Positions 1 to 64,000 of a stretch of DNA of 64,000 nt are shown here, one piece after another. The notes beneath the pieces were generated by a model. The model was given only the letters and a program-made list of their open reading frames with translations, was not told the DNA's origin and did no database searches. The DNA is from Singulisphaera sp. GP187 (GTDB lineage: Bacteria > Planctomycetota > Phycisphaerae > Phycisphaerales > SM1A02): NCBI GenBank assembly GCA_945862215.1, contig CAMAXY010000008.1:1-64000 (forward strand), given 5' to 3'. How positions within the stretch are numbered: position 1 is the first letter of the stretch; every line of letters begins with the position of its first letter. Position numbers and translations under genes: made by a program.

Positions 1-601
1 AGATCCGCTGAAATTTGTTGATTTGAAGGCGTATTCAGATCGTATTGTTCAGGCTCAGAAGCAGACGGGCGAGAATGATGGCGCCCAGACTGGAACTGGA
101 TTTATCAAAGGCCGAAAAGTTGTTATTGCGGTTATGGATTTCACTTTTCTTGCGGGATCGATGGGATCCGTTGTTGGTGAAAAAGTGACGTGCGCGATCG
201 AGCACGCGACTGAAAATGGGTTGCCATTCATCGCCGTCTGTTGCTCCGGCGGAGCGCGCATGCAGGAGTCTGGATTTTCGCTGATGCAGATGGCAAAGAC
301 AAGTGCAGCGCTTGGCAGACTTGATGACGTTGGTGGATTATTCATCTCCGTGCTGACCGACCCAACGACTGGTGGCGTGACGGCAAGCTTTGCAATGCTC
401 GGCGATGTGATCTTTGCAGAACCCAAAGCACTCATCGGATTCGCTGGACCTCGAGTCATCCGACAGACGATTCGCCAAGATCTTCCCGAAGGTTTTCAAA
501 CAAGTGAATTTTTGCTGGATGCGGGTTTCTTAGATCGCATCGTTCACCGTGCGAATCTTCGCAGCGAAATCAGTCGAATCATCGACTATTCGGGCAACTA
601 G
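1..601 (+). CDS. accD: Acetyl-CoA carboxylase carboxyltransferase beta subunit, 5'-truncated
   Basis: The reading frame is already open at the left edge, so only the C-terminal two thirds (about 200 residues) is present; the N-terminal zinc ribbon lies outside the window. The visible part is the crotonase-fold carboxyltransferase domain, recognised by the DPLKF start, the [13 protein letters not shown] segment, the [10 protein letters not shown] oxyanion-hole region and the [11 protein letters not shown] stretch. AccD pairs with AccA to transfer CO2 from carboxybiotin to acetyl-CoA, giving malonyl-CoA for fatty acid synthesis in the cytoplasm. Its TAG stop shares one base with the GTG start of the next gene (TAGTG), so the two are probably translationally coupled. 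Identification is firm. Confidence 0.95.
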
Positions 602-3600
602 TGCGAACCATCTCGACCGTGCCAACCAATCGGTCGCCCAAGCAAGATATAGGTTTGCTTTCAACGAGGGCTCTCTGGTGTTGTGCCGCACTTTCCCCAA
701 TATGCATGGGACTCGCATTTTCCATCTCTGATTTATGTTGGCCATTGGCCTTCGTCGCACCACTTGGATGGATCGTTCTTGCATCCACACCTGTGCTTCC
801 TCGCCAAGGATGGATCGCCGTCACCATTTGCGCATGGGTGATGTGGATGTGGTTGGAACTCTGGATGATCGATGTCACTGCGCTTGGATATCCGCTTGCG
901 TGTGTCTATCTCTCACTTTATGCACCGCTTGGAATTTGGGTTTTTCGCCGCGCCCGCAGTGGACCAGTCGGACGAAAACTGCCGTTGGCACTGCTCGCAC
1001 CGATTCTTGTTTGTGCAATCGAGTGGTTGAAAGATGTCGTCATTTTCGACGGTTATCCGTGGTACAGCATCGGTCAACCTTTGATCGAGTCGCGGATACT
1101 TTCACAGATCGCCGATTTTGGTGGGGCCGTTTCTGCATCCTTTCTCGTCGTTTGCGTCGGTGGCGCTGCGATCGATCTTCGCGCTTGGATTTATGGTGTG
1201 CGCACGAATGAACTTCGTCGTCATACGATTCTTGGTGGAGGTCTGGCATTATTTATTGTCGCATTCTCATTTGCATATGGCGCATGGAGAGTGCAAGAAA
1301 CGCCGAGTGCATTGATAGAAGGTCCACGCATTCTGGCGGTGCAGACAAATCTGACAACCGACAACAAGATTGGTTGGCCGCGCGAACGTCAACAAAGCGA
1401 TGTGCTGGACTTTGGTCGATTGACACTTTCGCTTGCTGATGCTCAACGCGAACAGGGAAATCGAATTGACCTTGTTGTCTGGCCAGAAACGATGTTGCCT
1501 GGATTTGGATTGGAACCCAAGACAATTGAAACTCTTGTCAGCGGGGGATTTTCTCCAGGCGATCACTTTTCATCTTTCGCCAAGATGCTTGCCAACCGTT
1601 TGGATGCACCAATGTTGATCGGAAGCCCTGCATTTCTTGGACTCCGCGCGGAGAATCAACGCTGGGAGTGGGATCATCAATTTAATAGCGCATATCTCGT
1701 TGAAGGAGAGGCGCCATACCAACGATACGACAAGGTTTTTCTGACGCCGTTTGGAGAGACCATGCCATATATCTCGAAATGGAATTGGTTGGAAGAGCAA
1801 CTCTTGGCGCTCGGCGCGCGCGGAATGACATTCGACCTTGATGCATCGACAGATTTTCGCAGGATTTCTTTCGAGTGGGGAGCAAAGAATAAGAAGCGCG
1901 AAACGATGGAATGTGCGACCCCGATCTGTTTTGAAGACACGGTTCCAGGCATCGTTCGAAATCTGGTCTATGTGAGTGGCTCAAAGAAGGCTGGGATGAT
2001 CGTCAATCTTTCCAATGACGGCTGGTTCGGATTCAGCGACTGGGGGCGACGTCAACACGAGTTGATTGCCCGTTGGCGCTGCATCGAAAATCGCACGCCG
2101 ATGGTTCGAGTTGCGAATACTGGAATTTCTGCTGCGTTTACCAGCGAAGGAGTGGCGATTGATGGAGCAAAGATTCCAGCTCGCACGTTTGGCGGGTTTG
2201 CAGTCACAGTGCAACTTGATCGACGAGAGACATTGTTCGGACGGTGGGGCGATGTACTCTCTCCATCGATGGCATTTCTCGCATTCATCTTTGTCGCGCA
2301 AGGTTTTCGAATTCGATCATGTGAATCAGGCATTGCAAAGGCTGCTCCTTTATTGCTGATCGCTTTGTCAATTTGTGTTTCATTCATCGGTTGCGCTACA
2401 AATTCAAATTCAACTGCGCCTTCCGCTGGAACGTCCACTGGAACTTCTGCTGGAACTTCTTGGAGTTCTCGCCCTGGGCAGAACGATTCGAGCACGCCGC
2501 AAGTGGATACATCCACTTCGCAAGCAAATCAGGCGGCCGCTTCGACAATGGAGAATTCAGTTCAAGCGCAACGCCTCGATGCGCGTGCGAAAGAAAACGC
2601 GCTCCCGACTTCGGTTGTGCAGACTTCTCAGCAAGCGGCATCGGTCGTGCGTTTGGATACGAATGCCCCGCCTGAAAAACTTGCGATTGATCTCCTTCTC
2701 GAAGCGTCTGTAAGTCCTGACGCGATTTATCGTGCTCATTCGCTTGAGGGATTGGAGTCAAGAGTCGCCGTCCTCCAACCAATCGCCTGTCGCCTTCTTG
2801 CGGACCCAAATGCTGGCGTCCGTTTTTCAGCAGCTGTTGTGGTTGGAAAAAAGCGCTTATCTGAATGCACGCAAATTCTCGAACCTCTTCGTCTTGATCC
2901 AGACCCGTCGGTTCGCGCTGCGGCGCTCTACGCATTCGTTCGTTTGGGAAAGACCGTTGACCTAAGTCCTCTCAACGAACTTGTTTCAAGTTCAAATGCT
3001 GAAATTCGCTCGAATACTTTTTTCGTACTCGGTGAATTGAAAAATCCTTCTGCGATTCCGTTGGTCGAAAGTGTCGTGGGTCGACGACTTCTTGGAGTCG
3101 ATCAAGCACGCGCTCGGATCGTTGATCTTCAGGCTGCAGAAGCGATGGCGAAGATGGGTGACTACCGTCAATTCGATCCGATTCGAGCCGCACTTTTCGC
3201 ACCGAGCGAGCAATCGGAAGTCGTTGCGCTTGCATGCCAAATGGTCGGAGAGACGAATGACCGCGGTGCACGCGGACACTTGATAGGCCTCTGGAATGGT
3301 CGTGGTCCACTGGAAAAACCAATCGAAATTCGTCTCATCGCAGGCGCTGCCCTCGCGCGAATTGGCGAGCCAAATCTCGAGCCAATCATGCAACTTTGTC
3401 AGGTTGCTGCTAAGGATTCGGCGCCGACGATTCGGGCTCAGGCTGCCGCAACATTGGGCTGGGTCGGTGGGAAGCGTGCGCTTGATGCTCTTGCTCCGCT
3501 CCTGAGAGATCCATACGCAATGGTGCGATTGTCGGCTGCTTCTGCATATTTGCGGGCATCCCCAGACCCAAGTTCGTCAGACGTTTCTGCGGTATTCGAT

Positions 3601-3615
3601 GCAAATGTTCGTTGA
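601..3615 (+). CDS. lnt: Apolipoprotein N-acyltransferase fused to a HEAT-repeat domain
   Basis: The first ~580 residues are a complete Lnt: several N-terminal membrane segments, then a nitrilase-like domain with the expected triad Glu296 (WPET), Lys378 (YDK) and Cys443 (PICFED), plus NLSNDGWFG, then a last membrane helix. Lnt adds the third acyl chain to lipoprotein N-termini at the outer face of the inner membrane. Instead of ending, the frame runs through a second hydrophobic stretch that ends in a lipobox-like SFIGC (Cys598), a Ser/Thr/Gly-rich linker with repeated AGTS units, and about 300 residues of helical HEAT-type repeats. No stop or ATG separates the parts. Usual Lnt length is about 500 residues; this is 1004. 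A separate lipoprotein starting at a TTG near 2353 is possible. The GTG start follows the accD stop directly. Confidence 0.9.
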   Translation: MRTISTVPTNRSPKQDIGLLSTRALWCCAALSPICMGLAFSISDLCWPLAFVAPLGWIVLASTPVLPRQGWIAVTICAWVMWMWLELWMIDVTALGYPLACVYLSLYAPLGIWVFRRARSGPVGRKLPLALLAPILVCAIEWLKDVVIFDGYPWYSIGQPLIESRILSQIADFGGAVSASFLVVCVGGAAIDLRAWIYGVRTNELRRHTILGGGLALFIVAFSFAYGAWRVQETPSALIEGPRILAVQTNLTTDNKIGWPRERQQSDVLDFGRLTLSLADAQREQGNRIDLVVWPETMLPGFGLEPKTIETLVSGGFSPGDHFSSFAKMLANRLDAPMLIGSPAFLGLRAENQRWEWDHQFNSAYLVEGEAPYQRYDKVFLTPFGETMPYISKWNWLEEQLLALGARGMTFDLDASTDFRRISFEWGAKNKKRETMECATPICFEDTVPGIVRNLVYVSGSKKAGMIVNLSNDGWFGFSDWGRRQHELIARWRCIENRTPMVRVANTGISAAFTSEGVAIDGAKIPARTFGGFAVTVQLDRRETLFGRWGDVLSPSMAFLAFIFVAQGFRIRSCESGIAKAAPLLLIALSICVSFIGCATNSNSTAPSAGTSTGTSAGTSWSSRPGQNDSSTPQVDTSTSQANQAAASTMENSVQAQRLDARAKENALPTSVVQTSQQAASVVRLDTNAPPEKLAIDLLLEASVSPDAIYRAHSLEGLESRVAVLQPIACRLLADPNAGVRFSAAVVVGKKRLSECTQILEPLRLDPDPSVRAAALYAFVRLGKTVDLSPLNELVSSSNAEIRSNTFFVLGELKNPSAIPLVESVVGRRLLGVDQARARIVDLQAAEAMAKMGDYRQFDPIRAALFAPSEQSEVVALACQMVGETNDRGARGHLIGLWNGRGPLEKPIEIRLIAGAALARIGEPNLEPIMQLCQVAAKDSAPTIRAQAAATLGWVGGKRALDALAPLLRDPYAMVRLSAASAYLRASPDPSSSDVSAVFDANVR

Positions 3616-3640
3616 CATGGCTTCGATTGGGAGGTAAAAC

Positions 3641-4621
3641 ATGAACCGTTCTGTTTCGCAGCGTCTGTTGCGCCTCAGCATCTGCAAGTTTCATTTGTTT
3701 TACATCAAACTAAACAAGGTCAATCAAGTGCATATTCTTACGAAAGTCTTTGTTGTTCTCGTTTCCCTTCTCGCAATTGCTTTGGTTCCTCTCGCTGCAG
3801 TTCAGGCAAGTAATCAATCTGTCTTACGCCAACAGATCAAAGACAAAGATGTTCAAGTGAGTGCCGCTCGAAGTGAGTTGGATACTGAACGCGCGCTTCG
3901 TGCGAAGGCGGAGAATGACACTGCGTTGCAGATCAAGGATCTTGATGCCGAGAAAAATCGCCTGCAGAGTGACTTGGCGCAGAACGGTTTGCGTGTGCGA
4001 AGTCTGGAGGCCGACATCGCTCAGTCAAAGATTCGACTTGCCAGTCTTGAGCAAACGATCGCAGTCACGATGGATGTAGATCGCGCGAAGACTGAGTTGA
4101 CGAAAACGCTCAGCGGAGAATTGGACAAACAGCGAACAATGTTGACTGATTGCGAAGGGATCAGAATCGCTATCGAGCAGAAGCTAGGCAAGACGGACAG
4201 CGATCTTCGTGTTGCGCAAGAAGCGCTTGGTGATCTCAAAGAGCAAATCGCGTCCCTGTCGAGCGAGAAGGTCAAGTCCGATCAAGTCGTTCAAAGTTTC
4301 ACTGCGAAATTTGGTCCGTCTGATAGTGACTCGGGTTCGTCAACTGCTGCAGCGCCAATTCCAGATAGAAATGTTTCTGCTTCAATTGTCAATGTTCGCC
4401 GAACCGATAATCAGGTCTATGCCGAGATTGATGCTGGAAGCCGAGACGGCGTGAAACTTGGTTGGACAATGACGATTGGAGACGGTTCGAGATTTATCGG
4501 AAAACTAAAAATCACCTCCGTTGATGTCAACAAGTCTGTAGGAACAGTTGAACTAGAAGATGTTGCTGCTCGAGGAGCTGTGCGCGCCGGTCAAAAAGTG
4601 ACCATCCGAAAGGGGCAGTGA
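3641..4621 (+). CDS. Membrane-anchored coiled-coil protein with MreC-like C-terminal domain
   Basis: No named family was recognised with certainty. The 326-residue product has one N-terminal hydrophobic segment (about residues 33-56), then a long heptad-type coiled coil (about 60-230) and a glycine-rich beta domain (about 245-326). That last part contains DAGSRDGVKLGW and GDGSRFIGKL, which matches the pattern of the beta domain of the MreC encoded 1.6 kb downstream (NVGTQQGIAAGD, IVGRI). I infer a periplasmic scaffold working with the Mre elongation machinery. The ATG is chosen because GGGAGGT lies 5 bases upstream; an alternative GTG at 3728 would give a cleaner signal peptide. The gene is 25 bases after lnt and 6 before the next gene. 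Confidence 0.8.
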   Translation: MNRSVSQRLLRLSICKFHLFYIKLNKVNQVHILTKVFVVLVSLLAIALVPLAAVQASNQSVLRQQIKDKDVQVSAARSELDTERALRAKAENDTALQIKDLDAEKNRLQSDLAQNGLRVRSLEADIAQSKIRLASLEQTIAVTMDVDRAKTELTKTLSGELDKQRTMLTDCEGIRIAIEQKLGKTDSDLRVAQEALGDLKEQIASLSSEKVKSDQVVQSFTAKFGPSDSDSGSSTAAAPIPDRNVSASIVNVRRTDNQVYAEIDAGSRDGVKLGWTMTIGDGSRFIGKLKITSVDVNKSVGTVELEDVAARGAVRAGQKVTIRKGQ

Positions 4622-4627
4622 GTTTTC

Positions 4628-5023
4628 ATGGCTTTCTTTGGAATTGGTAAGAAGACTCCAAAGGCTGGCAAAGAACCTGCCGCCCCAGTTGCACTAGATG
4701 ATGGCGCAATGGAATTTGGCGATGCTGCGCCAATGGTTGTGACTCCTGCGAAGAAGGGTAGATTTGGATTCGGTGGCGGCAAATCAGGCGGCAAATCAGG
4801 CGGCAAGATCGCTGGCGCTCAGAAAGCTGCAAAGACAAAAGCATCCGCTGCAAAGCCAAAGTCGAAAGGCGCGAGCGGCGAACTAAATATTTACACAGGC
4901 ATCTTGGCTGCAGCAGTCGTTGCGCTTGCCGCAGGATGTGTGTTTATTGCTATGGATAATCTGTCCGGAGTTTTGGGTACGAATGATGAAGGAAATCCGT
5001 TTGCGGTGATCTCTTCGCGCTGA
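4628..5023 (+). CDS. Small Lys/Gly-rich single-span membrane protein, unknown function
   Basis: I do not recognise this 131-residue protein. The N-terminal ~85 residues are rich in Lys, Gly, Ala and Pro, begin MAFFGIGKKTPK and contain a GGKSGGKSGGK tandem. One transmembrane helix follows (about 92-112, YTGILAAAVVALAAGCVFIA) with a short acidic tail. The topology is probably a basic cytoplasmic tail and a short outer tail. It sits between the coiled-coil protein and mreB in the same direction, with 6 bases to the gene before and about 40 to mreB, so a role in cell-envelope or cell-shape work is a guess from position only. Confidence 0.7.
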   Translation: MAFFGIGKKTPKAGKEPAAPVALDDGAMEFGDAAPMVVTPAKKGRFGFGGGKSGGKSGGKIAGAQKAAKTKASAAKPKSKGASGELNIYTGILAAAVVALAAGCVFIAMDNLSGVLGTNDEGNPFAVISSR

Positions 5024-5062
5024 AGAACACCGAAAAATACTTAGCCCAAGGAGGGGCTTCAT

Positions 5063-6130
5063 ATGAGTCTAGATAAAATGATGGGTTGGTTTAGCGTGGA
5101 TATGGGTATCGACCTTGGTACTTGCAACACGCTTGTATGCGTTCGCGGAGAGGGAATCGTGCTGAACGAACCTTCTGTCGTTGCAGTGCGAAAAGGAACA
5201 AATCAAGTCTTGATGAACGGGACGGCCGTGGGATTCGCTGCGAAAGAGATGCTTGGTCGCACCCCTGGATCCATTCAAGCCATTCGCCCATTGAAGGATG
5301 GAGTGATCTCCGACTTCGAAATCACAGAGGCGATGTTGAAGTACTTCATCCAGAAGGTCATGGGGCGCAGCAGGATTTTCGGACCGCGCGTGGTGATCTC
5401 AATTCCATCTGGAATTACTGCAGTCGAAAAGCGAGCGGTATTGGATAGCGCAGAGCGTGCAGGCGCACGCAAAGTGTATTTGCTCGAAGAGCCTATGGCC
5501 GCAGCGATGGGTGCCAAGTTGCCTTTCGATGACGCGGTTGCCAGCATGGTCGTCGATATCGGCGGTGGAACAAGCGAAATTGCGATCCTTAGTTTGGCTG
5601 ATATCGCAAAGGCTTCCAGTTTGCGAGTCGCAGGCGACGACTTTGACGAAGCGATCATCCAATATCTTGAAGAGAAGCGCGGAATTCGTGTTGGCGAGCA
5701 GACCGCTGAACAGATCAAGATTCGAATCGGCAGTGCATGGCCGCTTCAAGAAGAACTTGCAATGAAAGTTCGTGGTCGCGATGTTGCAACAGGATTGCCT
5801 CGGCAGATCGAAGTCAATTCTGTAGAGGTGCGCGATGCACTCGCAGACCCATTGAAGAAGATTGCAGATGAAGTTGTGAAGACACTTCGCGAAGCTGATC
5901 CGGAACTTGCTGCAGATCTTTGCAACCCAGAACTCGAACATAATGGAATCACTGTTGCAGGCGGCGGAGCGCTCTTGCGCGGGATTGATCAGATGCTGGC
6001 AAGCCGAACAGGGCTCACAGTAAAGATTGCTGATGATCCATTGACGTGCGTTGCCCGTGGAACGGCTGAGTACCTCGAGAATCTCGAACAGTACAAGTCG
6101 ATTCTCGAGTCCAATGTCGAAGAACTTTGA
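5063..6130 (+). CDS. mreB: Rod-shape-determining actin homologue MreB
   Basis: MreB forms ATP-dependent filaments under the inner membrane and positions the wall-elongation complex. The 355-residue product has normal family length and the actin-fold signatures: DLGTCNTLVCVRGEG (phosphate 1 loop), EEPMAAAMGA, VVDIGGGTSEIA (phosphate 2) and TVAGGGALLRG (adenosine). The ATG is preceded by a strong AAGGAGGGG ribosome site, the best in this part of the window, consistent with high expression. mreC and mreD follow, separated from mreB by a 114-base gap holding a short tandem repeat. Presence of MreB supports a peptidoglycan-building, non-coccoid or shape-controlled cell. Confidence 0.97.
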   Translation: MSLDKMMGWFSVDMGIDLGTCNTLVCVRGEGIVLNEPSVVAVRKGTNQVLMNGTAVGFAAKEMLGRTPGSIQAIRPLKDGVISDFEITEAMLKYFIQKVMGRSRIFGPRVVISIPSGITAVEKRAVLDSAERAGARKVYLLEEPMAAAMGAKLPFDDAVASMVVDIGGGTSEIAILSLADIAKASSLRVAGDDFDEAIIQYLEEKRGIRVGEQTAEQIKIRIGSAWPLQEELAMKVRGRDVATGLPRQIEVNSVEVRDALADPLKKIADEVVKTLREADPELAADLCNPELEHNGITVAGGGALLRGIDQMLASRTGLTVKIADDPLTCVARGTAEYLENLEQYKSILESNVEEL

Positions 6131-6171
6131 GTTTGGCAGGCAAGAACTCTGGCTCGTGAGCGAGCGAGTTT

Positions 6172-6219
6172 GTCTGGGATTTTGTCTGGGATTTTGTCTG
6201 GGATTTTGTCTGGGATTTT
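6172..6219. repeat. Tandem repeat, four perfect copies of a 12-bp unit
   Basis: Four identical copies of GTCTGGGATTTT lie end to end in the gap between the mreB stop and the mreC start. The unit length is a multiple of three but no gene uses the region. The repeat does not form a hairpin. It resembles in length the 12-bp repeat seen after the photolyase gene (23938-23973), though the sequences differ. Copy number is likely to vary between strains. Confidence 0.95.
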
Positions 6220-6244
6220 CGCGCATTGGAGATAGGTTCTAGAC

Positions 6245-7090
6245 GTGCGACGAATCCCACCAATCGCATTGGTTGTTGCATTCGTGGTGATGCTGGGACT
6301 TTTCCCGACTCGGTGGATCGCACCGCTGACGGCAGACTTGTCGTCAATTCTTTGGGTTCCATTATCACCCATCTCTCACGCGACGACTGCGATGCGCTTA
6401 TGGCTTCGTCCAAGAACTGCCGCATCGACCGAGGGCGACGCGGCGATCCTTGCAGATCGAGATTATTACCGAGGCTTGTGGCACGCAGAACAAATTCTTG
6501 TTCAAGAATTGGAAAAAAAGTTAAATACCTATGAAGTGGTCTCTGGTCAAACGAAAAGCGGTGGAGCAGTCAGGCTTGCTGCTGCCAATGTGCTCTCGCG
6601 AACGCCAGGCGCTGGAGGAGTTGCGCTGAAGTTGAATGTGGGAACTCAACAGGGGATTGCCGCAGGCGACATTGCAATCATTGATGGAGATGCGATTGTT
6701 GGTCGAATCGCCCCCGAAGTTGGTGCTGTGTCTAGCACGGTGTTGTCCGTGGGAAATCGAGCGATTGGTCGGATCGATGGTTATGTCGTTCCTGTGAATC
6801 AAGAAAAATCAAAGAGGCCTCAGGTCATCGCAGTCCAGTTGCTTCCAGATGGAAAAGGAGATCTTCGAGGAGACATTGATCTCGGATCGTCTGCGCGACC
6901 TGGCGATATCGTGCGTGTAAAAGATCCTGCGTGGCCTGCAGGCGCTCAAGGGATGCGTCTTGGGGTGGTTGTGGAAATCAAACGCAAGGATGCGCAACCG
7001 CTGCGAGGAGAAGTCATCGTGCGGCCTGCAGTCGACCCCAATATGGTTGGCGAACTCGTTGTCAAACTTTCGCAGGAAACGCAACCATGA
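6245..7090 (+). CDS. mreC: Rod-shape-determining protein MreC
   Basis: MreC is a bitopic inner-membrane protein whose periplasmic part links MreB filaments to the wall synthases. The 281-residue product has an N-terminal membrane helix (about residues 7-25), a helical stretch with ELEKKL near residue 90 and a two-part beta domain containing LNVGTQQGIAAGD, VVGRI-like and VGNRAIGRI segments. The start is GTG just after the tandem repeat; no strong ribosome site is visible. The stop overlaps the ATG of mreD by four bases (ATGA), so translation is coupled. Confidence 0.92.
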   Translation: MRRIPPIALVVAFVVMLGLFPTRWIAPLTADLSSILWVPLSPISHATTAMRLWLRPRTAASTEGDAAILADRDYYRGLWHAEQILVQELEKKLNTYEVVSGQTKSGGAVRLAAANVLSRTPGAGGVALKLNVGTQQGIAAGDIAIIDGDAIVGRIAPEVGAVSSTVLSVGNRAIGRIDGYVVPVNQEKSKRPQVIAVQLLPDGKGDLRGDIDLGSSARPGDIVRVKDPAWPAGAQGMRLGVVVEIKRKDAQPLRGEVIVRPAVDPNMVGELVVKLSQETQP

Positions 7091-7677
7091 AATGGATTGT
7101 CGCAATTCCGATCTTGTTCGTCGCCTTGGTCTTGGATGTTTCTTTTATGCCCGTCTTTGAATTGGTCGGAATCACGCCACGATTGGTTGTTGTGGTCGTT
7201 GCATTCGCAGCAATGCATGTTGATGGACCAATTGTGCGCTGGTTCGCTCTGCTTGCTGGATTTCTCATGGATCTTTCGGAGCCATCGTTGTCTGGCCCGC
7301 GCGCGCCGCTTTATCTCATCGGTCCATCGACTCTGGGAATGCTTTTCGGTGTTGAAGCGGTTCTCTCCATCCGTGGCGTATTGGTTCGAAAAAATCCATT
7401 ATCAGTCGGCGCCATGTCGCTTCTTTTGAGTCTGACAAGCGGACTCTTCTGGACGGCGTGGTGGGCGCTTCGTTCGTGGTACCCAGATTCTCCGCCGCCT
7501 TGGGGAGATGGATCGGCGCTTCGCGAATTAGGCACGCAATTTCTCGGATCAGTTTCAACTGGATTTTGCGGGATTCCAGTTGGTTTTCTCTTGCTTCACT
7601 TTTCGGGTGCGTGGGGATTTCCATCTGTTCTGGCTCGTGCCCGAACGCAGGGTGGACAGGCTCGGATCATTCGCTAG
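7087..7677 (+). CDS. mreD: Rod-shape-determining membrane protein MreD
   Basis: A very hydrophobic 196-residue protein with about five or six membrane helices, starting MKWIVAIPILFVALVLD. Position directly after mreC, size and topology all fit MreD, the integral membrane partner of MreC. The frame is open further upstream, but the ATG at 7087 overlaps the mreC stop in an ATGA junction and begins the first membrane helix, so this start is preferred. rodA and the elongation transpeptidase gene, which often follow mreD, are not next; a GlmU-like gene comes instead. Confidence 0.85.
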   Translation: MKWIVAIPILFVALVLDVSFMPVFELVGITPRLVVVVVAFAAMHVDGPIVRWFALLAGFLMDLSEPSLSGPRAPLYLIGPSTLGMLFGVEAVLSIRGVLVRKNPLSVGAMSLLLSLTSGLFWTAWWALRSWYPDSPPPWGDGSALRELGTQFLGSVSTGFCGIPVGFLLLHFSGAWGFPSVLARARTQGGQARIIR

Positions 7678-7689
7678 TAAAGTGTGCCT

Positions 7690-8940
7690 ATGAAATCGAC
7701 AGGGACAATTGTGGTGCTCTTCGATGATTGTCTGTCGCGGTTTGGACCGCTCGCAGATTTAAGGGCAACATTTGAACAGCGCTTGGGAGTTCTGACATGT
7801 GTCGAACGAACAATGCTTGTGCTCGGTCGAGTTGATGCTCTCTTTCCACCGGATTACCTTGCAGCGGTCGTGACGGAGCGGCTTCTGTCGAATAAGACAT
7901 TCGTGGGAAGATTGCCGCCGCATGCACAAGAAGTTTTATTGATCAATGGCGCACTCGATTCACTCGATGATTCGGCAACTCTGGCTCTTGGAGAAGCGAT
8001 CGTGACTTCGGATGGTCGTGTTGCGATGGCTCGAATGTTGGTCAAGGATGCAGAACGCTTCTTGGAACATCCAGGTGATGCCAGTCGACTTGCGCGGACT
8101 GTCGTTCGCCGACCGATCGCACGAGGGCAAATTATTCGCGCTCCGTGGGATCTTCTTGGACGATTGGAACAGAGCATTCCCGCTGACATCGCACTTATGA
8201 ATCGAACAGGGGAGTTGAATGATCGAAGTGCAGCAGGAGTGATTCGGTTTGGGCATCATGCTTTGTTGATGGACCCAACTGCGCGTGTGCTTCCTGGAGC
8301 GATCATCGATACAACCGAGGGTCCAGTTTTATTGGCGCACGGAGCAACGATCCGACCTGGTGCGGTGGTCAGCGGACCAGTTGCGCTGCTGGAAAATTCG
8401 ACCATCGTTGACCGCGCGCAAATCAAAGCAAGAACGGTCATTGGTCCTGATTGCAAAGTCGGTGGAGAAGTGGGTTCGACGGTGTTTTATGGTCATTCAA
8501 ACAAAGCGCACGAAGGTCATTTGGGTGATGCACTCGTGGGTGAATGGGTGAATATCGGAGCAGGCACTTGCAGTTCGAATCTCCTCAACACATATGGCGA
8601 AGTCACTTCTCGTTTGGATGCTGCAGGAAGCAATGAAAAGACTGGGCGTACCTTTTATGGGGGAGTGATCGGCGATCATGCAAAGTTTGCAATCTTGGTT
8701 GCGCTGAATACGGGATCGACGATTGGCACTGGAGCGATGGTCGCCGTTGCAAGGCCACCAACATTTGTCGATCGATTCGCTTGGTTGACTCCTGAGAGGT
8801 CCCAGTCGTATCGCTTCAATCGATTTGAAACCACGTTACGCGCTGTGATGGCTCGACGAGATCGTGTTCCAGGCGAGGCATATCTCGCGCGTCTGAGCGC
8901 ACTTCATGAAGCACATGCAAGCCGCGCAGGCCTAGAATGA
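7690..8940 (+). CDS. GlmU-like sugar-1-phosphate nucleotidyltransferase/acetyltransferase
   Basis: The protein fits the alternative GlmU-like group known from Bacteroidetes and relatives: an N-terminal nucleotidyltransferase-like part with FDD near the start, RVDALFPPDYLAAVV and FVGRLPPHAQE, and a C-terminal left-handed beta-helix (about residues 190-370) with hexapeptide spacing such as LLAHGATIRPGAVVSGPV and FYGGVIGDHAKFAIL. The expected role is UDP-GlcNAc formation or a related amino-sugar nucleotide step feeding peptidoglycan. The frame also permits a GTG two codons earlier (7684); the ATG is preferred. It follows mreD by 12 bases, which fits a cell-wall operon. Exact substrate is uncertain. 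Confidence 0.8.
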   Translation: MKSTGTIVVLFDDCLSRFGPLADLRATFEQRLGVLTCVERTMLVLGRVDALFPPDYLAAVVTERLLSNKTFVGRLPPHAQEVLLINGALDSLDDSATLALGEAIVTSDGRVAMARMLVKDAERFLEHPGDASRLARTVVRRPIARGQIIRAPWDLLGRLEQSIPADIALMNRTGELNDRSAAGVIRFGHHALLMDPTARVLPGAIIDTTEGPVLLAHGATIRPGAVVSGPVALLENSTIVDRAQIKARTVIGPDCKVGGEVGSTVFYGHSNKAHEGHLGDALVGEWVNIGAGTCSSNLLNTYGEVTSRLDAAGSNEKTGRTFYGGVIGDHAKFAILVALNTGSTIGTGAMVAVARPPTFVDRFAWLTPERSQSYRFNRFETTLRAVMARRDRVPGEAYLARLSALHEAHASRAGLE

Positions 8941-8974
8941 TTCGCCAATATTTTTCCTAGGCGATCCATTCACT

Positions 8975-11900
8975 ATGACAACAGACATTCATCTCGGAGT
9001 TCTCAAGAATGGCCAGTTGCAGAATGTGGGCTTGCAAAATAATTCTTCTGATGTCATTCGTCATTCAATTGCGCATCAACTTGCGGCGGCAGTCAATGGC
9101 GAGATTCGATTCAGCCAGCACGATCGAATGCTTTATTCGACTGATGCGAGTTTGTATCAAGTAGAACCTATCGGAGTTGTGATTCCAAATACTGTTGCGG
9201 ATGGAATTGAGGCAGTTCGAGTTTGCGGACGATTGGGGGTTCCTATTCTTGCGCGCGGTGGCGGAACTGCTTTAGCAGGGCAAACAGTCAACCATGCGGT
9301 GGTGGTTGATTTCAGCGCAAACTGTCGGGAAATTTTACAGATTGACCCAGTCGCCCGCCGTGTGCGCGTCGAACCAGGAGTCGTGCTTGATCAATTGAAC
9401 GGGGCACTTTCGCCACACGGTTTGATGTTTGGTGCAGATGTGGCGACAGGATCGCATGCAACGCTTGGTGGAATGATCGGCAATAACTCAGCTGGTGCCA
9501 ATTCGATTTTGTATGGTCGCACAGTCGAGCATCTCATTTCTCTCGATGTCGTGCTTGCTGATGGAACACGCATCCGATTCGCAGAGGGATCAAGCGAGAA
9601 CGATCCGAAAGTAAAAGAACTGACTCGCCGGTTGGCAGAAATCATCCTTCCCATTGCCGACGAAATCGATCGACGTATTCCGAAGATTCTTCGACATGTC
9701 GATGGCTACAATCTTGACATTCTGCTCGCACAACTGCGAGCGTCTACGCCTGGGACTTTTGATCGAGTCAATCTCGCCCATTTGTTTTGTGGGTCGGAAG
9801 GAACTCTCGGCGTCACGGTCGAAGCTGAACTTTCACTCGTCGAACGCCCCAAGGTGCGCGGTCTAGCCATTTTAGGATTCGAAGGAGTTCCCGATGCGCT
9901 TCGCCCGCTTATGGCGATGCTTTCAACAGGTCCAAGCGCGGTGGAATTAGTCGATGACATTGTCATCGAGATGGCAAAGCAAAATGCGATCTATCGCCAA
10001 GATGTGTACGTGATGCCAACACCAAAGTCTGGCAAATTGGGCGCAGTGATGTATGTCCAATACTTTGGAAACTCTCGCGAAGAGATTGAGTCCAAGATGG
10101 ATCGTCTTGCCCAATTGGTTCCAGATGCGCCGATCGTTCGGCATTTCAGCGCCGCGGGGATGGATGCTGCGTGGCGGCTTCGCAAGGCTGGAGAACCGCT
10201 GCTGCACGGGGTTCCTGGCGAGAAAAAGCCGCTCACATTTGTTGAAGACACCGCCGTCGATCCCGCTCGACTTGCAGAATTCATTGACGACTTCCGGGCG
10301 ATCGTCAGTCGTCATGGAACTGTCGCTGCGTATTACGCACACGCTTCGGTTGGATGTTTGCATATTCGCCCACTGGTTGCGATCTCAAACGAGGATGGTC
10401 TTGCGACGCTTCGATCGATTGCGGTCGAAGTCGCCGATCTTGTCGTGAAGTATGGCGGTGCGTTGAGTGGTGAGCATGGTGATGGACGAGTGCGAAGTCC
10501 GCTGCTGACGCGAGTTCTTGGACCAGATATTGCGGAGGCGATCCGAGATATCAAAGCCGTTTTCGATCCTCGTTCTCTTATGAATCCAGGCAATCTTGTT
10601 CGCAACAATGATCCAACAGCAATCACTTCGCAGTTGCGTACGCGCCCAGATGATTCTCACTTTGTTCACGCTCCAGATGTTCCAACTTTTTTTCGCTATG
10701 ACAAAGAAGAAGGATTTTCTCATGCGCTCGAGCAGTGCAATGGTGCGGGGCTCTGTCGCAGAATGACACCAGGTGGAACGATGTGTCCTTCATATCGCGT
10801 TCTGAAAGATGAACGACACTCGACTCGAGGTCGTGCGAATGCGCTGCGTTTGGCTGTCACTGGACAACTTGGACGTGGCGGAGCGAGCGCTTCGAACACA
10901 CCCGCATGGAATGATCCTCAGACCAAAGCGACGCTTGATCTTTGTCTTTCATGCAAAGCGTGCAAGACAGAATGCCCAAGTAATGTTGATATTTCCAAAC
11001 TGAAAGCAGAATTTACTGCGCAGGAATATTGGAAGCGGGGAGGTGTTCCATGGCGCATTCAATTGATGGGCAGAATTCGCACATTAAACATAATGGGAAG
11101 CGCGCTTTGGCCTGTTTCGAATTGGGCCATTCATTTTGAGCCATTTCGACTTGCGATTACAGCACTCATGAGATTTTCTCCGCGTCGATCACTTCCGCCG
11201 TTTGGTCCCTCTTTACGATCTTGGATGAGTCGTCGAGCAACTGGCAGTTTGAGAAAGAATGGCCCAGAGTCTCTCCAAGAAAGACCGACCGTTCTGCTGA
11301 TGCCAGATTGTTTCAGTCAATGGTCGCAGCCCGAAGTTGGTCGTGCTGCCGTTGAAGTACTGCAAGCATTTGGCTATCGCGTCGTTCTTCCAAATGCTGG
11401 ATGCTGCGGTCGCGCGGCGATTTCGAATGGGATGTTGGCAGAAGCTGCGCGTATGAGTTGCGAAACTGCGCTTGCTCTGAGCGATGCAATGAGACGCGAA
11501 GGAGCGGTCGCTCTTTTGGGCCTCGAACCTTCGTGCGTTTCTGCAATCAAGGATGATTGGTTGGACTTAAAGATGCCAATCGATCGGAAACTTCTCGTCG
11601 CGCTTGCGGCGAAGACTTTTATGATCGAAGAGTGGATTGATCGCAATTGGGATTCGCATCCGATGCGGCCTGAATTCGCAAAGACTTCCGAGGCAGTTGT
11701 TCTGCATGCGCACTGTCATCAAAAAGCATTGTGGGGAGCAGGGACATCGTATGGATTGTTGCGCCGCATTTTTGGTGAATCGGCGCAGACCCTCGCGACA
11801 GGTTGCTGCGGTATGGCTGGCGGATTTGGTTTCCAAGATGCGAACTTCGATCTTTCGATGCGTATTGCGGAGCAGGACTTATTTGCAAAACTGGATACGC

Positions 11901-12025
11901 ATCCTGACGCAATCATTTGCGCTCCAGGTACGAGTTGCCGTCATCAAATCGCAGACGGACGCGAAAGAAATGCGCTCCATCCGATCGAATTGGTGGCACG
12001 TGCGATCGCCGACCGAGTCGATTGA
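8975..12025 (+). CDS. FAD-linked oxidase/Fe-S fusion dehydrogenase (YdiJ/D-lactate-type)
   Basis: This 1016-residue protein joins three modules: an FAD-binding PCMH domain (ARGGGTALAGQTVN near residue 94), an FAD-oxidase C-terminal domain with GEHGDGRVRSP, and a GlpC-like Fe-S part. The Fe-S part has cysteines at 588 onward, a CxxCxxCxxxC cluster motif at 657, 660, 663 and 667, and two CCG motifs at 810-811 and 944-945. Size and order match E. coli YdiJ-type enzymes (about 1018 residues), which oxidise D-2-hydroxyacids and pass electrons to the membrane pool. The substrate (D-2-hydroxyglutarate, D-lactate or glycolate) cannot be fixed from sequence. It stands alone between the GlmU-like gene and a response regulator. 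Confidence 0.9.
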   Translation: MTTDIHLGVLKNGQLQNVGLQNNSSDVIRHSIAHQLAAAVNGEIRFSQHDRMLYSTDASLYQVEPIGVVIPNTVADGIEAVRVCGRLGVPILARGGGTALAGQTVNHAVVVDFSANCREILQIDPVARRVRVEPGVVLDQLNGALSPHGLMFGADVATGSHATLGGMIGNNSAGANSILYGRTVEHLISLDVVLADGTRIRFAEGSSENDPKVKELTRRLAEIILPIADEIDRRIPKILRHVDGYNLDILLAQLRASTPGTFDRVNLAHLFCGSEGTLGVTVEAELSLVERPKVRGLAILGFEGVPDALRPLMAMLSTGPSAVELVDDIVIEMAKQNAIYRQDVYVMPTPKSGKLGAVMYVQYFGNSREEIESKMDRLAQLVPDAPIVRHFSAAGMDAAWRLRKAGEPLLHGVPGEKKPLTFVEDTAVDPARLAEFIDDFRAIVSRHGTVAAYYAHASVGCLHIRPLVAISNEDGLATLRSIAVEVADLVVKYGGALSGEHGDGRVRSPLLTRVLGPDIAEAIRDIKAVFDPRSLMNPGNLVRNNDPTAITSQLRTRPDDSHFVHAPDVPTFFRYDKEEGFSHALEQCNGAGLCRRMTPGGTMCPSYRVLKDERHSTRGRANALRLAVTGQLGRGGASASNTPAWNDPQTKATLDLCLSCKACKTECPSNVDISKLKAEFTAQEYWKRGGVPWRIQLMGRIRTLNIMGSALWPVSNWAIHFEPFRLAITALMRFSPRRSLPPFGPSLRSWMSRRATGSLRKNGPESLQERPTVLLMPDCFSQWSQPEVGRAAVEVLQAFGYRVVLPNAGCCGRAAISNGMLAEAARMSCETALALSDAMRREGAVALLGLEPSCVSAIKDDWLDLKMPIDRKLLVALAAKTFMIEEWIDRNWDSHPMRPEFAKTSEAVVLHAHCHQKALWGAGTSYGLLRRIFGESAQTLATGCCGMAGGFGFQDANFDLSMRIAEQDLFAKLDTHPDAIICAPGTSCRHQIADGRERNALHPIELVARAIADRVD

Positions 12026-12077
12026 ATATGGCGCGTGAACGATCCTCTGGAGAAGGCGGATGTCGTAAGATGTGGCT

Positions 12078-12560
12078 ATGAATATCCAGAATCGTGCCGA
12101 AACTGAAGCTGCTTTCCACGCTGAGACGCAAATCAACCTCGCCGAAGGAAAGGTGCTGATCGTTGACGACAACGAGCAGAATCTCGAGTTGATTCAGGCA
12201 TATATGGAAAGCCTTCCATGCAAGATGATCTTGGCTCATGACGGTATCGAAGCGATGGCAAAAATAGAATCGGAACGACCCGACCTTGTATTGCTCGATG
12301 TGATGATGCCCAAGATGTCTGGGTTTGAAGTTTGTCAACGCGTGAAGGCAAACCCATCGATGCGTGAGACCATCATCATTATGGTGACTGCACTCCACGA
12401 ACTCGGTGATATGGAACGCGCAGTCGAATCTGGCTGCGACGATTTCGTTTCAAAGCCTGTGAATAAAGTTGAATTGCTGACGCGCGTGCGAGGTCTGATG
12501 AGCCTGCGATTGCTGAAAAAGAAATTGGCGTCGTTCCTCGATGACAACGAACGCGAATGA
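12078..12560 (+). CDS. Single-domain response regulator (CheY-like)
   Basis: A 160-residue protein with one receiver domain (about residues 25-145): acidic pair in IVDDNEQN, phospho-acceptor Asp in LLDVMMPKMSG, the Thr of MVTA and the Lys of SKPVNK are all present, so it should be phosphorylated by a histidine kinase or phosphotransfer protein. There is no DNA-binding or enzymatic output domain, only a short helical tail (LLKKKLASFLDD). No kinase is encoded nearby, so its partner must lie elsewhere. The frame permits a GTG at 12072; the ATG at 12078 is chosen. Confidence 0.92.
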   Translation: MNIQNRAETEAAFHAETQINLAEGKVLIVDDNEQNLELIQAYMESLPCKMILAHDGIEAMAKIESERPDLVLLDVMMPKMSGFEVCQRVKANPSMRETIIIMVTALHELGDMERAVESGCDDFVSKPVNKVELLTRVRGLMSLRLLKKKLASFLDDNERE

Positions 12561-12610
12561 GCGGTACGAACTGCAAACCACAGATCGATTTGATTTCTGA
12601 AAGTGTTGGC

Positions 12611-12829
12611 TTATGCCGCCGTCCGAGAAACGATGGCAGGCGTGTCGCCAATCCGTTCCCATGGAGTCGACTCTGCGCGGGGTTCGAGTGCGCTTTCCAG
12701 ATGCTGCAGATAGCGATTCAGGTCATAGGCATCGAAGGTGATAAGCCACTCGCGATCCGCTCCTGGATTGAGTGCGACGATTGATTCAACAAGGTGGTCG
12801 ACAGTTCCAGTTGCGCGGTCATTTGTCAT
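12611..12829 (-). CDS. Small conserved-looking hypothetical protein
   Basis: A 72-residue product, not recognised, with a protein-like composition: acidic and hydrophobic residues in an amphipathic pattern (VDHLVESIVALNPGAD, FDAYDLNRYLQHLESAL) and a C-terminal TPAIVSR. It lies convergent to the response regulator gene and no other frame across the interval makes a better candidate. The ATG has no clear ribosome site. I consider it real because the codon pattern and residue composition resemble its neighbours, but there is no functional clue. Confidence 0.6.
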   Translation of the reverse strand: MTNDRATGTVDHLVESIVALNPGADREWLITFDAYDLNRYLQHLESALEPRAESTPWERIGDTPAIVSRTAA

Positions 12830-13084
12830 AGTGACTATTCATCGGTCTTCAAAGCGCCTTTCCTGACCATAAAATGATGAAATGCCGCACGCCTCGCAGG
12901 CCTTCTGGCGCAGATCACAGGTCGAACCACGACTTCTTGTGGTCGAGGTTGCTTCGAGCCACGATCCATAGTTTCTCTGAACCGAAAGTTTTTCAATAAA
13001 TGTTGGCAGTTCGCAAGGATGGAAACGGTGGCAAACTCCGTCGCCGTACACTCGGCAAGATTTACGACATCGAGTGATTTCCGT
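12830..13084. other. Gap without a confident gene
   Basis: About 255 bases between the small minus-strand gene and the Nudix gene. Open frames exist on both strands, including a cysteine-rich minus-strand frame of 85 codons (12839-13096) and a plus-strand 25-codon frame from 13000 ending in a basic peptide, but none has a ribosome site or a recognisable family. A short stem (CGAACCACG near 12913 with TGTGGTCG near 12929) is visible. I cannot assign a function. Confidence 0.3.
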
Positions 13085-13759
13085 ATGAGCCTCCAACCTT
13101 CTTCAACAGCGAATCGTCTGATCTGGTTGAGACGACCTGCTCGCTTAGTCGAGAGTGACGTCGCGCTGATTCCAAAATCTACGAAGGCAGACATTGATGC
13201 AGCCTGGGATCAGATGGTCGCAGAGAATCCTCGTCTGACCGATGGACCATGTTGGCATGTCATTGGCGTCGGGCGCGATGGTCACGGTGGGGCGACGATC
13301 CATGTCACGCGAACAACATATCGAATGGGCGCTGTGCGGAGTGTTGGAGTGGCAACAGGATTTGCTGGACTTGGAACAAAGGCAATCGCTCATTGGCAAG
13401 GTCGATGCTTGATTGGCAAGCGTGCGGATTCTTGTGCGACTTATCCATCGCACTGGGAATTCGCGCCAGGCGGTGCAGTCGAACCTGGCGAAGACCCGAT
13501 TGAAGGCATCGAGCGAGAGTTGATGGAGGAGTGTGCGGCACGACCTCTGTTGCGACCAAAACCAGTTGCGCTTCTCTTCGATCAGAGTGCAGGCAATTGG
13601 GAGATCATTCACGATATTCAGCTCGAATCCCCGCCAGATTCTCCGCCAAATTGGGAGTATTCCAACATGCAAATGATGGATGGATTTCAGTTTCCAATGC
13701 CCGCATCACCGTGTTCAATTTTGATGATCGAAGTTGCGCGAAAACTTGTTGGGATGTGA
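13085..13759 (+). CDS. Nudix hydrolase
   Basis: The C-terminal half holds a complete Nudix box, G-x5-E-x7-RE-x-x-EE, in GAVEPGEDPIEGIERELMEE, which binds Mg2+ and cleaves nucleoside diphosphates linked to another group. The ~115 residues before it form an unassigned N-terminal region with VIGVGRDGHGG and THVTRTTY-like segments. Product length is 224 residues from ATG 13085; the frame is open upstream to 13019. Substrate is unknown. The gene ends five bases from the stop of the convergent lipoprotein gene. Confidence 0.85.
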   Translation: MSLQPSSTANRLIWLRRPARLVESDVALIPKSTKADIDAAWDQMVAENPRLTDGPCWHVIGVGRDGHGGATIHVTRTTYRMGAVRSVGVATGFAGLGTKAIAHWQGRCLIGKRADSCATYPSHWEFAPGGAVEPGEDPIEGIERELMEECAARPLLRPKPVALLFDQSAGNWEIIHDIQLESPPDSPPNWEYSNMQMMDGFQFPMPASPCSILMIEVARKLVGM

Positions 13760-13764
13760 TTTCT

Positions 13765-14439
13765 TTATCGCAAAACGAATTCTGCGTTGTCCATTGATGT
13801 GCTCGTGATTGATGCAGCTTGCTTCTGCAGTTCGCTTGCACGCGGTCCGACCCACTGAACACGCTTGAGAGCATTCGTAACAATCTGACTCGCAGCTCTG
13901 CGAATCTGCTTGGTTTGTGTTTCATTGAATTTGCTGCGCAATCGTCCGGTGAGTTGAGCGGGGCTCAGCAAATCTTTGAATCCATTGGTTGCAGCGAGAA
14001 GCGTCGCATTCGAACCAACAATGTCAACTCCATATTCTTCCGCGCCGGGTTCTCCTTTCGGCCATGCGAATCCGCCACCGCCATACAGTCCAACTTCGTG
14101 TCCAGAGAAGACAATGAGTCGAATGCTGATGTTTGTTGCTTCAGGGTCAATAGCAGTCTTGCCGGCCAATGGGACCCAGAGCAACTCGACATGCAGAACA
14201 TATCCAAAGAGTTCAGCTGAATTTCCGGTTGGGTTCTGAAGTTGTTCTTGGGTGAGATCGCTGGAAATAAAAGATGTATTTGCAAGGTCGAGGGAATATG
14301 TGGCATCCCCATTCGCGGTCGGAAAAGTTCGCGGCGTATCACCAATTGATGTGAATTCCAGTCGTTCTGGTGCGCTCACGCCGCAACCGGAGATCAACAA
14401 AAAACTCAGGAAACAAGCAAAAATGAAACAGTTCTTCAT
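13765..14439 (-). CDS. Predicted lipoprotein, unknown function
   Basis: A 224-residue product beginning MKNCFIFACFLSFLLISGCG: a signal peptide with lipobox LISGC, so it should be lipidated and membrane anchored. The mature part contains VFSGHEVGLYGGGGFAWPKGEPG and a basic C-terminal helix region. No family was recognised. The upstream in-frame ATG at 14478 would add 13 residues before the signal peptide, so the internal ATG is chosen. It lies downstream of the amidohydrolase gene on the same strand, 62 bases apart. Confidence 0.8.
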   Translation of the reverse strand: MKNCFIFACFLSFLLISGCGVSAPERLEFTSIGDTPRTFPTANGDATYSLDLANTSFISSDLTQEQLQNPTGNSAELFGYVLHVELLWVPLAGKTAIDPEATNISIRLIVFSGHEVGLYGGGGFAWPKGEPGAEEYGVDIVGSNATLLAATNGFKDLLSPAQLTGRLRSKFNETQTKQIRRAASQIVTNALKRVQWVGPRASELQKQAASITSTSMDNAEFVLR

Positions 14440-14501
14440 TGAGAGCGTTGTTTGGAATTGAAAAGAATGACTTCGCATGTGCGTCGTCCCCAGATGTGCG
14501 G

Positions 14502-15458
14502 TTATCGCCGGAACGGTGATTGCGAGGCGCCGAAATCTGCTCGATCTGCAACAGTGGGTGTTGGGTTCATGCTGAAAGAATTGATATTACCAGTGGAGCT
14601 TACGCCAATGAGCAATGGGGCTTTCATTCCAAGAGTTGATATTGGATTTCGCTCGACGATCAATCGCAACGCTGCGCGAGGTATCGAAGGCAAATTTGTT
14701 CCGAGGGCATATGAGTTCAGCGAATAAATCGCTTCGACCGCAGCTGCAGGAGATCCGAATGGAAATCCAGAGCCGAAGAAAATCTTGTCCAGCACCCCAG
14801 CTTCATGAGCCTGCAAGAGCGATGTGTAGAGACGCCAAGATTGCGAAGCGATTGCGCTGGTGTCTGCATAGATACCAGGGTGCTTTGACAACAATGCAAT
14901 TGTCTCGTCAATCCAAGGCGACCCAATTTCAGAAAGAACGATCTTGAGCGTGGGGAATGATCGCGCCACTTCATCCCAAGGCGCTGGTCGGTCGTATTCC
15001 AAGATCATCGCAGGGGTGAAAATTCCAGGACGTGCGACAAAGATCGGCAAATTTTCGTTTGCGCATCGATCATAAAAACGCATCGCGGTGGAGTGAGTCG
15101 GATGAAAGCCTTGGGCAGATGGCGAAATGTTGACGCCAACAAGACCTAAAACTTTTGCATGATCAAGATCATCCGACCATGATGGGGACATCGGATCGAT
15201 CCCAGCAATCCCTGCCAAACGATGCGGCTGCCGCCCTACGAGGTCGGCGACGAATTCGTGGGGGATGACGGCGGAAAGTGCCTGAGACTTGAACCCGTGG
15301 ACGAGTGCGCATCCGATGCAGTCAATTGCTCGAGTATGTGCGCCGATAGTCCCGTCGAGCCCGCCCGGTCGTCGAGCGCTGCTGCGAATCCCTTCAGCCA
15401 ACTCGAATCCGAGTTGTTCGGGGGAATGCCAAGCTCTTGTGAGGACGTCGAAAATCAT
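14502..15458 (-). CDS. Amidohydrolase-family protein lacking metal ligands
   Basis: The 318-residue protein has the TIM-barrel layout of the amidohydrolase-2 group (GLVGVNISPS, FPTLKIVLSEIGSPW, IYADTSA, KIFFGSGFPFGSP). However the positions that normally bind metal are changed: the N-terminal DxHxH is DVLTR (residues 4-8), the PIxIH strand is PIFVA (138-142), the LxHxG strand is LSEIG (175-179), and the GSDYP Asp is Gly231. It is therefore unlikely to be a normal metal-dependent hydrolase. It may be a metal-free decarboxylase-like enzyme or a binding protein. It sits between ubiE and the lipoprotein gene on the minus strand. Confidence 0.8.
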   Translation of the reverse strand: MIFDVLTRAWHSPEQLGFELAEGIRSSARRPGGLDGTIGAHTRAIDCIGCALVHGFKSQALSAVIPHEFVADLVGRQPHRLAGIAGIDPMSPSWSDDLDHAKVLGLVGVNISPSAQGFHPTHSTAMRFYDRCANENLPIFVARPGIFTPAMILEYDRPAPWDEVARSFPTLKIVLSEIGSPWIDETIALLSKHPGIYADTSAIASQSWRLYTSLLQAHEAGVLDKIFFGSGFPFGSPAAAVEAIYSLNSYALGTNLPSIPRAALRLIVERNPISTLGMKAPLLIGVSSTGNINSFSMNPTPTVADRADFGASQSPFRR

Positions 15459-15486
15459 GGTCTGTTCAGAGTATAACGAGTTTTGC

Positions 15487-16314
15487 TCATTTTGCGATCT
15501 GTCCGATGGAAATCACACACGTACCCATCGTCAATTCTTGCTGAGATACTTTGAAGAAACCAACGGAAATCAGTTGGTCAGAAAGTTGCTTTGGATCAAG
15601 AAAAGTCTCGACTGAGCGAGGGAGATATCGATATGCACCTGATCCGTCGCGAGCGAGAATGGTCGCTGTCCAAGGCATGATGTGATTGGTGTATAGATTC
15701 TGAAAAAAGCGCACAAATGCATTTCGTGGCTGAGAGAATTCCAAAATGACAAGTCGGCCACCAGGCTTCAGAACACGCCGAAATTCTCGAATTGCTTTTA
15801 AAGGATCTGCAACGTTTCGAATTCCAAATGCTATTGAAACTATGTCAAATGATTGATCCGGATATGGCAATAACTGCGCATCTCCATCGACATATTGAAT
15901 TTCTGCAATGCGTCCGCCGATTCGGGTGGCTTTGCTGCGTGCATAGTCCAACATTGCCGGCGTGTAGTCGAGCCCGATGACCTTGCCCGCGCCTGCCAAG
16001 ACGAAAGCTTGCGCTAGATCTCCTGTGCCGCACGCGACATCAAGCACGGATGCTCCGCGAACTGGGGCAGCAAGACGAACCGCTCTCCTTCGCCACGACT
16101 GATCAAGCCAGAAAGAATGCACGCGATTATTGATGTCGTACGCGTGAGCGATCGCAGTGAACATTTCTCGAACACGTTCAGCCTTGTCAATTCTCCCATG
16201 AGGATTTCCTTTGAGAGCATTTGCATCCCATCCAGCAGCTTTCGTATCTGGCAAGCTTGACGAAGATTTTTCGTCATGTTCTGTGTCGGGTTGGATTTCA
16301 CTCTGAGGGGCCAT
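15487..16314 (-). CDS. ubiE: Demethylmenaquinone/ubiquinone methyltransferase UbiE
   Basis: A class I SAM-dependent methyltransferase of 275 residues. The SAM site is VLDVACGTGDLA; VSIAFGIRNVAD, EFRRVLKPGGRLVILEFS and YRYLPRSVETF are hallmarks of the UbiE/MenG family, which methylates the quinone ring late in menaquinone or ubiquinone synthesis at the membrane face. The N-terminal ~45 residues are a polar extension. Other quinone genes are not in the window. It is divergent from the B12-binding-like gene, with a shared upstream gap of about 120 bases. Confidence 0.95.
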   Translation of the reverse strand: MAPQSEIQPDTEHDEKSSSSLPDTKAAGWDANALKGNPHGRIDKAERVREMFTAIAHAYDINNRVHSFWLDQSWRRRAVRLAAPVRGASVLDVACGTGDLAQAFVLAGAGKVIGLDYTPAMLDYARSKATRIGGRIAEIQYVDGDAQLLPYPDQSFDIVSIAFGIRNVADPLKAIREFRRVLKPGGRLVILEFSQPRNAFVRFFQNLYTNHIMPWTATILARDGSGAYRYLPRSVETFLDPKQLSDQLISVGFFKVSQQELTMGTCVISIGQIAK

Positions 16315-16435
16315 TTCATGATCCTAGCCTCAGTTTGTGTGCCTGATAAATGATCTTAAAGGAGCGGATAACGCTTTTGAAGGCTCATTTTTGTCCAACA
16401 CTTGCTTTTGCACAAGAGCGGACGATGAGATGTGC

Positions 16436-17176
16436 ATGACAAACGCAACAAAGAACGTGCAGATGAATATGGAAATTGCTCTTGAGAGACTTCTTCAACT
16501 TTGTGTTTCAGGAGACAGAGTTGCAACAAGAACATTCATAGAACAAGCTCAATTGCACGGATACTCTTCGATGCAACTCTCCAATGGATTGTATTGGCCG
16601 ACCATGCAGACGATCTTTCGAATGTGGCGCCAAGACCAAATGACAATGCTTGCGTATCAATATTCAACGAGAATTCTGCGGATGTTGGTTGATCAAGCTC
16701 AGGCTGGATATGAACAAGCACCACGCAATGGTCGAACAATTCTCTGTATGTGCGGAGGGAATGAGTCCGAAGATCTCGCGGGACAATTGTGCAGTGATCT
16801 TCTTGAAGCGAGTGGTTATGAAATTTTCTTTGCTGCTGGGGGCGTGGCGAATGACGAACTCTTGTCCGAAATTGGGCAACGTCGACCAGATGCAGTTGTG
16901 GTCTTTGCCGCATCCGCTTCCGACGCACCAAAGATTCGAGGGTTGATTGATACCCTTCGCAGCAGACAATCGAATCCAGGGATGCCGATCATTTGCGGAG
17001 GTGGGGTCTTTGCCAGAGCGCCTGGGCTTGCCGAAGAAATGGGCGCAGATGCGACGGCCGATGATCCATTCGCGGTCGAACGAATAATTCATGGCGCACT
17101 CGCGTCACCTCAGATAAGAGCAGCGTCAGTCGCAGTGCCAACCATTTCGCTTCGACGCCGTGCCGCCGTAGCATGA
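16436..17176 (+). CDS. B12-binding-fold regulatory-type protein without the DxHxxG motif
   Basis: The 246-residue product has a helical N-terminal part (about residues 10-90, LYWPTMQTIFRMWRQDQM) like the helical caps that precede cobalamin-binding domains, then a Rossmann-type B12-binding fold with LLEASGYEIFFAAGGV, PDAVVVFAAS and IICGGGVFARAPGLAEEMGADA. The base-off signature DxHxxG is absent; the equivalent segment is GNESEDLAG. It may bind cobalamin base-on, as some photoreceptor regulators do, or not at all. Several in-frame ATGs exist; 16436 is chosen before the first helix. It overlaps tilS by four bases. Confidence 0.7.
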   Translation: MTNATKNVQMNMEIALERLLQLCVSGDRVATRTFIEQAQLHGYSSMQLSNGLYWPTMQTIFRMWRQDQMTMLAYQYSTRILRMLVDQAQAGYEQAPRNGRTILCMCGGNESEDLAGQLCSDLLEASGYEIFFAAGGVANDELLSEIGQRRPDAVVVFAASASDAPKIRGLIDTLRSRQSNPGMPIICGGGVFARAPGLAEEMGADATADDPFAVERIIHGALASPQIRAASVAVPTISLRRRAAVA

Positions 17177-18195
17177 TGAAAGTGAAGTCAGCTCCTCCAG
17201 ATTCGATCCTCCTGCGTGCTCGTCGGCATAGGATTTGTGCTGAATTTGAGAAGAATCTGCAGGATCGTTGTGGATGGCAAGCGGGGGGAGGGCTTCTGAT
17301 TGGATTGAGTGGCGGAGCAGATTCCACAGCGCTCTTGTTACTTGCTGCGGTTCTTGCGCAGCGCGACAAAAAAACTTTCCTAATCAATGCGGTTTATGTG
17401 CATCATCACTTGCGAGCCGAGGCGGATGGTGAAGTAACGCACTGCGCAAATTTATGTGAGCAGTTGGGGATTGCATTTTCTGCGGTTGATGTTCATCCGA
17501 CGCGTGGGAGAACTGGCCTTGCTGCCGATGCGCGTCGGTTGCGTCATGCGGCACTTGCAGATTGCGCGGTGAAGACCAATTCCAAATGGATCCTGTTGGC
17601 GCATCACATCGACGATGTGCTCGAAACGCTTTTGATGCGAATTGGTCGAGGCGCTGGAAACCGCGGACTGACGACTATTCCTTGGGTGCGGCGATCTACT
17701 CCAAAGAGTTCAATCCAAGTTGCACGTCCGCTTCTTTCGATCAGTCGCGCACAGATCGAAGAGTTCTGCAGACACTGCGAAGTTCCATGGTGCGATGACG
17801 CAAGCAATTCAAATATCAAGACTGCGCGTGGACTATTGCGGGATCAGATTGTGCCGACACTGCGTGAGCGCTGGCCGGGTATTGCACAGCATGCTCTGCA
17901 CGCATCGGAGTCTGCTCGCAGTGGCGAATGGGCACTGAAACAAATTGCGTTGATGGAAGGGTGGACGAATTCAGAAATCCCCAGAAAACTCATGAAATCT
18001 CGGGGGCCAGAGCTTTCGGCAGCTCTCTTGGCAAGCGCTGTGCGGCAGCGGTCAATTTTAATTTCATTGCGAATGATTCGGCAAGTTGTGGAGGCAGCAT
18101 GCGATCGAACTGTGCGTCCGCGAATCTTTCACGAAGAGGGTGTCACGATTTCGCTCAATGCGCGTATGTTGAGAATTTCACAGGCGACTGCCTGA
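17173..18195 (+). CDS. tilS: tRNA(Ile)-lysidine synthase TilS
   Basis: TilS modifies C34 of the AUA-reading tRNA-Ile to lysidine using ATP, so the tRNA reads AUA as isoleucine. The P-loop SGGADS is at about residues 46-51; VHHHLRAEADGE, LLAHHIDDVLETLLMRIGRGAG and the ARPLL strand are family hallmarks. Length is 340 residues, so the C-terminal substrate domain is short. ATG 17173 overlaps the previous stop (ATGA). It converges on the next gene with 10 bases between stops. Confidence 0.93.
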   Translation: MMKVKSAPPDSILLRARRHRICAEFEKNLQDRCGWQAGGGLLIGLSGGADSTALLLLAAVLAQRDKKTFLINAVYVHHHLRAEADGEVTHCANLCEQLGIAFSAVDVHPTRGRTGLAADARRLRHAALADCAVKTNSKWILLAHHIDDVLETLLMRIGRGAGNRGLTTIPWVRRSTPKSSIQVARPLLSISRAQIEEFCRHCEVPWCDDASNSNIKTARGLLRDQIVPTLRERWPGIAQHALHASESARSGEWALKQIALMEGWTNSEIPRKLMKSRGPELSAALLASAVRQRSILISLRMIRQVVEAACDRTVRPRIFHEEGVTISLNARMLRISQATA

Positions 18196-18205
18196 AACAA
18201 AACGG

Positions 18206-19162
18206 TCATTGCCCAGATGCTGGTGAAGTCGCTGAAACGGTCGGCTCGCCTAAGCAGGTTTTCCAGTCGCTGTCGGTTGCACAAGTGACACGTCCTTCTT
18301 CAACCACGAGTACCGTCGGCGGCTTCAAAATATAGAGTTTGCCTTCAGGCAATTTGAGTCGCTGGCATCCTTCGCAAGGGACTGGTCCAAGATCGTCGCC
18401 AATCAAAGCGGTTGTTCCTGGAGCAGGTGGGATTTCAATGGCGATCACTTTGACATCTGGGCGTGCGACAGTGAAATACTTTTCGAAAAGTTCGCGGCAG
18501 TGACTGCATTCTGGGTTGTACAAAATGATGATGCATCGCCCTTCGAGCGTGAGTGCTGTGAGGATTGGCAGTAGTCTGGAAAGTCCAGTATCGGGCAGCG
18601 TTCGTCCTTGCCACTGCACATAATCGAGTAAGACGCTGTTTTCCCCGACCGTTTGTTGCTTTGCTGATGCGGTGATTGCAAGCGGAATTCGCACTGAAAT
18701 TCCTGAACAAAGCACCCAGATTGCGAAGATTCCAGCGCCGATCCAGAATGCACTGCGAGAAGGTGCAACTTCGACTGCTTTCGATTTGTCGATGAGCAAG
18801 TACAGGCCGAGTGAGATGACAAGGCCGATGGCGGGAAAAAGGAGCGGTACAAGACCTGCGCCAGCAGGGGTTGATGCCATCACTGATGCAAGAGTCGCGA
18901 CACAGAAAAATGCGTACGTCACCAATCCGATTCGTGAGAAGAACGAACCTATCTTTGGTTTTCTACCGAAGAGCACGAGTGAAGCCGCCACTGCAAACAA
19001 ACAGCCGATCAGCAACTGAGCAAATAAAATGGGAGACAGACCAATTCTCAGCCCGACGTTGCTCGTCCAGAGCGGCATCCATGCAGTTCCTCCCTGCATC
19101 CAAGCGATCGCAGTGATGACCAAAAGGAGCGGAGTCAGAATTCGAATTGTGAATTGTTTCAT
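18206..19162 (-). CDS. Four-span membrane protein with thioredoxin-like domain and two CxxC motifs
   Basis: About four membrane helices fill residues 5-125 and a further one lies near 140-160; the C-terminal ~150 residues are a thioredoxin-like domain facing outward. It has CSHC in YNPECSHCRELFEKYF and a second CEGC downstream, as does the neighbouring gene product (CEHC and CSEC), so the two are paralogues in the domain. They probably handle disulfides or electron transfer at the outer face. No specific family name can be given. It follows its paralogue by 32 bases on the minus strand. Confidence 0.75.
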   Translation of the reverse strand: MKQFTIRILTPLLLVITAIAWMQGGTAWMPLWTSNVGLRIGLSPILFAQLLIGCLFAVAASLVLFGRKPKIGSFFSRIGLVTYAFFCVATLASVMASTPAGAGLVPLLFPAIGLVISLGLYLLIDKSKAVEVAPSRSAFWIGAGIFAIWVLCSGISVRIPLAITASAKQQTVGENSVLLDYVQWQGRTLPDTGLSRLLPILTALTLEGRCIIILYNPECSHCRELFEKYFTVARPDVKVIAIEIPPAPGTTALIGDDLGPVPCEGCQRLKLPEGKLYILKPPTVLVVEEGRVTCATDSDWKTCLGEPTVSATSPASGQ

Positions 19163-19194
19163 TTAGGAAATAGGTTTAGCCGAGTCTGGGAATT

Positions 19195-20313
19195 TTATGG
19201 TGCAAGGCAGCGTTCAACTGCGGCATGGTCGTCAGGATTCGTCACAACTATTGTGACGATTCCGTCGACGACCTTTAACAAGATCGGGGTGGTCAAAACA
19301 TAGTCCGGTCCTTTAAAAAGTGTACGCTGTTGACACTCAGAACAGGGCATTTCCAGTGAAGCAGCGGGATCAGTGTCTGGAATTGCAATTGTTAATGTAG
19401 GAGTCTTCAGCGGTCCAGAGAAATATTTTTGCAGAAGCTCGTGGCAATGTTCGCAGTCTTCTCTATAGAACATGACGAACCAAGTTCCAGTGTTGATAGA
19501 TGCAGGAGGTGCTGGAGTCATCAGGCGAGCCATATCTTGCGAATCCAATCGAACTCCGACCCACTTTGCAAATTCTGGAACGTAATACGGCGCAGCTTTC
19601 TGTGGAAAGCCAGGCCAAGCAAGCGTGGGAACTGTTGCAGGAGTCGACGTGATCGTTGCTGAGGATGGCGTCGCGACAAGATTTGTTGCTGGAGTTGGTG
19701 CAGATGTTGGTGAAATTGCTCTGTCAGTGGATTCAGCTTGAGGAACATCTGTAGGCATCTCAATCTCTGCGCGGTGTGGAACAAGTATGACGACGCATAA
19801 TGAAACCACGAACAGCATGGCGCCCCATGGCAATCCAGAACTCATTGACAACTCTGGAGAATTTCGGGTTCGCTTCGACAAGAGAGCAAGCACGAGAAGG
19901 GTCGCGTCGATTCCGAGCATCATGACTGGATTTGGACCGCTCGCTCCAAAGCATCCGCAAGAACCTTTCATTGCTTGTGTAAATCCACCCTTCTGGAATT
20001 CTGGCCAAATCATAGATAGCAGGATGATGCAGAAAAGAGACATCACCGCAATTGCGATCGTGCGAGCAAGCCTTGGCATGCACAACATGGAGGCGACAAG
20101 CACGAATTCACTCAAAATAATCAGCCGTGTCGCACTATCAAGCCAGGCAGTTCCAGTGAGCCAGAACAATCCATCCATGCTCTGCACAAAGGACAGGACT
20201 GGCGGCGGCAACAACTTTGGATTTCGCGCATTGAGTTTATAAATCGCACCTGCCAACAACCAAAGTGGAATCGCAAGTCGGCAGACGTAAAAGTAAAGGC
20301 GATGACGGCTCAT
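19195..20313 (-). CDS. MauE/DoxX-like membrane protein fused to thioredoxin-like domain
   Basis: The N-terminal ~185 residues hold four or five membrane helices and the CGCFG signature (GSCGCFGASGPNP) typical of MauE-like proteins, which support disulfide formation in periplasmic enzymes. A Pro/Thr/Ala-rich linker (about 195-245) leads to a thioredoxin-like domain with CEHC (FYREDCEHCHELLQKYF) and a second CSEC. The length is 372 residues. It lies between gmhA and its paralogue, all on the minus strand, so a common transcript is likely. Which partner it oxidises or reduces is unknown. Confidence 0.8.
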   Translation of the reverse strand: MSRHRLYFYVCRLAIPLWLLAGAIYKLNARNPKLLPPPVLSFVQSMDGLFWLTGTAWLDSATRLIILSEFVLVASMLCMPRLARTIAIAVMSLFCIILLSMIWPEFQKGGFTQAMKGSCGCFGASGPNPVMMLGIDATLLVLALLSKRTRNSPELSMSSGLPWGAMLFVVSLCVVILVPHRAEIEMPTDVPQAESTDRAISPTSAPTPATNLVATPSSATITSTPATVPTLAWPGFPQKAAPYYVPEFAKWVGVRLDSQDMARLMTPAPPASINTGTWFVMFYREDCEHCHELLQKYFSGPLKTPTLTIAIPDTDPAASLEMPCSECQQRTLFKGPDYVLTTPILLKVVDGIVTIVVTNPDDHAAVERCLAP

Positions 20314-20397
20314 GATCGTGTGGTTCTCTATTTCATTCGCAGGAAGTTCAGATTCTGCTCGGTAGAATTGGAGTTTGGTGCGTTTGGAATGGTCACT

Positions 20398-20976
20398 TCA
20401 AGCAGGTTCGAGGCTTTCACAAAGAATATGGATAATCATTTGATGAATTTCTTGGACTGCGGCGCCATCGACTCCAGAGACAACGATTGGAAGGTCACAC
20501 AACGCACGAGCTTTTCCGCCATCTGCTCCCAGAAGCCCGATCGTTCCTGCGCCTCGCAATTTTGCTGCTTCAAGTGCCCGAAGAATGTTTGGACTATTTC
20601 CAGATGTCGAGAGAACGATGAGTTGATCTCCCTTTGCAGCGAGTGCTTCGACTTGACGGGAATAGATGTGATCGAATCCGAAATCGTTTCCAATGCAAGT
20701 CAATGCAGTCGTGTCAGCGCAAAGGCAAATTGATTTCAGTGGCGCACGTGATGAACGATAACGGCCGATGAGTTCTTCAGAAAGATGGAGCGCCTCTGCT
20801 GCGCTGCCGCCATTTCCACAAGTCAGGATCATGTGCCCATTTGCAAGAGCAAGTTGCACATTTTTGATGAGCGCAGTCAGTTCTTGCCGCATAGCACCAA
20901 GGTTCCCAAGCGCAACTTTCGCTTGATCAAGTCGGTGTTGGATGCAGGCTTCGGCGGTCCGTGCGGAAGATGACAT
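20398..20976 (-). CDS. gmhA: SIS-domain phosphoheptose isomerase
   Basis: A 192-residue single SIS-domain protein. CGNGGSAAEALHLSEELIGRY, TALTCIGNDFGFDHIYSRQV, STSGNSPNI and the C-terminal VQEIHQMIIH are the active-site segments of sedoheptulose-7-phosphate isomerase, which makes heptose precursors of lipopolysaccharide or S-layer glycans. DiaA, a replication factor, has a similar sequence, so the assignment to GmhA is by motif likeness. No other heptose gene is in the window. It heads the minus-strand group containing the two thioredoxin-like genes. Confidence 0.88.
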   Translation of the reverse strand: MSSSARTAEACIQHRLDQAKVALGNLGAMRQELTALIKNVQLALANGHMILTCGNGGSAAEALHLSEELIGRYRSSRAPLKSICLCADTTALTCIGNDFGFDHIYSRQVEALAAKGDQLIVLSTSGNSPNILRALEAAKLRGAGTIGLLGADGGKARALCDLPIVVSGVDGAAVQEIHQMIIHILCESLEPA

Positions 20977-21078
20977 GTTCGCAGTCTAGTGTGAATGCGC
21001 ATCTGCATCGCGCACTCTTGAAAAGTATGAGTGATGTGCGCTTTGCCTCGCGAGATTGGCTAGGCTTCTGTCCCTTGA

Positions 21079-22470
21079 TTGGAGTTTAACATCGCACGCC
21101 AAACTTTTCACAAGCAATCATCAATGCCAGCATCGCGATCTGCGCTTGCTGCTTGGCACTTTTCTCCAGGCGCAATCAATCGATTGCTACCACCGTGGCA
21201 GGATGTCCAAATCGAGCAGAACGAACCGCTTCGGGATGGTTCGCGGACTGTTCTTGGGCTAAAGGTTGGGCCGATGCGGATTCGATGGGTCGCTGTGCAT
21301 GAACAAGTGAAACCTGGGGAACAATTTGTTGATCGATCTGTTCAGGGTCCATTCAAGCAGTGGGTTCACGAGCATTCATTCTTGGACAAGGGCGCGCTGC
21401 AGAGTGATCTGCGAGATAGTGTCGAATATCAGTTGCCGTTCTCTGCGATTTCCGACATTTTTATGGGCTGGAAAATTCGCAGTGATCTCGCGCAGATGTT
21501 CGCCTTTCGACATCAACGCACACGAGACGATCTCGCTCGTCATTCACAGTATTCCGACCGTCCGCGCAGAACGATTGCGGTGACAGGTTCCACAGGGGCA
21601 GTTGGTCGCGCACTCTGCGCGTTTCTTTCCACGGGTGGGCATCGAGTTCTTCGACTCGTCCGCGGTGGATCAACTCTTGGTCCTGACGAGGTTCGTTGGA
21701 ATCCAACGGGAGAGTGGGATGCCAGCAAGCTTGAAGGAATTGATGCTGTCGTGCATCTTGCCGGCGCAAATATTGCAGAAGGAAGATGGACTGCGGCGCG
21801 CAAGAAAGTGATCTTGGAGAGTCGAGAGTTGGGCACTCGAAATTTGAGCCAGGCAATCGCAAGATTGAATCGTCCCCCATCGGTGATGATCTGCGCTTCT
21901 GGGGTTGGATTTTATGGCAACCTTCAAGAAGGTTTGGTTGATGAAAGTGCGCCAAACGGCAGTAGTTTTCTTGCTCAAGTGACGCAGGCGTGGGAGTCCG
22001 CATTGCAACCGGTCGAGTCGCGTGGAATTCGTGTTGTTCGAATGCGAATCGGGATTGTGTTGAATGCACGAACTGGAGTGCTTGGAAGTATGACACTTCC
22101 ATTTCTCTTTGGAGCTGGCGGTCGTGTGGGCAGTGGCCGTCAAGGAATGAGTTGGATTCATCTCGATGATCTTGTCGCAGCGATTCAATTTGCAATCGAA
22201 GAGAAAACTATTTCAGGCGCGGTGAATACAGTCTCGCCGCGTCCAGTCGCGCAGATGGATTTCGCTCGTGCGCTTGCACGAGTGCTTCATCGTCCATGTA
22301 TCGCGCCATTACCTGCACCGATCGTTCGACTGATGTTTGGAGAGATGGGCAGCGAGCTCTTGCTTTCTGGGCAATTCGTTCATCCCAAAGTTTTGCTTGA
22401 CCATGGCTTTCGATTTGGATACGCCACGATTGATGAAGCGCTCAGCTTTGCATTTGGAAAAATGAAATGA
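21079..22470 (+). CDS. SRPBCC-epimerase fusion, TIGR01777 type
   Basis: The N-terminal ~155 residues are a SRPBCC (START-like) ligand-binding domain with AWHFSPGAINRLLPPW and KQWVHEHSF; the rest is an extended SDR of the TIGR01777 group with the NAD(P) loop GSTGAVGRAL, VVHLAGANIAEGRW, CASGVGFYG and RIGIVL. The function of this family is not established, though it is related to the plant SulA-like proteins. A TTG start is needed because the conserved SRPBCC beginning (TFHKQSS) lies upstream of the first ATG (21124). The stop overlaps the photolyase start by four bases. Confidence 0.85.
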   Translation: MEFNIARQTFHKQSSMPASRSALAAWHFSPGAINRLLPPWQDVQIEQNEPLRDGSRTVLGLKVGPMRIRWVAVHEQVKPGEQFVDRSVQGPFKQWVHEHSFLDKGALQSDLRDSVEYQLPFSAISDIFMGWKIRSDLAQMFAFRHQRTRDDLARHSQYSDRPRRTIAVTGSTGAVGRALCAFLSTGGHRVLRLVRGGSTLGPDEVRWNPTGEWDASKLEGIDAVVHLAGANIAEGRWTAARKKVILESRELGTRNLSQAIARLNRPPSVMICASGVGFYGNLQEGLVDESAPNGSSFLAQVTQAWESALQPVESRGIRVVRMRIGIVLNARTGVLGSMTLPFLFGAGGRVGSGRQGMSWIHLDDLVAAIQFAIEEKTISGAVNTVSPRPVAQMDFARALARVLHRPCIAPLPAPIVRLMFGEMGSELLLSGQFVHPKVLLDHGFRFGYATIDEALSFAFGKMK

Positions 22471-23912
22471 AAGCAGAACCGCAATCGCGCCCAGTGATTG
22501 TTTGGTTTCGCCAAGATCTCCGTACTGATGATCATCCAGCGCTTCATGCCGCATCACAGGGTGGGCGTGTGGTTATTCCTGTTTTTATCTGGGATCCAAA
22601 GAGTGAAGGAGCATGGCCAGTCGGTGGTGCATCGAAGTGGTGGCTTCATTTTTCGCTTGCTTCTCTTGGGAAAACGCTTTCGACTTTAGGATCCCCGTTG
22701 ATTCTTCGGCAGGGTGCACCAGAAAAAGTGCTCGCAGAAATTGCGAAGGCGACTGGTGCTGCTGGAGTCCACTGTTCGATGCGTTACGAACCGAGTGCCA
22801 AAGCGCAAGAAGTATTGGTCAGGAAGGAACTACTCGCAGTTGGAGTTTCATTTGCAGGGCATGCAGGAACTTTGATGCACGATCCAGCGGTGATTCGTAC
22901 TGGATCGGGTGTGCCATACAAGGTTTACACGCCTTTTGCGAAGTCGTATCGCAACTCGATGAGCAGTGATCCGCCGCTCTCGTCCCCGAAAACATTGAAA
23001 GGAAGTGACGCAAAGATTCCGAGCGATTCTTTAGATGATCTGAAACTTCTACCTGCGATTGATTGGGCGACGACTATGCGCAAGTGGTGGCAACCTGGCG
23101 AAGAAGGCGCACACAAAAGATTGTCGAAGTTTACTCTTCAGGCGGCGCAGGCGTATGGCGAGAATCGCGATATCCCAGCTGAAGATGGTTCATCAAGGCT
23201 GAGCGCGCATTTGCATTGGGGCGAGATTTCGCCGCGACGTATTTGGAATGAAGTATCAAAGTCTCCTGCTGCGGCTACGGTTGGAGCGCAAAAATATCTT
23301 GCGGAGATTCTCTGGCGAGACTTTGCATATCACGTGATGTCGAATTTCCCACGCACTTCGGAGAGTCCACTTCGACCAGAGTTTGAGCGCTTTCCGTGGG
23401 AGCCCTCTGCTGAACGGTTGAAAGCGTGGAAGCGGGGTCAGACGGGATATCCAATCGTCGATGCTGGTATGCGGCAACTCTGGGCAACGGGATGGATGCA
23501 TAATCGAGTTCGGATGATCGTCGCAAGTTTTTTGGTGAAGCATTTGCTGCAAGATTGGCAGGAGGGTGCGAAATGGTTTTGGGAGACGCTTGTTGATGCG
23601 GATCTTTCGAGTAATTCGCTTGGATGGCAATGGAGTGCAGGATGCGGTGCTGATGCGGCGCCATACTTTCGGATCTTCAATCCGATTTTGCAAGGCGAAA
23701 AGTTTGACTCGCAGGGGACATATGTGCGAGAATGGATTCCTGAATTAGCGAAAGTGCCTAGCGAATTCATTCATCAGCCATGGAATGCGCCGCCTTTGGT
23801 TTTGCTTCAATCGGGAGTCGAACTTGGTGGAAATTATCCTGCACCAATTGTTGATCACGTGACTGCGCGAAATCGAGCGTTGGCGGCGTTGAGTGCGTTT
23901 GGGAAGAAGTAA
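22467..23912 (+). CDS. phrB: Deoxyribodipyrimidine photolyase (class I)
   Basis: The 481-residue product has the N-terminal Rossmann antenna domain (VWFRQDLRTDDHPALHAA) and the C-terminal helical FAD domain with LSAHLHWGEISPR, ILWRDFAYHV, YPIVDAGMRQLWATGWMHNR and NSLGWQWSAGCGADAAPYFRIF. It repairs cyclobutane pyrimidine dimers with light. All expected FAD-contact segments are present. ATGA overlap with the epimerase gene indicates coupling. After it comes a 480-base gene-free repeat region. Confidence 0.95.
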   Translation: MKAEPQSRPVIVWFRQDLRTDDHPALHAASQGGRVVIPVFIWDPKSEGAWPVGGASKWWLHFSLASLGKTLSTLGSPLILRQGAPEKVLAEIAKATGAAGVHCSMRYEPSAKAQEVLVRKELLAVGVSFAGHAGTLMHDPAVIRTGSGVPYKVYTPFAKSYRNSMSSDPPLSSPKTLKGSDAKIPSDSLDDLKLLPAIDWATTMRKWWQPGEEGAHKRLSKFTLQAAQAYGENRDIPAEDGSSRLSAHLHWGEISPRRIWNEVSKSPAAATVGAQKYLAEILWRDFAYHVMSNFPRTSESPLRPEFERFPWEPSAERLKAWKRGQTGYPIVDAGMRQLWATGWMHNRVRMIVASFLVKHLLQDWQEGAKWFWETLVDADLSSNSLGWQWSAGCGADAAPYFRIFNPILQGEKFDSQGTYVREWIPELAKVPSEFIHQPWNAPPLVLLQSGVELGGNYPAPIVDHVTARNRALAALSAFGKK

Positions 23913-23937
23913 TTGCCATTGTGAGTTTCTTGGCGAA

Positions 23938-23973
23938 GCCTCGGATACAGCCTCGGATACAGCCTCGGATACA
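23938..23973. repeat. Three perfect copies of a 12-bp tandem repeat
   Basis: Three copies of GCCTCGGATACA begin 25 bases after the photolyase stop. The core CGGATACAGCC also begins each ~179-bp unit that follows, so this array is the left end of a larger repeat cluster. No gene uses it. Confidence 0.95.
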
Positions 23974-24323
23974 GCCGCGGAATTGCATAAGAGGGCAGCC
24001 GTGAAAAGATCCCGCCGGGCTCAGACAGTCCTCGGCGACCGACACGATCTGGTTTACGAAATTTTATTGCAAGTGCAGTCGGGGGGCCTGCGGAACTCGC
24101 CCGGCAGAATTTTTCAACGGCTGGATACGCAAGTTGAAGTGCGACGGATACAGCCGCGGATTACACATATGAGGGAAGCCGTGAAAAGATCCCGCCGGGC
24201 TCAGACAGTCCTCGGCGACCGACACGATCTGGTTTACGAAATTTAATTGCAGGTGCAGTCGTCCGCCTGCGGAACTCGCCCGGCAGAATTTTTCAACGGC
24301 TGTGTACGCAAACAGATGCACGA
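23966..24323. repeat. Two direct copies of a ~179-bp unit with internal inverted repeats
   Basis: Unit 1 is 23966-24144 and unit 2 is 24145-24323; each begins CGGATACAGCCGCGG. A block of 64 bases (24001-24064 and 24181-24244) is identical. Inside each unit, about 25 bases at the left (CAGCCGTGAAAAGATCCCGC and the following GGGC) are nearly complementary to the right end (GCCCGGCAGAATTTTTCAAC then GGCTG), so a ~128-base segment (23996-24123; 24176-24302) could fold into a large hairpin. A third unit start follows at 24324. It could be a miniature mobile element, a palindromic intergenic repeat or a structured RNA; no transposase or tRNA-like feature is near. Confidence 0.85.
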
Positions 24324-24328
24324 CGGAA

Positions 24329-24364
24329 ACAGCCACAGCCACAGCCACAGCCACAGCCACAGCC
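24329..24364. repeat. Six copies of a 6-bp tandem repeat
   Basis: Six perfect ACAGCC hexamers end the repeat cluster just before the 3' end of the minus-strand transporter gene. The hexamer is part of the CGGATACAGCC core of the larger units, which suggests local slippage from that core. Confidence 0.95.
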
Positions 24365-24398
24365 GCAGTCTCAGTTGAAACAGTTATTAAAGTTGATT

Positions 24399-25664
24399 TC
24401 AGTTTGTATTCGAAGAGAGCATTTTTTGTTTTTGTGTCCACGAATTGAAAAATGGCAAAACCGCTGGAACCGCAGCGATTGCGAGCAGCCCCCACACGAT
24501 TGCAACAGTCCATCCGCCGCCTCCCAGCAGAAATCCGCAGAGTCCAGCTGCAGGTCCAACGACATATCCAAGTCCGATGAGTGCTTCGTGCATTCCACCC
24601 GCGTCAATTCCTGCGCTTCCAACGCGCAGTGCGTAATAGAGAGCCGCATAATAGATAATTCCGTGACCCGCTCCGAAGAGCGCAAGCCCGATGACGATGA
24701 AAGGCACAGATGGAATCGTCACGACGATTGCAAAGCCGCTCGCAAGCAGAATTGATCCTGCAAGCAACGTGCTCCATCGTCCATGCCAGAAAGAAATGTG
24801 AGCCATAAGTGCAACGACGACAACACGCGTACTCAACCAGACTGCAGTCAGAGGTGTTTCACTCGTCGCATCGAGTTTCAATCGATCGAGCAGATATGGC
24901 ATCAGAGGACTCAACGCGCCAACGAGCAAATATGAAGCGGGCAAAAGAATTCGCGCGCTTTTCAAATGAGAGTTGTAATCAGCTGGAGCTTCTTCCGGAG
25001 GTGCGTGGTGATGTCCGGGATGAGACGGCACAAACCAAAGACACGCCATCGAAAGCAAACTCATCGGCAGAATTGCAAAGAGTGCAAGCCGCGGATTCAT
25101 CCATCCCTCAATTTGTTGCAGAGGCGCCATTAAAAAGAGCGCCAATGAAACAGAAGTCATCCAAACAATGCACCATTCTCCGATTGCTTTTCGCGTTTGC
25201 TGTGCGCTTCTCCCCGCAGCCACATACGACTCGATGATTGGCCAAAGACACGCGCCGGTGAAACTCGTGACGATCGCGATCACGATCAGCCCCACGCTGG
25301 AATTGCCGACATAAATGAGTGGTGCGACCAATACCTGTATCAGAAACAAGATCATCATCACTTTGCGTGCGTTGACATGTCGTTCAAATCTTCGAACGAG
25401 TCGACCACAATAAAGCGCCGAGAATGCATAGACAGCACCAGTGACGATATAGAGCCCGTATGTTTGGGATGCTGAATAATGAAATTCCTGAGAGGTGATG
25501 AATCCAAGCCCGTTCCAAAGCACCCCTGTTGCAAGAGAATTGAGAAAAGTTATCGCCTTAATTCCAAGGCTTCCTCGATGCGTCATTCGGTCTACGATTT
25601 GATGCCTGTCGTGAGATCCACCAGGAACCGGCGTCGTGTCTTTGGGGATCAAATCTTGCGGCAT
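24399..25664 (-). CDS. Major facilitator superfamily transporter
   Basis: A 421-residue protein with about 12 hydrophobic helices in two halves, separated by a His/Pro/Glu-rich cytoplasmic loop (PGHHHAPPEEAPADYN, about residue 220-235). The motif-A-like segment after the second helix (CGRLVRRFERHVNARK) supports the MFS assignment. The first ~35 residues are polar with a cluster of Pro and His. The substrate cannot be told. It is divergent from tRNA-Arg, and its 3' end abuts the repeat cluster. Confidence 0.8.
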   Translation of the reverse strand: MPQDLIPKDTTPVPGGSHDRHQIVDRMTHRGSLGIKAITFLNSLATGVLWNGLGFITSQEFHYSASQTYGLYIVTGAVYAFSALYCGRLVRRFERHVNARKVMMILFLIQVLVAPLIYVGNSSVGLIVIAIVTSFTGACLWPIIESYVAAGRSAQQTRKAIGEWCIVWMTSVSLALFLMAPLQQIEGWMNPRLALFAILPMSLLSMACLWFVPSHPGHHHAPPEEAPADYNSHLKSARILLPASYLLVGALSPLMPYLLDRLKLDATSETPLTAVWLSTRVVVVALMAHISFWHGRWSTLLAGSILLASGFAIVVTIPSVPFIVIGLALFGAGHGIIYYAALYYALRVGSAGIDAGGMHEALIGLGYVVGPAAGLCGFLLGGGGWTVAIVWGLLAIAAVPAVLPFFNSWTQKQKMLSSNTN

Positions 25665-25703
25665 GCAATCGTGAGGCTAGCCCCGCTGTGAGTTTGGTGG
25701 GGT

Positions 25704-25709
25704 TAGAAT
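25704..25709 (+). promoter_or_regulatory. Possible -10 box of tRNA-Arg
   Basis: TAGAAT lies 9 bases before the tRNA 5' end, close to the consensus TATAAT. No convincing -35 element is seen at the right spacing, so this is only a suggestion. Confidence 0.3.
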
Positions 25710-25718
25710 TAGTTAAAA

Positions 25719-25792
25719 GTCTTCGTAGCTCAATTGGATAGAGCATTGCCCTCCGAAGGCAAAGGTTGTGCGTTCAAGTCGCACCGAGGACG
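25719..25792 (+). tRNA. tRNA-Arg (anticodon CCG)
   Basis: A complete 74-base cloverleaf: acceptor stem GTCTTCG pairs with CGAGGAC (one G-U), D arm GCTC/GAGC, anticodon arm TTGCC-CTCCGAA-GGCAA with anticodon CCG, and T arm GTGCG-TTCAAGT-CGCAC. Discriminator base is G; the CCA end is not encoded. It reads CGG codons. Confidence 0.95.
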
Positions 25793-25884
25793 TTCAAGAT
25801 CAGCCCCAGCGTTTTCTTGATGAAGTTCTGAGTCGTTTGACGTGACCGGCCACGATTTGTTTCGTCACAAAGTAACCTCTGTGA

Positions 25885-26169
25885 ATGCAAATCGCTGAAT
25901 TCCAAACATTGATTCGATCGCGCTATGACGAGACTGATCGCGCACGGGGACCTTCCAAAACATTTGTCTGGTTCGCTGAGGAATTTGGCGAATTGGCGCA
26001 CGCAATCGGCAAGCATGAACGAGGTGATGGGGATCCAGCAAATTTGCGCGAAGAATTCGCCGATTGCTTGGCGTGGATGTGCACGCTTGCAAACATTTGC
26101 GATGTTGATCTCGAACAAGCGATTCGCGAAAAATATTTGACCGACGGTGGACCGAAAGGCACAAAATGA
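25885..26169 (+). CDS. MazG-like nucleotide pyrophosphohydrolase
   Basis: A 94-residue all-alpha protein with the metal-binding pattern of the MazG superfamily: EEFGELAHAI in the first helix pair and EEFADCLAWM later. Such enzymes hydrolyse non-canonical or excess NTPs. It is half the length of full MazG, typical for MazG-like single-domain proteins. It overlaps the HIT gene by four bases (ATGA), so the two are co-translated; both act on nucleotides. Confidence 0.8.
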   Translation: MQIAEFQTLIRSRYDETDRARGPSKTFVWFAEEFGELAHAIGKHERGDGDPANLREEFADCLAWMCTLANICDVDLEQAIREKYLTDGGPKGTK

Positions 26170-26624
26170 CATCAGTGTGCGGCGTGTGTGCAATCCACGA
26201 AAACGAGATGCTTGGCGAGCTTGTCGCTTGGGAAAGTGAGCGATGGATTCTTCGACATCACGCTGCTCCGGCCCCATTGGCTGGCTGGTTTCTGTTGGAC
26301 ACGAAGCGACATGTCGCAAGCGCCGCAGACTTTGATGATCTTGAAGAGGCAGAATTCGCTCAAGTTCTTGGTGCTGCGATGCGCGCAATTCGCAGTGCGG
26401 TTGACGTTCCTCGTGTCTATGTGATTCTGTTCGGTGAAGGCGCTCAACATGTGCATGCGCATCTCATTCCGCGCGATCCGTCGCAGTCTGGAACTGCTGC
26501 GTGGGAGATTGCCGATTGGTACAGAGCGGTTGATTCTGGAAAGCGCACCGCCGCGCCATCAGATGAAGTTGCGCGTGCAGTGCAGCGAGTTCGAGAAGAA
26601 ATGCGGACGGCAGTTAAGATTTGA
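26166..26624 (+). CDS. HIT-family nucleotide hydrolase/transferase
   Basis: The 152-residue product has a HIT motif, HVHAHLIPRD (H-x-H-x-H pattern), with a strand pair before it (VYVILFGEG). Cysteines VCGVCAIHENE at the N-terminus look like a partial zinc knuckle seen in many HIT proteins. The family acts on nucleotidyl phosphoramidates or dinucleoside polyphosphates. Its last 11 bases overlap the 3' end of the convergent flavoprotein gene. Confidence 0.88.
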   Translation: MTSVCGVCAIHENEMLGELVAWESERWILRHHAAPAPLAGWFLLDTKRHVASAADFDDLEEAEFAQVLGAAMRAIRSAVDVPRVYVILFGEGAQHVHAHLIPRDPSQSGTAAWEIADWYRAVDSGKRTAAPSDEVARAVQRVREEMRTAVKI

Positions 26625-27927
26625 TTGGATTGACTGCGATTGCAGCATGAGCTGCTGCAGTTCCTGCAACGAAACCACTTGCCCAAGCCCACTGAAAACT
26701 GAATCCTCCGATTCGCCCATCGACATCGAGCATTTCTCCACAAAGAAAAAGTCGCGGACATTTCAGGCTTTCAAGTCGATCGATGTTCAGTTCAGCCAAG
26801 GGCACTCCTCCAGCTGTCGTTTCTGCGGCTGTAAATCCGCGCGTTCCACTTGGGATGACTTCGCATGCAGTCAGGCTTCGTACAAGCGAATTGCGTCTTT
26901 CACGCGTCATTTGTTGCACTCCACATGCTGGATCGACGGCAGCTTGCAAACACGCTGCGCGAAGAAATCGCTCTGGAAGTCGTCCTCGAAGAAAAGCCAA
27001 AAGACTTTGTCCTTTCGTTTGCACGAGTTCCTGCTCGAGCGATTCTGATCGCACTCCAGGCATCCAATTGATTCTCAAACGCGCATTTGGATCGACATCC
27101 AAAAGATGAAGCCAGTGTCGACTGACATCGAGGACCGCTGGCCCAGTGAGACCGAAATGTGCGCAAAGCACTGCGCCGCAAACGGGAGCAATTGGCTTGC
27201 CAGCCATATCGCGGGCTGGCGTTCCATCAGCACGAATCGCCGTCAATTCTGCGGGAAGTGCAAGACCGCTGAGCGCCGTCAGCCAATGATCGCTTTGGAG
27301 AGTGAGTGGAACAAGAGCGGGGACGACGAGAGGGGTGATCGAATGTCCCAGGGATCGAGCGATTGTGAAACCGTGGCCGTCTGATCCAGATTTTGGAAGG
27401 CTCATACCACCCATACAAAGGATGACGGTGCGAGCGAGCATTTTCTCTGCACCGAATTGAATCTGGAAGCCACCATCAACTTGAACAACACTTTCAACTC
27501 GTTGAGGGTGAAGGATTTTCACTCCTGCTGAATGCGCAGCACTCACCAGCGCATCAAGCACACTTCGAGCTTTATCGGTCGTGGGAAAAAGTTTCCCAGT
27601 TTCCTCGCGCTTCAGTCCAACTCCACATTCTGTGAAAAAATCGATTGTTGATTCGACTGGGAATCGGCGCAGAATTCTTTTAATCAACTGCGGTGAGCCG
27701 CCTGAATAGTCTCGTTCATCAACTGCGTGGTGCGTGACATTGCATCTGCCGCCGCCTGCAACAAGAATCTTTGCGCCAAGTGTTCGAGCACCGTCGATGG
27801 CAACGACTTGTAGAGTCGGACTTTCGCGCGCTGCCCAAATTGCAGCGAATAGTCCAGCAGCACCTGCGCCAATGATTGCAATGTCAACGGGCGGGTGAGA
27901 GAGAGTGTCAGCGCTCGAATCGTTCAC
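26614..27927 (-). CDS. HI0933/YhiN-type flavoprotein
   Basis: A 437-residue FAD-binding protein. The N-terminal dinucleotide loop is IIGAGAAGLFAAIWAARES; GGGRCNVTH, PKSGSDGHGFTIARSLGH, GLTGPAVLDVSRHW and the C-terminal FLCGEMLDVDGRIGGFSFQWAWASG are features of the HI0933-type group (YhiN, BaiN relatives). The physiological reaction of most members is unknown; some reduce steroids or other double bonds. It is the last gene of a minus-strand run and overlaps the M14 gene by four bases. Confidence 0.9.
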   Translation of the reverse strand: MNDSSADTLSHPPVDIAIIGAGAAGLFAAIWAARESPTLQVVAIDGARTLGAKILVAGGGRCNVTHHAVDERDYSGGSPQLIKRILRRFPVESTIDFFTECGVGLKREETGKLFPTTDKARSVLDALVSAAHSAGVKILHPQRVESVVQVDGGFQIQFGAEKMLARTVILCMGGMSLPKSGSDGHGFTIARSLGHSITPLVVPALVPLTLQSDHWLTALSGLALPAELTAIRADGTPARDMAGKPIAPVCGAVLCAHFGLTGPAVLDVSRHWLHLLDVDPNARLRINWMPGVRSESLEQELVQTKGQSLLAFLRGRLPERFLRAACLQAAVDPACGVQQMTRERRNSLVRSLTACEVIPSGTRGFTAAETTAGGVPLAELNIDRLESLKCPRLFLCGEMLDVDGRIGGFSFQWAWASGFVAGTAAAHAAIAVNPIKS

Positions 27928-29678
27928 GGCTTCGCAGAAAGAGTAAAACTCTCCTCGATATCACGGAATTTCTCGCCGCTATATTTCACTCGAACTGCAG
28001 CGCCAGCTTTACCTTGCACGATGAATCGAAAAGTTTCTGTTGAAAGTCCAGTGATTCCTCCTTCGACGGCAAGTTCCTGCGGATTGAAACGAACAGGTTC
28101 GAATGTGGTGCCAAGTCGTTGTGGCATCGGGCCAGCGGAGACAACGGTTATGTTGGCTCCGTCGACTGTCAATCGATCAGGCATTCCGATGTGCTTCTTC
28201 TCTGCACGCACAGTGCGGGTTGGTATGCGGCGATCATTGGCGATTTCAATCGTAATCATCCAAAGGCCATCACTCATCTGCTTGATGAGAATGGACTGGA
28301 ATCGAAGCAGTGGCATCTGCTCGGCGTGAAATGCGGTGAAGGCAAAGTTTCGGTGCGCTTCTTCTTCCAACATAAAAGGGGGCGGAATTCGGCTTGACCA
28401 TTTATTCCCACCGCCGATCAAGACAGTTCCATATTCGGGATGCTGCATTTCTTTCCAGTCTGTCGTTGTCTGTCCAAAGAGCAAGCGATCGCGCCAATGA
28501 GTCATCTGTTCTGGTGAAGGATCAGATCCATTTTGCAGAATGCGCTTGTCACTCCAGAGTTCGTTGGTGAAGGTGATCACCCCAAGCGATTCTGCGAGCC
28601 AATTCACAAATCCGCCGTGAACGGTGTAAAGATCCTGATAGATCACCATTGATCGATAGAAGGGGAGCATCTCTGCACCAACATTTGCAATCGAGTCATA
28701 TGTTGCTCGATCGGCTCCGACATATTCACCCTCCAGATAATTTGCGCCCGGTCCGCGCAAAATCATTCCGCCAGCATTGTGATAACTCTGGCCTGCGGCA
28801 ATGTTGGGATGCTTCAAAATCCACTGTGAAATAGCCTTTGTTTCTGGGAAACAAAATGGAAAGTCTCCAGCACCGCCTTGCACATGTTCTGGCTGCCAGT
28901 CGGCGGCCCAATTTCGATTCATGTCATAACCACCTGGGCCGTCTTCGTTGACTCGGCCATCACCATCATTGTCGATTCCTTCACTCCCAGCCATGGACCA
29001 CGCTCCATACTCCATCGTTCCGTCAGGACGAAGTTCTGTCGATACGCGTTCGAGAATGCGCGGATCGCGTGCATTTCGGCGATGCGAACCATGTGGATCT
29101 TTTCGCCACATCTGTCCGATGGAACCATCACCGTCAAGATCATCTGGTCCATCTTCATCGCAGACCCCATCTCGATCATCATCCGTGGGTTGCATTCCAG
29201 TTCGCGAGGAGTGCGGACTATTTTGCTGGTTGAACCAGTTCGCGCGTCCATCTGGATTGACTGCAGGAAGAAAATAGAAAGCGCATCGATCGACGAGTTC
29301 CGTCAACGCCGGAACTTTTCCGTACGCGCGGCAGAGATAGTCGACGGAATACATCACCGTTTCAGTCGCTTGGATTTCATTTCCATGAATGTTGCCATCA
29401 ATCCACATCGCAGGCTTGGAAGTATCTGCGCCAGTCGCTGGATTATTGAGAATGATGACAATCAGTGGTCGATTCTGCGATGTTCTGCCGATTTCCTGAA
29501 GTGAGAGCAAATTTGGATACGCAGTCACCAAATCATTCGCCATCTTGAGCACATCTGGATAGTCATAGAAACGATTCCATGCAATCAGGACTTTGCCAGG
29601 CAATTGCTGTTGCGCTGATGCCGATGCGACTGGAATCATGATGATGAGTAGTGTTGAAAACAATCTTTTAAAATTCAC
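27924..29678 (-). CDS. Secreted M14 zinc carboxypeptidase
   Basis: From its GTG start the protein has 584 residues: a signal peptide (VNFKRLFSTLLIIMIPVASA), the M14 fold with zinc ligands His98 and Glu101 (GNIHGNE) and His300 (QSYHNAGG), the substrate-binding NR pair at about 254-255 (DMNRNW) and catalytic Glu373 (TFTNELW). Two DxDxDG-like inserts (near 165-185 and 235-245) may bind Ca2+. The ATG at 29750 would add 24 residues inside the upstream gene; the GTG overlaps the previous stop (GTGA). A C-terminal ~130-residue beta domain follows the catalytic unit. It is intact, unlike its upstream paralogue. Confidence 0.9.
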   Translation of the reverse strand: MNFKRLFSTLLIIMIPVASASAQQQLPGKVLIAWNRFYDYPDVLKMANDLVTAYPNLLSLQEIGRTSQNRPLIVIILNNPATGADTSKPAMWIDGNIHGNEIQATETVMYSVDYLCRAYGKVPALTELVDRCAFYFLPAVNPDGRANWFNQQNSPHSSRTGMQPTDDDRDGVCDEDGPDDLDGDGSIGQMWRKDPHGSHRRNARDPRILERVSTELRPDGTMEYGAWSMAGSEGIDNDGDGRVNEDGPGGYDMNRNWAADWQPEHVQGGAGDFPFCFPETKAISQWILKHPNIAAGQSYHNAGGMILRGPGANYLEGEYVGADRATYDSIANVGAEMLPFYRSMVIYQDLYTVHGGFVNWLAESLGVITFTNELWSDKRILQNGSDPSPEQMTHWRDRLLFGQTTTDWKEMQHPEYGTVLIGGGNKWSSRIPPPFMLEEEAHRNFAFTAFHAEQMPLLRFQSILIKQMSDGLWMITIEIANDRRIPTRTVRAEKKHIGMPDRLTVDGANITVVSAGPMPQRLGTTFEPVRFNPQELAVEGGITGLSTETFRFIVQGKAGAAVRVKYSGEKFRDIEESFTLSAKP

Positions 29679-31384
29679 GGGATGACCTCCGATGGCAGCG
29701 TGACTTTCTCGCCAGTGATCGAGGCGCGATATGTTCCGCTTGGTTTCCAAGTTGCTTCAAGAATGATTGGTTCAGATGATGATGACTCAACGAGCCACCG
29801 AAATGACTTGCGTCCACCAGCGCCAGTCAGTCCATCGATGATGGTCATTCGTTGGCCAGAGAGAATTCGATATTTTGGAGTAGAAATCCGAACAATAATT
29901 GGGAAGGGTTTGTGATTGATTCGCCCCATTTCCGTGACGGTCGGCAACCAACCATCATTCACAATCTCCGCTTCGATTTCATAGATGCCAGGTGCAGTCA
30001 ATTTCGAAGTTAAATTACAAAGAGAAATCTTCGGTTGTCGCTTTGCCAGTTCGCTCAGAAATGCAGCGACCGCATCTGCGATCTTGGGGATTTCACTCGG
30101 AGGCGGATTTGATCGGAAACCAGTGAGAAATCCACCAATTTCAACTGGACCAAGAGTTGGATGATTGAAGGGTGTCCAAGGGAGAAATCCTCGACCTGCT
30201 TGATCACGGTCGCTCCACGCAAGCCATCCAGCGGCTTCTTCATCGGCAGGTTTTTCAGGAGGCGCAGGTGTTGCAGGCGCAGTGGCAACAGCTGGCGCAG
30301 CGGGATCAACTGGCGCAGCGGGAACAGGTGAAGGATCTGGTCGGCCCCAAACTTGAGTCGCAAATGTTGGAATTCCTCGATGGGCATAGAGCCAAAGTGC
30401 GAATGAGCCTGATGGATCACACTCAGTCGAACGAGCTTGGCCAGAAAGTTCGCGCCACTTGCGTCCCATTTCTTCCCAAGTTGCAGCGTCGCCAGAATCC
30501 AAAGCAATTGGAGTTTTCCCAGTGACATCGCGCGCTTTCGAATCCGGAGTCTTCACCAAATTATCCCAGCGTCCAATCACAAGTGCGCCGATGATCCGCG
30601 GATGTTCAAGCACGAACTTCACAAGTGATTGCGATTCGGGCTCACTCAATTGAAACTGGCCAGCTGAGGGATTGAATTCAGGCCAAAGATGTGGAAAGTT
30701 GCGGTCAATATCAACGCCACCTATGTCATCTTCAGCAATGAGTCCGTCGTGATCTGAGTCCAAACCTTCGGTATAAAGCGTATAAATTGCTCGTTGATCT
30801 TTCGTTGTGTCTGGAGTTCGCAGCAGTCGAGGCTCGCCTGGATCTGCGAGATGAGTTGGCGGATCATTCGCAGGTGGGTTGAGCCTGCGCATCATCGTGA
30901 TTGCGCCATCAGCGTTGATGTCTTGCGCAGGATCTTCATCGATGCGTCCATCGCGATCTTCGTCGACTGGTCTGGCATTGCGATTTGCGCGACCATCTGA
31001 TTTCATGAAGGTATCGAGAAACACATCAGGATTCGCGCACGGGATGACATAAAAAGTATTCTTCTTCAGGATCTCTGGCATTTCAAGAAGTTTCTTGATT
31101 GCTGCGACGGAGATTGCAACGGAACTCGGACGACTTCCATCGAGTCCGCTGACAAGAAGGATTGCGGGTTTCTTCTCTGCATCGACAATATTTTCACTGA
31201 GTGTTATCAATTCAATCGGCTGGCCAGTCCATGATTTTCCGATGGTGGCAATCGATGCTCTTGCTGGATTGTTTTGGACAATCGTGTTCACTTGCACCAT
31301 CGCATCTCGCACAGAAGTGTTCTCTGCAACCGACGGGTCCGTGAAGAGTCCCAATGTAAGAATTGTGAGCGGAATCCAGAACAT
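29675..31384 (-). CDS. M14-family pseudo-peptidase (zinc ligands lost)
   Basis: This 569-residue paralogue keeps the M14 outline: signal peptide (MFWIPLTILTLGLFTDPSVA), ANPDVFLDTF, DxDxDG-like repeats (DEDRDGRIDEDP, DSDHDGLIAEDD), DIDRNFPHLWPEF, a PE-helix (LSEPESQSLVKF) and a C-terminal beta domain. Aligned to the intact downstream protein, the zinc ligands are replaced: His to Asp82, Glu to Arg85, His to Asp274, and the catalytic Glu to Gln344. A Pro/Ala-rich insert lies near 352-378. It cannot be a normal carboxypeptidase and probably binds peptide or the paralogue. Its stop overlaps the GTG of the active gene. Confidence 0.85.
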   Translation of the reverse strand: MFWIPLTILTLGLFTDPSVAENTSVRDAMVQVNTIVQNNPARASIATIGKSWTGQPIELITLSENIVDAEKKPAILLVSGLDGSRPSSVAISVAAIKKLLEMPEILKKNTFYVIPCANPDVFLDTFMKSDGRANRNARPVDEDRDGRIDEDPAQDINADGAITMMRRLNPPANDPPTHLADPGEPRLLRTPDTTKDQRAIYTLYTEGLDSDHDGLIAEDDIGGVDIDRNFPHLWPEFNPSAGQFQLSEPESQSLVKFVLEHPRIIGALVIGRWDNLVKTPDSKARDVTGKTPIALDSGDAATWEEMGRKWRELSGQARSTECDPSGSFALWLYAHRGIPTFATQVWGRPDPSPVPAAPVDPAAPAVATAPATPAPPEKPADEEAAGWLAWSDRDQAGRGFLPWTPFNHPTLGPVEIGGFLTGFRSNPPPSEIPKIADAVAAFLSELAKRQPKISLCNLTSKLTAPGIYEIEAEIVNDGWLPTVTEMGRINHKPFPIIVRISTPKYRILSGQRMTIIDGLTGAGGRKSFRWLVESSSSEPIILEATWKPSGTYRASITGEKVTLPSEVIP

Positions 31385-31387
31385 GTA

Positions 31388-32110
31388 TTACATCTCCGTT
31401 GAAAGCGTTGCGTTATCCATTGTGTACAAGCCAACGAGCCACTTTTCCACAACATACGGATCGATATGAAAAACACCTTCAAGCGTTCCGACACGGACAA
31501 CATGCCGCTTCGAGTTGTCGGCAGGCGTGACGAGTTTCACTTCGATTGCGTCATACGGCGAAGGCGGAACGCCGATGCAACAACCATCCCACTGATTCAG
31601 CATGACGAGACATTCACTCGATTCTGTGACAATGAGTGGAAATGCGATGAATCCAGAGATTCGGACATACGCACCATTGAGCATTGCAATGCGCTGTGGA
31701 ATTTCTCTTTCGCCCAGGCGGGGGATGTATGTGTCTGAGGTGCTCATGAGCAATTCCCATGACACTTGATATGGACTTTCTTTTGTTCCTTTGCCCTGGA
31801 TGACAAATTTCCCATCTGCTAAAATCTCTCCATCTTTTTCAACGAGTTTGCCTGGACGAACCTTTGCGTCTTTAATAGTTTGATCAAGCCCTTTGGTGAA
31901 TGTTCCAAGAGTTGGTGATGCAGCAGATGGCTCGGCGGCGAATGGTGTTTTCGGCGCGGCAGGTGGGGGAGTGATCGTTGCGACCGTAGTTGCTGCGCTT
32001 GTCGCAGTTTCTCTCTCCGAAGTGGGCGCGACTTCTGGGGCAGAAATTAAAAAGAGAGCAGCAAGTCCAGCGGCAATTAGAATCGAGATTGTGATCCAGA
32101 ATGTTCGCAC
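31388..32110 (-). CDS. DUF3299 protein, membrane anchored
   Basis: From GTG 32110 the product has 240 residues: a membrane helix (VRTFWITISILIAAGLAALF), an Ala/Pro/Thr-rich linker and a DUF3299-like domain with ISGFIAFPLIV and LNQWDGCCIGVPPSPYDAIEV. The function of the domain is unknown; in gammaproteobacteria DUF3299 genes commonly stand with an ABC ATPase and an FtsX-type permease, sometimes described for zinc uptake. The frame continues upstream but there it only overlaps the permease gene, so that part is not counted. Stop to next start is 3 bases. Confidence 0.75.
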   Translation of the reverse strand: MRTFWITISILIAAGLAALFLISAPEVAPTSERETATSAATTVATITPPPAAPKTPFAAEPSAASPTLGTFTKGLDQTIKDAKVRPGKLVEKDGEILADGKFVIQGKGTKESPYQVSWELLMSTSDTYIPRLGEREIPQRIAMLNGAYVRISGFIAFPLIVTESSECLVMLNQWDGCCIGVPPSPYDAIEVKLVTPADNSKRHVVRVGTLEGVFHIDPYVVEKWLVGLYTMDNATLSTEM

Positions 32111-32135
32111 GGGTAGTTTCGTAGGAATTAAAAGA

Positions 32136-33461
32136 CTATGCGATTGGTCGCAAGTGTCGAGCAACAGGAGTGCGATAAGACTTAATTGCAGGAATGATTC
32201 CAGCCAGAGCAGCGAGCACAACTGCGCCAGCCATGACAAGCGCAGCCGAGCGAGCATCGATTGTTCCTGCGACTGTGATTCCAATGCGCTGTGCAAGAAT
32301 TGTGCTTGCAATTGAACTTCCACCTAAGGCAAGAATTGCCCCCAGTATCGCGCCAATCAGGCCAATCAACGTGCTTTCTGTGATGGCAAGAGCAAAGACT
32401 CTCCACGCACTTGCTCCTAGGACGCGCAAGACTGCAACTTGTCGGCGACGAAGTTCCATCGAAGCAACCATCGCAAGCATGATGCTGATCGCACTCGAGA
32501 CCAGCACCACAACCGCCATTGCAAGGAAGAGCCAGTCAATATCACCAACGATGGCCATCAATCGTCCGATCTGTTGTGCAGGTTGGGCAACTGTGATTGC
32601 CATGTCGCGGCGAAGTCGGTCGAATTGCCCAGCGATGGATGCAGATGCATCGCTGCCGGGTCGAGTTGGAAGTCGCAGAAGAATGCCTGTCACAAGTTTG
32701 TCAGCATCGGTCAAGTCTGCAGCTTCAACATGTTCATGTTCATGGGCATGATCGTGGCCTGCATGATCTTCCTCTGCCTCCGCTTCATGTTCTGCACGCG
32801 CGGCATTCTCTCGACGATCTTCTGCATGAATGATCCAAGTACTTTGCAGATTGGTAAAAAGCGCACGATCATGAGCAGATCCAGTCGGTTTCAGAATGCC
32901 AACAACCTCGTATGGATGGTCCGCATGTTGATGACCACCTTCTCTGCTCCCACCAGTTCCGTGAGAAAAGACAATTTTCTGACCGACGCTCAATCCATGT
33001 TCACTCGCAGCTTGCGATCCAGCGACGACCTGAAAATCTTCAGCAAATGCTTTCCCAGAGGCATATTGGAATGGTTGACCACTGACAGGTTCGAAGTTGC
33101 TCAAGAACTCTGTGGTTGTAGCCATGACTGGACTTCCGCGAAATGAATCGCCAAGTTGAGTTGGAATTGCCCATTGCCAAGGAAAACTATTCTTGATCTC
33201 TTCACATTTCGCCCATGCAATTGGATTCGCAGGAGCGTTGGCATAAAAAAGTCCGTTGAGAACTCCAACGAGTGGGCTTGCGTCCGCGCTCACGAGAAGA
33301 TGAATATTTCCAGTTCCGCGCCGAAATGCTTGCGATGCTGCTTCACGAAGCGACATCAGCACCAAGAGCAGCGCCACTGCAATGGCAACCATTGCGACGG
33401 TGACAGAACTTGCCAAGAGTCGTACACGAAGGCTTCGCAGCACGATGATCATGTCATTCAT
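32136..33461 (-). CDS. FtsX-type ABC permease with His-rich extracytoplasmic loop
   Basis: The 441-residue protein has the MacB/FtsX layout: one helix at 18-37, a large outer domain (about 40-300), then three helices (311-333, about 352-380, 404-425). The outer domain has a striking His/Glu/Asp cluster at 225-244, with seven His in twenty residues, and HQHADH at 177-182. That suggests Zn2+ or another transition metal is sensed or moved. Such permeases with LolD-like ATPases often act mechanically rather than as pores. It overlaps the ATPase gene by four bases. Confidence 0.88.
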   Translation of the reverse strand: MNDMIIVLRSLRVRLLASSVTVAMVAIAVALLLVLMSLREAASQAFRRGTGNIHLLVSADASPLVGVLNGLFYANAPANPIAWAKCEEIKNSFPWQWAIPTQLGDSFRGSPVMATTTEFLSNFEPVSGQPFQYASGKAFAEDFQVVAGSQAASEHGLSVGQKIVFSHGTGGSREGGHQHADHPYEVVGILKPTGSAHDRALFTNLQSTWIIHAEDRRENAARAEHEAEAEEDHAGHDHAHEHEHVEAADLTDADKLVTGILLRLPTRPGSDASASIAGQFDRLRRDMAITVAQPAQQIGRLMAIVGDIDWLFLAMAVVVLVSSAISIMLAMVASMELRRRQVAVLRVLGASAWRVFALAITESTLIGLIGAILGAILALGGSSIASTILAQRIGITVAGTIDARSAALVMAGAVVLAALAGIIPAIKSYRTPVARHLRPIA

Positions 33462-34156
33462 CGGACTGCCTCCGTTGGCGCAAACTGCGAAACTTCGACA
33501 ATTCTTGTGAATGCCTCGCGCAGAGAAGGATCGTGACTTGTCACGATCAGCGCAGCTCCCGCAGTTCGCGCAGCTTCTTTGATCAGATCAATTGCTGCGC
33601 GAGCGTTTGCAGGATCGAGGCTTGCAGTTGGTTCATCTGCAAGCACAACGCATGGTTCGCCTGCTACGGCACGCGCGACGGCCACACGTTGCTGTTGACC
33701 AACAGAAAGCATTTCGATTGGAGAATGTGGATCTGCGATTGCAAGTTTGCTCAGTGCAGATTCTGCGCGCGAACGCTGCTGAGAAGTCGAGTATCCCGCC
33801 AACATCAGCGCCATCATGACATTTTCAAGAGCTGTAAAACCTTGCAGCAAGTTGAAGGTCTGAAAGATCATTCCAATGTTCTTGCCACGAAATGTATCCC
33901 GCTGTGCGCCGTGAAGGCCTAAAATATTGGTCCCGCGGATTCGGATTTCGCCGGCGGAAGCATCATCGATTCCTGCAACCAAGTGAAGCAATGTCGACTT
34001 CCCAGATCCAGACGAACCTGCGAGCAGGACATGTTCTCCAGATGCAACATGAAAATATGGAATCGAAAGTTGGAAGCCTCTGCGATACGCAAAGTGCAAC
34101 CCTGAAATCTCAATTCCAGAAGTGGCGGCAGACTGTTCGGAAGATGCGCTGTTCAT
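33458..34156 (-). CDS. ABC transporter ATP-binding protein (LolD/MacB type)
   Basis: A 232-residue ATPase with Walker A GSSGSGKSTLLH, Q-loop IFQTFNLLQG, a signature LSVGQQQRVAVARA (usual LSGGQ, here LSVGQ) and Walker B VVLADEPTASLD. The FRGKNIGMIFQ pattern is that of the LolD/MacB group whose partner is an FtsX-type permease. The H-loop is TSHDPSL. It follows recG with 22 bases and is translationally coupled to the permease. Confidence 0.92.
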   Translation of the reverse strand: MNSASSEQSAATSGIEISGLHFAYRRGFQLSIPYFHVASGEHVLLAGSSGSGKSTLLHLVAGIDDASAGEIRIRGTNILGLHGAQRDTFRGKNIGMIFQTFNLLQGFTALENVMMALMLAGYSTSQQRSRAESALSKLAIADPHSPIEMLSVGQQQRVAVARAVAGEPCVVLADEPTASLDPANARAAIDLIKEAARTAGAALIVTSHDPSLREAFTRIVEVSQFAPTEAVR

Positions 34157-34178
34157 TTTTTAAGCCTAGTTCAATTGG

Positions 34179-36302
34179 TCAACCAATGTCGCTCAAACCT
34201 AAAGCTGCGCCATAAAGTCCAAGAACTCGGCGGCGAAGTGCAAGGTCGCACGATTCGGTCAAGTCACCACTCGTGCCGATCCAAGCTTGCGCATCACTTT
34301 TTGCATCTGTGAGCAGTAAAAAGTCTCGCGTCAAATCTGCAACTTGAAGCGGGGGAAGTCCAGATTGACGTGCGCCGAAGAATTCGCCTGGGCCGCGCAA
34401 TTTCAAGTCCATTTCCGCAATTTCAAAGCCGTCGGTGCTGTTGGCGATCGTATCGAATCGACCTTGCGCGATGTCGCTGGGAGGGTCGCCTATCAGCACG
34501 CAATATCCGGGCTTACCTCCGCGGCCGACTCGACCTCGCAACTGATGGAGTTGCGCAAGTCCAAATCGTTCTGCATGTTCGATGACCATGACAGTTGCGT
34601 TTGGAATATCAACACCAACTTCAATGATGATCGTCGCGACCAGCACGTCGATTTTCCCCGCGCGAAAGTCATCCATTACTTGATCGCACTCCGCACTCTT
34701 CATCTGTCCGTGCAGTTGGCCAATTCGACAACCGTGCAATGGTCCTTCTGCCAGACTCTTCGCATGGGAAGCAACATCCTTCAGTCCCATTTCGCTCTCT
34801 TGAATTGCAGGAACGACAACGAATGCTTGCTCACCACGTTCGATGCGTGTCTTGAGCCATGCGTACACCTCGAGCGCACGAAGAGTTGGCATGACACGAG
34901 TTGTCGGCGCAGTGCGCCCTGGCAAGAGTCCGCGCAGAGAACTGACTTCTAGATCGCCGAAGAAGGAAAGCGCGAGCGTTCGTGGAATAGGAGTCGCAGT
35001 CATGACAAGCGTGTGTGGAACTTGTTGTGGAGTTGCTCCCTTTGCCCGCAGCGCGGCGCGTTGTTCGACTCCGAAGCGATGTTGTTCGTCGATGATCGCG
35101 ATTGCCAAACTCTTAAAGCGAATTTCTTCGCCAAGAAGTGCGTGCGTGCCGATGGCCATATCGAAATCTCCAGATGCAAGTCCATTGACCACAATCGCGC
35201 GATCGGCGGTGCGCAAACTGCCAGTCATTCCAGCAATTCGAACTCGACTTCCTTTGAGCATCTCTTCCACAGTCCGCAGGTGCTGTTCTGCAAGAATTTC
35301 CGTTGGTGCAAGCAGAACTGCTTGATGCCCGTGCGCAATTGCATTCAACATTGCATGAACTGCGACGGCTGTTTTTCCTGATCCAACATCGCCTTGAAGT
35401 AGACGATTCATTGGAATCGTCTTGGCAAGGTCGTCAGAAATTTCTTTGCATACTTGACGCTGTGCATCAGTCAGTACAAACGGAATTCGCGCAAGAATTT
35501 TTTGCTCAATCGCTGCCGTCAGCACAAGCGCTGGCGCACTCATCGAATACCGCACTTGCCAGCGACGCATCGCCATCGCAAGTTGCAGGCAGAGAAGTTC
35601 GTCATAAGCCAAGCGTGTTCTGCCACGTTCCGCTTCGAATGCATCTTTGGGGGCGTGAACCATTCGATACGCATCGCGCAGAGAAACAAGGCCGCGCTGA
35701 GCGATGATCTCTGGTCGAATCAGATCGACAATCGATTCGAGCGCAGGTTGCAATACAGCTGTAAGAACTTTTTCGATCCTTGCCGTCGCCAATTCTTCGG
35801 TCGCCGAATAGATCGGTCGCAATCGCCCAGCACGAACTGGCACTTGATCATCTTCGCTCACTGGTTCCCAAAGTGGATTGACCATCTCGAGATATCCGCC
35901 GCGTACTTTCGCCCGACCTTTCGCAATCCCCAATTGCCCAGGATGAATTCGCTTCATTAGCCACGGTGCGTTGAACCAAACAAGTCGAATCGTGCCGCTC
36001 TCGTCGGCGAGAATCGCTTCGATTCTTGGTCGGCGAGATGGAACATGACGCACCTTTTGGATTTCGCCGCGAACGGTGCGGGTGACCGATGCTTCAGCAA
36101 GTTCTGTTGCCTCTTTCGCCTCGGTGACTGCAGCCTCTGCAACTTCGATTTCATATCGAATTGGAAGATGATTGAGCAAATCTCCAACAGTCCGCAATCC
36201 TAAGTATGCGAAACGTGCGCCGATCTGCGATCCGACTCCAGCGAGTTGGGTGATGGGCGCATCGAGAGCAATCTTTGTGCTTGGATCTACATCTGGACTC
36301 AC
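34179..36302 (-). CDS. recG: ATP-dependent DNA helicase RecG
   Basis: RecG rescues stalled forks and branch-migrates Holliday structures. The 707-residue protein has an N-terminal wedge domain (APITQLAGVGSQIGARF, then RPIYSATEE), helicase motif I LLQGDVGSGKTAVAVHAM, the DEQH box IIDEQHRFGVEQR, TATPIPRTLALSFFGDLE and motif VI QLRGRVGRGGKPGYC. The GTG start is chosen because an upstream ATG (36422) would run through the divergent xseA start. It is 17 bases from the xseA start, so the two genes share a very short promoter region. Confidence 0.93.
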   Translation of the reverse strand: MSPDVDPSTKIALDAPITQLAGVGSQIGARFAYLGLRTVGDLLNHLPIRYEIEVAEAAVTEAKEATELAEASVTRTVRGEIQKVRHVPSRRPRIEAILADESGTIRLVWFNAPWLMKRIHPGQLGIAKGRAKVRGGYLEMVNPLWEPVSEDDQVPVRAGRLRPIYSATEELATARIEKVLTAVLQPALESIVDLIRPEIIAQRGLVSLRDAYRMVHAPKDAFEAERGRTRLAYDELLCLQLAMAMRRWQVRYSMSAPALVLTAAIEQKILARIPFVLTDAQRQVCKEISDDLAKTIPMNRLLQGDVGSGKTAVAVHAMLNAIAHGHQAVLLAPTEILAEQHLRTVEEMLKGSRVRIAGMTGSLRTADRAIVVNGLASGDFDMAIGTHALLGEEIRFKSLAIAIIDEQHRFGVEQRAALRAKGATPQQVPHTLVMTATPIPRTLALSFFGDLEVSSLRGLLPGRTAPTTRVMPTLRALEVYAWLKTRIERGEQAFVVVPAIQESEMGLKDVASHAKSLAEGPLHGCRIGQLHGQMKSAECDQVMDDFRAGKIDVLVATIIIEVGVDIPNATVMVIEHAERFGLAQLHQLRGRVGRGGKPGYCVLIGDPPSDIAQGRFDTIANSTDGFEIAEMDLKLRGPGEFFGARQSGLPPLQVADLTRDFLLLTDAKSDAQAWIGTSGDLTESCDLALRRRVLGLYGAALGLSDIG

Positions 36303-36319
36303 GCTTATACGATAGACGC

Positions 36320-37807
36320 ATGGCTCGCAAACCCTTTGATCCTTCACTCGCTGCTGGCGGATTGTTCGACAAGCCAGCATCGCCCTTACCCGCGAAAGAC
36401 CAACCGAATGCTTCGGCAGCACTGGGAGTTTCGGCCCTCTCGCTGCTCATTCGAAATGCGCTTGAAGGTGGTGTTGGGACGGTTCATGTTGTTGGTGAGA
36501 TGTCCAACTTTCGGGCTGTACAAGGTCACTGGTATTTTTCTCTCAAGGACGCAGATGCTCGAATCGATTGCATGATGTTTCGGTCGGCAGCGGATCGAAG
36601 CGCTTGCAAACCGACAGATGGAATCGAGGTGATTATCACTGGGCAGGTGACTCACTATCCGCCTCAAGGTCGCACGCAAATCCAGTGTGCGAAATTGGAA
36701 TTGGCTGGAGCAGGGGATCTCGATGCGCAGTTTCGGCAACTCTGCTTTGAACTTCGTGGGCTAGGATATTTTGACGATTCCGCAAAAGTCAAGATTCCAG
36801 CGATGCCAATGTGCATCGCACTCTTGACCAGCGCTGGCAGTGCAGCGGAGGCGGATTGTCTCGATGCTGCTCGTCAGACTTTTCCATCTACGAAAATTAT
36901 TGCCGTCGACATTCGGGTCCAAGGGACGAATGCTGCGCAAGGAATTGCTCGTGCAATCACCGCTGTCGACACCTCTGCGAAAAGGCTTGGAATTGAAGTC
37001 ATTTTACTCGTTCGAGGAGGTGGAAGTCGCGAAGATCTGTGGGCATTCAACGAGCGTGTCGTTGCCGAAGCGATTCGTCGCTGCGTGACTCCTATCGTGA
37101 CGGGGATCGGGCACGAAAGCGATACCACGATTGCAGATCTCGTCTCTGATTTTCGCGCGGCAACGCCATCGCGGGCAGTCACTGAAGTTCTACCCAAGCG
37201 CGAAATTCTACACGAACAACTTTCTGCACTGACTCGACGACTCTCGCGTGCTATGACCACGCATTTCGAGCGCGCTCGTGGTCGTGTCGAACTTGCAGCA
37301 CGTTCGCGTGGCCTGGTTGATCCTCTCATTGGATTGTCAATTCATCACAATCGTTTGATGCGAAGCGCGACGGGACTTGTTCACGCCATGCGACAGAGAT
37401 CAAATCGCCGAGAGCAACTTCTCGCTGGTTCGATCGCGCGGCTTGCGCAAATTCATCCAACGAGTCGATTGCGTACGGCGGATGCGAGGATTACAGCAGC
37501 AACTGCAAGCTTGCGGCGGAGTGGTCGGACACTTGTTGACGCAGCGGATCGTCGCATCGAATCGGTGTCGCGCACGCTCGAAGCCATCGGCCCAATGGCA
37601 GTTTTACAACGGGGATATTCGCTGACCTTGAACTCCAGCGGAACGCCAGTTCGTAGCGCGGATTCGCTGCGCGTGGGCGAGAAAATTGAAACAGTTTTGG
37701 CAGATGGGCAAATTCGAAGCGTGGTTGATCACATTTCGCCTTCAAATTCGACGAGTGCATTACCAACAAAGCCTTCTGATGGCGGATCACTAGACTCCAC
37801 AGTATGA
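36320..37807 (+). CDS. xseA: Exodeoxyribonuclease VII large subunit
   Basis: XseA with XseB degrades single-stranded DNA. The 495-residue protein has an N-terminal OB-fold (LLIRNALEGG, VHVVGEMSNFRAVQGHWYF, LKDADARIDCMMF), the catalytic region (VLLVRGGGSREDLWAFNE, PIVTGIGHESDTTIADLVSD, RAATPSRA) and a long coiled coil, ending with VLQRGYSLT. The frame is open upstream to 36275, but the ATG at 36320 fits the usual N-terminus better. It overlaps xseB by four bases. Confidence 0.95.
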   Translation: MARKPFDPSLAAGGLFDKPASPLPAKDQPNASAALGVSALSLLIRNALEGGVGTVHVVGEMSNFRAVQGHWYFSLKDADARIDCMMFRSAADRSACKPTDGIEVIITGQVTHYPPQGRTQIQCAKLELAGAGDLDAQFRQLCFELRGLGYFDDSAKVKIPAMPMCIALLTSAGSAAEADCLDAARQTFPSTKIIAVDIRVQGTNAAQGIARAITAVDTSAKRLGIEVILLVRGGGSREDLWAFNERVVAEAIRRCVTPIVTGIGHESDTTIADLVSDFRAATPSRAVTEVLPKREILHEQLSALTRRLSRAMTTHFERARGRVELAARSRGLVDPLIGLSIHHNRLMRSATGLVHAMRQRSNRREQLLAGSIARLAQIHPTSRLRTADARITAATASLRRSGRTLVDAADRRIESVSRTLEAIGPMAVLQRGYSLTLNSSGTPVRSADSLRVGEKIETVLADGQIRSVVDHISPSNSTSALPTKPSDGGSLDSTV

Positions 37808-38082
37808 GCGAAGCGAAACCCAATCGTGCAGCAAGCAAGACTTCGGCAATTGTTGACGAAAATTTGTCGAGCATCACATACGAAGCGGCGCTGACGGAAT
37901 TGGAATCGATCATCGCTCGCATCGAATCTGGTGATGTCGCGCTCGAGGAAAGTTTGCGCCAATATCGCAGAGGCGCAGCGCTTGTTCGACGATGCCGTGA
38001 AGTTCTGGATGGAGCGCGAGCTGAAATTGAACGCATCGCTGCGGCCGATCTGATTTCCAAAGCCGACTCGACAGGCGCGTGA
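37804..38082 (+). CDS. xseB: Exodeoxyribonuclease VII small subunit
   Basis: A 92-residue helical protein; the core ITYEAALTELESIIARIESG, VALEESLRQYRRG and LVRRCREVLDGA is the XseB pattern. It binds the coiled coil of XseA. The ~20 residues before the core are a polar extension. The ATGA junction with xseA shows coupling. It is followed after 19 bases by the prepilin peptidase gene. Confidence 0.94.
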   Translation: MSEAKPNRAASKTSAIVDENLSSITYEAALTELESIIARIESGDVALEESLRQYRRGAALVRRCREVLDGARAEIERIAAADLISKADSTGA

Positions 38083-38101
38083 TGCGCAGCAAACGATCAC
38101 G

Positions 38102-39334
38102 ATGAACGACACGCTCTTGATTTGGATCCCACATCTTTTGGGTTTAGGCTTTGTCTTTGCATTTGGCGCATGTGTCGGAAGTTTTATCAATGTTGTTTCA
38201 CTGCGAATTCCTGAAGGAATGAGCGTCGTTTCCCCGCCGAGCCGCTGTTCAATTTGCGGACGCAGATTGACTTGGTACGAAAATCTTCCGTTGATAGGTT
38301 GGCTGATTGCTCTGGGAAGATGTTGGTCATGCAAGACGCATATCTCGTTTCGATATCCAGCGGTCGAGATCATCACTGGAGGACTCTTCGCGGCGTATTA
38401 CGGTGCAGTCTTTGTCGCCGATCCATACGGATGGCTCGGGCGATTCGGCGGGTCGTGGTTCCAGAGTCAAGGATTTATTGCGACCATTCCCGCATTCGCA
38501 GCGATCGTTGCACTTCTTGCTGCGCTGTTCGCTGCGACGTTGACTGACCTGCGAACATTTTCAATTCCATTGTCAATCACTTTGACGCCAACAATCATTG
38601 GACTTATGGCTTGGACTGCGCAAGGGATGATTACGTCTCCAACTCGTCCGCAACCTTGGCCCATTCCTTTGGCGGAAAGTTGGTCCCTTTGCGCTGCGGT
38701 CATCGGTGGTGGTTGCGGTACTGCGATCTCGCTCTTGCTGCTTGCAAAGGGAGTTTTTCTTCGCTCATTCAGCGACTATCACGAGTATGTGAAGGAAGGG
38801 GAAGTGCTGGCGGATTATCCTCACGCTCGCCGCGAAATGCGGCGCGAATTGGTGTTCTTGTTGCCGATTGTCGCGCTCGCTACGGCGGGCTTCTTCGTTG
38901 GCAGAGGGATGGAAGGCTTTCCGCCAAAGGTCTTGCAAAGTCTTGCAGGAGCAGGGCTTGGATACTTCGCAGGGGCTGGCATCATGTGGTTTGTCCGCAT
39001 CCTCGCATCGTTGATCAAGGGAGTTGAAGCCATGGGTATGGGTGACGTGCATTTGATGGGTGCTGCAGGCGCGACACTCGGTTGGATTGACCCAGTCATC
39101 GCATTTTTTCTCGCCCCATTTTCTGGACTTGCATGGGTTGCAATCAGCGGAGTGTGGGGATCGGTTCGCAAAGGTTCGTCTCGACGCGAGATTCCATACG
39201 GACCTCATCTCGCACTTGCAATTGTGGCAGTTGTTCTTCTTCGACCCGTGATCATTGACGCGGGTAGATTGCTCTTCCCGGGCTTGATTTCTGCAAGTAC
39301 CTCTTTACATGAGAGACCGAATAGGTTCAAATAG
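38102..39334 (+). CDS. Type IV prepilin peptidase (A24)
   Basis: An inner-membrane aspartic protease that removes leader peptides from prepilin-like proteins and methylates the new N-terminus. The 410-residue protein has GSFINVVSLRIPEGMS, two CxxC pairs of the zinc/methylase domain (CSICGRRLTWYENLPLIGW, CWSCKTHISFRYP), and the two catalytic Asp in LTDLRTFSIP and GMGDVHLMGAAGA. It is longer than the usual 250-290 residues because of extra segments between the two Asp (an extra cytoplasmic loop with YHEYVKEGEVLADYP). No pilin or secretion genes are nearby. Confidence 0.92.
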   Translation: MNDTLLIWIPHLLGLGFVFAFGACVGSFINVVSLRIPEGMSVVSPPSRCSICGRRLTWYENLPLIGWLIALGRCWSCKTHISFRYPAVEIITGGLFAAYYGAVFVADPYGWLGRFGGSWFQSQGFIATIPAFAAIVALLAALFAATLTDLRTFSIPLSITLTPTIIGLMAWTAQGMITSPTRPQPWPIPLAESWSLCAAVIGGGCGTAISLLLLAKGVFLRSFSDYHEYVKEGEVLADYPHARREMRRELVFLLPIVALATAGFFVGRGMEGFPPKVLQSLAGAGLGYFAGAGIMWFVRILASLIKGVEAMGMGDVHLMGAAGATLGWIDPVIAFFLAPFSGLAWVAISGVWGSVRKGSSRREIPYGPHLALAIVAVVLLRPVIIDAGRLLFPGLISASTSLHERPNRFK

Positions 39335-39392
39335 ACTTACGCTTTCGGAATGTCCGGAAGTAATAATCACGTTTCGGAGAAAGGACTCTCGA

Positions 39393-40031
39393 ATGAAAAA
39401 GACATGGATTGTTTGCGGCGGTATCGCCATCCTCACCCTTGTGGTGGGTTGTGACAGTTCGGCTCAAAAACAAAACGGAACATTGCTGAGCGAGAATGAA
39501 ACGCTCAAGCAACAGCTCGCAACAAATTCTGCGGCGCTCGAACAAGCAGACCGCGAGAAGCAAGCTGCCATTGCGCGTGCTCAAGCTGCAGAAGCACAAT
39601 CGAAGACTTCGATTGGAGATCCTGCGACTGCAGATGCTGGCGCATTTGCAGGGATTGAAGGTGTGACCGCAACAGCGCAGGGTTCGGACATTCACGTTTC
39701 AATCGAAGGCGATGTCCTGTTTGATTCTGGCAAAGATGTGCTGAAAAGTGGGTCGAAAAAGTCACTCGATAAAATCGTCGGAATCTTGAAGGACAATTAT
39801 GCATCCAAGTCGGTTGACGTTGCGGGATTCACGGATACGGATCCAATCAAGTATTCCGCATTTAAGAACAATTATTATCTCGGCTTCGAGCGTGCGTATG
39901 CAGTTCGCGAATATCTGATTTCCAAAGGATTGAATGGCAAGCAGATTTCGCTCTCAAGCTTTGGTCCTGATATGCCACTCGATTCGAAGGCAAGGAGCCG
40001 ACGGGTTGAGATCGTTTTGATTGGTCAGTAA
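39393..40031 (+). CDS. OmpA-family peptidoglycan-binding lipoprotein
   Basis: The start MKKTWIVCGGIAILTLVVGC is a lipoprotein signal with lipobox LVVGC. After a coiled coil (ENETLKQQLATNSAALEQAD) comes a short linker and an OmpA-like C-terminal domain (DVLFDSGKDVLKSGSKKSL, VDVAGFTDTDPIKYSAFKNN, SRRVEIVL) that binds peptidoglycan. Length is 212 residues. The frame runs 28 codons upstream but the ATG at 39393 gives the signal peptide and is preceded by an AGAAAGG-type site. It fits a Pal-like wall anchor. Confidence 0.88.
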   Translation: MKKTWIVCGGIAILTLVVGCDSSAQKQNGTLLSENETLKQQLATNSAALEQADREKQAAIARAQAAEAQSKTSIGDPATADAGAFAGIEGVTATAQGSDIHVSIEGDVLFDSGKDVLKSGSKKSLDKIVGILKDNYASKSVDVAGFTDTDPIKYSAFKNNYYLGFERAYAVREYLISKGLNGKQISLSSFGPDMPLDSKARSRRVEIVLIGQ

Positions 40032-40040
40032 AAAAAGCGC

Positions 40041-40922
40041 TCAGAATTTTACGCCGAGACCTTCGGCGCGAATCTTCTGCATCAGCAATTCGACTTCGCC
40101 CAGTGCGCTCTTCAGCCGCTGGGCGGAGTCGTTTAATGAGTTATACAAATCGGGATTGCTCATCAGTTGGCCAACTGTGCCCTTGCCGTCTTGGGCTTGC
40201 TTTGTCAGTAATTCAATTTGTGCAAGTGTTTTTGAGAGTTGGTCAAAGACTGGTTGGACACCTGCAAGAAACGCGCTTGCGTTGCCTTGCAGACTATTCG
40301 CAGTTTTGGTCAGTGCCATCACAGTTGATGACGTCGCATCGATTAAATCGTTTGCTTTGGCGACTGCGCTCTTCGCATCCGCAAGCATTTGCTCGTCTCC
40401 AAGCCATTTCTGTGCATCTTTGCCTAGTTCATCAATTCTTCGCATTGCTAAATCGAGACCGGCAAGTTTTTCTCCAAGCACACGGGAAATGCGCTCCTCG
40501 AGTCCCTCAAAATTTGCTGTGACGATTGCATTTCCATCATGCGGAAGCGTTGCTCCACCAGTCGTGTATCCAACGGGAATCGTAAAGTCCAAGCGTGCTG
40601 TTCCACCGATCAAACTGGCACTTACTGTCGCTTCGACTCCAGCAGGAATATCAATTGATCCTTCAATATTCAAAATGATCTGCACCGGATTTTCGCTGTC
40701 AATGACAACCGTGACTGCTTTGACTTCTCCAATCGGTACACCAACAAGTGTGACTTGACTTCCTAATCGCAACCCGAGTGCCTGATTCGCATGGACAGCA
40801 ACATCGTATTTCTGACGAAGCGATGTATTGATATTGCCAAAGAGGAGCAGCAGAAACGCGAATCCTGCAACTCCTAAGATGGCGACAATTCCTATGACGA
40901 AGTTTCGAGTGGTTTCTTTCAT
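40041..40922 (-). CDS. mlaD: MCE-domain lipid transport protein MlaD-like
   Basis: The 293-residue protein starts with a cytoplasmic tip and a membrane helix (IGIVAILGVAGFAFLLLLF), then an MCE domain (VAVHANQALGLRLGSQVTLVGVPIGEVKAV) and a long helical C-terminal region. In Mla-type systems this protein forms the ring that carries lipid between membranes, together with MlaE and MlaF. The ATPase gene overlaps it; the permease MlaE is not next to it and was not seen in the window. The MCE region is followed by many predicted amphipathic helices. Confidence 0.85.
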   Translation of the reverse strand: MKETTRNFVIGIVAILGVAGFAFLLLLFGNINTSLRQKYDVAVHANQALGLRLGSQVTLVGVPIGEVKAVTVVIDSENPVQIILNIEGSIDIPAGVEATVSASLIGGTARLDFTIPVGYTTGGATLPHDGNAIVTANFEGLEERISRVLGEKLAGLDLAMRRIDELGKDAQKWLGDEQMLADAKSAVAKANDLIDATSSTVMALTKTANSLQGNASAFLAGVQPVFDQLSKTLAQIELLTKQAQDGKGTVGQLMSNPDLYNSLNDSAQRLKSALGEVELLMQKIRAEGLGVKF

Positions 40923-41719
40923 ATCTGACCTTGCGCTCCATCTTCCCTCTTTCCACGGATTCGTGCTAGTTCATCAACGCCAAGTTCTCCCCGCAGAAAT
41001 TGACCTGCAAGTGGATCGGTTGTGGATTGAAATTCTTCAGCAGACCCTTGCAGGATGACTTTTCCCTCGTGCAGAAGGACGAGATGATCAGCGATTCGAT
41101 ATGCGCTGACCAAATCGTGCGTCACCACGATGCTTGTAATCCCCAGTGTTTGCGATAATTTCAGGATCAGTTGATTGATAACTTCCGATCGAATGGGATC
41201 AAGGCCAGTCGTTGGTTCGTCATAGAGCACCACTCTAGGCTCCAGCACAACCGCACGCGCCAAAGCGACTCGCTTTCGTTGACCACCAGATAATTCGGCA
41301 GGCATTTGATCAATGACTTCGTCCAGAGCGACTAAATCCAGAACCCGCTTGACTTTCTCCTGGATAAGTTTTTCATCGATCATCCCATGCTCACGTAGTG
41401 GGAAAGCAATATTTTCTCGCACATTCATCGAATCAAAGAGAGCGCTTTGCTGAAAGAGAAAGCCAATTTGTCTGCGGACTATGCCAAGTTCTCGCTCTGG
41501 CAATTTATCAATGCGAGTGGATCCAAACCAAACCTCGCCTCGGTCTGGCCGAAGTAATCCCACGAGATGTTTTAAGAGGACGCTCTTGCCGCATCCTGAA
41601 GCGCCGAGGACCACCGTAATTTTTCCGCTGGCAAAATCCAGATTGACTCCGCGAAGTACTTCGCGCCGAGCGAATCGCTTTCGAAGATTCACCACTCTCA
41701 TATCAATCTGAACGCTCAT
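40919..41719 (-). CDS. mlaF: ABC ATPase MlaF-like
   Basis: A 266-residue ATPase with Walker A VLGASGCGKSVLLKHLVG, Q-loop FLFQQSALFDSMNVRENIAF, signature LSGGQRKRVALARA, Walker B VVLYDEPTTGLDP and VVTHDLVSAYRIADH. The Q-loop wording and TGLDPIRSEVINQ are typical of MlaF-type lipid transport ATPases. The C-terminal ~45 residues form an extra tail (GQFLRGELGVDELARIRG). Its stop overlaps the mlaD start by four bases, so the pair is co-translated. Confidence 0.9.
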   Translation of the reverse strand: MSVQIDMRVVNLRKRFARREVLRGVNLDFASGKITVVLGASGCGKSVLLKHLVGLLRPDRGEVWFGSTRIDKLPERELGIVRRQIGFLFQQSALFDSMNVRENIAFPLREHGMIDEKLIQEKVKRVLDLVALDEVIDQMPAELSGGQRKRVALARAVVLEPRVVLYDEPTTGLDPIRSEVINQLILKLSQTLGITSIVVTHDLVSAYRIADHLVLLHEGKVILQGSAEEFQSTTDPLAGQFLRGELGVDELARIRGKREDGAQGQI

Positions 41720-41750
41720 TGCTTCATCCTATGATCTCCTACGCAACACC

Positions 41751-42296
41751 ATGGCACATCAACATCAAGAAAATCAAACAGAAGCACAACGAGACATTGT
41801 CTTGCAAAGCACTGTCTTTGCCGTCGAGCGTTTGCAGGTCACTCTGCGCGGGGGCGAAACGGCTGTTCGTCACATCGTTCGACACCCTGGAGCAGTTTGT
41901 GTTCTGGGCGTTCTCGACGATGGTCGACTTGTCACGATTCGCAATTTCCGAGTCGCCATCGGCAAGTGGATGAACGAATTCTGCGCCGGGAAGTTGGAAC
42001 TAGGCGAAGACCCACTTCACGCCGCAGGCCGAGAGTTGGAGGAGGAGACTGGCTATCAAGCAGGTTCGATTGAATCACTTGGGACGTTTTATACATCCCC
42101 AGGCTTCACCGACGAATTGATGTACGCATTCGTCGCTCGTCAACTTCGCCCATGTCCTGCGCGCTTGGAATTGGATGAACGAATCGAGGTTGTCTTGAGA
42201 ACCACCGACGAGTTTGCACAGTTGGTTCGAACTGGCGAAGTCTGTGATGCAAAAACTCTGGCAACATTTCTGCGTTGGCAGTTGGCGCAATCATGA
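41751..42296 (+). CDS. Nudix hydrolase, ADP-ribose pyrophosphatase type
   Basis: A 181-residue Nudix protein. The motif GKLELGEDPLHAAGRELEEETGY is the Nudix box and FYTSPGFTDELMYAF follows at the position typical of ADP-ribose/NDP-sugar pyrophosphatases. The N-terminal RHIVRHPGAVCVLGVLDDG is the usual beta-strand region. It starts divergently from mlaF with 31 bases between. Its stop overlaps the next gene by four bases, placing it at the head of a plus-strand chain that ends with secDF. Confidence 0.88.
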   Translation: MAHQHQENQTEAQRDIVLQSTVFAVERLQVTLRGGETAVRHIVRHPGAVCVLGVLDDGRLVTIRNFRVAIGKWMNEFCAGKLELGEDPLHAAGRELEEETGYQAGSIESLGTFYTSPGFTDELMYAFVARQLRPCPARLELDERIEVVLRTTDEFAQLVRTGEVCDAKTLATFLRWQLAQS

Positions 42297-43333
42297 CCAA
42301 GCATTTCTTCGATGGCGACGCTTCGGATTCTTGTGACCATCTCTTGGGCAGCGTAACGCAGGAGAGATTGATCCCTGAGCGACCTTGGACATGGTCAATT
42401 CCAGTCGTTCGCATCGGAAGTTATTCAATCCGCTTGCATGTCACATTGTTGGCGTTTGTGGTCCTGCAGATTCTCAGAACATTTTTGTCTTCGGCGACTG
42501 GTCCACTTCCAAGCGAAAGTGCGCCGATGATTGTTTCGCTTGTCGCTCTTTTTTGGCTGGTGATGATCCACGATGCGGCACGCGAATTCGTTTCGCGGCG
42601 AGTCGGTGCTGAATTTTCAACGCTCATGCTTTGGCCCGCTGGCGGAATTTCATGGCGACAACCAAGCGATATCTGGGTCAACCGACTCTCGGCTGCTCTT
42701 GCTGGTCCAGTTGCATTACTGCTCCTGGGTGTTTGTATTGCTGGGACTTTGTTCGTGCGACTTGGATCATGGCAGAACGCTTTGCTCCCATCTCCGCTTT
42801 CCCTCGAGGGGCTTTCTCTTTTCGATTCAGATCGAATCGGCGCAATTCTTTGGTTGATTCTTTGGACCGATGTCATGGTTCTGGCTGCAAGTTTGTTGCC
42901 GATGCATCCCTTTGCAGGTGGACGAATCGTCGCATCTCTCTTGGAGGTTCGATTTGATTTTCTACGCGCTCAACGCATTTCACTGATTGCCACCATTGTT
43001 CTGGGAATCTTGTTGGCAATTATTGCATTGGCATCAAACTCGCTCGTTGTTCTGCTTGCCGCGACGGTCGCCATCACAACAGGAATGGCTGGAGCTCGCG
43101 GGTTGATGCAGAGTGAATTCAGTTCTGGATTTGTTCAATTCCTGCCACGCAATGAAGCCAGCAGAACCGATGAACATCGACGGAAAAATGAAACCCGTAC
43201 AGCAGAAAAGTTGCGAGCCGAAGAGGCAAAAGTGGATGCAATTCTTCGCAAAATAGCGCAAACAGGAATGAGTTCGCTTTCGTGGTCAGAGCGCAGGTTG
43301 CTCAAGAACGCAACGCGTCGCAAGCGAATGTAG
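42293..43333 (+). CDS. Site-2-protease-like membrane protein with degraded active site
   Basis: About six membrane helices in 346 residues. The region corresponding to HExxH is VMIHDAAREFVSRRVGAE, with Asp94 in place of Glu and Arg97 in place of the second His; the later LDGG motif reads LPMHPFAGGRI, with Ala208 instead of Asp. Only the first His remains, so proteolysis is unlikely. The C-terminal ~40 residues (EEAKVDAILRKIAQTGMSSL, SWSERRLLKNAT) match the tail of the next gene's rhomboid protein. A regulatory or substrate-holding role is plausible. ATG 42293 overlaps the Nudix stop (ATGA). Confidence 0.8.
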   Translation: MTKHFFDGDASDSCDHLLGSVTQERLIPERPWTWSIPVVRIGSYSIRLHVTLLAFVVLQILRTFLSSATGPLPSESAPMIVSLVALFWLVMIHDAAREFVSRRVGAEFSTLMLWPAGGISWRQPSDIWVNRLSAALAGPVALLLLGVCIAGTLFVRLGSWQNALLPSPLSLEGLSLFDSDRIGAILWLILWTDVMVLAASLLPMHPFAGGRIVASLLEVRFDFLRAQRISLIATIVLGILLAIIALASNSLVVLLAATVAITTGMAGARGLMQSEFSSGFVQFLPRNEASRTDEHRRKNETRTAEKLRAEEAKVDAILRKIAQTGMSSLSWSERRLLKNATRRKRM

Positions 43334-43343
43334 TCTCACGCTC

Positions 43344-44483
43344 ATGGGTGCATACGACCGTGATTACTGGAGATCAGAGCCGACATCGCAGACTCGTTCT
43401 ATCGGCGGGGGGATCAAGTGGACTGCGACCACATGGCTCATCGTTGCATGCATTGCGATCTTTGTGCTGGATGGTTTTCTCCCACGGCAGTGGGTGGTCA
43501 CCGAATCGAAGTGGCAGCCTGGACTTCCTGATGATGTACAGCGACTGATTCTTGATGGGAAAATCCCCACATCGACTGACCCATCAGAACAAAGTGCAGG
43601 CAAATTCTTGAGTGTCGAACAACCTGTCTATGCACAGCAACCAAACGGTCAAACCCAACTTGTTGCTGTGAACACGCTTCAGTCCATGCCATACATTCAA
43701 AAATGGCTCTATTTTTCAACATCGACTGCGCTCTATTCCACAATTCCCGGAGTGGGCACAAGCGCATTGCAACTCTGGAGATTCATCGGTTTTCAATTCT
43801 GCCATGCCAGCCTTGAGCATCTGCTTTTCAACATGCTCGGCCTCATTTTCTTTGGCCCTGTTGTTGAGCGCTATCTCGGAGCGAAGCGATTTACAGCGTT
43901 TTATCTCATCTGTGGAATCGCGGGAGCCCTTGTCTATCTCCTGCTCAACTTCGCCGGATTTATGGTCACAGAATCGACCAACGGCCGTGTGATGATTCCT
44001 GGACTTCTTTCGAATGATCCAGATATGCCACTCGTCGGAGCGAGCGCAGGAGTTTTTGGAGTCATCATCGCAGCAGCGCGGCTGATGCCCGACGCAACTG
44101 TCTTGTTGTTCTTCGTGATTCCAATGCGCTTGAAGACATTGGCGTATGGGCTCGTACTCATCGCAGCCGCAAGTGTTTTGTTTAAATGGAAAAATGCAGG
44201 AGGTGAAGCTGCTCATCTCGGTGGAGCAATCGCTGGTTGGTACTTCATCAATCGCCCTGAAAGACTTCGCAGTTTCTTCGATTTCCTCGGTCGTGCAGAT
44301 CCCACCAGTACGTTTCATTCTGCTCGCAAAGTGCAGCGTGCCGGATTGGTCGATGGTCGAGGTCCTTCCAATGCAGAAATCGATCGGATCTTGGACAAAG
44401 TTCGGGCTGGCGGATTAGGTGCGCTCAATGAAACTGAGCGACGAACTTTGCGCGATGCAACTCGGCATCGAAGCGACTCATGA
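43344..44483 (+). CDS. Rhomboid serine protease with C-terminal shared domain
   Basis: Rhomboids cleave substrates within the membrane. The 379-residue product has the helix pattern and the catalytic Ser in GASAGVFGVI with the His of GEAAHLGGAIAGW; HASLEHLLFNMLGLIFFG is the conserved second-helix segment. An N-terminal extracytoplasmic domain of ~85 residues is inserted between helices 1 and 2. The C-terminal part (NAEIDRILDKVRAGGLGALN, ETERRTLRDAT) matches that of the preceding site-2-protease-like protein. It overlaps tgt by four bases. Confidence 0.9.
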   Translation: MGAYDRDYWRSEPTSQTRSIGGGIKWTATTWLIVACIAIFVLDGFLPRQWVVTESKWQPGLPDDVQRLILDGKIPTSTDPSEQSAGKFLSVEQPVYAQQPNGQTQLVAVNTLQSMPYIQKWLYFSTSTALYSTIPGVGTSALQLWRFIGFQFCHASLEHLLFNMLGLIFFGPVVERYLGAKRFTAFYLICGIAGALVYLLLNFAGFMVTESTNGRVMIPGLLSNDPDMPLVGASAGVFGVIIAAARLMPDATVLLFFVIPMRLKTLAYGLVLIAAASVLFKWKNAGGEAAHLGGAIAGWYFINRPERLRSFFDFLGRADPTSTFHSARKVQRAGLVDGRGPSNAEIDRILDKVRAGGLGALNETERRTLRDATRHRSDS

Positions 44484-45685
44484 TGCGGTCAAACGCGCTT
44501 GGATTTGTGGTCTCGCATCAATGCACTTCTGCAGTTGGAGTACACGCTCGTCGAGGTCGTGTCACAACGCCGCACGGAACTTTCGAAACTCCAGCGTTTA
44601 TGCCAGTTGCAACTGCAGCTGCAATGAAAGGTCTCACCCCCAAGCAAGTTCGAGGGACAGGCAGCGAGTGCATCCTGAACAATGCATTTCATCTTCTGCT
44701 GCGCCCCGGAGCTGAGCGCATCAAGAATCATGGCGGCGCCGAGAATGGTGGAGTCCATAATTTTATGCGCTGGAATGGTCCGATCCTGACTGATTCGGGT
44801 GGATTTCAAGCCTTCTCGATGGCGCAGATCAATCGGATGGATGAAGATGGCGTCACCTTCAAATCATTTATTGATGGCGCAATGGTTCACCTTGGACCAG
44901 AGTCCAGCATGAGCGTGCAACAAGCTCTTGGCGCAGATATCGCAATGGCTTTCGACGATTGTCCACCTGCGGGCGATTCGATCCCAGAATCTCAGCGTCG
45001 CGAGCGAACATTGCAAGCGAAGGATCGGACCATTCGGTGGCTCAAGCGCTGTGTTGCTGTGCATCACCGCGAGGATCAAGCGCTCTTTGGAATTGTTCAA
45101 GGCGGCACCGAACTCGATCTGCGAACTGCGTCGGTCGAAGAGACATGTGCATTCGATCTCTGCGGATATGCCATTGGCGGAGTTGCAGTTGGCGAGGGGA
45201 CCGATGCGATCGAAAGTGTCGTTCGTCACACTGCGCCACTCTTGCCCGCCAATCGTCCGCGATATTTGATGGGAGTCGGATATCCGCGAGACATCATGAT
45301 GGCCGTCGAAAGTGGTGTTGATATGTTTGACTGCGTCTTGCCGACGCGAAACGGTCGAAACGGGATGGCGTTCACTCGCGACGGTGCGATTCGCCTTCGC
45401 AATGCGATTCACTCTGACGACCCAAATACCATCGAACCCGACTGCGACTGCGAAGCGTGCGCGGGCGGTTTTTCCCGAGCATATTTGCGCCATCTTTTTA
45501 TGGCCGGCGAGATGCTGGGCCCAACATTGGTCTCACTTCACAACATCCGCCTCTTCCAAAGGTTGCTACTAGACATTCGGCGTGCAATAGAGGATGATGC
45601 GTGGCTTCAATTACGCAACCGTTGGCCCTGTGTAAATCAGGTTCACGGTGAAACTCAAGAACTCAACGGAGTATCGGATGAATGA
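44480..45685 (+). CDS. tgt: Queuine tRNA-ribosyltransferase
   Basis: Tgt exchanges guanine 34 of GUN-anticodon tRNAs for preQ1. The 401-residue enzyme has the catalytic DSGGFQAFSM, the second catalytic Asp in DMFDCVLPTRNGRNG, the PRYLMGVGYPRDI barrel strand and the zinc site (CDCEACAGGFSRAYLRHLF). It starts with ATGATG and overlaps the rhomboid stop by four bases. tgt followed by yajC and secDF is a classical bacterial order. Confidence 0.97.
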   Translation: MMRSNALGFVVSHQCTSAVGVHARRGRVTTPHGTFETPAFMPVATAAAMKGLTPKQVRGTGSECILNNAFHLLLRPGAERIKNHGGAENGGVHNFMRWNGPILTDSGGFQAFSMAQINRMDEDGVTFKSFIDGAMVHLGPESSMSVQQALGADIAMAFDDCPPAGDSIPESQRRERTLQAKDRTIRWLKRCVAVHHREDQALFGIVQGGTELDLRTASVEETCAFDLCGYAIGGVAVGEGTDAIESVVRHTAPLLPANRPRYLMGVGYPRDIMMAVESGVDMFDCVLPTRNGRNGMAFTRDGAIRLRNAIHSDDPNTIEPDCDCEACAGGFSRAYLRHLFMAGEMLGPTLVSLHNIRLFQRLLLDIRRAIEDDAWLQLRNRWPCVNQVHGETQELNGVSDE

Positions 45686-46133
45686 AATTATGACGACATC
45701 ACTTCTGCTTGGATCACTTCAAGATGCGCCACCACTGGCTGGTGAACCTGTCGCTCCTTCAACGACAGCGACAACCACAGCAGCAGGAACCGTCCCCGCA
45801 GGCACAGGGCCAACGGCCGCTCGTCCAGCACAAGATCCATTTGGAATGATCTGGATGCTGATTCCATTCCTCGTCATCATGGTCTTGGTTTCTGTCATGG
45901 GATCACGCCGCGACAAGAAAAAGCGTAATGCACTTATGTCATCTATTAAGAAGCATGACGAAGTTCAAACAACCGGTGGAATCATCGGTTCCGTGGTGGA
46001 ATTGAAGGATGACACCGTTGTTTTAAAAATCGATGAAAATTCAAATGTCCGAATGACATTCGCAAAGAGTGCCATCGTCCAAGTCATCTCGTCTGGTTCG
46101 TCATCCGAAGTCGTTCAAGGCATCAAATCATGA
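45678..46133 (+). CDS. yajC: SecYEG-associated protein YajC
   Basis: A 151-residue protein: an N-terminal polar, Thr/Pro-rich stretch, one membrane helix (MIWMLIPFLVIMVLVSVMG), then RRDKKKRNALMSSIKKHDEVQTTGG and a small beta domain (VVELKDDTVVLKIDENSNVRM), the YajC pattern. YajC associates with SecDF in the translocase. ATG 45678 lies 8 bases inside tgt; the longer frame from 45648 is not supported. The Thr-rich N-terminus is longer than in most YajC proteins. Confidence 0.92.
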   Translation: MNEIMTTSLLLGSLQDAPPLAGEPVAPSTTATTTAAGTVPAGTGPTAARPAQDPFGMIWMLIPFLVIMVLVSVMGSRRDKKKRNALMSSIKKHDEVQTTGGIIGSVVELKDDTVVLKIDENSNVRMTFAKSAIVQVISSGSSSEVVQGIKS

Positions 46134-49100
46134 ATATCAAAATTCTCCCACGATTGCTCCTCGCACTTTTTGTGATTGCCATTTGTGTTTGGCAGGTTTT
46201 CCCTCTGGATAAAAAAATCCGCCTCGGGAAGGATTTGCGCGGAGGAGTCAGCATGGTCTATTCCGTGGCGATGCCGCCAACTGGAGATTCCCAGCGCGTG
46301 CTTGCTCAAGTTGTTGAATCTCTCAAGCGGCGCGTCAATCCTCAGGGCGTACTCGACATCTCACTTCAACCGCAAGGAGCGGATCGCATCGATGTTGTGA
46401 TGCCACTTCCATCCCCAGAAGTTCGTGATTTAGGTGACAATTATCGAACCAAGTTGACAGCACTCGGCTCTCAGATGACGATCACGAGTCGCGAACTCGA
46501 TCAAGCATTGGCAGCGGGTACAGCAGCGGATTTAGCACCCGCCCCTTCGAATGGTGCCGCTGCAGGGATGAGGCGTAATCAGTTGACGGAACTGCAGGCA
46601 GCCTTCAATGATGCGACATCCGCTCGGATCGCATATCAAGCGGCAATCGCCCAGAATGCTTCTGCGAGTGACATTTCAGCTCTTGAAGACAAGATTGCCA
46701 AAGCCGAAGTCACGCAGCAGACATTGATTGCATCGATCGCTGCGACGAATGTTGATGAAGCGAAGTTGAAAAGCAGCTTTGGGCTATCGAATGTCCGTGC
46801 TTTTTCCAAGGACGCAAAGGGGAATATCAAGTTTGCAACTGATGGCACTCGCGAAACAGTGGCGAGTCCACGTGAAGTCGCTGTCAACCAATTGAAGATT
46901 CAATTGTCTGACTTTGCCATTGATATTGATGCACTTTCGCAAATGCAGATCGAGTACGCATCCAAGGTCACTGGCTATGACGACCCAGAAGATCTCAAGC
47001 GACTCTTGCGCGGTGCAGGCGTATTGGAATTCCATATCGCTGTTGGTGCGGCGACTCCAGAAGGCGTCAATCCAGACGAGATGCGTAAGCAACTTGCAGA
47101 ACGCGGTCCAGCTGGAACAGATTCCCCAGTCGCTCGTTGGTTTCCGATCAATGATCCAAAGCAGTGGGGTGATAGCCCAGAGTCGATCGATTCATTGATG
47201 GCAGATCCGGCTTCATACTTACGCAGCCGAGATATGGTCGGTGCAAAATATGACGGCGTTCCATACGCGCTTCTCTACGTGACGGATGCGATGAGCCTCG
47301 ATCATCTCGGTGGTCGACAGTGGACGATGCAGAATGTTTTCCCCAGTCAAGATCAACTCGGTCGTGTTGCGGTTGCATTCCAACTCGATCCCGCAGGTGG
47401 CACTTTGATGGGACGATTGACCGGCGCAAACATCGGTCGACCGATGGGAATTGTGCTTGACGGACAACTTTTTTCTGCTCCAAATCTTCAGAGCCAGATT
47501 TCCAACAGTGGACAAATCACAGGCTCATTCAGCAATGAAGAAATCGAATATCTCGTTCGCGTTCTGCAAGGCGGCGAGTTGGAAGCAAAATTGCAGCCAG
47601 AACCGCTGTCGGTCAGCATCCTTGGTCCAGCGCTTGGTGCTGACAATCTTTCTCGAGGCCTCTGGGCCGTGGCATATTCAGCCATTGCGACAGCGGTGCT
47701 GATGGCGCTTTACTACTTCGGCGCTGGACTCGTCGCAGACGTGGCCGTCTTCCTCAATGTTGCGATGATCTTCGGAATCATGGCGATGATCGATGGAACA
47801 TTCACCCTTCCTGGTCTTGCAGGAATCGCGCTTGTAATCGGAATGGCGGTCGATGCAAACGTTCTCATCTTTGAGCGAACTCGAGAAGAGCTCATCGACA
47901 ATAAGGAACCCCTCAAGAATGCTTTGACTCTTGGATATTCGAGAGCCTTCAACGCGATCTTCGACGGCAATGTCACACATTTGATTGTCTCTGTCGTGCT
48001 CTATAAGTTGGCAGCGACCGAAGTCAAGGGATTCGCACTCACAATGATGATTGGTGTGGTCACCACGCTGTTTACTGCGCTCTTCTGTACTCGAGTGATG
48101 TATGCCATGCTTATCAATTGGTTCGGCATGAAGCGCATGCCGATGTTGCCGACAGTCTTCCCTCCATTAATGAAAGCGCTACGACCGAACATCAACTGGC
48201 TTCGTTATCGCTGGATGTTTTGGGGTGCAAGCGCTGCAGTCGCTGTGATTTGTATCGGCCTCTGTTTGGCCTCGGGTCGGGCAATGCTCGAGACGGAGTT
48301 CCGCGGTGGAGTGACGATGACCCTGATGACACGCAAAGCTGCTCCAGGCGAAGCCGCATCTGCGGGTGGCCGTCTTATCTTGAATCGAGATGATGTCGAA
48401 AAGCGAGTTCATGAAATCGGCGAGAAATCGACCGATCCTGTTATCCAAGAACTCCGAGTTGCGAATGTTTTGACCGTTGGAGAATCAACTTCTGATGGCG
48501 GATCAACTGGATTTCAAATTAAGGTTTCGAATCCAGCTGAATTGGATGCTGGCCAGACCGTAACCGAAACTCTTTTGGCTGCTGTGGCAGGTGCTTTCCA
48601 AGAGTCGCTCGACATTGGCAAGCCTGTTCGATTCACTGGCTCCGATGATGTCGAAGGTGTCGCTCATAGTCAGGCGATCACAAGTGACATTCTTGGCGAT
48701 TCAATTGGAGATCCAACAAATAAAGCATCCGCCCGTGACTTCGTTGGGGGAGTTGCGATCGTTCTTAAGAATCTCGAACCGCCGCTCACTCTTGAAGATG
48801 CCGAGGCCCGCATAGCTCGAATGCGAAAGCAACCCGACTTCACATCCATCAGCGGTCGTCCGACGCAGGTATTGGGTCTCCAAGCTGTCGACCCTGCGAA
48901 TGCGCAGAAGGGATGGACGTCGATCGTCATCTTGGTCACGGAACCCGCAGCACTCCTGACGAAAGTCGATGCTGCAACTTGGGATAGAGTCGTTGCAAAG
49001 CCCGAGTGGCAACTCGTTCAGGCTGCATTCACATCGAAACTGAGCCTTGATCAAGTCAGCAGTTTTTCCCCGGTCGTCGCCGCCAATCTCGCAGCGAGCG

Positions 49101-49678
49101 CCATCATGGCGATCATTGTCAGCTTGATTGGGATGATTTTGTATATCTGGCTCAGGTTCTCGAGCTTTCGATATTCCTTGGCAACCATCGTGGCGGTTAC
49201 TTTTAACATCGTCATTTGCCTGGGCGCATTGTCACTGAGCCTTCGTCTAGAAGGAACCGAGTTTGCCAATTTGATTCTCCTAAAAGGTTTTCGAATAGAT
49301 CTCAATGTTATTGCAGGTCTTTTGACGATCATTGGATACTCATTGAACGACACAATCGTCATCCTCGATCGCATCCGAGAAATCAAAGGCAAACGGCAGT
49401 TTGCGTCTTGGAATATTGTCAACACCGCGATCAATCAAACCTTCAGTCGAACAATCATGACTGGAGGCGTAACACTGGTGAGCGCAGGTGTGCTCTACAT
49501 CTACGGAGGTCCGGCGATTCAGCCGTTCGCCTTCACTTTCATCGTTGGCCTGCTTGCGGGAACCGTCAGTTCGGTCGTGATCGCCGCTCCTTTGACATTT
49601 GTCTCAGGCGAAGATCACGCAGCAACTGATGCTGCCCGCATAGGCTCCGGAGGGGTCGTTAACCCCACTCCGGCATAG
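46130..49678 (+). CDS. secDF: SecD-SecF fusion
   Basis: SecDF uses the proton gradient to pull exported proteins. The 1182-residue protein joins SecD (FPLDKKIRLGKDLRGGVSM start; helix-4 motif ALVIGMAVDANVLIFERTREEL) and SecF (LLTIIGYSLNDTIVILDRIRE; second half starting about residue 680). Both conserved proton-pathway Asp are kept. The SecD P1 domain carries an insert (about residues 135-290) with Ala-rich coiled-coil sequence that is absent from common SecD. The C-terminus ends in a short helical tail. It overlaps yajC by four bases; a 49-base gap then leads to the LysM gene. Confidence 0.97.
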   Translation: MNIKILPRLLLALFVIAICVWQVFPLDKKIRLGKDLRGGVSMVYSVAMPPTGDSQRVLAQVVESLKRRVNPQGVLDISLQPQGADRIDVVMPLPSPEVRDLGDNYRTKLTALGSQMTITSRELDQALAAGTAADLAPAPSNGAAAGMRRNQLTELQAAFNDATSARIAYQAAIAQNASASDISALEDKIAKAEVTQQTLIASIAATNVDEAKLKSSFGLSNVRAFSKDAKGNIKFATDGTRETVASPREVAVNQLKIQLSDFAIDIDALSQMQIEYASKVTGYDDPEDLKRLLRGAGVLEFHIAVGAATPEGVNPDEMRKQLAERGPAGTDSPVARWFPINDPKQWGDSPESIDSLMADPASYLRSRDMVGAKYDGVPYALLYVTDAMSLDHLGGRQWTMQNVFPSQDQLGRVAVAFQLDPAGGTLMGRLTGANIGRPMGIVLDGQLFSAPNLQSQISNSGQITGSFSNEEIEYLVRVLQGGELEAKLQPEPLSVSILGPALGADNLSRGLWAVAYSAIATAVLMALYYFGAGLVADVAVFLNVAMIFGIMAMIDGTFTLPGLAGIALVIGMAVDANVLIFERTREELIDNKEPLKNALTLGYSRAFNAIFDGNVTHLIVSVVLYKLAATEVKGFALTMMIGVVTTLFTALFCTRVMYAMLINWFGMKRMPMLPTVFPPLMKALRPNINWLRYRWMFWGASAAVAVICIGLCLASGRAMLETEFRGGVTMTLMTRKAAPGEAASAGGRLILNRDDVEKRVHEIGEKSTDPVIQELRVANVLTVGESTSDGGSTGFQIKVSNPAELDAGQTVTETLLAAVAGAFQESLDIGKPVRFTGSDDVEGVAHSQAITSDILGDSIGDPTNKASARDFVGGVAIVLKNLEPPLTLEDAEARIARMRKQPDFTSISGRPTQVLGLQAVDPANAQKGWTSIVILVTEPAALLTKVDAATWDRVVAKPEWQLVQAAFTSKLSLDQVSSFSPVVAANLAASAIMAIIVSLIGMILYIWLRFSSFRYSLATIVAVTFNIVICLGALSLSLRLEGTEFANLILLKGFRIDLNVIAGLLTIIGYSLNDTIVILDRIREIKGKRQFASWNIVNTAINQTFSRTIMTGGVTLVSAGVLYIYGGPAIQPFAFTFIVGLLAGTVSSVVIAAPLTFVSGEDHAATDAARIGSGGVVNPTPA

Positions 49679-49727
49679 TTTCTTTTCACGGACGGTTCTT
49701 TCAAATTCTGGACATGGAGGTCCAACA

Positions 49728-50582
49728 ATGACTCGCGGAGCTAAGATTGTCGTTTTTTCTGTCGTAGGCTTATTCGTACTTGCAGGGATCTATTACGGTT
49801 TTATGGCGCCAACCACGCCAACAGAACCGTTTTCAGATTCAACCCCACAAGTCAGCGAGAGCCCAACCCTCACAATGACACCGGCCATTGACGGTCAGCC
49901 ACTCAACGGAATGGGCAATGCTCTTCCGGAAATTGGCGGTACCCCAACTGGCACTACAACCAACCCAACCAATTGGCCATCGGTTACCGATCCCGCCTTT
50001 GCGCCATCGATTCCAATCGGAACGCCATCTGTTGTGACTCAGAATCCTGCCATTGTTGGTGGCGTAGCATTTCCTTCAGTGGTGCAAGAAACTGTTGGTC
50101 CAGTCGGACCTATTGTCACAAACTCACCAGCTCCAACCGCTCCAACTGCACCTGCGAAGAAAGTGGCAACTGCGAAAGCCAAAACTTCGTCGTACACGGT
50201 CTACACCGTCGAAGCTGGCGACACGCTGACTGCGATTGCAGGTGTTTGGTTTAAAGACACCAACAAGTGGAAAGAAATCGTTGCTGTCAATCCAGGCTTG
50301 AGCCCATCGAATCTGAAAGTTGGTCAGAAGATCAATCTTCCAGCAAAGTCAGGCAGTTCATCGACGAAAGTTGCTTCTGCAACCAAGTCCTCCGCGCCAT
50401 CAGTGACAGCTGAAAACGAGCATGTCGTGACTGCAGGTGAAACGCTCGCATCAATCTCGGACAAGGCGTACGGAAATCGCACCAAATGGAAGAAGATCTA
50501 CGAAGCCAACAAGTCTGTGATTGGATCGAATCCAAGCACGCTCAAGGTCGGCATGAAGTTGACGATTCCGGCCAAGGGTTGA
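49728..50582 (+). CDS. Membrane-anchored protein with two LysM domains
   Basis: A 284-residue protein with an N-terminal helix (residues 6-24), a Pro/Thr-rich spacer and two LysM repeats (about 165-210: YTVEAGDTLTAIAG, then LKVGQKINLP; and 227-282: EHVVTAGETLASISD, then LKVGMKLTIP). LysM binds peptidoglycan or chitin, so this probably attaches to the wall from the inner membrane. The ATG has GGAGG 7 bases before it. Transcription likely continues from secDF and stops at the hairpin at 50634. Confidence 0.88.
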   Translation: MTRGAKIVVFSVVGLFVLAGIYYGFMAPTTPTEPFSDSTPQVSESPTLTMTPAIDGQPLNGMGNALPEIGGTPTGTTTNPTNWPSVTDPAFAPSIPIGTPSVVTQNPAIVGGVAFPSVVQETVGPVGPIVTNSPAPTAPTAPAKKVATAKAKTSSYTVYTVEAGDTLTAIAGVWFKDTNKWKEIVAVNPGLSPSNLKVGQKINLPAKSGSSSTKVASATKSSAPSVTAENEHVVTAGETLASISDKAYGNRTKWKKIYEANKSVIGSNPSTLKVGMKLTIPAKG

Positions 50583-50633
50583 TTTTGAGTTGATTCAGTT
50601 TTCAGTTCAGGTTTTTCACTTTCGAAACCTCCA

Positions 50634-50668
50634 GGCTCCTATCAGCTCAATGCTGGTGGGAGCCTTTT
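50634..50668 (+). terminator. Rho-independent terminator
   Basis: GGCTCCTATCAGC pairs with GCTGGTGGGAGCC (a few G-U pairs) around a short loop and is followed by TTTT. It lies after the LysM gene and ends the secDF transcript. Confidence 0.8.
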
Positions 50669-50708
50669 CAATACTCGAGCAGCAAGAGCGTGCTATCGTC
50701 TGCGCTTC

Positions 50709-51731
50709 ATGAAATACACGGCTGTTCTTGTTGCTGGTGATGGAATCGGTCCTGAGGTCGCTCACGCTGCCCGCGAAATTCTTGCTGCGGCAAAGGCCCC
50801 AATTGATTGGGTCGATTGCTTGGCAGGAGTTGCGGCGCTCGAAGCGGGGGGCAAAGATCTGCTGCCGATTGCAACGATCGAAGCAATACGCAAGCACGGC
50901 GTTGCGCTGAAAGGTCCGTGCACGACTCCAGTGGGTGGAGGTTTTTCTTCTGTCAATGTCGCAATGCGAAAGACACTGGATTTATATGGCGCTGTCCGTC
51001 CAGTTCGTTCGCTCAATGGTGTGCAGACGCGCTTCGACAATGTGGACATTGTCGTTGTCCGCGAAAACACAGAAGGCTTGTATGCGGGGATTGAAAACGA
51101 GATCACCAGCGGTGTTGTGACAAGTCTGAAGGTGGCAACTCGTGTTGCGTGTTTACGAATTGCGGAATTCGCATTCCGATATGCAGTCCACCGCAATCGA
51201 AAGAAAGTTTCTGTCTTTCACAAAGCAAACATTATGAAGTTGTCTGATGGAATGTTTATCAAGTGCGCGCGAGAAGTGCATGAGAGTAAATTTCCATCGA
51301 TCGAATATGAAGAACTCATCATCGATGCGGCATGTATGCGTCTTGTGCAAGATCCCACGCGCTTCGATGTGTTGCTTATGGAAAATCTCTACGGCGATGT
51401 CATCAGCGATTTGTGCGCTGGGCTTGTCGGTGGACTGGGAGTTGTTCCTGGCGCGAATCTTGGCGAGCACTGTGCAATCTTCGAAGCTGTCCACGGCAGT
51501 GCGCCAGATATCGCAGGAAAAGGAGTCGCCAACCCGCTTGCAATCACCATGAGCGCCGTGATGATGCTCAATTACATCGCTGAAAAACATTCGGATACAT
51601 CGCTTGCTGCGATTGCCACACGCATTCGAACTGCCTATGACCGAGCGCTTGTCGAAGGATGCAAGACGCGTGACTTAGGTGGCAAACTCAACACGAAAGA
51701 GTTTGCAACGGCCGTGATCGATCGGTTATAA
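50709..51731 (+). CDS. Isocitrate/isopropylmalate dehydrogenase family, probable NAD-isocitrate dehydrogenase
   Basis: A 340-residue decarboxylating dehydrogenase. GDGIGPEV at the start, the SSVNVAMRK segment, RENTEGLYAG, HKANIMKLSDGMF and NLYGDVISDL are family motifs. The SVNVAMRK wording and the absence of the isopropylmalate REL element favour the NAD-linked isocitrate dehydrogenase group (mitochondrial IDH3-like). It oxidises isocitrate to 2-oxoglutarate in the citric acid cycle. It converges on the hydrolase gene with six overlapping bases. Confidence 0.88.
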   Translation: MKYTAVLVAGDGIGPEVAHAAREILAAAKAPIDWVDCLAGVAALEAGGKDLLPIATIEAIRKHGVALKGPCTTPVGGGFSSVNVAMRKTLDLYGAVRPVRSLNGVQTRFDNVDIVVVRENTEGLYAGIENEITSGVVTSLKVATRVACLRIAEFAFRYAVHRNRKKVSVFHKANIMKLSDGMFIKCAREVHESKFPSIEYEELIIDAACMRLVQDPTRFDVLLMENLYGDVISDLCAGLVGGLGVVPGANLGEHCAIFEAVHGSAPDIAGKGVANPLAITMSAVMMLNYIAEKHSDTSLAAIATRIRTAYDRALVEGCKTRDLGGKLNTKEFATAVIDRL

Positions 51732-52772
51732 CTGCTCTGAATCCAAGAACGCACTGATCGCGCGAAATGTTTCCTTCGGAGCGTCATAAAAAATAACGTG
51801 CCCTGCGCCTTCGATCAACACTCCAGTCGAGTTTCGAATGCCATCTCGATAGACATTCAAGAGCGACGCATCGGTGATTTTGTCCGCGGTTCCATACAAG
51901 ATCAGTGTCGGAGCACGAATCGATCCCAAGATGTCTCTGTTGCCGTGCATGAGAAAATCTTGGAGTGCGGCGATCATCTCATTTTGTTTTGGCAAATGAG
52001 CGATCGCACGGTCGATGAGAACAGTCTTAAATGGCTTAGGGATCGGTGGGGGTTTGGCAAAGCAGAGTCCAATGACACGATCAAAGTCCGATGAACTTGC
52101 AATCAAGAGTGGATTTTTTCCCGCGGCCACATCACGCATAAACGCATTGACTTTTGGAGCCTCCAACCCAGCCGCAGATTGCAGCACGACTCGCCGAACA
52201 GAATCTGGATATGCGGCGGCATATGCCGCAGCAAGCGCGCCGCCCATCGATTCTCCTACAACATCAACTCGCCCAAGATTTGCAGCGATGCGAAAGTCTT
52301 CGATCCATTTCACATATCCCGCACCATCCAACACAGGCTGATCGGCCCGAAGCATATTTGCCCCAAATCCAGGCATATCTGGGGCGATGACTCTGCGCGT
52401 GGAAACAAACCACCTCATCTCGCTCATCATTGCTTCTTTGCTTGTGCCCCAGCCGTGCAGAAACAAAATTGGTGTGCGATCAGGCTGCAGCGGATCAAGA
52501 GAAACAGAACTGCCGCCATCAAGCGTCGGCGTGGCAATTCCGCGGACGATGATTTCCTCCAACCGAACCCCCGAACTCAAACGCCCAAGCGCAGTTGCAA
52601 CCGTATAAAACCCCGTCGGCCAATTCCACAATATCACTCCGCACACCATGAAAGTGCCCAAGCAAATCCCTGCGATCTTCAGGACGCGAAGAATCACCTT
52701 GCGAATTCTCGATCTTTGGTGCTTGGGCAAAGCGCTTTCTATTTTGCCTTGACTTTGGTCTTGGTCCACCAA
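51726..52772 (-). CDS. Alpha/beta hydrolase with membrane anchor
   Basis: A 348-residue protein with an N-terminal membrane helix (about 26-50, ILRVLKIAGICLGTFMVCGVI) followed by an alpha/beta hydrolase domain. The oxyanion HGWG (FLHGWGTSKEA), nucleophile Ser in GESMGGA, Asp in LYGTADKIT and His in EGAGHVIFYDAP form a complete triad. Substrate unknown; likely an outer-face or membrane esterase/peptidase. Its start overlaps the RluA-type gene by 34 bases, so the two are one transcript. Confidence 0.88.
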   Translation of the reverse strand: MVDQDQSQGKIESALPKHQRSRIRKVILRVLKIAGICLGTFMVCGVILWNWPTGFYTVATALGRLSSGVRLEEIIVRGIATPTLDGGSSVSLDPLQPDRTPILFLHGWGTSKEAMMSEMRWFVSTRRVIAPDMPGFGANMLRADQPVLDGAGYVKWIEDFRIAANLGRVDVVGESMGGALAAAYAAAYPDSVRRVVLQSAAGLEAPKVNAFMRDVAAGKNPLLIASSSDFDRVIGLCFAKPPPIPKPFKTVLIDRAIAHLPKQNEMIAALQDFLMHGNRDILGSIRAPTLILYGTADKITDASLLNVYRDGIRNSTGVLIEGAGHVIFYDAPKETFRAISAFLDSEQL

Positions 52773-53605
52773 TGTGCTCCTTCAATTTGCGCAGTGATAC
52801 GCTGCATTGCTTGAGTCGATGGAGATCCTTTGGCGCCTTGGGTGGAAAGACATTGTCCAATCAATTCCAATATGTTCAGGGGGATCGGTGCTTCGACTTC
52901 AATGCGCTTGCCATTCTTTGGATGCGCAAATGCAATTCTCCACGCATGCAATCTCAGCGTAGGGGGCAGATGCCGTTGATTGGCGGGGAGCGCGCTGGTA
53001 TTGGGCGGCAATAACGATCGATAGACTCGATCTCCTTCGATCGGTGCGCCGAGATATGCCATATGCGAGCGAATTTGATGCAGTTTTCCAGTTTCAATCG
53101 CACACGCAACCACTGCCATCTCTTTCGATGAAGCAAGCACGCGCCAATGAGTCACCGCACTCTCGCCACGAGGCGAAGGCACGCTGATCTTCATATCTCC
53201 GCGGCGAACTTCACTGAGAGATTGCCGACAGCATCCTTCAACTCCTGGCAGTCTCCCACGAACGATTGCGAGATATGTTTTCTCAATTGTGCGCGCTTCG
53301 AATTGTCCGCGAATCTTGTCATATGCATCTGCAGTGCGCGCGACAAGAATCACTCCCGAAGTTTCTCTATCCAAGCGATGCAGAAGTCCATAGTCTCGTT
53401 CTGTTCCAAGTCGAGTCAGCGCAATGCGCTCTTTGGCAAAGATCCCGTTCATCAGGCTGTCATTCAGATGCCCGATCCCAGGCTGAGTCACCATCCCGGC
53501 CACCTTATTCAGAGCAAAGACATCCTCGTCTGAATAAATTTCGCTGACAAGAACTTTGGTATTGGCGGTGGGTGGTGCGGGCACGCCTCTATCATCGCAG
53601 ACCAT
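52739..53605 (-). CDS. RluA-family pseudouridine synthase
   Basis: It isomerises uridines to pseudouridine in RNA. The catalytic Asp lies in LLHRLDRETSGVILVART; VFALNKVAGMVTQPG, EKTYLAIVRG, GKLHQIRSHMAYLG and LRLHAWRIAFAHP are family segments. From ATG 53605 the protein has 288 residues; 53611 is also possible and the frame runs on to 53755, but that part has the composition of non-coding DNA and overlaps the divergent gene's region. It does not clearly carry an S4 domain. It is divergent from the aminotransferase gene. Confidence 0.88.
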   Translation of the reverse strand: MVCDDRGVPAPPTANTKVLVSEIYSDEDVFALNKVAGMVTQPGIGHLNDSLMNGIFAKERIALTRLGTERDYGLLHRLDRETSGVILVARTADAYDKIRGQFEARTIEKTYLAIVRGRLPGVEGCCRQSLSEVRRGDMKISVPSPRGESAVTHWRVLASSKEMAVVACAIETGKLHQIRSHMAYLGAPIEGDRVYRSLLPPNTSALPANQRHLPPTLRLHAWRIAFAHPKNGKRIEVEAPIPLNILELIGQCLSTQGAKGSPSTQAMQRITAQIEGAHWWTKTKVKAK

Positions 53606-53654
53606 TGGCATAGATGTCCACCGCACACTTGATGACGAAGAGAGAGCCCGCAAC

Positions 53655-54851
53655 ATGACAGAGATCATCCAGCACACCAGTACCCGACTCGCGCCATTTG
53701 GAGAATCCATCTTCAGCACGATGAGTCGATTGGCGGTCGAGCACAAAGCCGTCAATCTCGGGCAGGGTTTTCCAGATTTCGATGGCCCAGACTTCGTAAA
53801 AGATGCCGCAAAACGAGCGATTGACAGTGGATTCGGCCAGTATGCACGCGCCTTTGGATTGCCAGAAACAAATCGTGCAATCAGCCGTTACACCGAAAGA
53901 TTCTGCGGCTTTGTCGCGGATCCCGAGCGCGAAATCACCGTGACGGCGGGGTGCACAGAAGCGATCGCCGCAGTTCTTCTTGGGTTGTGCAATCCTGGCG
54001 ACGAAATTGTTCTTCTTGATCCTTCGTATGACTCCTATGCCGCATGCGTTGCAATGTCCAGCGCAACTGCGCGCAGAGTGCAATTGAACGGTCCTGACTT
54101 TCGCATCACCGATGCTCTCTTGCGTCCTGCATTTTCCAAACGCACACGCGCAATTATTTTCAATTCTCCGCATAATCCGACTGGTCGAATGTTTGACGAG
54201 GCCGAATATCAAATCGTCGCGTCACTCGCCAAGGAGTTCAACGCACTCGTCCTTTCCGACGAGGTGTATGACGCAATCACATATGCACGATCGCACCGTT
54301 CGATCTCTGCGCTTCCTGGAATGCGCGAGCGAACAGTGATCTTGGGCAGCCTTGGAAAAACCTTCTCGATGACAGGTTGGAAAATTGGATGGGCAATCGC
54401 CCCAGCGGCAATCACGAATGCAATTCGATCTGCGCATCAGTTTCTGACTTTCTGTGCTGCGACGCCATTGCAACGCGCTGCAGCGGATGCGCTCAATTCT
54501 GTGTGCGATGATGGTTCATATCTTGAAGAACTCCGACGGGATTATTCCCAGCGCCGTCAGATGATGTTGGAGATTCTGCAAGAGATTGGTTTTTCCTGCG
54601 TCCACCCTGAAGGTTCGTATTTCATCTTGGCTGATGCCAAAGGCGCAGGCTTTTCCGATGATGTCGCCGCCGCGAAAGCGTTGGTCAAAGCGGGGGTCGC
54701 CACGATTCCGGCGAGTGCTTTTTATGACCCAGCGTGCCCAGATCGGCGCTGGTTGCGCGTCGCATTCTGCAAACGGGAAGAGACAATGCGGGAGGCGCAA
54801 AGGCGCCTGAAAGCCCAACCGCTACGGCAGTTGGCGAATTCCACAGTTTGA
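53655..54851 (+). CDS. PLP-dependent class I/II aminotransferase (kynurenine/methionine type)
   Basis: A 398-residue fold-type I aminotransferase. VNLGQGFPDFDGPDFVK, FGQYARAFGLPETNRAISRY, the cofactor-binding TAGCTEAIAA, IIFNSPHNPTGRMF, SDEVYDAITY and the PLP lysine in SLGKTFSMTGWKIGW match the kynurenine/methionine aminotransferase group (E. coli YbdL relatives). The ATG at 53655 is used; the frame upstream is open but overlaps the divergent promoter. Substrate range is uncertain. Its stop overlaps an ATG 18 bases before the rplU start. Confidence 0.9.
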   Translation: MTEIIQHTSTRLAPFGESIFSTMSRLAVEHKAVNLGQGFPDFDGPDFVKDAAKRAIDSGFGQYARAFGLPETNRAISRYTERFCGFVADPEREITVTAGCTEAIAAVLLGLCNPGDEIVLLDPSYDSYAACVAMSSATARRVQLNGPDFRITDALLRPAFSKRTRAIIFNSPHNPTGRMFDEAEYQIVASLAKEFNALVLSDEVYDAITYARSHRSISALPGMRERTVILGSLGKTFSMTGWKIGWAIAPAAITNAIRSAHQFLTFCAATPLQRAAADALNSVCDDGSYLEELRRDYSQRRQMMLEILQEIGFSCVHPEGSYFILADAKGAGFSDDVAAAKALVKAGVATIPASAFYDPACPDRRWLRVAFCKREETMREAQRRLKAQPLRQLANSTV

Positions 54852-54868
54852 TGTACACTCAACGCCCC

Positions 54869-55189
54869 ATGTACGCGATTATTGAAGATAGTGGAACTCA
54901 GATCATGGTCCGCAAGGACGATGTTCTTGATATTGACCTTCGCAAGATTCCAGATGGAACAACCACTCTGACCTTCGGCAAAGTTCTTGCTGTTGGAAAA
55001 GAGGACGGTTCTGTCGCTTCGATCGGTCTTCCATATCTGGACAAGGTCACGGTCACTGCCGAGATCATTGGTATCAAGCGCAGAGCGAAAACTGTCCTGA
55101 ATAAGTACAGCCGCCGCAAAGGATATCGACGACACAAGGGTCACCGTCAGTCGTATGTGCAAGTGAAAATCTCAGACATTATTCTGTAA
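54869..55189 (+). CDS. rplU: 50S ribosomal protein L21
   Basis: A 106-residue protein starting MYAIIEDSGTQIMVRKDDVL, the standard L21 beginning, with TLTFGKVLAVGKEDG, VTAEIIGIKRRAKTV and the basic YSRRKGYRRHKGHRQSYVQVKI end. It binds 23S rRNA in the large subunit. An upstream in-frame ATG (54851) overlaps the previous stop, but the later ATG matches other L21 proteins. The usual partner gene rpmA (L27) does not follow; a minus-strand gene does. Confidence 0.95.
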   Translation: MYAIIEDSGTQIMVRKDDVLDIDLRKIPDGTTTLTFGKVLAVGKEDGSVASIGLPYLDKVTVTAEIIGIKRRAKTVLNKYSRRKGYRRHKGHRQSYVQVKISDIIL

Positions 55190-55227
55190 TTTGCCTGCGC
55201 GGTTCTTTAATTCCTGCGCTACTTCTT

Positions 55228-56232
55228 TCAACTGTCGCCAAGAATCTCAGCCATTTTTGCTGGAGATTCTGATTCTAATGTGAACGCACTCAAGCAAGCA
55301 GCTTCAATGAATGCGCGACTTTGCTCATGATGCTGTCGACCAAGAAGACGGCCATCAGAACCACTGCGCAGAGTGTGTGCGATGAGCGAAACATGATCTC
55401 CTGATTCCCATTCACTTGGCGCTGGAGCAGTGTGTTCAACCAAAGCATTTGCAGCATCTCTCCAATCAAGCGTGGCGTCATCGACTTGAACTGCACCAAA
55501 TGGCCCACAAGCAAGCGCCTTTCTGCTCCATGTTGGATGTTGATTCGACGCCATGATGAGACCTGCACGACCGTCTGAAAATTGGCAAGTCAATGCAAAT
55601 GATCCGACCCACAAACGAAGTGAACGGCTCGCAGAATCTGGATGCTCATCGCTCGATCGTTGAATTCGTGGACCGCCGACAGATGCGCTCACACGATCTG
55701 GAACTCCCATCCATTTCAGAAGAATGCCTGCAGACTCTTGAATGCGAGCGAGTATCGATCCATGGACAACTGATCCGAGTGATGTGATCTGTGCAATATC
55801 TGGAGAACCTGATTGCTCAAAGATATCGCTTGCTTGAGATAATCGGCCGTCGAGTGGAATTCCTGGCAATGTCACTTCGCAGATGTCGGATGCACTGCCA
55901 ATCAATGGAGCAAGCCATGGTTCTGTTGTAAAGACCATTGGATGATTCGATCCAATGGCGGTGTGTGACGCAGAGGTTCCAAAACCGACGAACAGGAGAG
56001 GTATTCCTCGCATGCTTGAAGAAAAAACGCGAAGGTCGGAAAACGATTTGTCCTCGCAATCAAGGCAACTTCGCACATCTGCACGCGGCGATCCCACTGC
56101 AATAACTTTTAAACCGCTTGCGCAAACACCTTGAATCAACCAATCAGCAAGCGGCGCATCTGACCAAATGCACAAAGCACCTGATGACAAGCCTTCGCGA
56201 TTCAATTGATGCGTCCCGTTGCGATTCGCCAC
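55228..56232 (-). CDS. Hypothetical protein, 334 aa, unrecognised
   Basis: No family recognised. The N-terminal half alternates hydrophobic strands with loops (PLADWLIQGVCASGLKVIAVG, IPLLFVGFGT), a Rossmann-like pattern, and the C-terminus includes RSGSDGRLLGRQHHEQSRAF and a helical ESPAKMAEIL. It might be a dehydrogenase-like or binding protein, but no dinucleotide GxGxxG motif is clear. It is convergent with rplU and divergent from the RNase P RNA. Codon use resembles neighbours, so I take it as real. Confidence 0.65.
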   Translation of the reverse strand: MANRNGTHQLNREGLSSGALCIWSDAPLADWLIQGVCASGLKVIAVGSPRADVRSCLDCEDKSFSDLRVFSSSMRGIPLLFVGFGTSASHTAIGSNHPMVFTTEPWLAPLIGSASDICEVTLPGIPLDGRLSQASDIFEQSGSPDIAQITSLGSVVHGSILARIQESAGILLKWMGVPDRVSASVGGPRIQRSSDEHPDSASRSLRLWVGSFALTCQFSDGRAGLIMASNQHPTWSRKALACGPFGAVQVDDATLDWRDAANALVEHTAPAPSEWESGDHVSLIAHTLRSGSDGRLLGRQHHEQSRAFIEAACLSAFTLESESPAKMAEILGDS

Positions 56233-56256
56233 GATGTCAGTCTACGACTACCCTGC

Positions 56257-56630
56257 ATGGGTGGTTAGACAATCGCCCCCGACATTTGTCGGGCGAGGAA
56301 AGTCCGAACACGGCAGGACACGGTGGTGGCTAATGACCACCAGCCTCGACGCAGGCTCGGGACAGTGCCACAGAAAAGAAACCGCCGGTGCCTCACGGCA
56401 ACGGTAAGGGTGAAAAGGTGCGGTAAGAGCGCACCGCTCCTTCGGTGACGAAGGAGGCATGGCAAACCCCACCGCGTGCAAGCGCAAGCAGTCCTCAGGC
56501 GGGTCCTCCGCCACCTGCTGTCCGTAGGTTGAGGACGGGTAGCGTGCTTCGAGACCATCGGCAACGGTGGTCCAGAGAGAAATGATTGTCACCCGCAAGG
56601 GAACAGAATTCGGCTTACGACCACGCGCGT
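56257..56630 (+). ncRNA. rnpB: RNase P RNA (bacterial class A)
   Basis: The catalytic RNA that matures tRNA 5' ends. Diagnostic conserved pieces are in order: GAGGAAAGTCCGAACAC near 56286, ACAGAAA near 56370, GGTAAGGGTGAAAAGGTG near 56404, AGAGAAATGATTGTCACC near 56576 and ACAGAATTCGGCTTACG near 56604, with the end GTGG/CCAC pairing that closes P1. Length is about 374 bases. Exact ends are estimated; the terminator hairpin follows. Confidence 0.95.
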
Positions 56631-56632
56631 TG

Positions 56633-56663
56633 GGCGGATCCGCAAGGGTCCGCCCACTTTTTT
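56633..56663 (+). terminator. Rho-independent terminator of rnpB
   Basis: GGGCGGATCC pairs with GGGTCCGCCC around a short CGCAA-type loop and is followed by ACTTTTTT. It directly follows the RNase P RNA 3' end. Confidence 0.85.
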
Positions 56664-56796
56664 CTGTTTGTGAAAAGAGTGAAAGCAAGGCTGCTGCAAG
56701 CACTTGTGCTTGTTTTAGCCATTGACTTACGCATATCTCAAAATATTGAAGAAAAGTATTGATTCTCAATTAGAAATCTGTAAACTCGATCCAACT

Positions 56797-57378
56797 ATGA
56801 ACCCGATCATCAAGACAAACAGTCTTCAGTCCTATACAACGCTTCTGTATCGCAAGGCGATCCATCCAGAGTTCTTCGCAATCGAAAGCCGAAAGCGAAT
56901 TGAAAATGGTGGAATCGAAGCAGAGGCATGGATTTTTCGAGGTGGACATTCGATCCGCTTTCAACAGGACAAACTCTGTCTTTGCGAAGTTGTAACGGAT
57001 CAACCGCATGTTCTTCCAGAGCGCGGATTGTCCAACAATGTTCCATGCGCAGGCGAGCACGATCACGAAGAAAGTCTCTCTGAAACGCTCAAGTTTATGA
57101 CAACTGTGCAGACTGAGACTCTTGCCGATCATTTGTATCTTGGCACATACAAGGAGATGCAAGCGCATGCACGGGAGAACGAATCATTGGTCTGCGATTG
57201 GGTCGATCCAGTCACTCACAAAGCCAATCTTTCAGTGATTGATCTGCAGCGTTATCGATCTGAGATTCATGTTCAGAGTTGGCACCTCCGCAGCGATTGC
57301 GGTTTGGTTCTGCGAACTCAGTCCATGTTTCAGTTGATCGAAACTCCAACGAAAACTGAAAATCGCAAGACGAAGTAA
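56797..57378 (+). CDS. Hypothetical protein, 193 aa
   Basis: No family recognised with confidence. From ATG 56797 the product is rich in charged and aromatic residues, with YRKAIHPEFFAIESRKRIENG, VTDQPHVLPERGLSN and a conserved-looking SDCGLVLRTQSMFQL near the end. There is no signal peptide or membrane segment, so it is probably cytoplasmic. The frame is open from 56722 but that start has no ribosome site. It lies between rnpB and the uracil-DNA glycosylase gene. Confidence 0.6.
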   Translation: MNPIIKTNSLQSYTTLLYRKAIHPEFFAIESRKRIENGGIEAEAWIFRGGHSIRFQQDKLCLCEVVTDQPHVLPERGLSNNVPCAGEHDHEESLSETLKFMTTVQTETLADHLYLGTYKEMQAHARENESLVCDWVDPVTHKANLSVIDLQRYRSEIHVQSWHLRSDCGLVLRTQSMFQLIETPTKTENRKTK

Positions 57379-57430
57379 GAATAAAGATTCGGTTGATGTT
57401 TGATGAATGCTTCGAGAGTGGTGCTTTCAA

Positions 57431-58306
57431 ATGTCAACGAATTCCAGATCAGCGCAACAACTCATTCAGACTGACCTTCTTCTGGGTCTGGTCGATATTC
57501 CTCGTGGACGCGCATCGTCCACTGGTCGGACATCAGCGAATGTGCCGACTTCGATCATCGTCGAATCCACTGGTGATTTTGAGGCGAGCGTTCCAGAAGT
57601 CAGCGTCACTTCAAGTGTCACCAATCAAAGAGCAGTTCTCGCTTCAACAACTGCGTCATTTGTGCCAGTAAAAGAACGCGATTCGTTCGAAATTGGATCT
57701 CTCTGTGAGAAGGGAAAGCGGCTTGCTGAACTCCGCGAGAGGCACGAATTGGAGTGCGAACATTGCACAAATGTTCGTGGGCATATTCAGACGGTCTTTG
57801 GAGAGGGCAGCCCCGATGCAGATATCTTTTTCGTTGGCGAAGCGCCAGGTGAAACCGAGGATCGTATTGGGCGCCCATTTGTGGGCGCTGCAGGGCAAAA
57901 ACTGGATGAAATGATTCGTGCAATGGGACTTCGTCGGGAGGATTGCTATATCGCAAATGTTCTCAAGAGTCGTCCGCCAGAGAATCGAACGCCGCTTGCA
58001 GAAGAAATTGAGCGTTGCGGTCCATATCTTGTGGATCAGATTCTTATTGTCAATCCAAAGGTGATCGTGACTCTTGGAGGACCAGCGACCAAATTGTTGT
58101 TGAAAGTTGATCTGGGAATCTCAAAATTGCGCGGGATTTGGGCAGAATGGATTCCTCCAACAAGCACTCGCCGAGGGCCAATTCCTGTGATGCCAACCTA
58201 TCACCCCGCATATTTACTGCGCAATTACACGGTCGAAACGAGAAAAGAAGTCTGGTCTGACTTGCAGGCTGTGACAAGGAAAATTACTCAGTCTCCGAAT
58301 TTTTAA
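57431..58306 (+). CDS. Uracil-DNA glycosylase, family 4 type, with an altered cluster cysteine
   Basis: It removes uracil from DNA. The core has GEAPGETEDRIGRPFVGAAG (motif A), NVLKSRPPENRTP and TYHPAYLLR (motif B). Family 4 enzymes hold a 4Fe-4S cluster through four cysteines. Here Cys109 and Cys112 (CEHC) and Cys196 (ERCGPY) are present, but the usual Cys of K-C-R-P-P is Ser180; a nearby extra Cys172 might substitute. The first ~95 residues are a low-complexity extension with an LLLGLVDIPRG segment, like polymerase-linked forms. Length is 291 residues from ATG 57431. Confidence 0.88.
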   Translation: MSTNSRSAQQLIQTDLLLGLVDIPRGRASSTGRTSANVPTSIIVESTGDFEASVPEVSVTSSVTNQRAVLASTTASFVPVKERDSFEIGSLCEKGKRLAELRERHELECEHCTNVRGHIQTVFGEGSPDADIFFVGEAPGETEDRIGRPFVGAAGQKLDEMIRAMGLRREDCYIANVLKSRPPENRTPLAEEIERCGPYLVDQILIVNPKVIVTLGGPATKLLLKVDLGISKLRGIWAEWIPPTSTRRGPIPVMPTYHPAYLLRNYTVETRKEVWSDLQAVTRKITQSPNF

Positions 58307-58505
58307 AATCCTATTTCGGCCGAACCAATTCGCATGCGAATCGTAATTGATGTCGATTCATGCATCCTGACAGTGAAAAGGTTCGTATATATGTGTGGAG
58401 GAAGTGGAAAGGAAAGGGTTCGAAAAATTGAAGAAATCAAGATCTGGATTGATCTGATTGAACTCTGATTCATTTTGGCCTGAATGAAAAAGATACCCCC
58501 ACGAG

Positions 58506-58543
58506 GGGCCTGTCGCGATTCGTTCTGCGATAGGCCCTTTTTT
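58506..58543 (+). terminator. Rho-independent terminator after the glycosylase
   Basis: GGGCCTGTCGC pairs with GCGATAGGCCC (one G-U) around a 10-base loop and is followed by six T. It lies 200 bases after the glycosylase gene, between two convergent genes. Confidence 0.85.
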
Positions 58544-58559
58544 AATTCCCATTTTGCGA

Positions 58560-59027
58560 TCAATCAATTTGACTTGTTTTTGATTGTGTTTTCGAATCCA
58601 GCACAATTGTGACAGGGCCGTCGTTCTCCAAAGTGACCAGCATGTTTGCACCAAATTCGCCGTGGGCAATTCGAATGCCTCGTTCCAGAAGTTGTGCAGC
58701 AACTTCACCGCATCGAATGCGAGCAATGTCAGGTTCTTCTGCAGCTGTGAAACCAGGGCGGTTGCCACTGGAAAGATCGGCAAGCAACGTGAATTGACTG
58801 ACGAGCAATATCGCACCATCCACTTGTTGAACATTCAAGTTCATCTTTCCGGCATCATCGCTAAAAATTCGCAGGGAAGCGATTCGCTTCGACATCCAAA
58901 GCACATCTCTTTCAGAATCGCCGCGTGCGATGCCCAACAAGACGACAAGCCCTCGTTCAATCGAACCAACCTCTCTCGAAGCAACTTCAACTTTGCCGCG
59001 TGTCACTCTCTGAAGAACAGCAATCAT
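58560..59027 (-). CDS. dtd: D-aminoacyl-tRNA deacylase
   Basis: Dtd hydrolyses D-amino acids, and misloaded glycine, from tRNA. The 155-residue protein has the conserved SQFTLLADLSSGNRPGF and the cis-proline NDGPVTIVLDSK motif at the normal positions. Here Asp replaces the common Ser/Thr in N-x-GPVT but the Gly-Pro pair is kept. Usual family length is about 145-150. It is the second gene of a minus-strand pair, 8 bases after the MEMO-like gene. Confidence 0.95.
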   Translation of the reverse strand: MIAVLQRVTRGKVEVASREVGSIERGLVVLLGIARGDSERDVLWMSKRIASLRIFSDDAGKMNLNVQQVDGAILLVSQFTLLADLSSGNRPGFTAAEEPDIARIRCGEVAAQLLERGIRIAHGEFGANMLVTLENDGPVTIVLDSKTQSKTSQID

Positions 59028-59035
59028 CAGCGAAG

Positions 59036-60250
59036 TCAGACCTTCATCAACGCAAGTGCTGCGCTCGAGACGAGTGCATTCCCCTGCGGGTCGGACTCAA
59101 CTGGACTTTGCGAATACTCGCAGAGTTCGGGCAGTCCGCCAGTCACAATTTTTGCCGCAGTCATATTTCCGATGCTGCACCAGCGTTGATGATTCCTATC
59201 GCGCGTGACCTTATGCAAAAAACTCTGAATATTGCCTTCGAGATATGTCGCAAGAAGTGATCGATCATACGACTCAACTTGTTTGCGAATCTCGCCACCA
59301 ATAGGAGTTTCATCTCCAAATTGCGGACCCACGTGACTGAGATCCGCACTGGCGATGACCAACGTTCGACCGGGGGCTTCTGCAATCGAAGTTTGCAGCG
59401 CAGCGACAATTTCGTCGAAAGACACGCGCGCGCCATCATCAGAAAGAAGTGGGACAAGTGGACTGGGTACAAGCGCTGCGACGATTGGGACATTTCCAAA
59501 GACTGTATGAATCCAAGGAAGTTGAATCGATATGGAGTGTTCTCCAAGATGATCGACTTCATCCTTGAAGAGTCGATCTCCAAGTTTCTTATGCAGAGAA
59601 TCAAGGAATGCAGCGTCGGCCTTGAAAATTCCAAATGGGCTATTGAATCCAAATCGACTCATCACGACGCCATCGCCTGCGCCGAAATGATTCGTTCCCA
59701 AGATGACAATCCGATCAACTTTTGTATCCGTACCAAATGCTTTGTATGCAGCGGCGTATGTTTTTCCACCGCGGACATAATCAAGATGTGGCGCAACGAT
59801 GCCCAAGATTTCTCCTTCGAGTTCAGGGTCTTCCGCTGCGGCAAGCATCTCCCGAATTCGTTCGGTTGCTTCAGCAGCATCTTGTCCTGCGGCATCTGCG
59901 GCATTCGTAGAGAACGCGCCGCTTTCGCGCACACGATCCATCGCTTCTTTTTCCAGACGGTCACAATTTGGTCCCCACAAAAGTCCAGCTTCATCCAGAA
60001 CAGTCACCAACTGAAGAAGAATTTCTTTGGGAGCGCCTGTTGCTTCGCTGATCTGGTCGATCGTTTGTTCTCCTTGAAAAATGGAGAGCAGGGGCAGTAA
60101 TTCCGGCGGAATGACGGGACTGTTCCCATCGCCACGCAGATTCGCAGGGTCGCTCAATGCAAGAAAAACCTTCTTCTCGGCATTCTCGACCGCAATAGGG
60201 ATGAATTGGCGGACATGGGGTCGGTCACGATGTGCTGGTATCTGGTCCAT
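59036..60250 (-). CDS. MEMO-family metal protein with N-terminal helical extension
   Basis: The C-terminal ~270 residues are a MEMO domain (AmmeMemoRadiSam B type). The metal-site residues known from human MEMO1 are all visible: APHLDYVRGG, GTNHFGA, ADLSHVG and the later QRWCSIG cysteine. The first ~130 residues are a helical extension with LLPLLSIFQGEQTIDQISEA, possibly a winged-helix-like unit. In bacteria such genes often accompany AMMECR1 and a radical SAM protein, but neither is in this window. The start ATG 60250 was chosen over 60316; 404 residues. Confidence 0.88.
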   Translation of the reverse strand: MDQIPAHRDRPHVRQFIPIAVENAEKKVFLALSDPANLRGDGNSPVIPPELLPLLSIFQGEQTIDQISEATGAPKEILLQLVTVLDEAGLLWGPNCDRLEKEAMDRVRESGAFSTNAADAAGQDAAEATERIREMLAAAEDPELEGEILGIVAPHLDYVRGGKTYAAAYKAFGTDTKVDRIVILGTNHFGAGDGVVMSRFGFNSPFGIFKADAAFLDSLHKKLGDRLFKDEVDHLGEHSISIQLPWIHTVFGNVPIVAALVPSPLVPLLSDDGARVSFDEIVAALQTSIAEAPGRTLVIASADLSHVGPQFGDETPIGGEIRKQVESYDRSLLATYLEGNIQSFLHKVTRDRNHQRWCSIGNMTAAKIVTGGLPELCEYSQSPVESDPQGNALVSSAALALMKV

Positions 60251-60488
60251 AAGGAAGTTTGAGTGTATGGCGAAATCAAATGTTTTATCTGCCACCCGCA
60301 GAGGAAATCTCTTCAATCTTCCCGAGCAAATTCAACTTGATTTGCGAATGACCGATAGTGGATCAGTTCATAATGGATTTGTTTGGTCTATGCTGACCAT
60401 CCCACTTCAAAGTGAACTGTTTTATTTGTTTCTGTCACTGCTTAGTTCGCCACGCGACTCAATCAAGAATTCAAAGGAAAATACAACA

Positions 60489-62255
60489 ATGAAATCAATT
60501 ACTCACAACCGTCTGCTTCTCGTGCTTGCTCTGGTTGGATCAACAACAACCCTTGCGTTCTCGCAGCAGGCAGCGCCTCCGTCGGTAGGTGGTGCAGTTA
60601 TTCCAACGAAACCACCTGGAAGTATATCGGATGGAATCCTGTCGAGCCACAATCAGGTGGGTGCAAACCCTCGTGACATGATGTCAACTACCAAACCTTC
60701 AAATCAGGTAATGGATCCAAGTCTTGTCAAGCAAGATGGTTCTCAAGCAGATGTTCCATCAGGCCCGCCTCCGATCGTCTTTGATCCACCAATTCTCGAT
60801 CTTGGAGAAATGCAAGCAGATGTTCCAAAGACAGGAAAATTGATTATCAGAAATGTGACTGACAAGCCTGTCACCATTGCACGAGCAATTCCAGGTTGCG
60901 GTTGCACCACGGCGAATGCACCGAAGGATCCGATCCCAGCAGGTGGCTTCACCGAGATGGAAATCACTCTCAAGCCTGGACCAAAGCAGGGCGTGAAGAT
61001 GTCCAAGCGCGTGACATTTCAGATCGAAGGCGCGGCTCCAATCATTCTCACTGTCGAAGGAAATGTGGCGGCGTATGTCACGATTACTCCCGATGTGATC
61101 GAAGGTCCTGCAAAGGCTGATGATCCTGGCAATCTTGATGGAAAACTTGTCATCGCATCAGCTGATGGACAGGAATTCAAAATTACTGGAGTCAATCCTC
61201 CCGTCATTTCTGATATCAGTCCAGATTCTGCCAAGGAGCACATTCTGAAGATCGACTGGGCGAAATGGGAAGAACAAGGACGTGCAATCAAAGTGACCAT
61301 TGCGACTGATCATCCAAAAGCATCTTCTGTCAGCGTGATGATCAAGCGACCGATGGTTGCTGGTGATCGTCCAACTCCTCCACCGCCAACGCAGCGTACC
61401 GCTGCAACGCCAACAAGCGAACTTGTGCTCGCAGCTCAACAGGGAAATGTTGTGAAGGTCAAGGAGTTACTTGCTGTTGCTGGAGTGAATGTCAATCAGG
61501 TCGATGCCGATACTGGCAGAACTGCTTTGCACTGGGCAGCTCGCGAAAATCGTGGCGAAATCGTTGCGATTCTTATCGAAGCGAAGGCCGACGTGAATGC
61601 GCAAGACCGAACTGGAAAAGGTCCATTGACTCTCGCGGCTGAAACTGGAAGCGTTGATGCAACGCAGAAACTTGTTGATGCAGGCGCAAGCTTGACAGCT
61701 CGGGACTCCATTGGCGGAACTCCACTCACGTGGGGTTGCGGATTAGGTTCGGCGGAGACGGTCAAGATTCTGCTCGCAAAGGGCGCTGATGCGACTGTGG
61801 TCGATGTCAATGGATTGACTCCACTCATCTGGGCCGCTGGAATCGGCAAGCCAGAAACCGTCGCTGTTCTTTTGGAAAGATATCCAAATCTTGATTTGAA
61901 TATCAAAGATGGCGTGACCGGCGACTCCGCACTGATGCGTGCTGTTCGAAGTGGCAAGATTGAAAGTGTTCGCATGCTGATTGAGAAGCATGCAGATGTG
62001 AACTTAATCAACAAGCAGGGATATACGCCACTTCAACTCGCAGCTCTTTCGGGAACCCCCGAGAAAGCGAAACTGTTGATCGAGGCGAAGGCTGATTTGA
62101 ATACCAAGGATGCAACTGGACGAACTGCGCTTGATCTTGCGCAACGACGAACAGATGCCTCAGGAAAGGAAATCGCTGATTTCCTCCAAAGCAAGGGCGC
62201 CGTAAGCGCCGTGCCTGTTCCTGCAACAACTCCCGCAGTTCCTGCGGGAAAGTAA
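60489..62255 (+). CDS. Secreted DUF1573-ankyrin repeat protein
   Basis: From ATG 60489 (588 residues) the product has a signal peptide (MKSITHNRLLLVLALVGSTT), a Pro-rich stretch, a DUF1573-like immunoglobulin-fold domain with GKLIIRNVTDKP and IPGCGCTTANAP, and six ankyrin repeats (about 310-560), for example GRTALHWAARENRGEIVAIL and GYTPLQLAALSGTPEK. It ends in an Ala/Pro/Thr tail. Ankyrin repeats bind proteins, so it may be a secreted adaptor. The long open frame upstream to 60081 is inside the divergent MEMO gene and is not coding. Confidence 0.85.
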   Translation: MKSITHNRLLLVLALVGSTTTLAFSQQAAPPSVGGAVIPTKPPGSISDGILSSHNQVGANPRDMMSTTKPSNQVMDPSLVKQDGSQADVPSGPPPIVFDPPILDLGEMQADVPKTGKLIIRNVTDKPVTIARAIPGCGCTTANAPKDPIPAGGFTEMEITLKPGPKQGVKMSKRVTFQIEGAAPIILTVEGNVAAYVTITPDVIEGPAKADDPGNLDGKLVIASADGQEFKITGVNPPVISDISPDSAKEHILKIDWAKWEEQGRAIKVTIATDHPKASSVSVMIKRPMVAGDRPTPPPPTQRTAATPTSELVLAAQQGNVVKVKELLAVAGVNVNQVDADTGRTALHWAARENRGEIVAILIEAKADVNAQDRTGKGPLTLAAETGSVDATQKLVDAGASLTARDSIGGTPLTWGCGLGSAETVKILLAKGADATVVDVNGLTPLIWAAGIGKPETVAVLLERYPNLDLNIKDGVTGDSALMRAVRSGKIESVRMLIEKHADVNLINKQGYTPLQLAALSGTPEKAKLLIEAKADLNTKDATGRTALDLAQRRTDASGKEIADFLQSKGAVSAVPVPATTPAVPAGK

Positions 62256-62304
62256 AAATAGCACGATCCAAAGTTTTACTAAAGTTTTCAACAAAGTATT
62301 CACC

Positions 62305-62333
62305 AAAGGCCTCCGCAAATGCGGGGCCTTTTT
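62305..62333 (+). terminator. Rho-independent terminator after the ankyrin gene
   Basis: AAAGGCCTCCGC pairs with GCGGGGCCTTT around AAAT and is followed by TTTTT. It separates the ankyrin gene from the M32 peptidase gene. Confidence 0.85.
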
Positions 62334-62372
62334 CTTTGGGTTCATTGCAGTGGTTGGCGATAGAGTAGAGCC

Positions 62373-63926
62373 ATGACTTCAGCAACTCTCCAATCGTCGA
62401 CAACATCGGTCAAGACTCCTAAGGCATATCAGGCACTCATCGAACGAGTTCGTGATGCACATTTGCTTGGTGCGACGGGTGGGATTCTGAGTTGGGATCA
62501 AGAGACAATGATGCCAGCAGGCGGAGTCGAATTGCGAAGTCAGCAATTGGCGATTCTCGCTCGACTGCAACATCAGATGTCCACCGATCCCAAAGTGGGA
62601 GAATTCATTTCGCAGTGTGAGGCAGACCGCGCATTCATGGCGAGTGATTCTGTCGAGTCTGCAAACATCGTGGAACTGCGACGTGATTTCGATCAAGCGA
62701 CCAAATTGCCAGAGAGGTTGATCAGCGAATTTGCAGAAGTTTCCAGCAAGGCTCAACATGAGTGGGCGACAGCACGAAAGGCCAGCGATTTCAAAATGTT
62801 TTTGCCGTGGCTTGAAAAGCTTGTCGCGCTCAACCGCGAAAAAGCAGCATGCTTAGGAATTCCAGCGGGTGGAGAACCATGGGATGCGCTCGCAGATACG
62901 TACGAACCTGGTTGTACGGCAGCATCTGTCACAAAGGTATTCACGCCACTTCGAGCTCGTTTGGTCAAGTTGCTTGGAGATTTGATGGGAGGATCGCGTC
63001 GTCCATCGAATCGATTCAACGAACTTGCATTGCCAATCGAAGCCCAGGCAAAGTTTGTTCGAATGGTTGTCGAGTCAATTGGGTTCGATTTTCAAAGAGG
63101 GCGATTGGATTCGAGCACGCATCCATTTTGCGGCGGCAGTCATTGCGATGATGTTCGCATGACAACCCGATATAGCGAGACGTGTTTGAATGATGCGCTG
63201 GGATCGTCGATGCACGAGGCTGGCCACGGAATGTACGAACAAGGATTGCCATCACGTGCAATTGGAACGCCTGCAGGCACGGCGGTTTCGCTCGGAATTC
63301 ACGAAAGTCAAAGTCGTCTCTGGGAAAATCAAGTTGGGCGCGGACTTCCATTTTGGAAATGGTGCGCGCCAAAGCTTGAAGGATTCTTTGGGCGGAGCGT
63401 CGATGGATTTTCTTTGGATGAGTTGTATGGCGCGGCAAATACCGTCGAGCCTGGATTCATTCGTGTCGATGCAGACGAAGCGACTTACAACATGCACGTG
63501 ATGGTCCGATTTGAAATCGAACGGTTGCTCATTGCGGGTTCACTTGCACCGAAGGATTTGCCGGGCGAATGGAATCGCAGATACAAGGAATATCTTGGTC
63601 TCACCGTACCGGATGATCGAAGAGGGTGTTTGCAAGATGTGCATTGGAGTATGGGCGCATTTGGATATTTCCCGACATATACGCTTGGAACTTTGTATTC
63701 CGCCCAGTTCTTCGATGCTGCGAAGAAAGCGATGCCTGGACTTGAAGATGGATTTTCCAAAGGCGATTTCGTTCCGCTGCGCGAATGGCTCAATCGAGAA
63801 GTTCACTCGCACGGTCGCAGATTTTTGCCTGAAGAACTTTGCAAGCGAGTAACTGGATCGCCGCTTTCGTCGGAACATTACATTGCATATCTCGAAGGAA
63901 AGTTGCGACCGCTCTATAACTGCTGA
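62373..63926 (+). CDS. M32 (Taq-type) carboxypeptidase
   Basis: A zinc metallopeptidase of 517 residues that removes C-terminal residues of small peptides. HEAGH (SSMHEAGHGMYEQGLPSR) is the zinc motif, with HESQSRLWENQVGR downstream containing the third ligand Glu and DVRMTTRY before it. SWDQETMMPAGG near the start and QDVHWSMGAFGYFPTYTLG near the end are family hallmarks. It has no signal peptide, so it is cytoplasmic. The 3' end overlaps a convergent minus-strand gene tail by 13 bases. Confidence 0.95.
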   Translation: MTSATLQSSTTSVKTPKAYQALIERVRDAHLLGATGGILSWDQETMMPAGGVELRSQQLAILARLQHQMSTDPKVGEFISQCEADRAFMASDSVESANIVELRRDFDQATKLPERLISEFAEVSSKAQHEWATARKASDFKMFLPWLEKLVALNREKAACLGIPAGGEPWDALADTYEPGCTAASVTKVFTPLRARLVKLLGDLMGGSRRPSNRFNELALPIEAQAKFVRMVVESIGFDFQRGRLDSSTHPFCGGSHCDDVRMTTRYSETCLNDALGSSMHEAGHGMYEQGLPSRAIGTPAGTAVSLGIHESQSRLWENQVGRGLPFWKWCAPKLEGFFGRSVDGFSLDELYGAANTVEPGFIRVDADEATYNMHVMVRFEIERLLIAGSLAPKDLPGEWNRRYKEYLGLTVPDDRRGCLQDVHWSMGAFGYFPTYTLGTLYSAQFFDAAKKAMPGLEDGFSKGDFVPLREWLNREVHSHGRRFLPEELCKRVTGSPLSSEHYIAYLEGKLRPLYNC

Positions 63927-64000
63927 TTGGGAAACTGCTGATTCGGCAACTGTTGATTCGGAGGAGCAGGGGGCGTGTTTGCCAGATCATTGGGTAGGTC
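63914..64000 (-). CDS. C-terminal fragment of a minus-strand gene with PNQQ repeats
   Basis: Reading leftward from the window edge, a frame of 28 codons ends with TAG at 63914-63916 and gives a tail APPNQQLPNQQFPNQQL after NDLANTPP. The three-fold PNQQ(L/F) repeat is the kind of low-complexity C-terminus found in secreted or surface proteins. The rest lies outside the window, so the function is unknown. It overlaps the M32 stop by 13 bases in convergent orientation. Confidence 0.5.
   Translation of the reverse strand, partial: DLPNDLANTPPAPPNQQLPNQQFPNQQL

Follow-up and report, generated by a model that had tools for sequence, protein, structure and literature searches.

Seven closely packed genes in a freshwater planctomycete raise the question of whether an ABC unit of a kind linked to zinc and a neighbouring pair of secreted M14-fold proteins form one system, or whether they share a gene row by descent. 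The locus lies in a 64,000-nucleotide stretch, here called the window, from a metagenome-assembled genome of the Phycisphaerales (Planctomycetota) that is 93% complete. The reading that we consider probable is that the block owes its gene order to inheritance within one Phycisphaerales family and comprises two separable units that need not act together.

The sequence-only reading of the window had described seven minus-strand genes with gaps of at most 25 bases and several four-base overlaps, and the open reading frames do open at these places (Table 1). From recG the block runs through an ABC ATPase, a MacB/FtsX-type permease, a DUF3299 protein, a dead M14 protein (M14b) and an active M14 peptidase (M14a) to a YhiN flavoprotein, which scores 366 bits against TIGR00275 (cut-off 184). 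Spacings range from -4 to 25 bases: 22 between recG and the ATPase, -4 between ATPase and permease, 25 between permease and DUF3299, 3 between DUF3299 and M14b, and -4 at both the M14b-M14a and M14a-YhiN junctions. GTG starts are used for DUF3299 (32110), M14a (29678) and YhiN (27927). The same order, which the earlier reading had proposed to look for in relatives, occurs in 11 family genera, and the -4 overlaps are likewise repeated, between ATPase and permease in 30/37 loci, between M14b and M14a in 23/30 and between M14a and YhiN in 18/23; the gene order is therefore far beyond chance. The genes may be co-transcribed; scans for sigma-70 promoters and terminators returned fewer matches than shuffled sequence.

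Table 1. Features of the seven-gene block, in window positions.
Feature	Position	Strand	Basis
recG (helicase), inherited neighbour, heads block	34179..36302	-	Pfam RecG domains; adjoins ABC unit in 7 genera of family
ABC ATPase, LolD/FtsE/MacB type	33458..34156	-	ABC_tran 1.2e-30
MacB/LolE-type permease, large periplasmic domain	32136..33461	-	Pfam FtsX + MacB_PCD
Poly-His loop, permease residues 225-244	32730..32789	-	7 His in 20 residues
Permease core His H167, H177, H179, H197, H212	32826..32963	-	Conservation in Phycisphaerae permeases
DUF3299-type protein	31388..32110	-	Pfam 21.3-22.9 bits; hhalign probability 80; gene order
M14b, secreted M14-fold pseudopeptidase (dead twin)	29675..31384	-	Pfam M14 3.5e-16
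M14a, secreted active-type M14 zinc carboxypeptidase, DxDxDG inserts	27924..29678	-	Pfam M14 5.5e-45
YhiN/HI0933-family flavoprotein, inherited neighbour	26614..27927	-	Pfam HI0933_like; TIGR00275; adjoins M14a in 11 genera

The identities proposed earlier for the inner genes were borne out by Pfam for the ATPase, the permease and both M14 proteins, with DUF3299 a borderline case. Among NCBIfam families, the ATPase lies nearest to LolD, DevA and FtsE and exceeds the cut-off of none. An AlphaFold2 model of the permease (pLDDT 84.5) gave MacB (5gko), LolCDE and HrtBA as top Foldseek matches, with FtsEX-EnvC also among the matches. The third protein consists of an N-terminal membrane anchor, an Ala/Pro-rich linker and a C-terminal domain carrying the motif WDGCCIGVPPxPYDAIEV. 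Its assignment to DUF3299 (PF11736) is borderline by Pfam score, at 21.3 bits and at 22.9 in a six-frame search against a cut-off of 22, and is backed by the motif, by profile-profile comparison with the DUF3299 proteins of Pseudomonas, Catenovulum and Alisedimentitalea, and by gene order, as the gene lies beside the ATPase and permease genes in almost every relative whose sequence allows this to be seen. Alignment of the DUF3299 family against PDB entries by direct sequence comparison gave no match; 4hsp matches the Pseudomonas DUF3299 protein only.

The association of DUF3299 with an ATPase and a permease in zinc-linked gene sets, which had been named in the earlier reading, is a published one, as units of the Zrg/PA4064-66 kind are under Zur control and have been tied to zinc starvation (PMC9817125, PMC9820375, PMC11481552). 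In Vibrio ZrgABCDE, zrgC encodes the ATPase, zrgB the permease, zrgE the DUF3299 protein and zrgA a DUF2796 protein, so that three families are common to that system and the window block (PMC9817125 Table 1), and the Vibrio permease has the same four-transmembrane, MacB-like layout with a large periplasmic domain (PMC9820375). The ATPase, MacB-like permease and DUF3299 gene set of a Zrg-type system is present, and the three genes have their homologues in Vibrio zrgCBE and Pseudomonas PA4064-66. PA4063-PA4066 of Pseudomonas aeruginosa has the ATPase-permease-DUF3299 order of the window, a Pseudomonas record shows the order DUF2796-ATPase-permease-DUF3299, and the window permease matches the PA4065-type permease in tblastn at 4e-17. 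Unlike the Vibrio system, the planctomycete block includes recG, the M14 pair and YhiN, has no ZrgA that we could find, and carries its His-rich stretch on the permease. The Pseudomonas locus likewise differs in encoding ZrgA as a His-rich protein of its own (Pfam ZrgA 1.5e-56), in having a permease devoid of the poly-His loop, and in a Zur-core-like site upstream (11/14).

The permease contains 16 histidines in 441 residues, and the His-rich loop noted earlier at residues 225-244 is as described (HEAEAEEDHAGHDHAHEHEH). Five core histidines, namely H167, H177, H179, H197 and H212, are kept in 117 to 119 of 119 Phycisphaerae permeases, whereas paralogous permeases do not have H167, H177, H179 and H197 and show a gap at the position of H212. 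The permeases of Phycisphaerae, Pseudomonas, Catenovulum, Alisedimentitalea, Deinococcus and Thermus have H167, H179 and H212 in common. The poly-His loop is an extra that differs among relatives. The conserved site is a putative binder of zinc, of another metal or of its ligand. The three shared histidines are periplasmic, and their taxonomic reach takes in Gammaproteobacteria, Alphaproteobacteria (Rhodobacterales) and Deinococci besides Phycisphaerae.

No PF10986 (ZrgA) match over the cut-off was found in the genome itself or in 24 relatives, a search that could miss a diverged protein or one encoded outside the 93% of the genome that was assembled. Weaker matches in five relatives were rejected, as all fell below the cut-off and those in G005, G006 and G040 lie inside ZnuA genes. 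ZrgA is the critical binding protein in Vibrio, and as none was found here the mechanism may differ. A search for Zur/Fur-like sites upstream of recG or the ATPase found none; the same search also found none at the ZnuA genes of relatives, used as a control, and recovered the Pseudomonas control. The genome holds one FUR-family gene (G000:C8:70391).

Taken as a Zrg-type unit, the ATPase, permease and DUF3299 protein would form a type VII (MacB/LolE-like) ABC machine in which ATP-driven permease motion acts on the periplasmic side, where the conserved histidine site and the lineage's His-rich loop may bind zinc, another metal or its ligand, and a membrane-tethered DUF3299 domain would assist the permease. 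The His-rich element belongs to the permease here and, in Vibrio and Pseudomonas, to ZrgA, a separate protein. Fold and ATPase family are common to this unit and to MacB, LolCDE and FtsEX, from which it differs in its conserved histidine site, its DUF3299 partner and the absence of an adaptor from the block.

The role of ZrgB/ZrgE-type proteins is debated: zinc import is the view from Vibrio, MacB-like export of a metal complex that from Pseudomonas. That the planctomycete unit exports a metal-ligand complex rather than importing zinc is possible, though we would put it somewhat short of an even chance; this concerns direction in the ABC unit only and is compatible with two separable units. 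The MacB/LolE fold of the permease favours export, as do in vivo results on cobalt and pyochelin for the homologous PA4063-66 of Pseudomonas, which is proposed to act with pyochelin and cobalt (PMC11481552), and the HlyD-like adaptor gene that precedes the unit in Alisedimentitalea. Against this, none of the seven genes of the block encodes an adaptor or outer-membrane channel of the MacA-MacB-TolC kind, and in Vibrio ZrgA together with ZrgBC sustains growth when zinc is limiting (PMC9820375). For this debate, a lineage that has the ATPase, the DUF3299 protein and a permease with the His-rich stretch, in which no ZrgA was found and whose permease has three invariant periplasmic histidines in common with distant phyla, singles out residues that could be tested in all of these systems.

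The second unit is the M14 pair. The earlier proposal of one active and one dead enzyme stands: M14a keeps H98, E101, H300, E373 and R255 in 52/52 sequences, with the active-type residues (ligands H69, E72 and H196; R145 and E270) retained, whereas all three zinc ligands and the catalytic Glu are lost in 56/56 dead twins. In the window, M14b carries Asp, Arg, Gly and Gln in place of ligands H69, E72 and H196 and catalytic E270. Its carboxypeptidase fold is supported by PDB profile matches and by a Foldseek match (E 6e-10) obtained with a moderately confident model (pLDDT 67.9). The two proteins occur in exactly the same 34/248 genomes of the class, and 29/30 loci show a 1- or 4-base overlap of their genes; the pair is obligate, neither gene occurring without the other in these genomes. 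Most likely, the secreted proteins form a hetero-complex of carboxypeptidase and pseudopeptidase in which the dead twin would stabilise, position or regulate M14a.

The ABC-M14 coupling is weak. Among 45 genera of the family, the modules are adjacent in 11, apart in 8, represented by M14 only in 11 and by ABC only in 5, and both missing from 10; presence of one does not correlate significantly with presence of the other (Fisher p 0.11). YhiN adjoins M14 in 11 genera, as many as does the ABC unit, and since this housekeeping flavoprotein is linked as firmly, adjacency is no sign of shared function. On the permease tree, M14 linkage can be explained by as few as 4 changes and therefore looks inherited, consistent with two units in one gene row by inherited order. 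A single functional system made up of the entire block was rejected as the main reading, since the two modules come apart and YhiN shows just as strong a link. In genus g7, the ABC unit and M14 pair are kept together and recG and YhiN do not adjoin, and adjacency in 11 genera with gaps of a few bases could also reflect a genuine functional link that some lineages have lost.

That the five inner genes are one system, in which the ABC-DUF3299 unit supplies or detects zinc and the secreted M14 enzyme uses that zinc or reacts to it, we regard as unlikely. The Zrg-type homology, the core histidines and poly-His loop, and the zinc enzyme encoded downstream speak for it, as do adjacency in 11/19 family genera holding both modules and the higher share of permeases with at least 5 loop histidines among M14-linked (28/55) than unlinked ones (7/43), counts confounded by relatedness. 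However, in one genus (L115/L123) the block is otherwise identical and the His-rich loop present with the M14 pair missing, so the loop was discarded as an M14 marker. The sequence-only reading had held that finding the parts separated in most relatives would speak against such coupling; this is the case outside the family, where they are apart in 11/11 genomes holding both, and in part within it, where they are apart in 8/19 genera. The zinc-linked ABC unit with its conserved histidines is supported, and the link to the M14 enzymes is not.

FtsEX works on cell-wall amidases by way of EnvC, a protein with a degenerate hydrolase domain. An analogous switching on of the M14 peptidase by the ABC machine via the dead twin would suit a permease of the same mechanical class, a dead homologue beside an active one as expected of an adaptor, and the gap of about 3 bases between DUF3299 and M14b in most loci, yet it is very unlikely, as 11 genera of the family, and genomes across the class, keep the M14 pair with no such ABC unit, so that the pair cannot depend on it there, and as ABC-DUF3299 units occur without M14 in other bacteria. 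We likewise doubt a combined form, in which a class-wide active/dead M14 complex has its dead subunit gated or metal-loaded, in one family, by a Zrg-type ABC unit with a built-in His-rich loop.

The active/dead M14 pair beside this Zrg-type ABC unit is an undescribed one. The M14 pseudopeptidases CPD domain III, AEBP1, CPXM1/2 and Ecm14 likewise combine an M14 fold with lost catalytic residues; all are eukaryotic, and the parts of the review consulted name no bacterial one (PMC11266112). Unlike those, the protein described here is a bacterial secreted dead twin encoded directly before its active partner, and the pair is a clear example from bacteria of an ancient pseudopeptidase that is strictly retained alongside its active partner.

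The seven-gene minus-strand block that the sequence-only reading had described, running from recG through the ATPase, permease, DUF3299, dead M14 twin (M14b) and active M14 twin (M14a) genes to YhiN, was confirmed by open reading frames, Pfam domains and spacings. Read in the direction of transcription, the intervals between the genes measure 22, -4, 25, 3, -4 and -4 bases. recG and xseA stand back to back, leaving little room for a promoter region because of where the xseA open reading frame can begin. The host genome is a 2.79 Mb MAG, and the closest named contigs are from Phycisphaerales/Planctomycetota MAGs, many of them from Lake Baikal and other lakes. An open reading frame that we take to be of the HIT family overlaps the YhiN 3' end by 11 bases, and a convergent neighbour of this kind lies beside YhiN in most loci of the host genus.

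Positions of features in the window and in related loci
Feature	Position	Strand	Remark
12- and 6-base repeats	23937-23981, 24329-24368		beside the 180-base repeat
180-base repeat	23966-24311		1.9 copies, 91% matches; downstream of MFS gene
Presumed HIT-family ORF	26166-26624	plus	
M14a	27924..29678	minus	GTG start at 29678
M14b	29675..31384	minus	
DUF3299 gene	32110 (start)	minus	GTG start
xseA	36320 (possible start)		
FUR-family gene	G000:C8:70391		same contig, outside window
L030, locus with DUF3299 stretch	494-5145		genome and contig G003:C75
L049, ArsR-type HTH gene	13675-14406		genus g7 of the host family

The zinc background proposed for the ATPase-permease-DUF3299 unit is well founded. 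A tblastn search with the window permease reached a Pseudomonas aeruginosa permease (4e-17) in the order DUF2796-ATPase-permease-DUF3299, which is the PA4063-66 type operon, with zrgABCDE as its Vibrio counterpart. In Vibrio the DUF2796 protein is encoded by zrgA, the permease by zrgB, the ATPase by zrgC and the DUF3299 protein by zrgE, and all four genes are induced under zinc deficiency (PMC9817125). For the Pseudomonas unit, the proposed role is the export of surplus cobalt, perhaps together with pyochelin (PMC11481552). The window permease contains FtsX and MacB_PCD domains (Pfam), and its confident AlphaFold2 model (pLDDT 84.5) has MacB, LolCDE, HrtBA, YbbAP and FtsX as nearest solved folds. 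In Pfam searches the assignment of the window protein to DUF3299 is marginal (21.3 bits in one search and 22.9 in another; cut-off 22); profile comparison, gene order and the motif C-I-x-x-P-P-x-P, common to it and DUF3299 proteins, support it. Among 80 named permease loci, an ATPase gene lies in front in 77 and DUF3299 behind in 67, most of the other 13 ending soon after the permease. At locus L030, DUF3299 occurs in canonical form (69 bits, one in-frame stop), and the small contig that carries it also encodes a CobW-type GTPase, ZnuA and an ABC ATPase; this again connects DUF3299 with zinc genes, although the contig could be a contaminant.

The His-rich permease loop (225-244) that had been noted is real, yet variable among relatives. 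Near-invariant histidines were instead found elsewhere, at H167 (119 of 119 Phycisphaerae), H177 (118), H179 (119), H197 (118) and H212 (117), and H167, H179 and H212 are kept in the Pseudomonas, Catenovulum, Alisedimentitalea, Deinococcus and Thermus permeases. The first four are missing from paralogous permeases found in this family of organisms, in which H212 aligns with a gap. This wide conservation, with absence from paralogues, would make a metal site in the Zrg-type permease family plausible, and the shared core histidines are one of the two most valuable leads. The Alisedimentitalea permease has its own His-rich insert, at a position matching the window loop, and neither the window's genome nor 24 relatives yielded a ZrgA; the His-rich stretch is an accessory, which can be part of the permease or, as in Pseudomonas and Vibrio, of ZrgA. 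On Deinococcus radiodurans pMP1 and a Thermus plasmid, the genes for permeases with the three core histidines and for their ATPase follow an alkaline phosphatase gene, with one small gene in between, and the annotation shows no DUF3299.

One FUR-family gene was located. No Zur/Fur consensus was found upstream of recG or the ATPase gene; the same search found the Pseudomonas control site and none at the relatives' ZnuA genes either. ZnuA was not found in the window's MAG, whose incompleteness may explain this, and is present in 21 of the 25 genomes searched.

The other lead is the ancient active/dead M14 pair. Both N-termini read directly as signal-like sequences. In joint alignments (bovine carboxypeptidase A numbering), M14a keeps H69, E72, H196, E270 and R145 in 52/52 sequences, and M14b retains H69, E72, H196 and E270 in 0/56, with Asp for His69 (51), Arg or His for Glu72 (47), Gly for His196 (54) and usually Gln, Thr or Asn in place of Glu270. 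That these replacements are conserved suggests a long-standing pseudoenzyme under selection, not a decaying gene. The M14b model, of moderate confidence (pLDDT 67.9), matches carboxypeptidases. The two genes occur in exactly the same 34 of 248 class genomes, across eight families; of 30 loci read, 29 show an overlap of 1 or 4 bases between them. The M14 cases listed in the consulted passages of a review of inactive metallopeptidases are all eukaryotic (PMC11266112).

The proposal that the ABC-DUF3299 unit delivers or senses zinc for the M14 enzymes is unsupported. Across one family of Phycisphaerales (121 genomes, 45 genera), the same gene order did recur, with the units adjacent in 11 genera, but both were present apart in 8, a category that includes different contigs and could partly reflect contig breaks; of the remaining genera, 11 carried the M14 pair alone, 5 carried the ABC unit alone and 10 lacked both (joint presence, Fisher p 0.11). 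In several cases of separation the units sit on longer contigs with different genes around them (L064, L066, L067, L071, L072). Outside the family, 11 genomes have both units and none has them adjacent: most carry them on different contigs, and in the two with both on one contig (G046, G224) the distances are about 767 kb and 1.29 Mb. Mapped on the permease tree, M14 linkage requires 4 changes (2 forced) and recG linkage 2, so the gene order of the block is inherited and goes back to a small number of independent events. YhiN, a flavoprotein without an obvious connection, is linked as tightly as the ABC unit: it likewise adjoins M14 in 11 genera, and the two genes overlap by 4 bases in 18 of 23 loci. 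In one genus (L115, L123) recG-ATPase-permease-DUF3299-YhiN and the His-rich loop persist while the M14 pair is missing; as a counterweight, genus g7 keeps ABC and M14 together with neither recG nor YhiN beside them. A functional link within the family may exist but is not favoured by the data. At one g7 locus (L049), the gene after the M14 pair encodes an ArsR-type HTH protein instead of YhiN.
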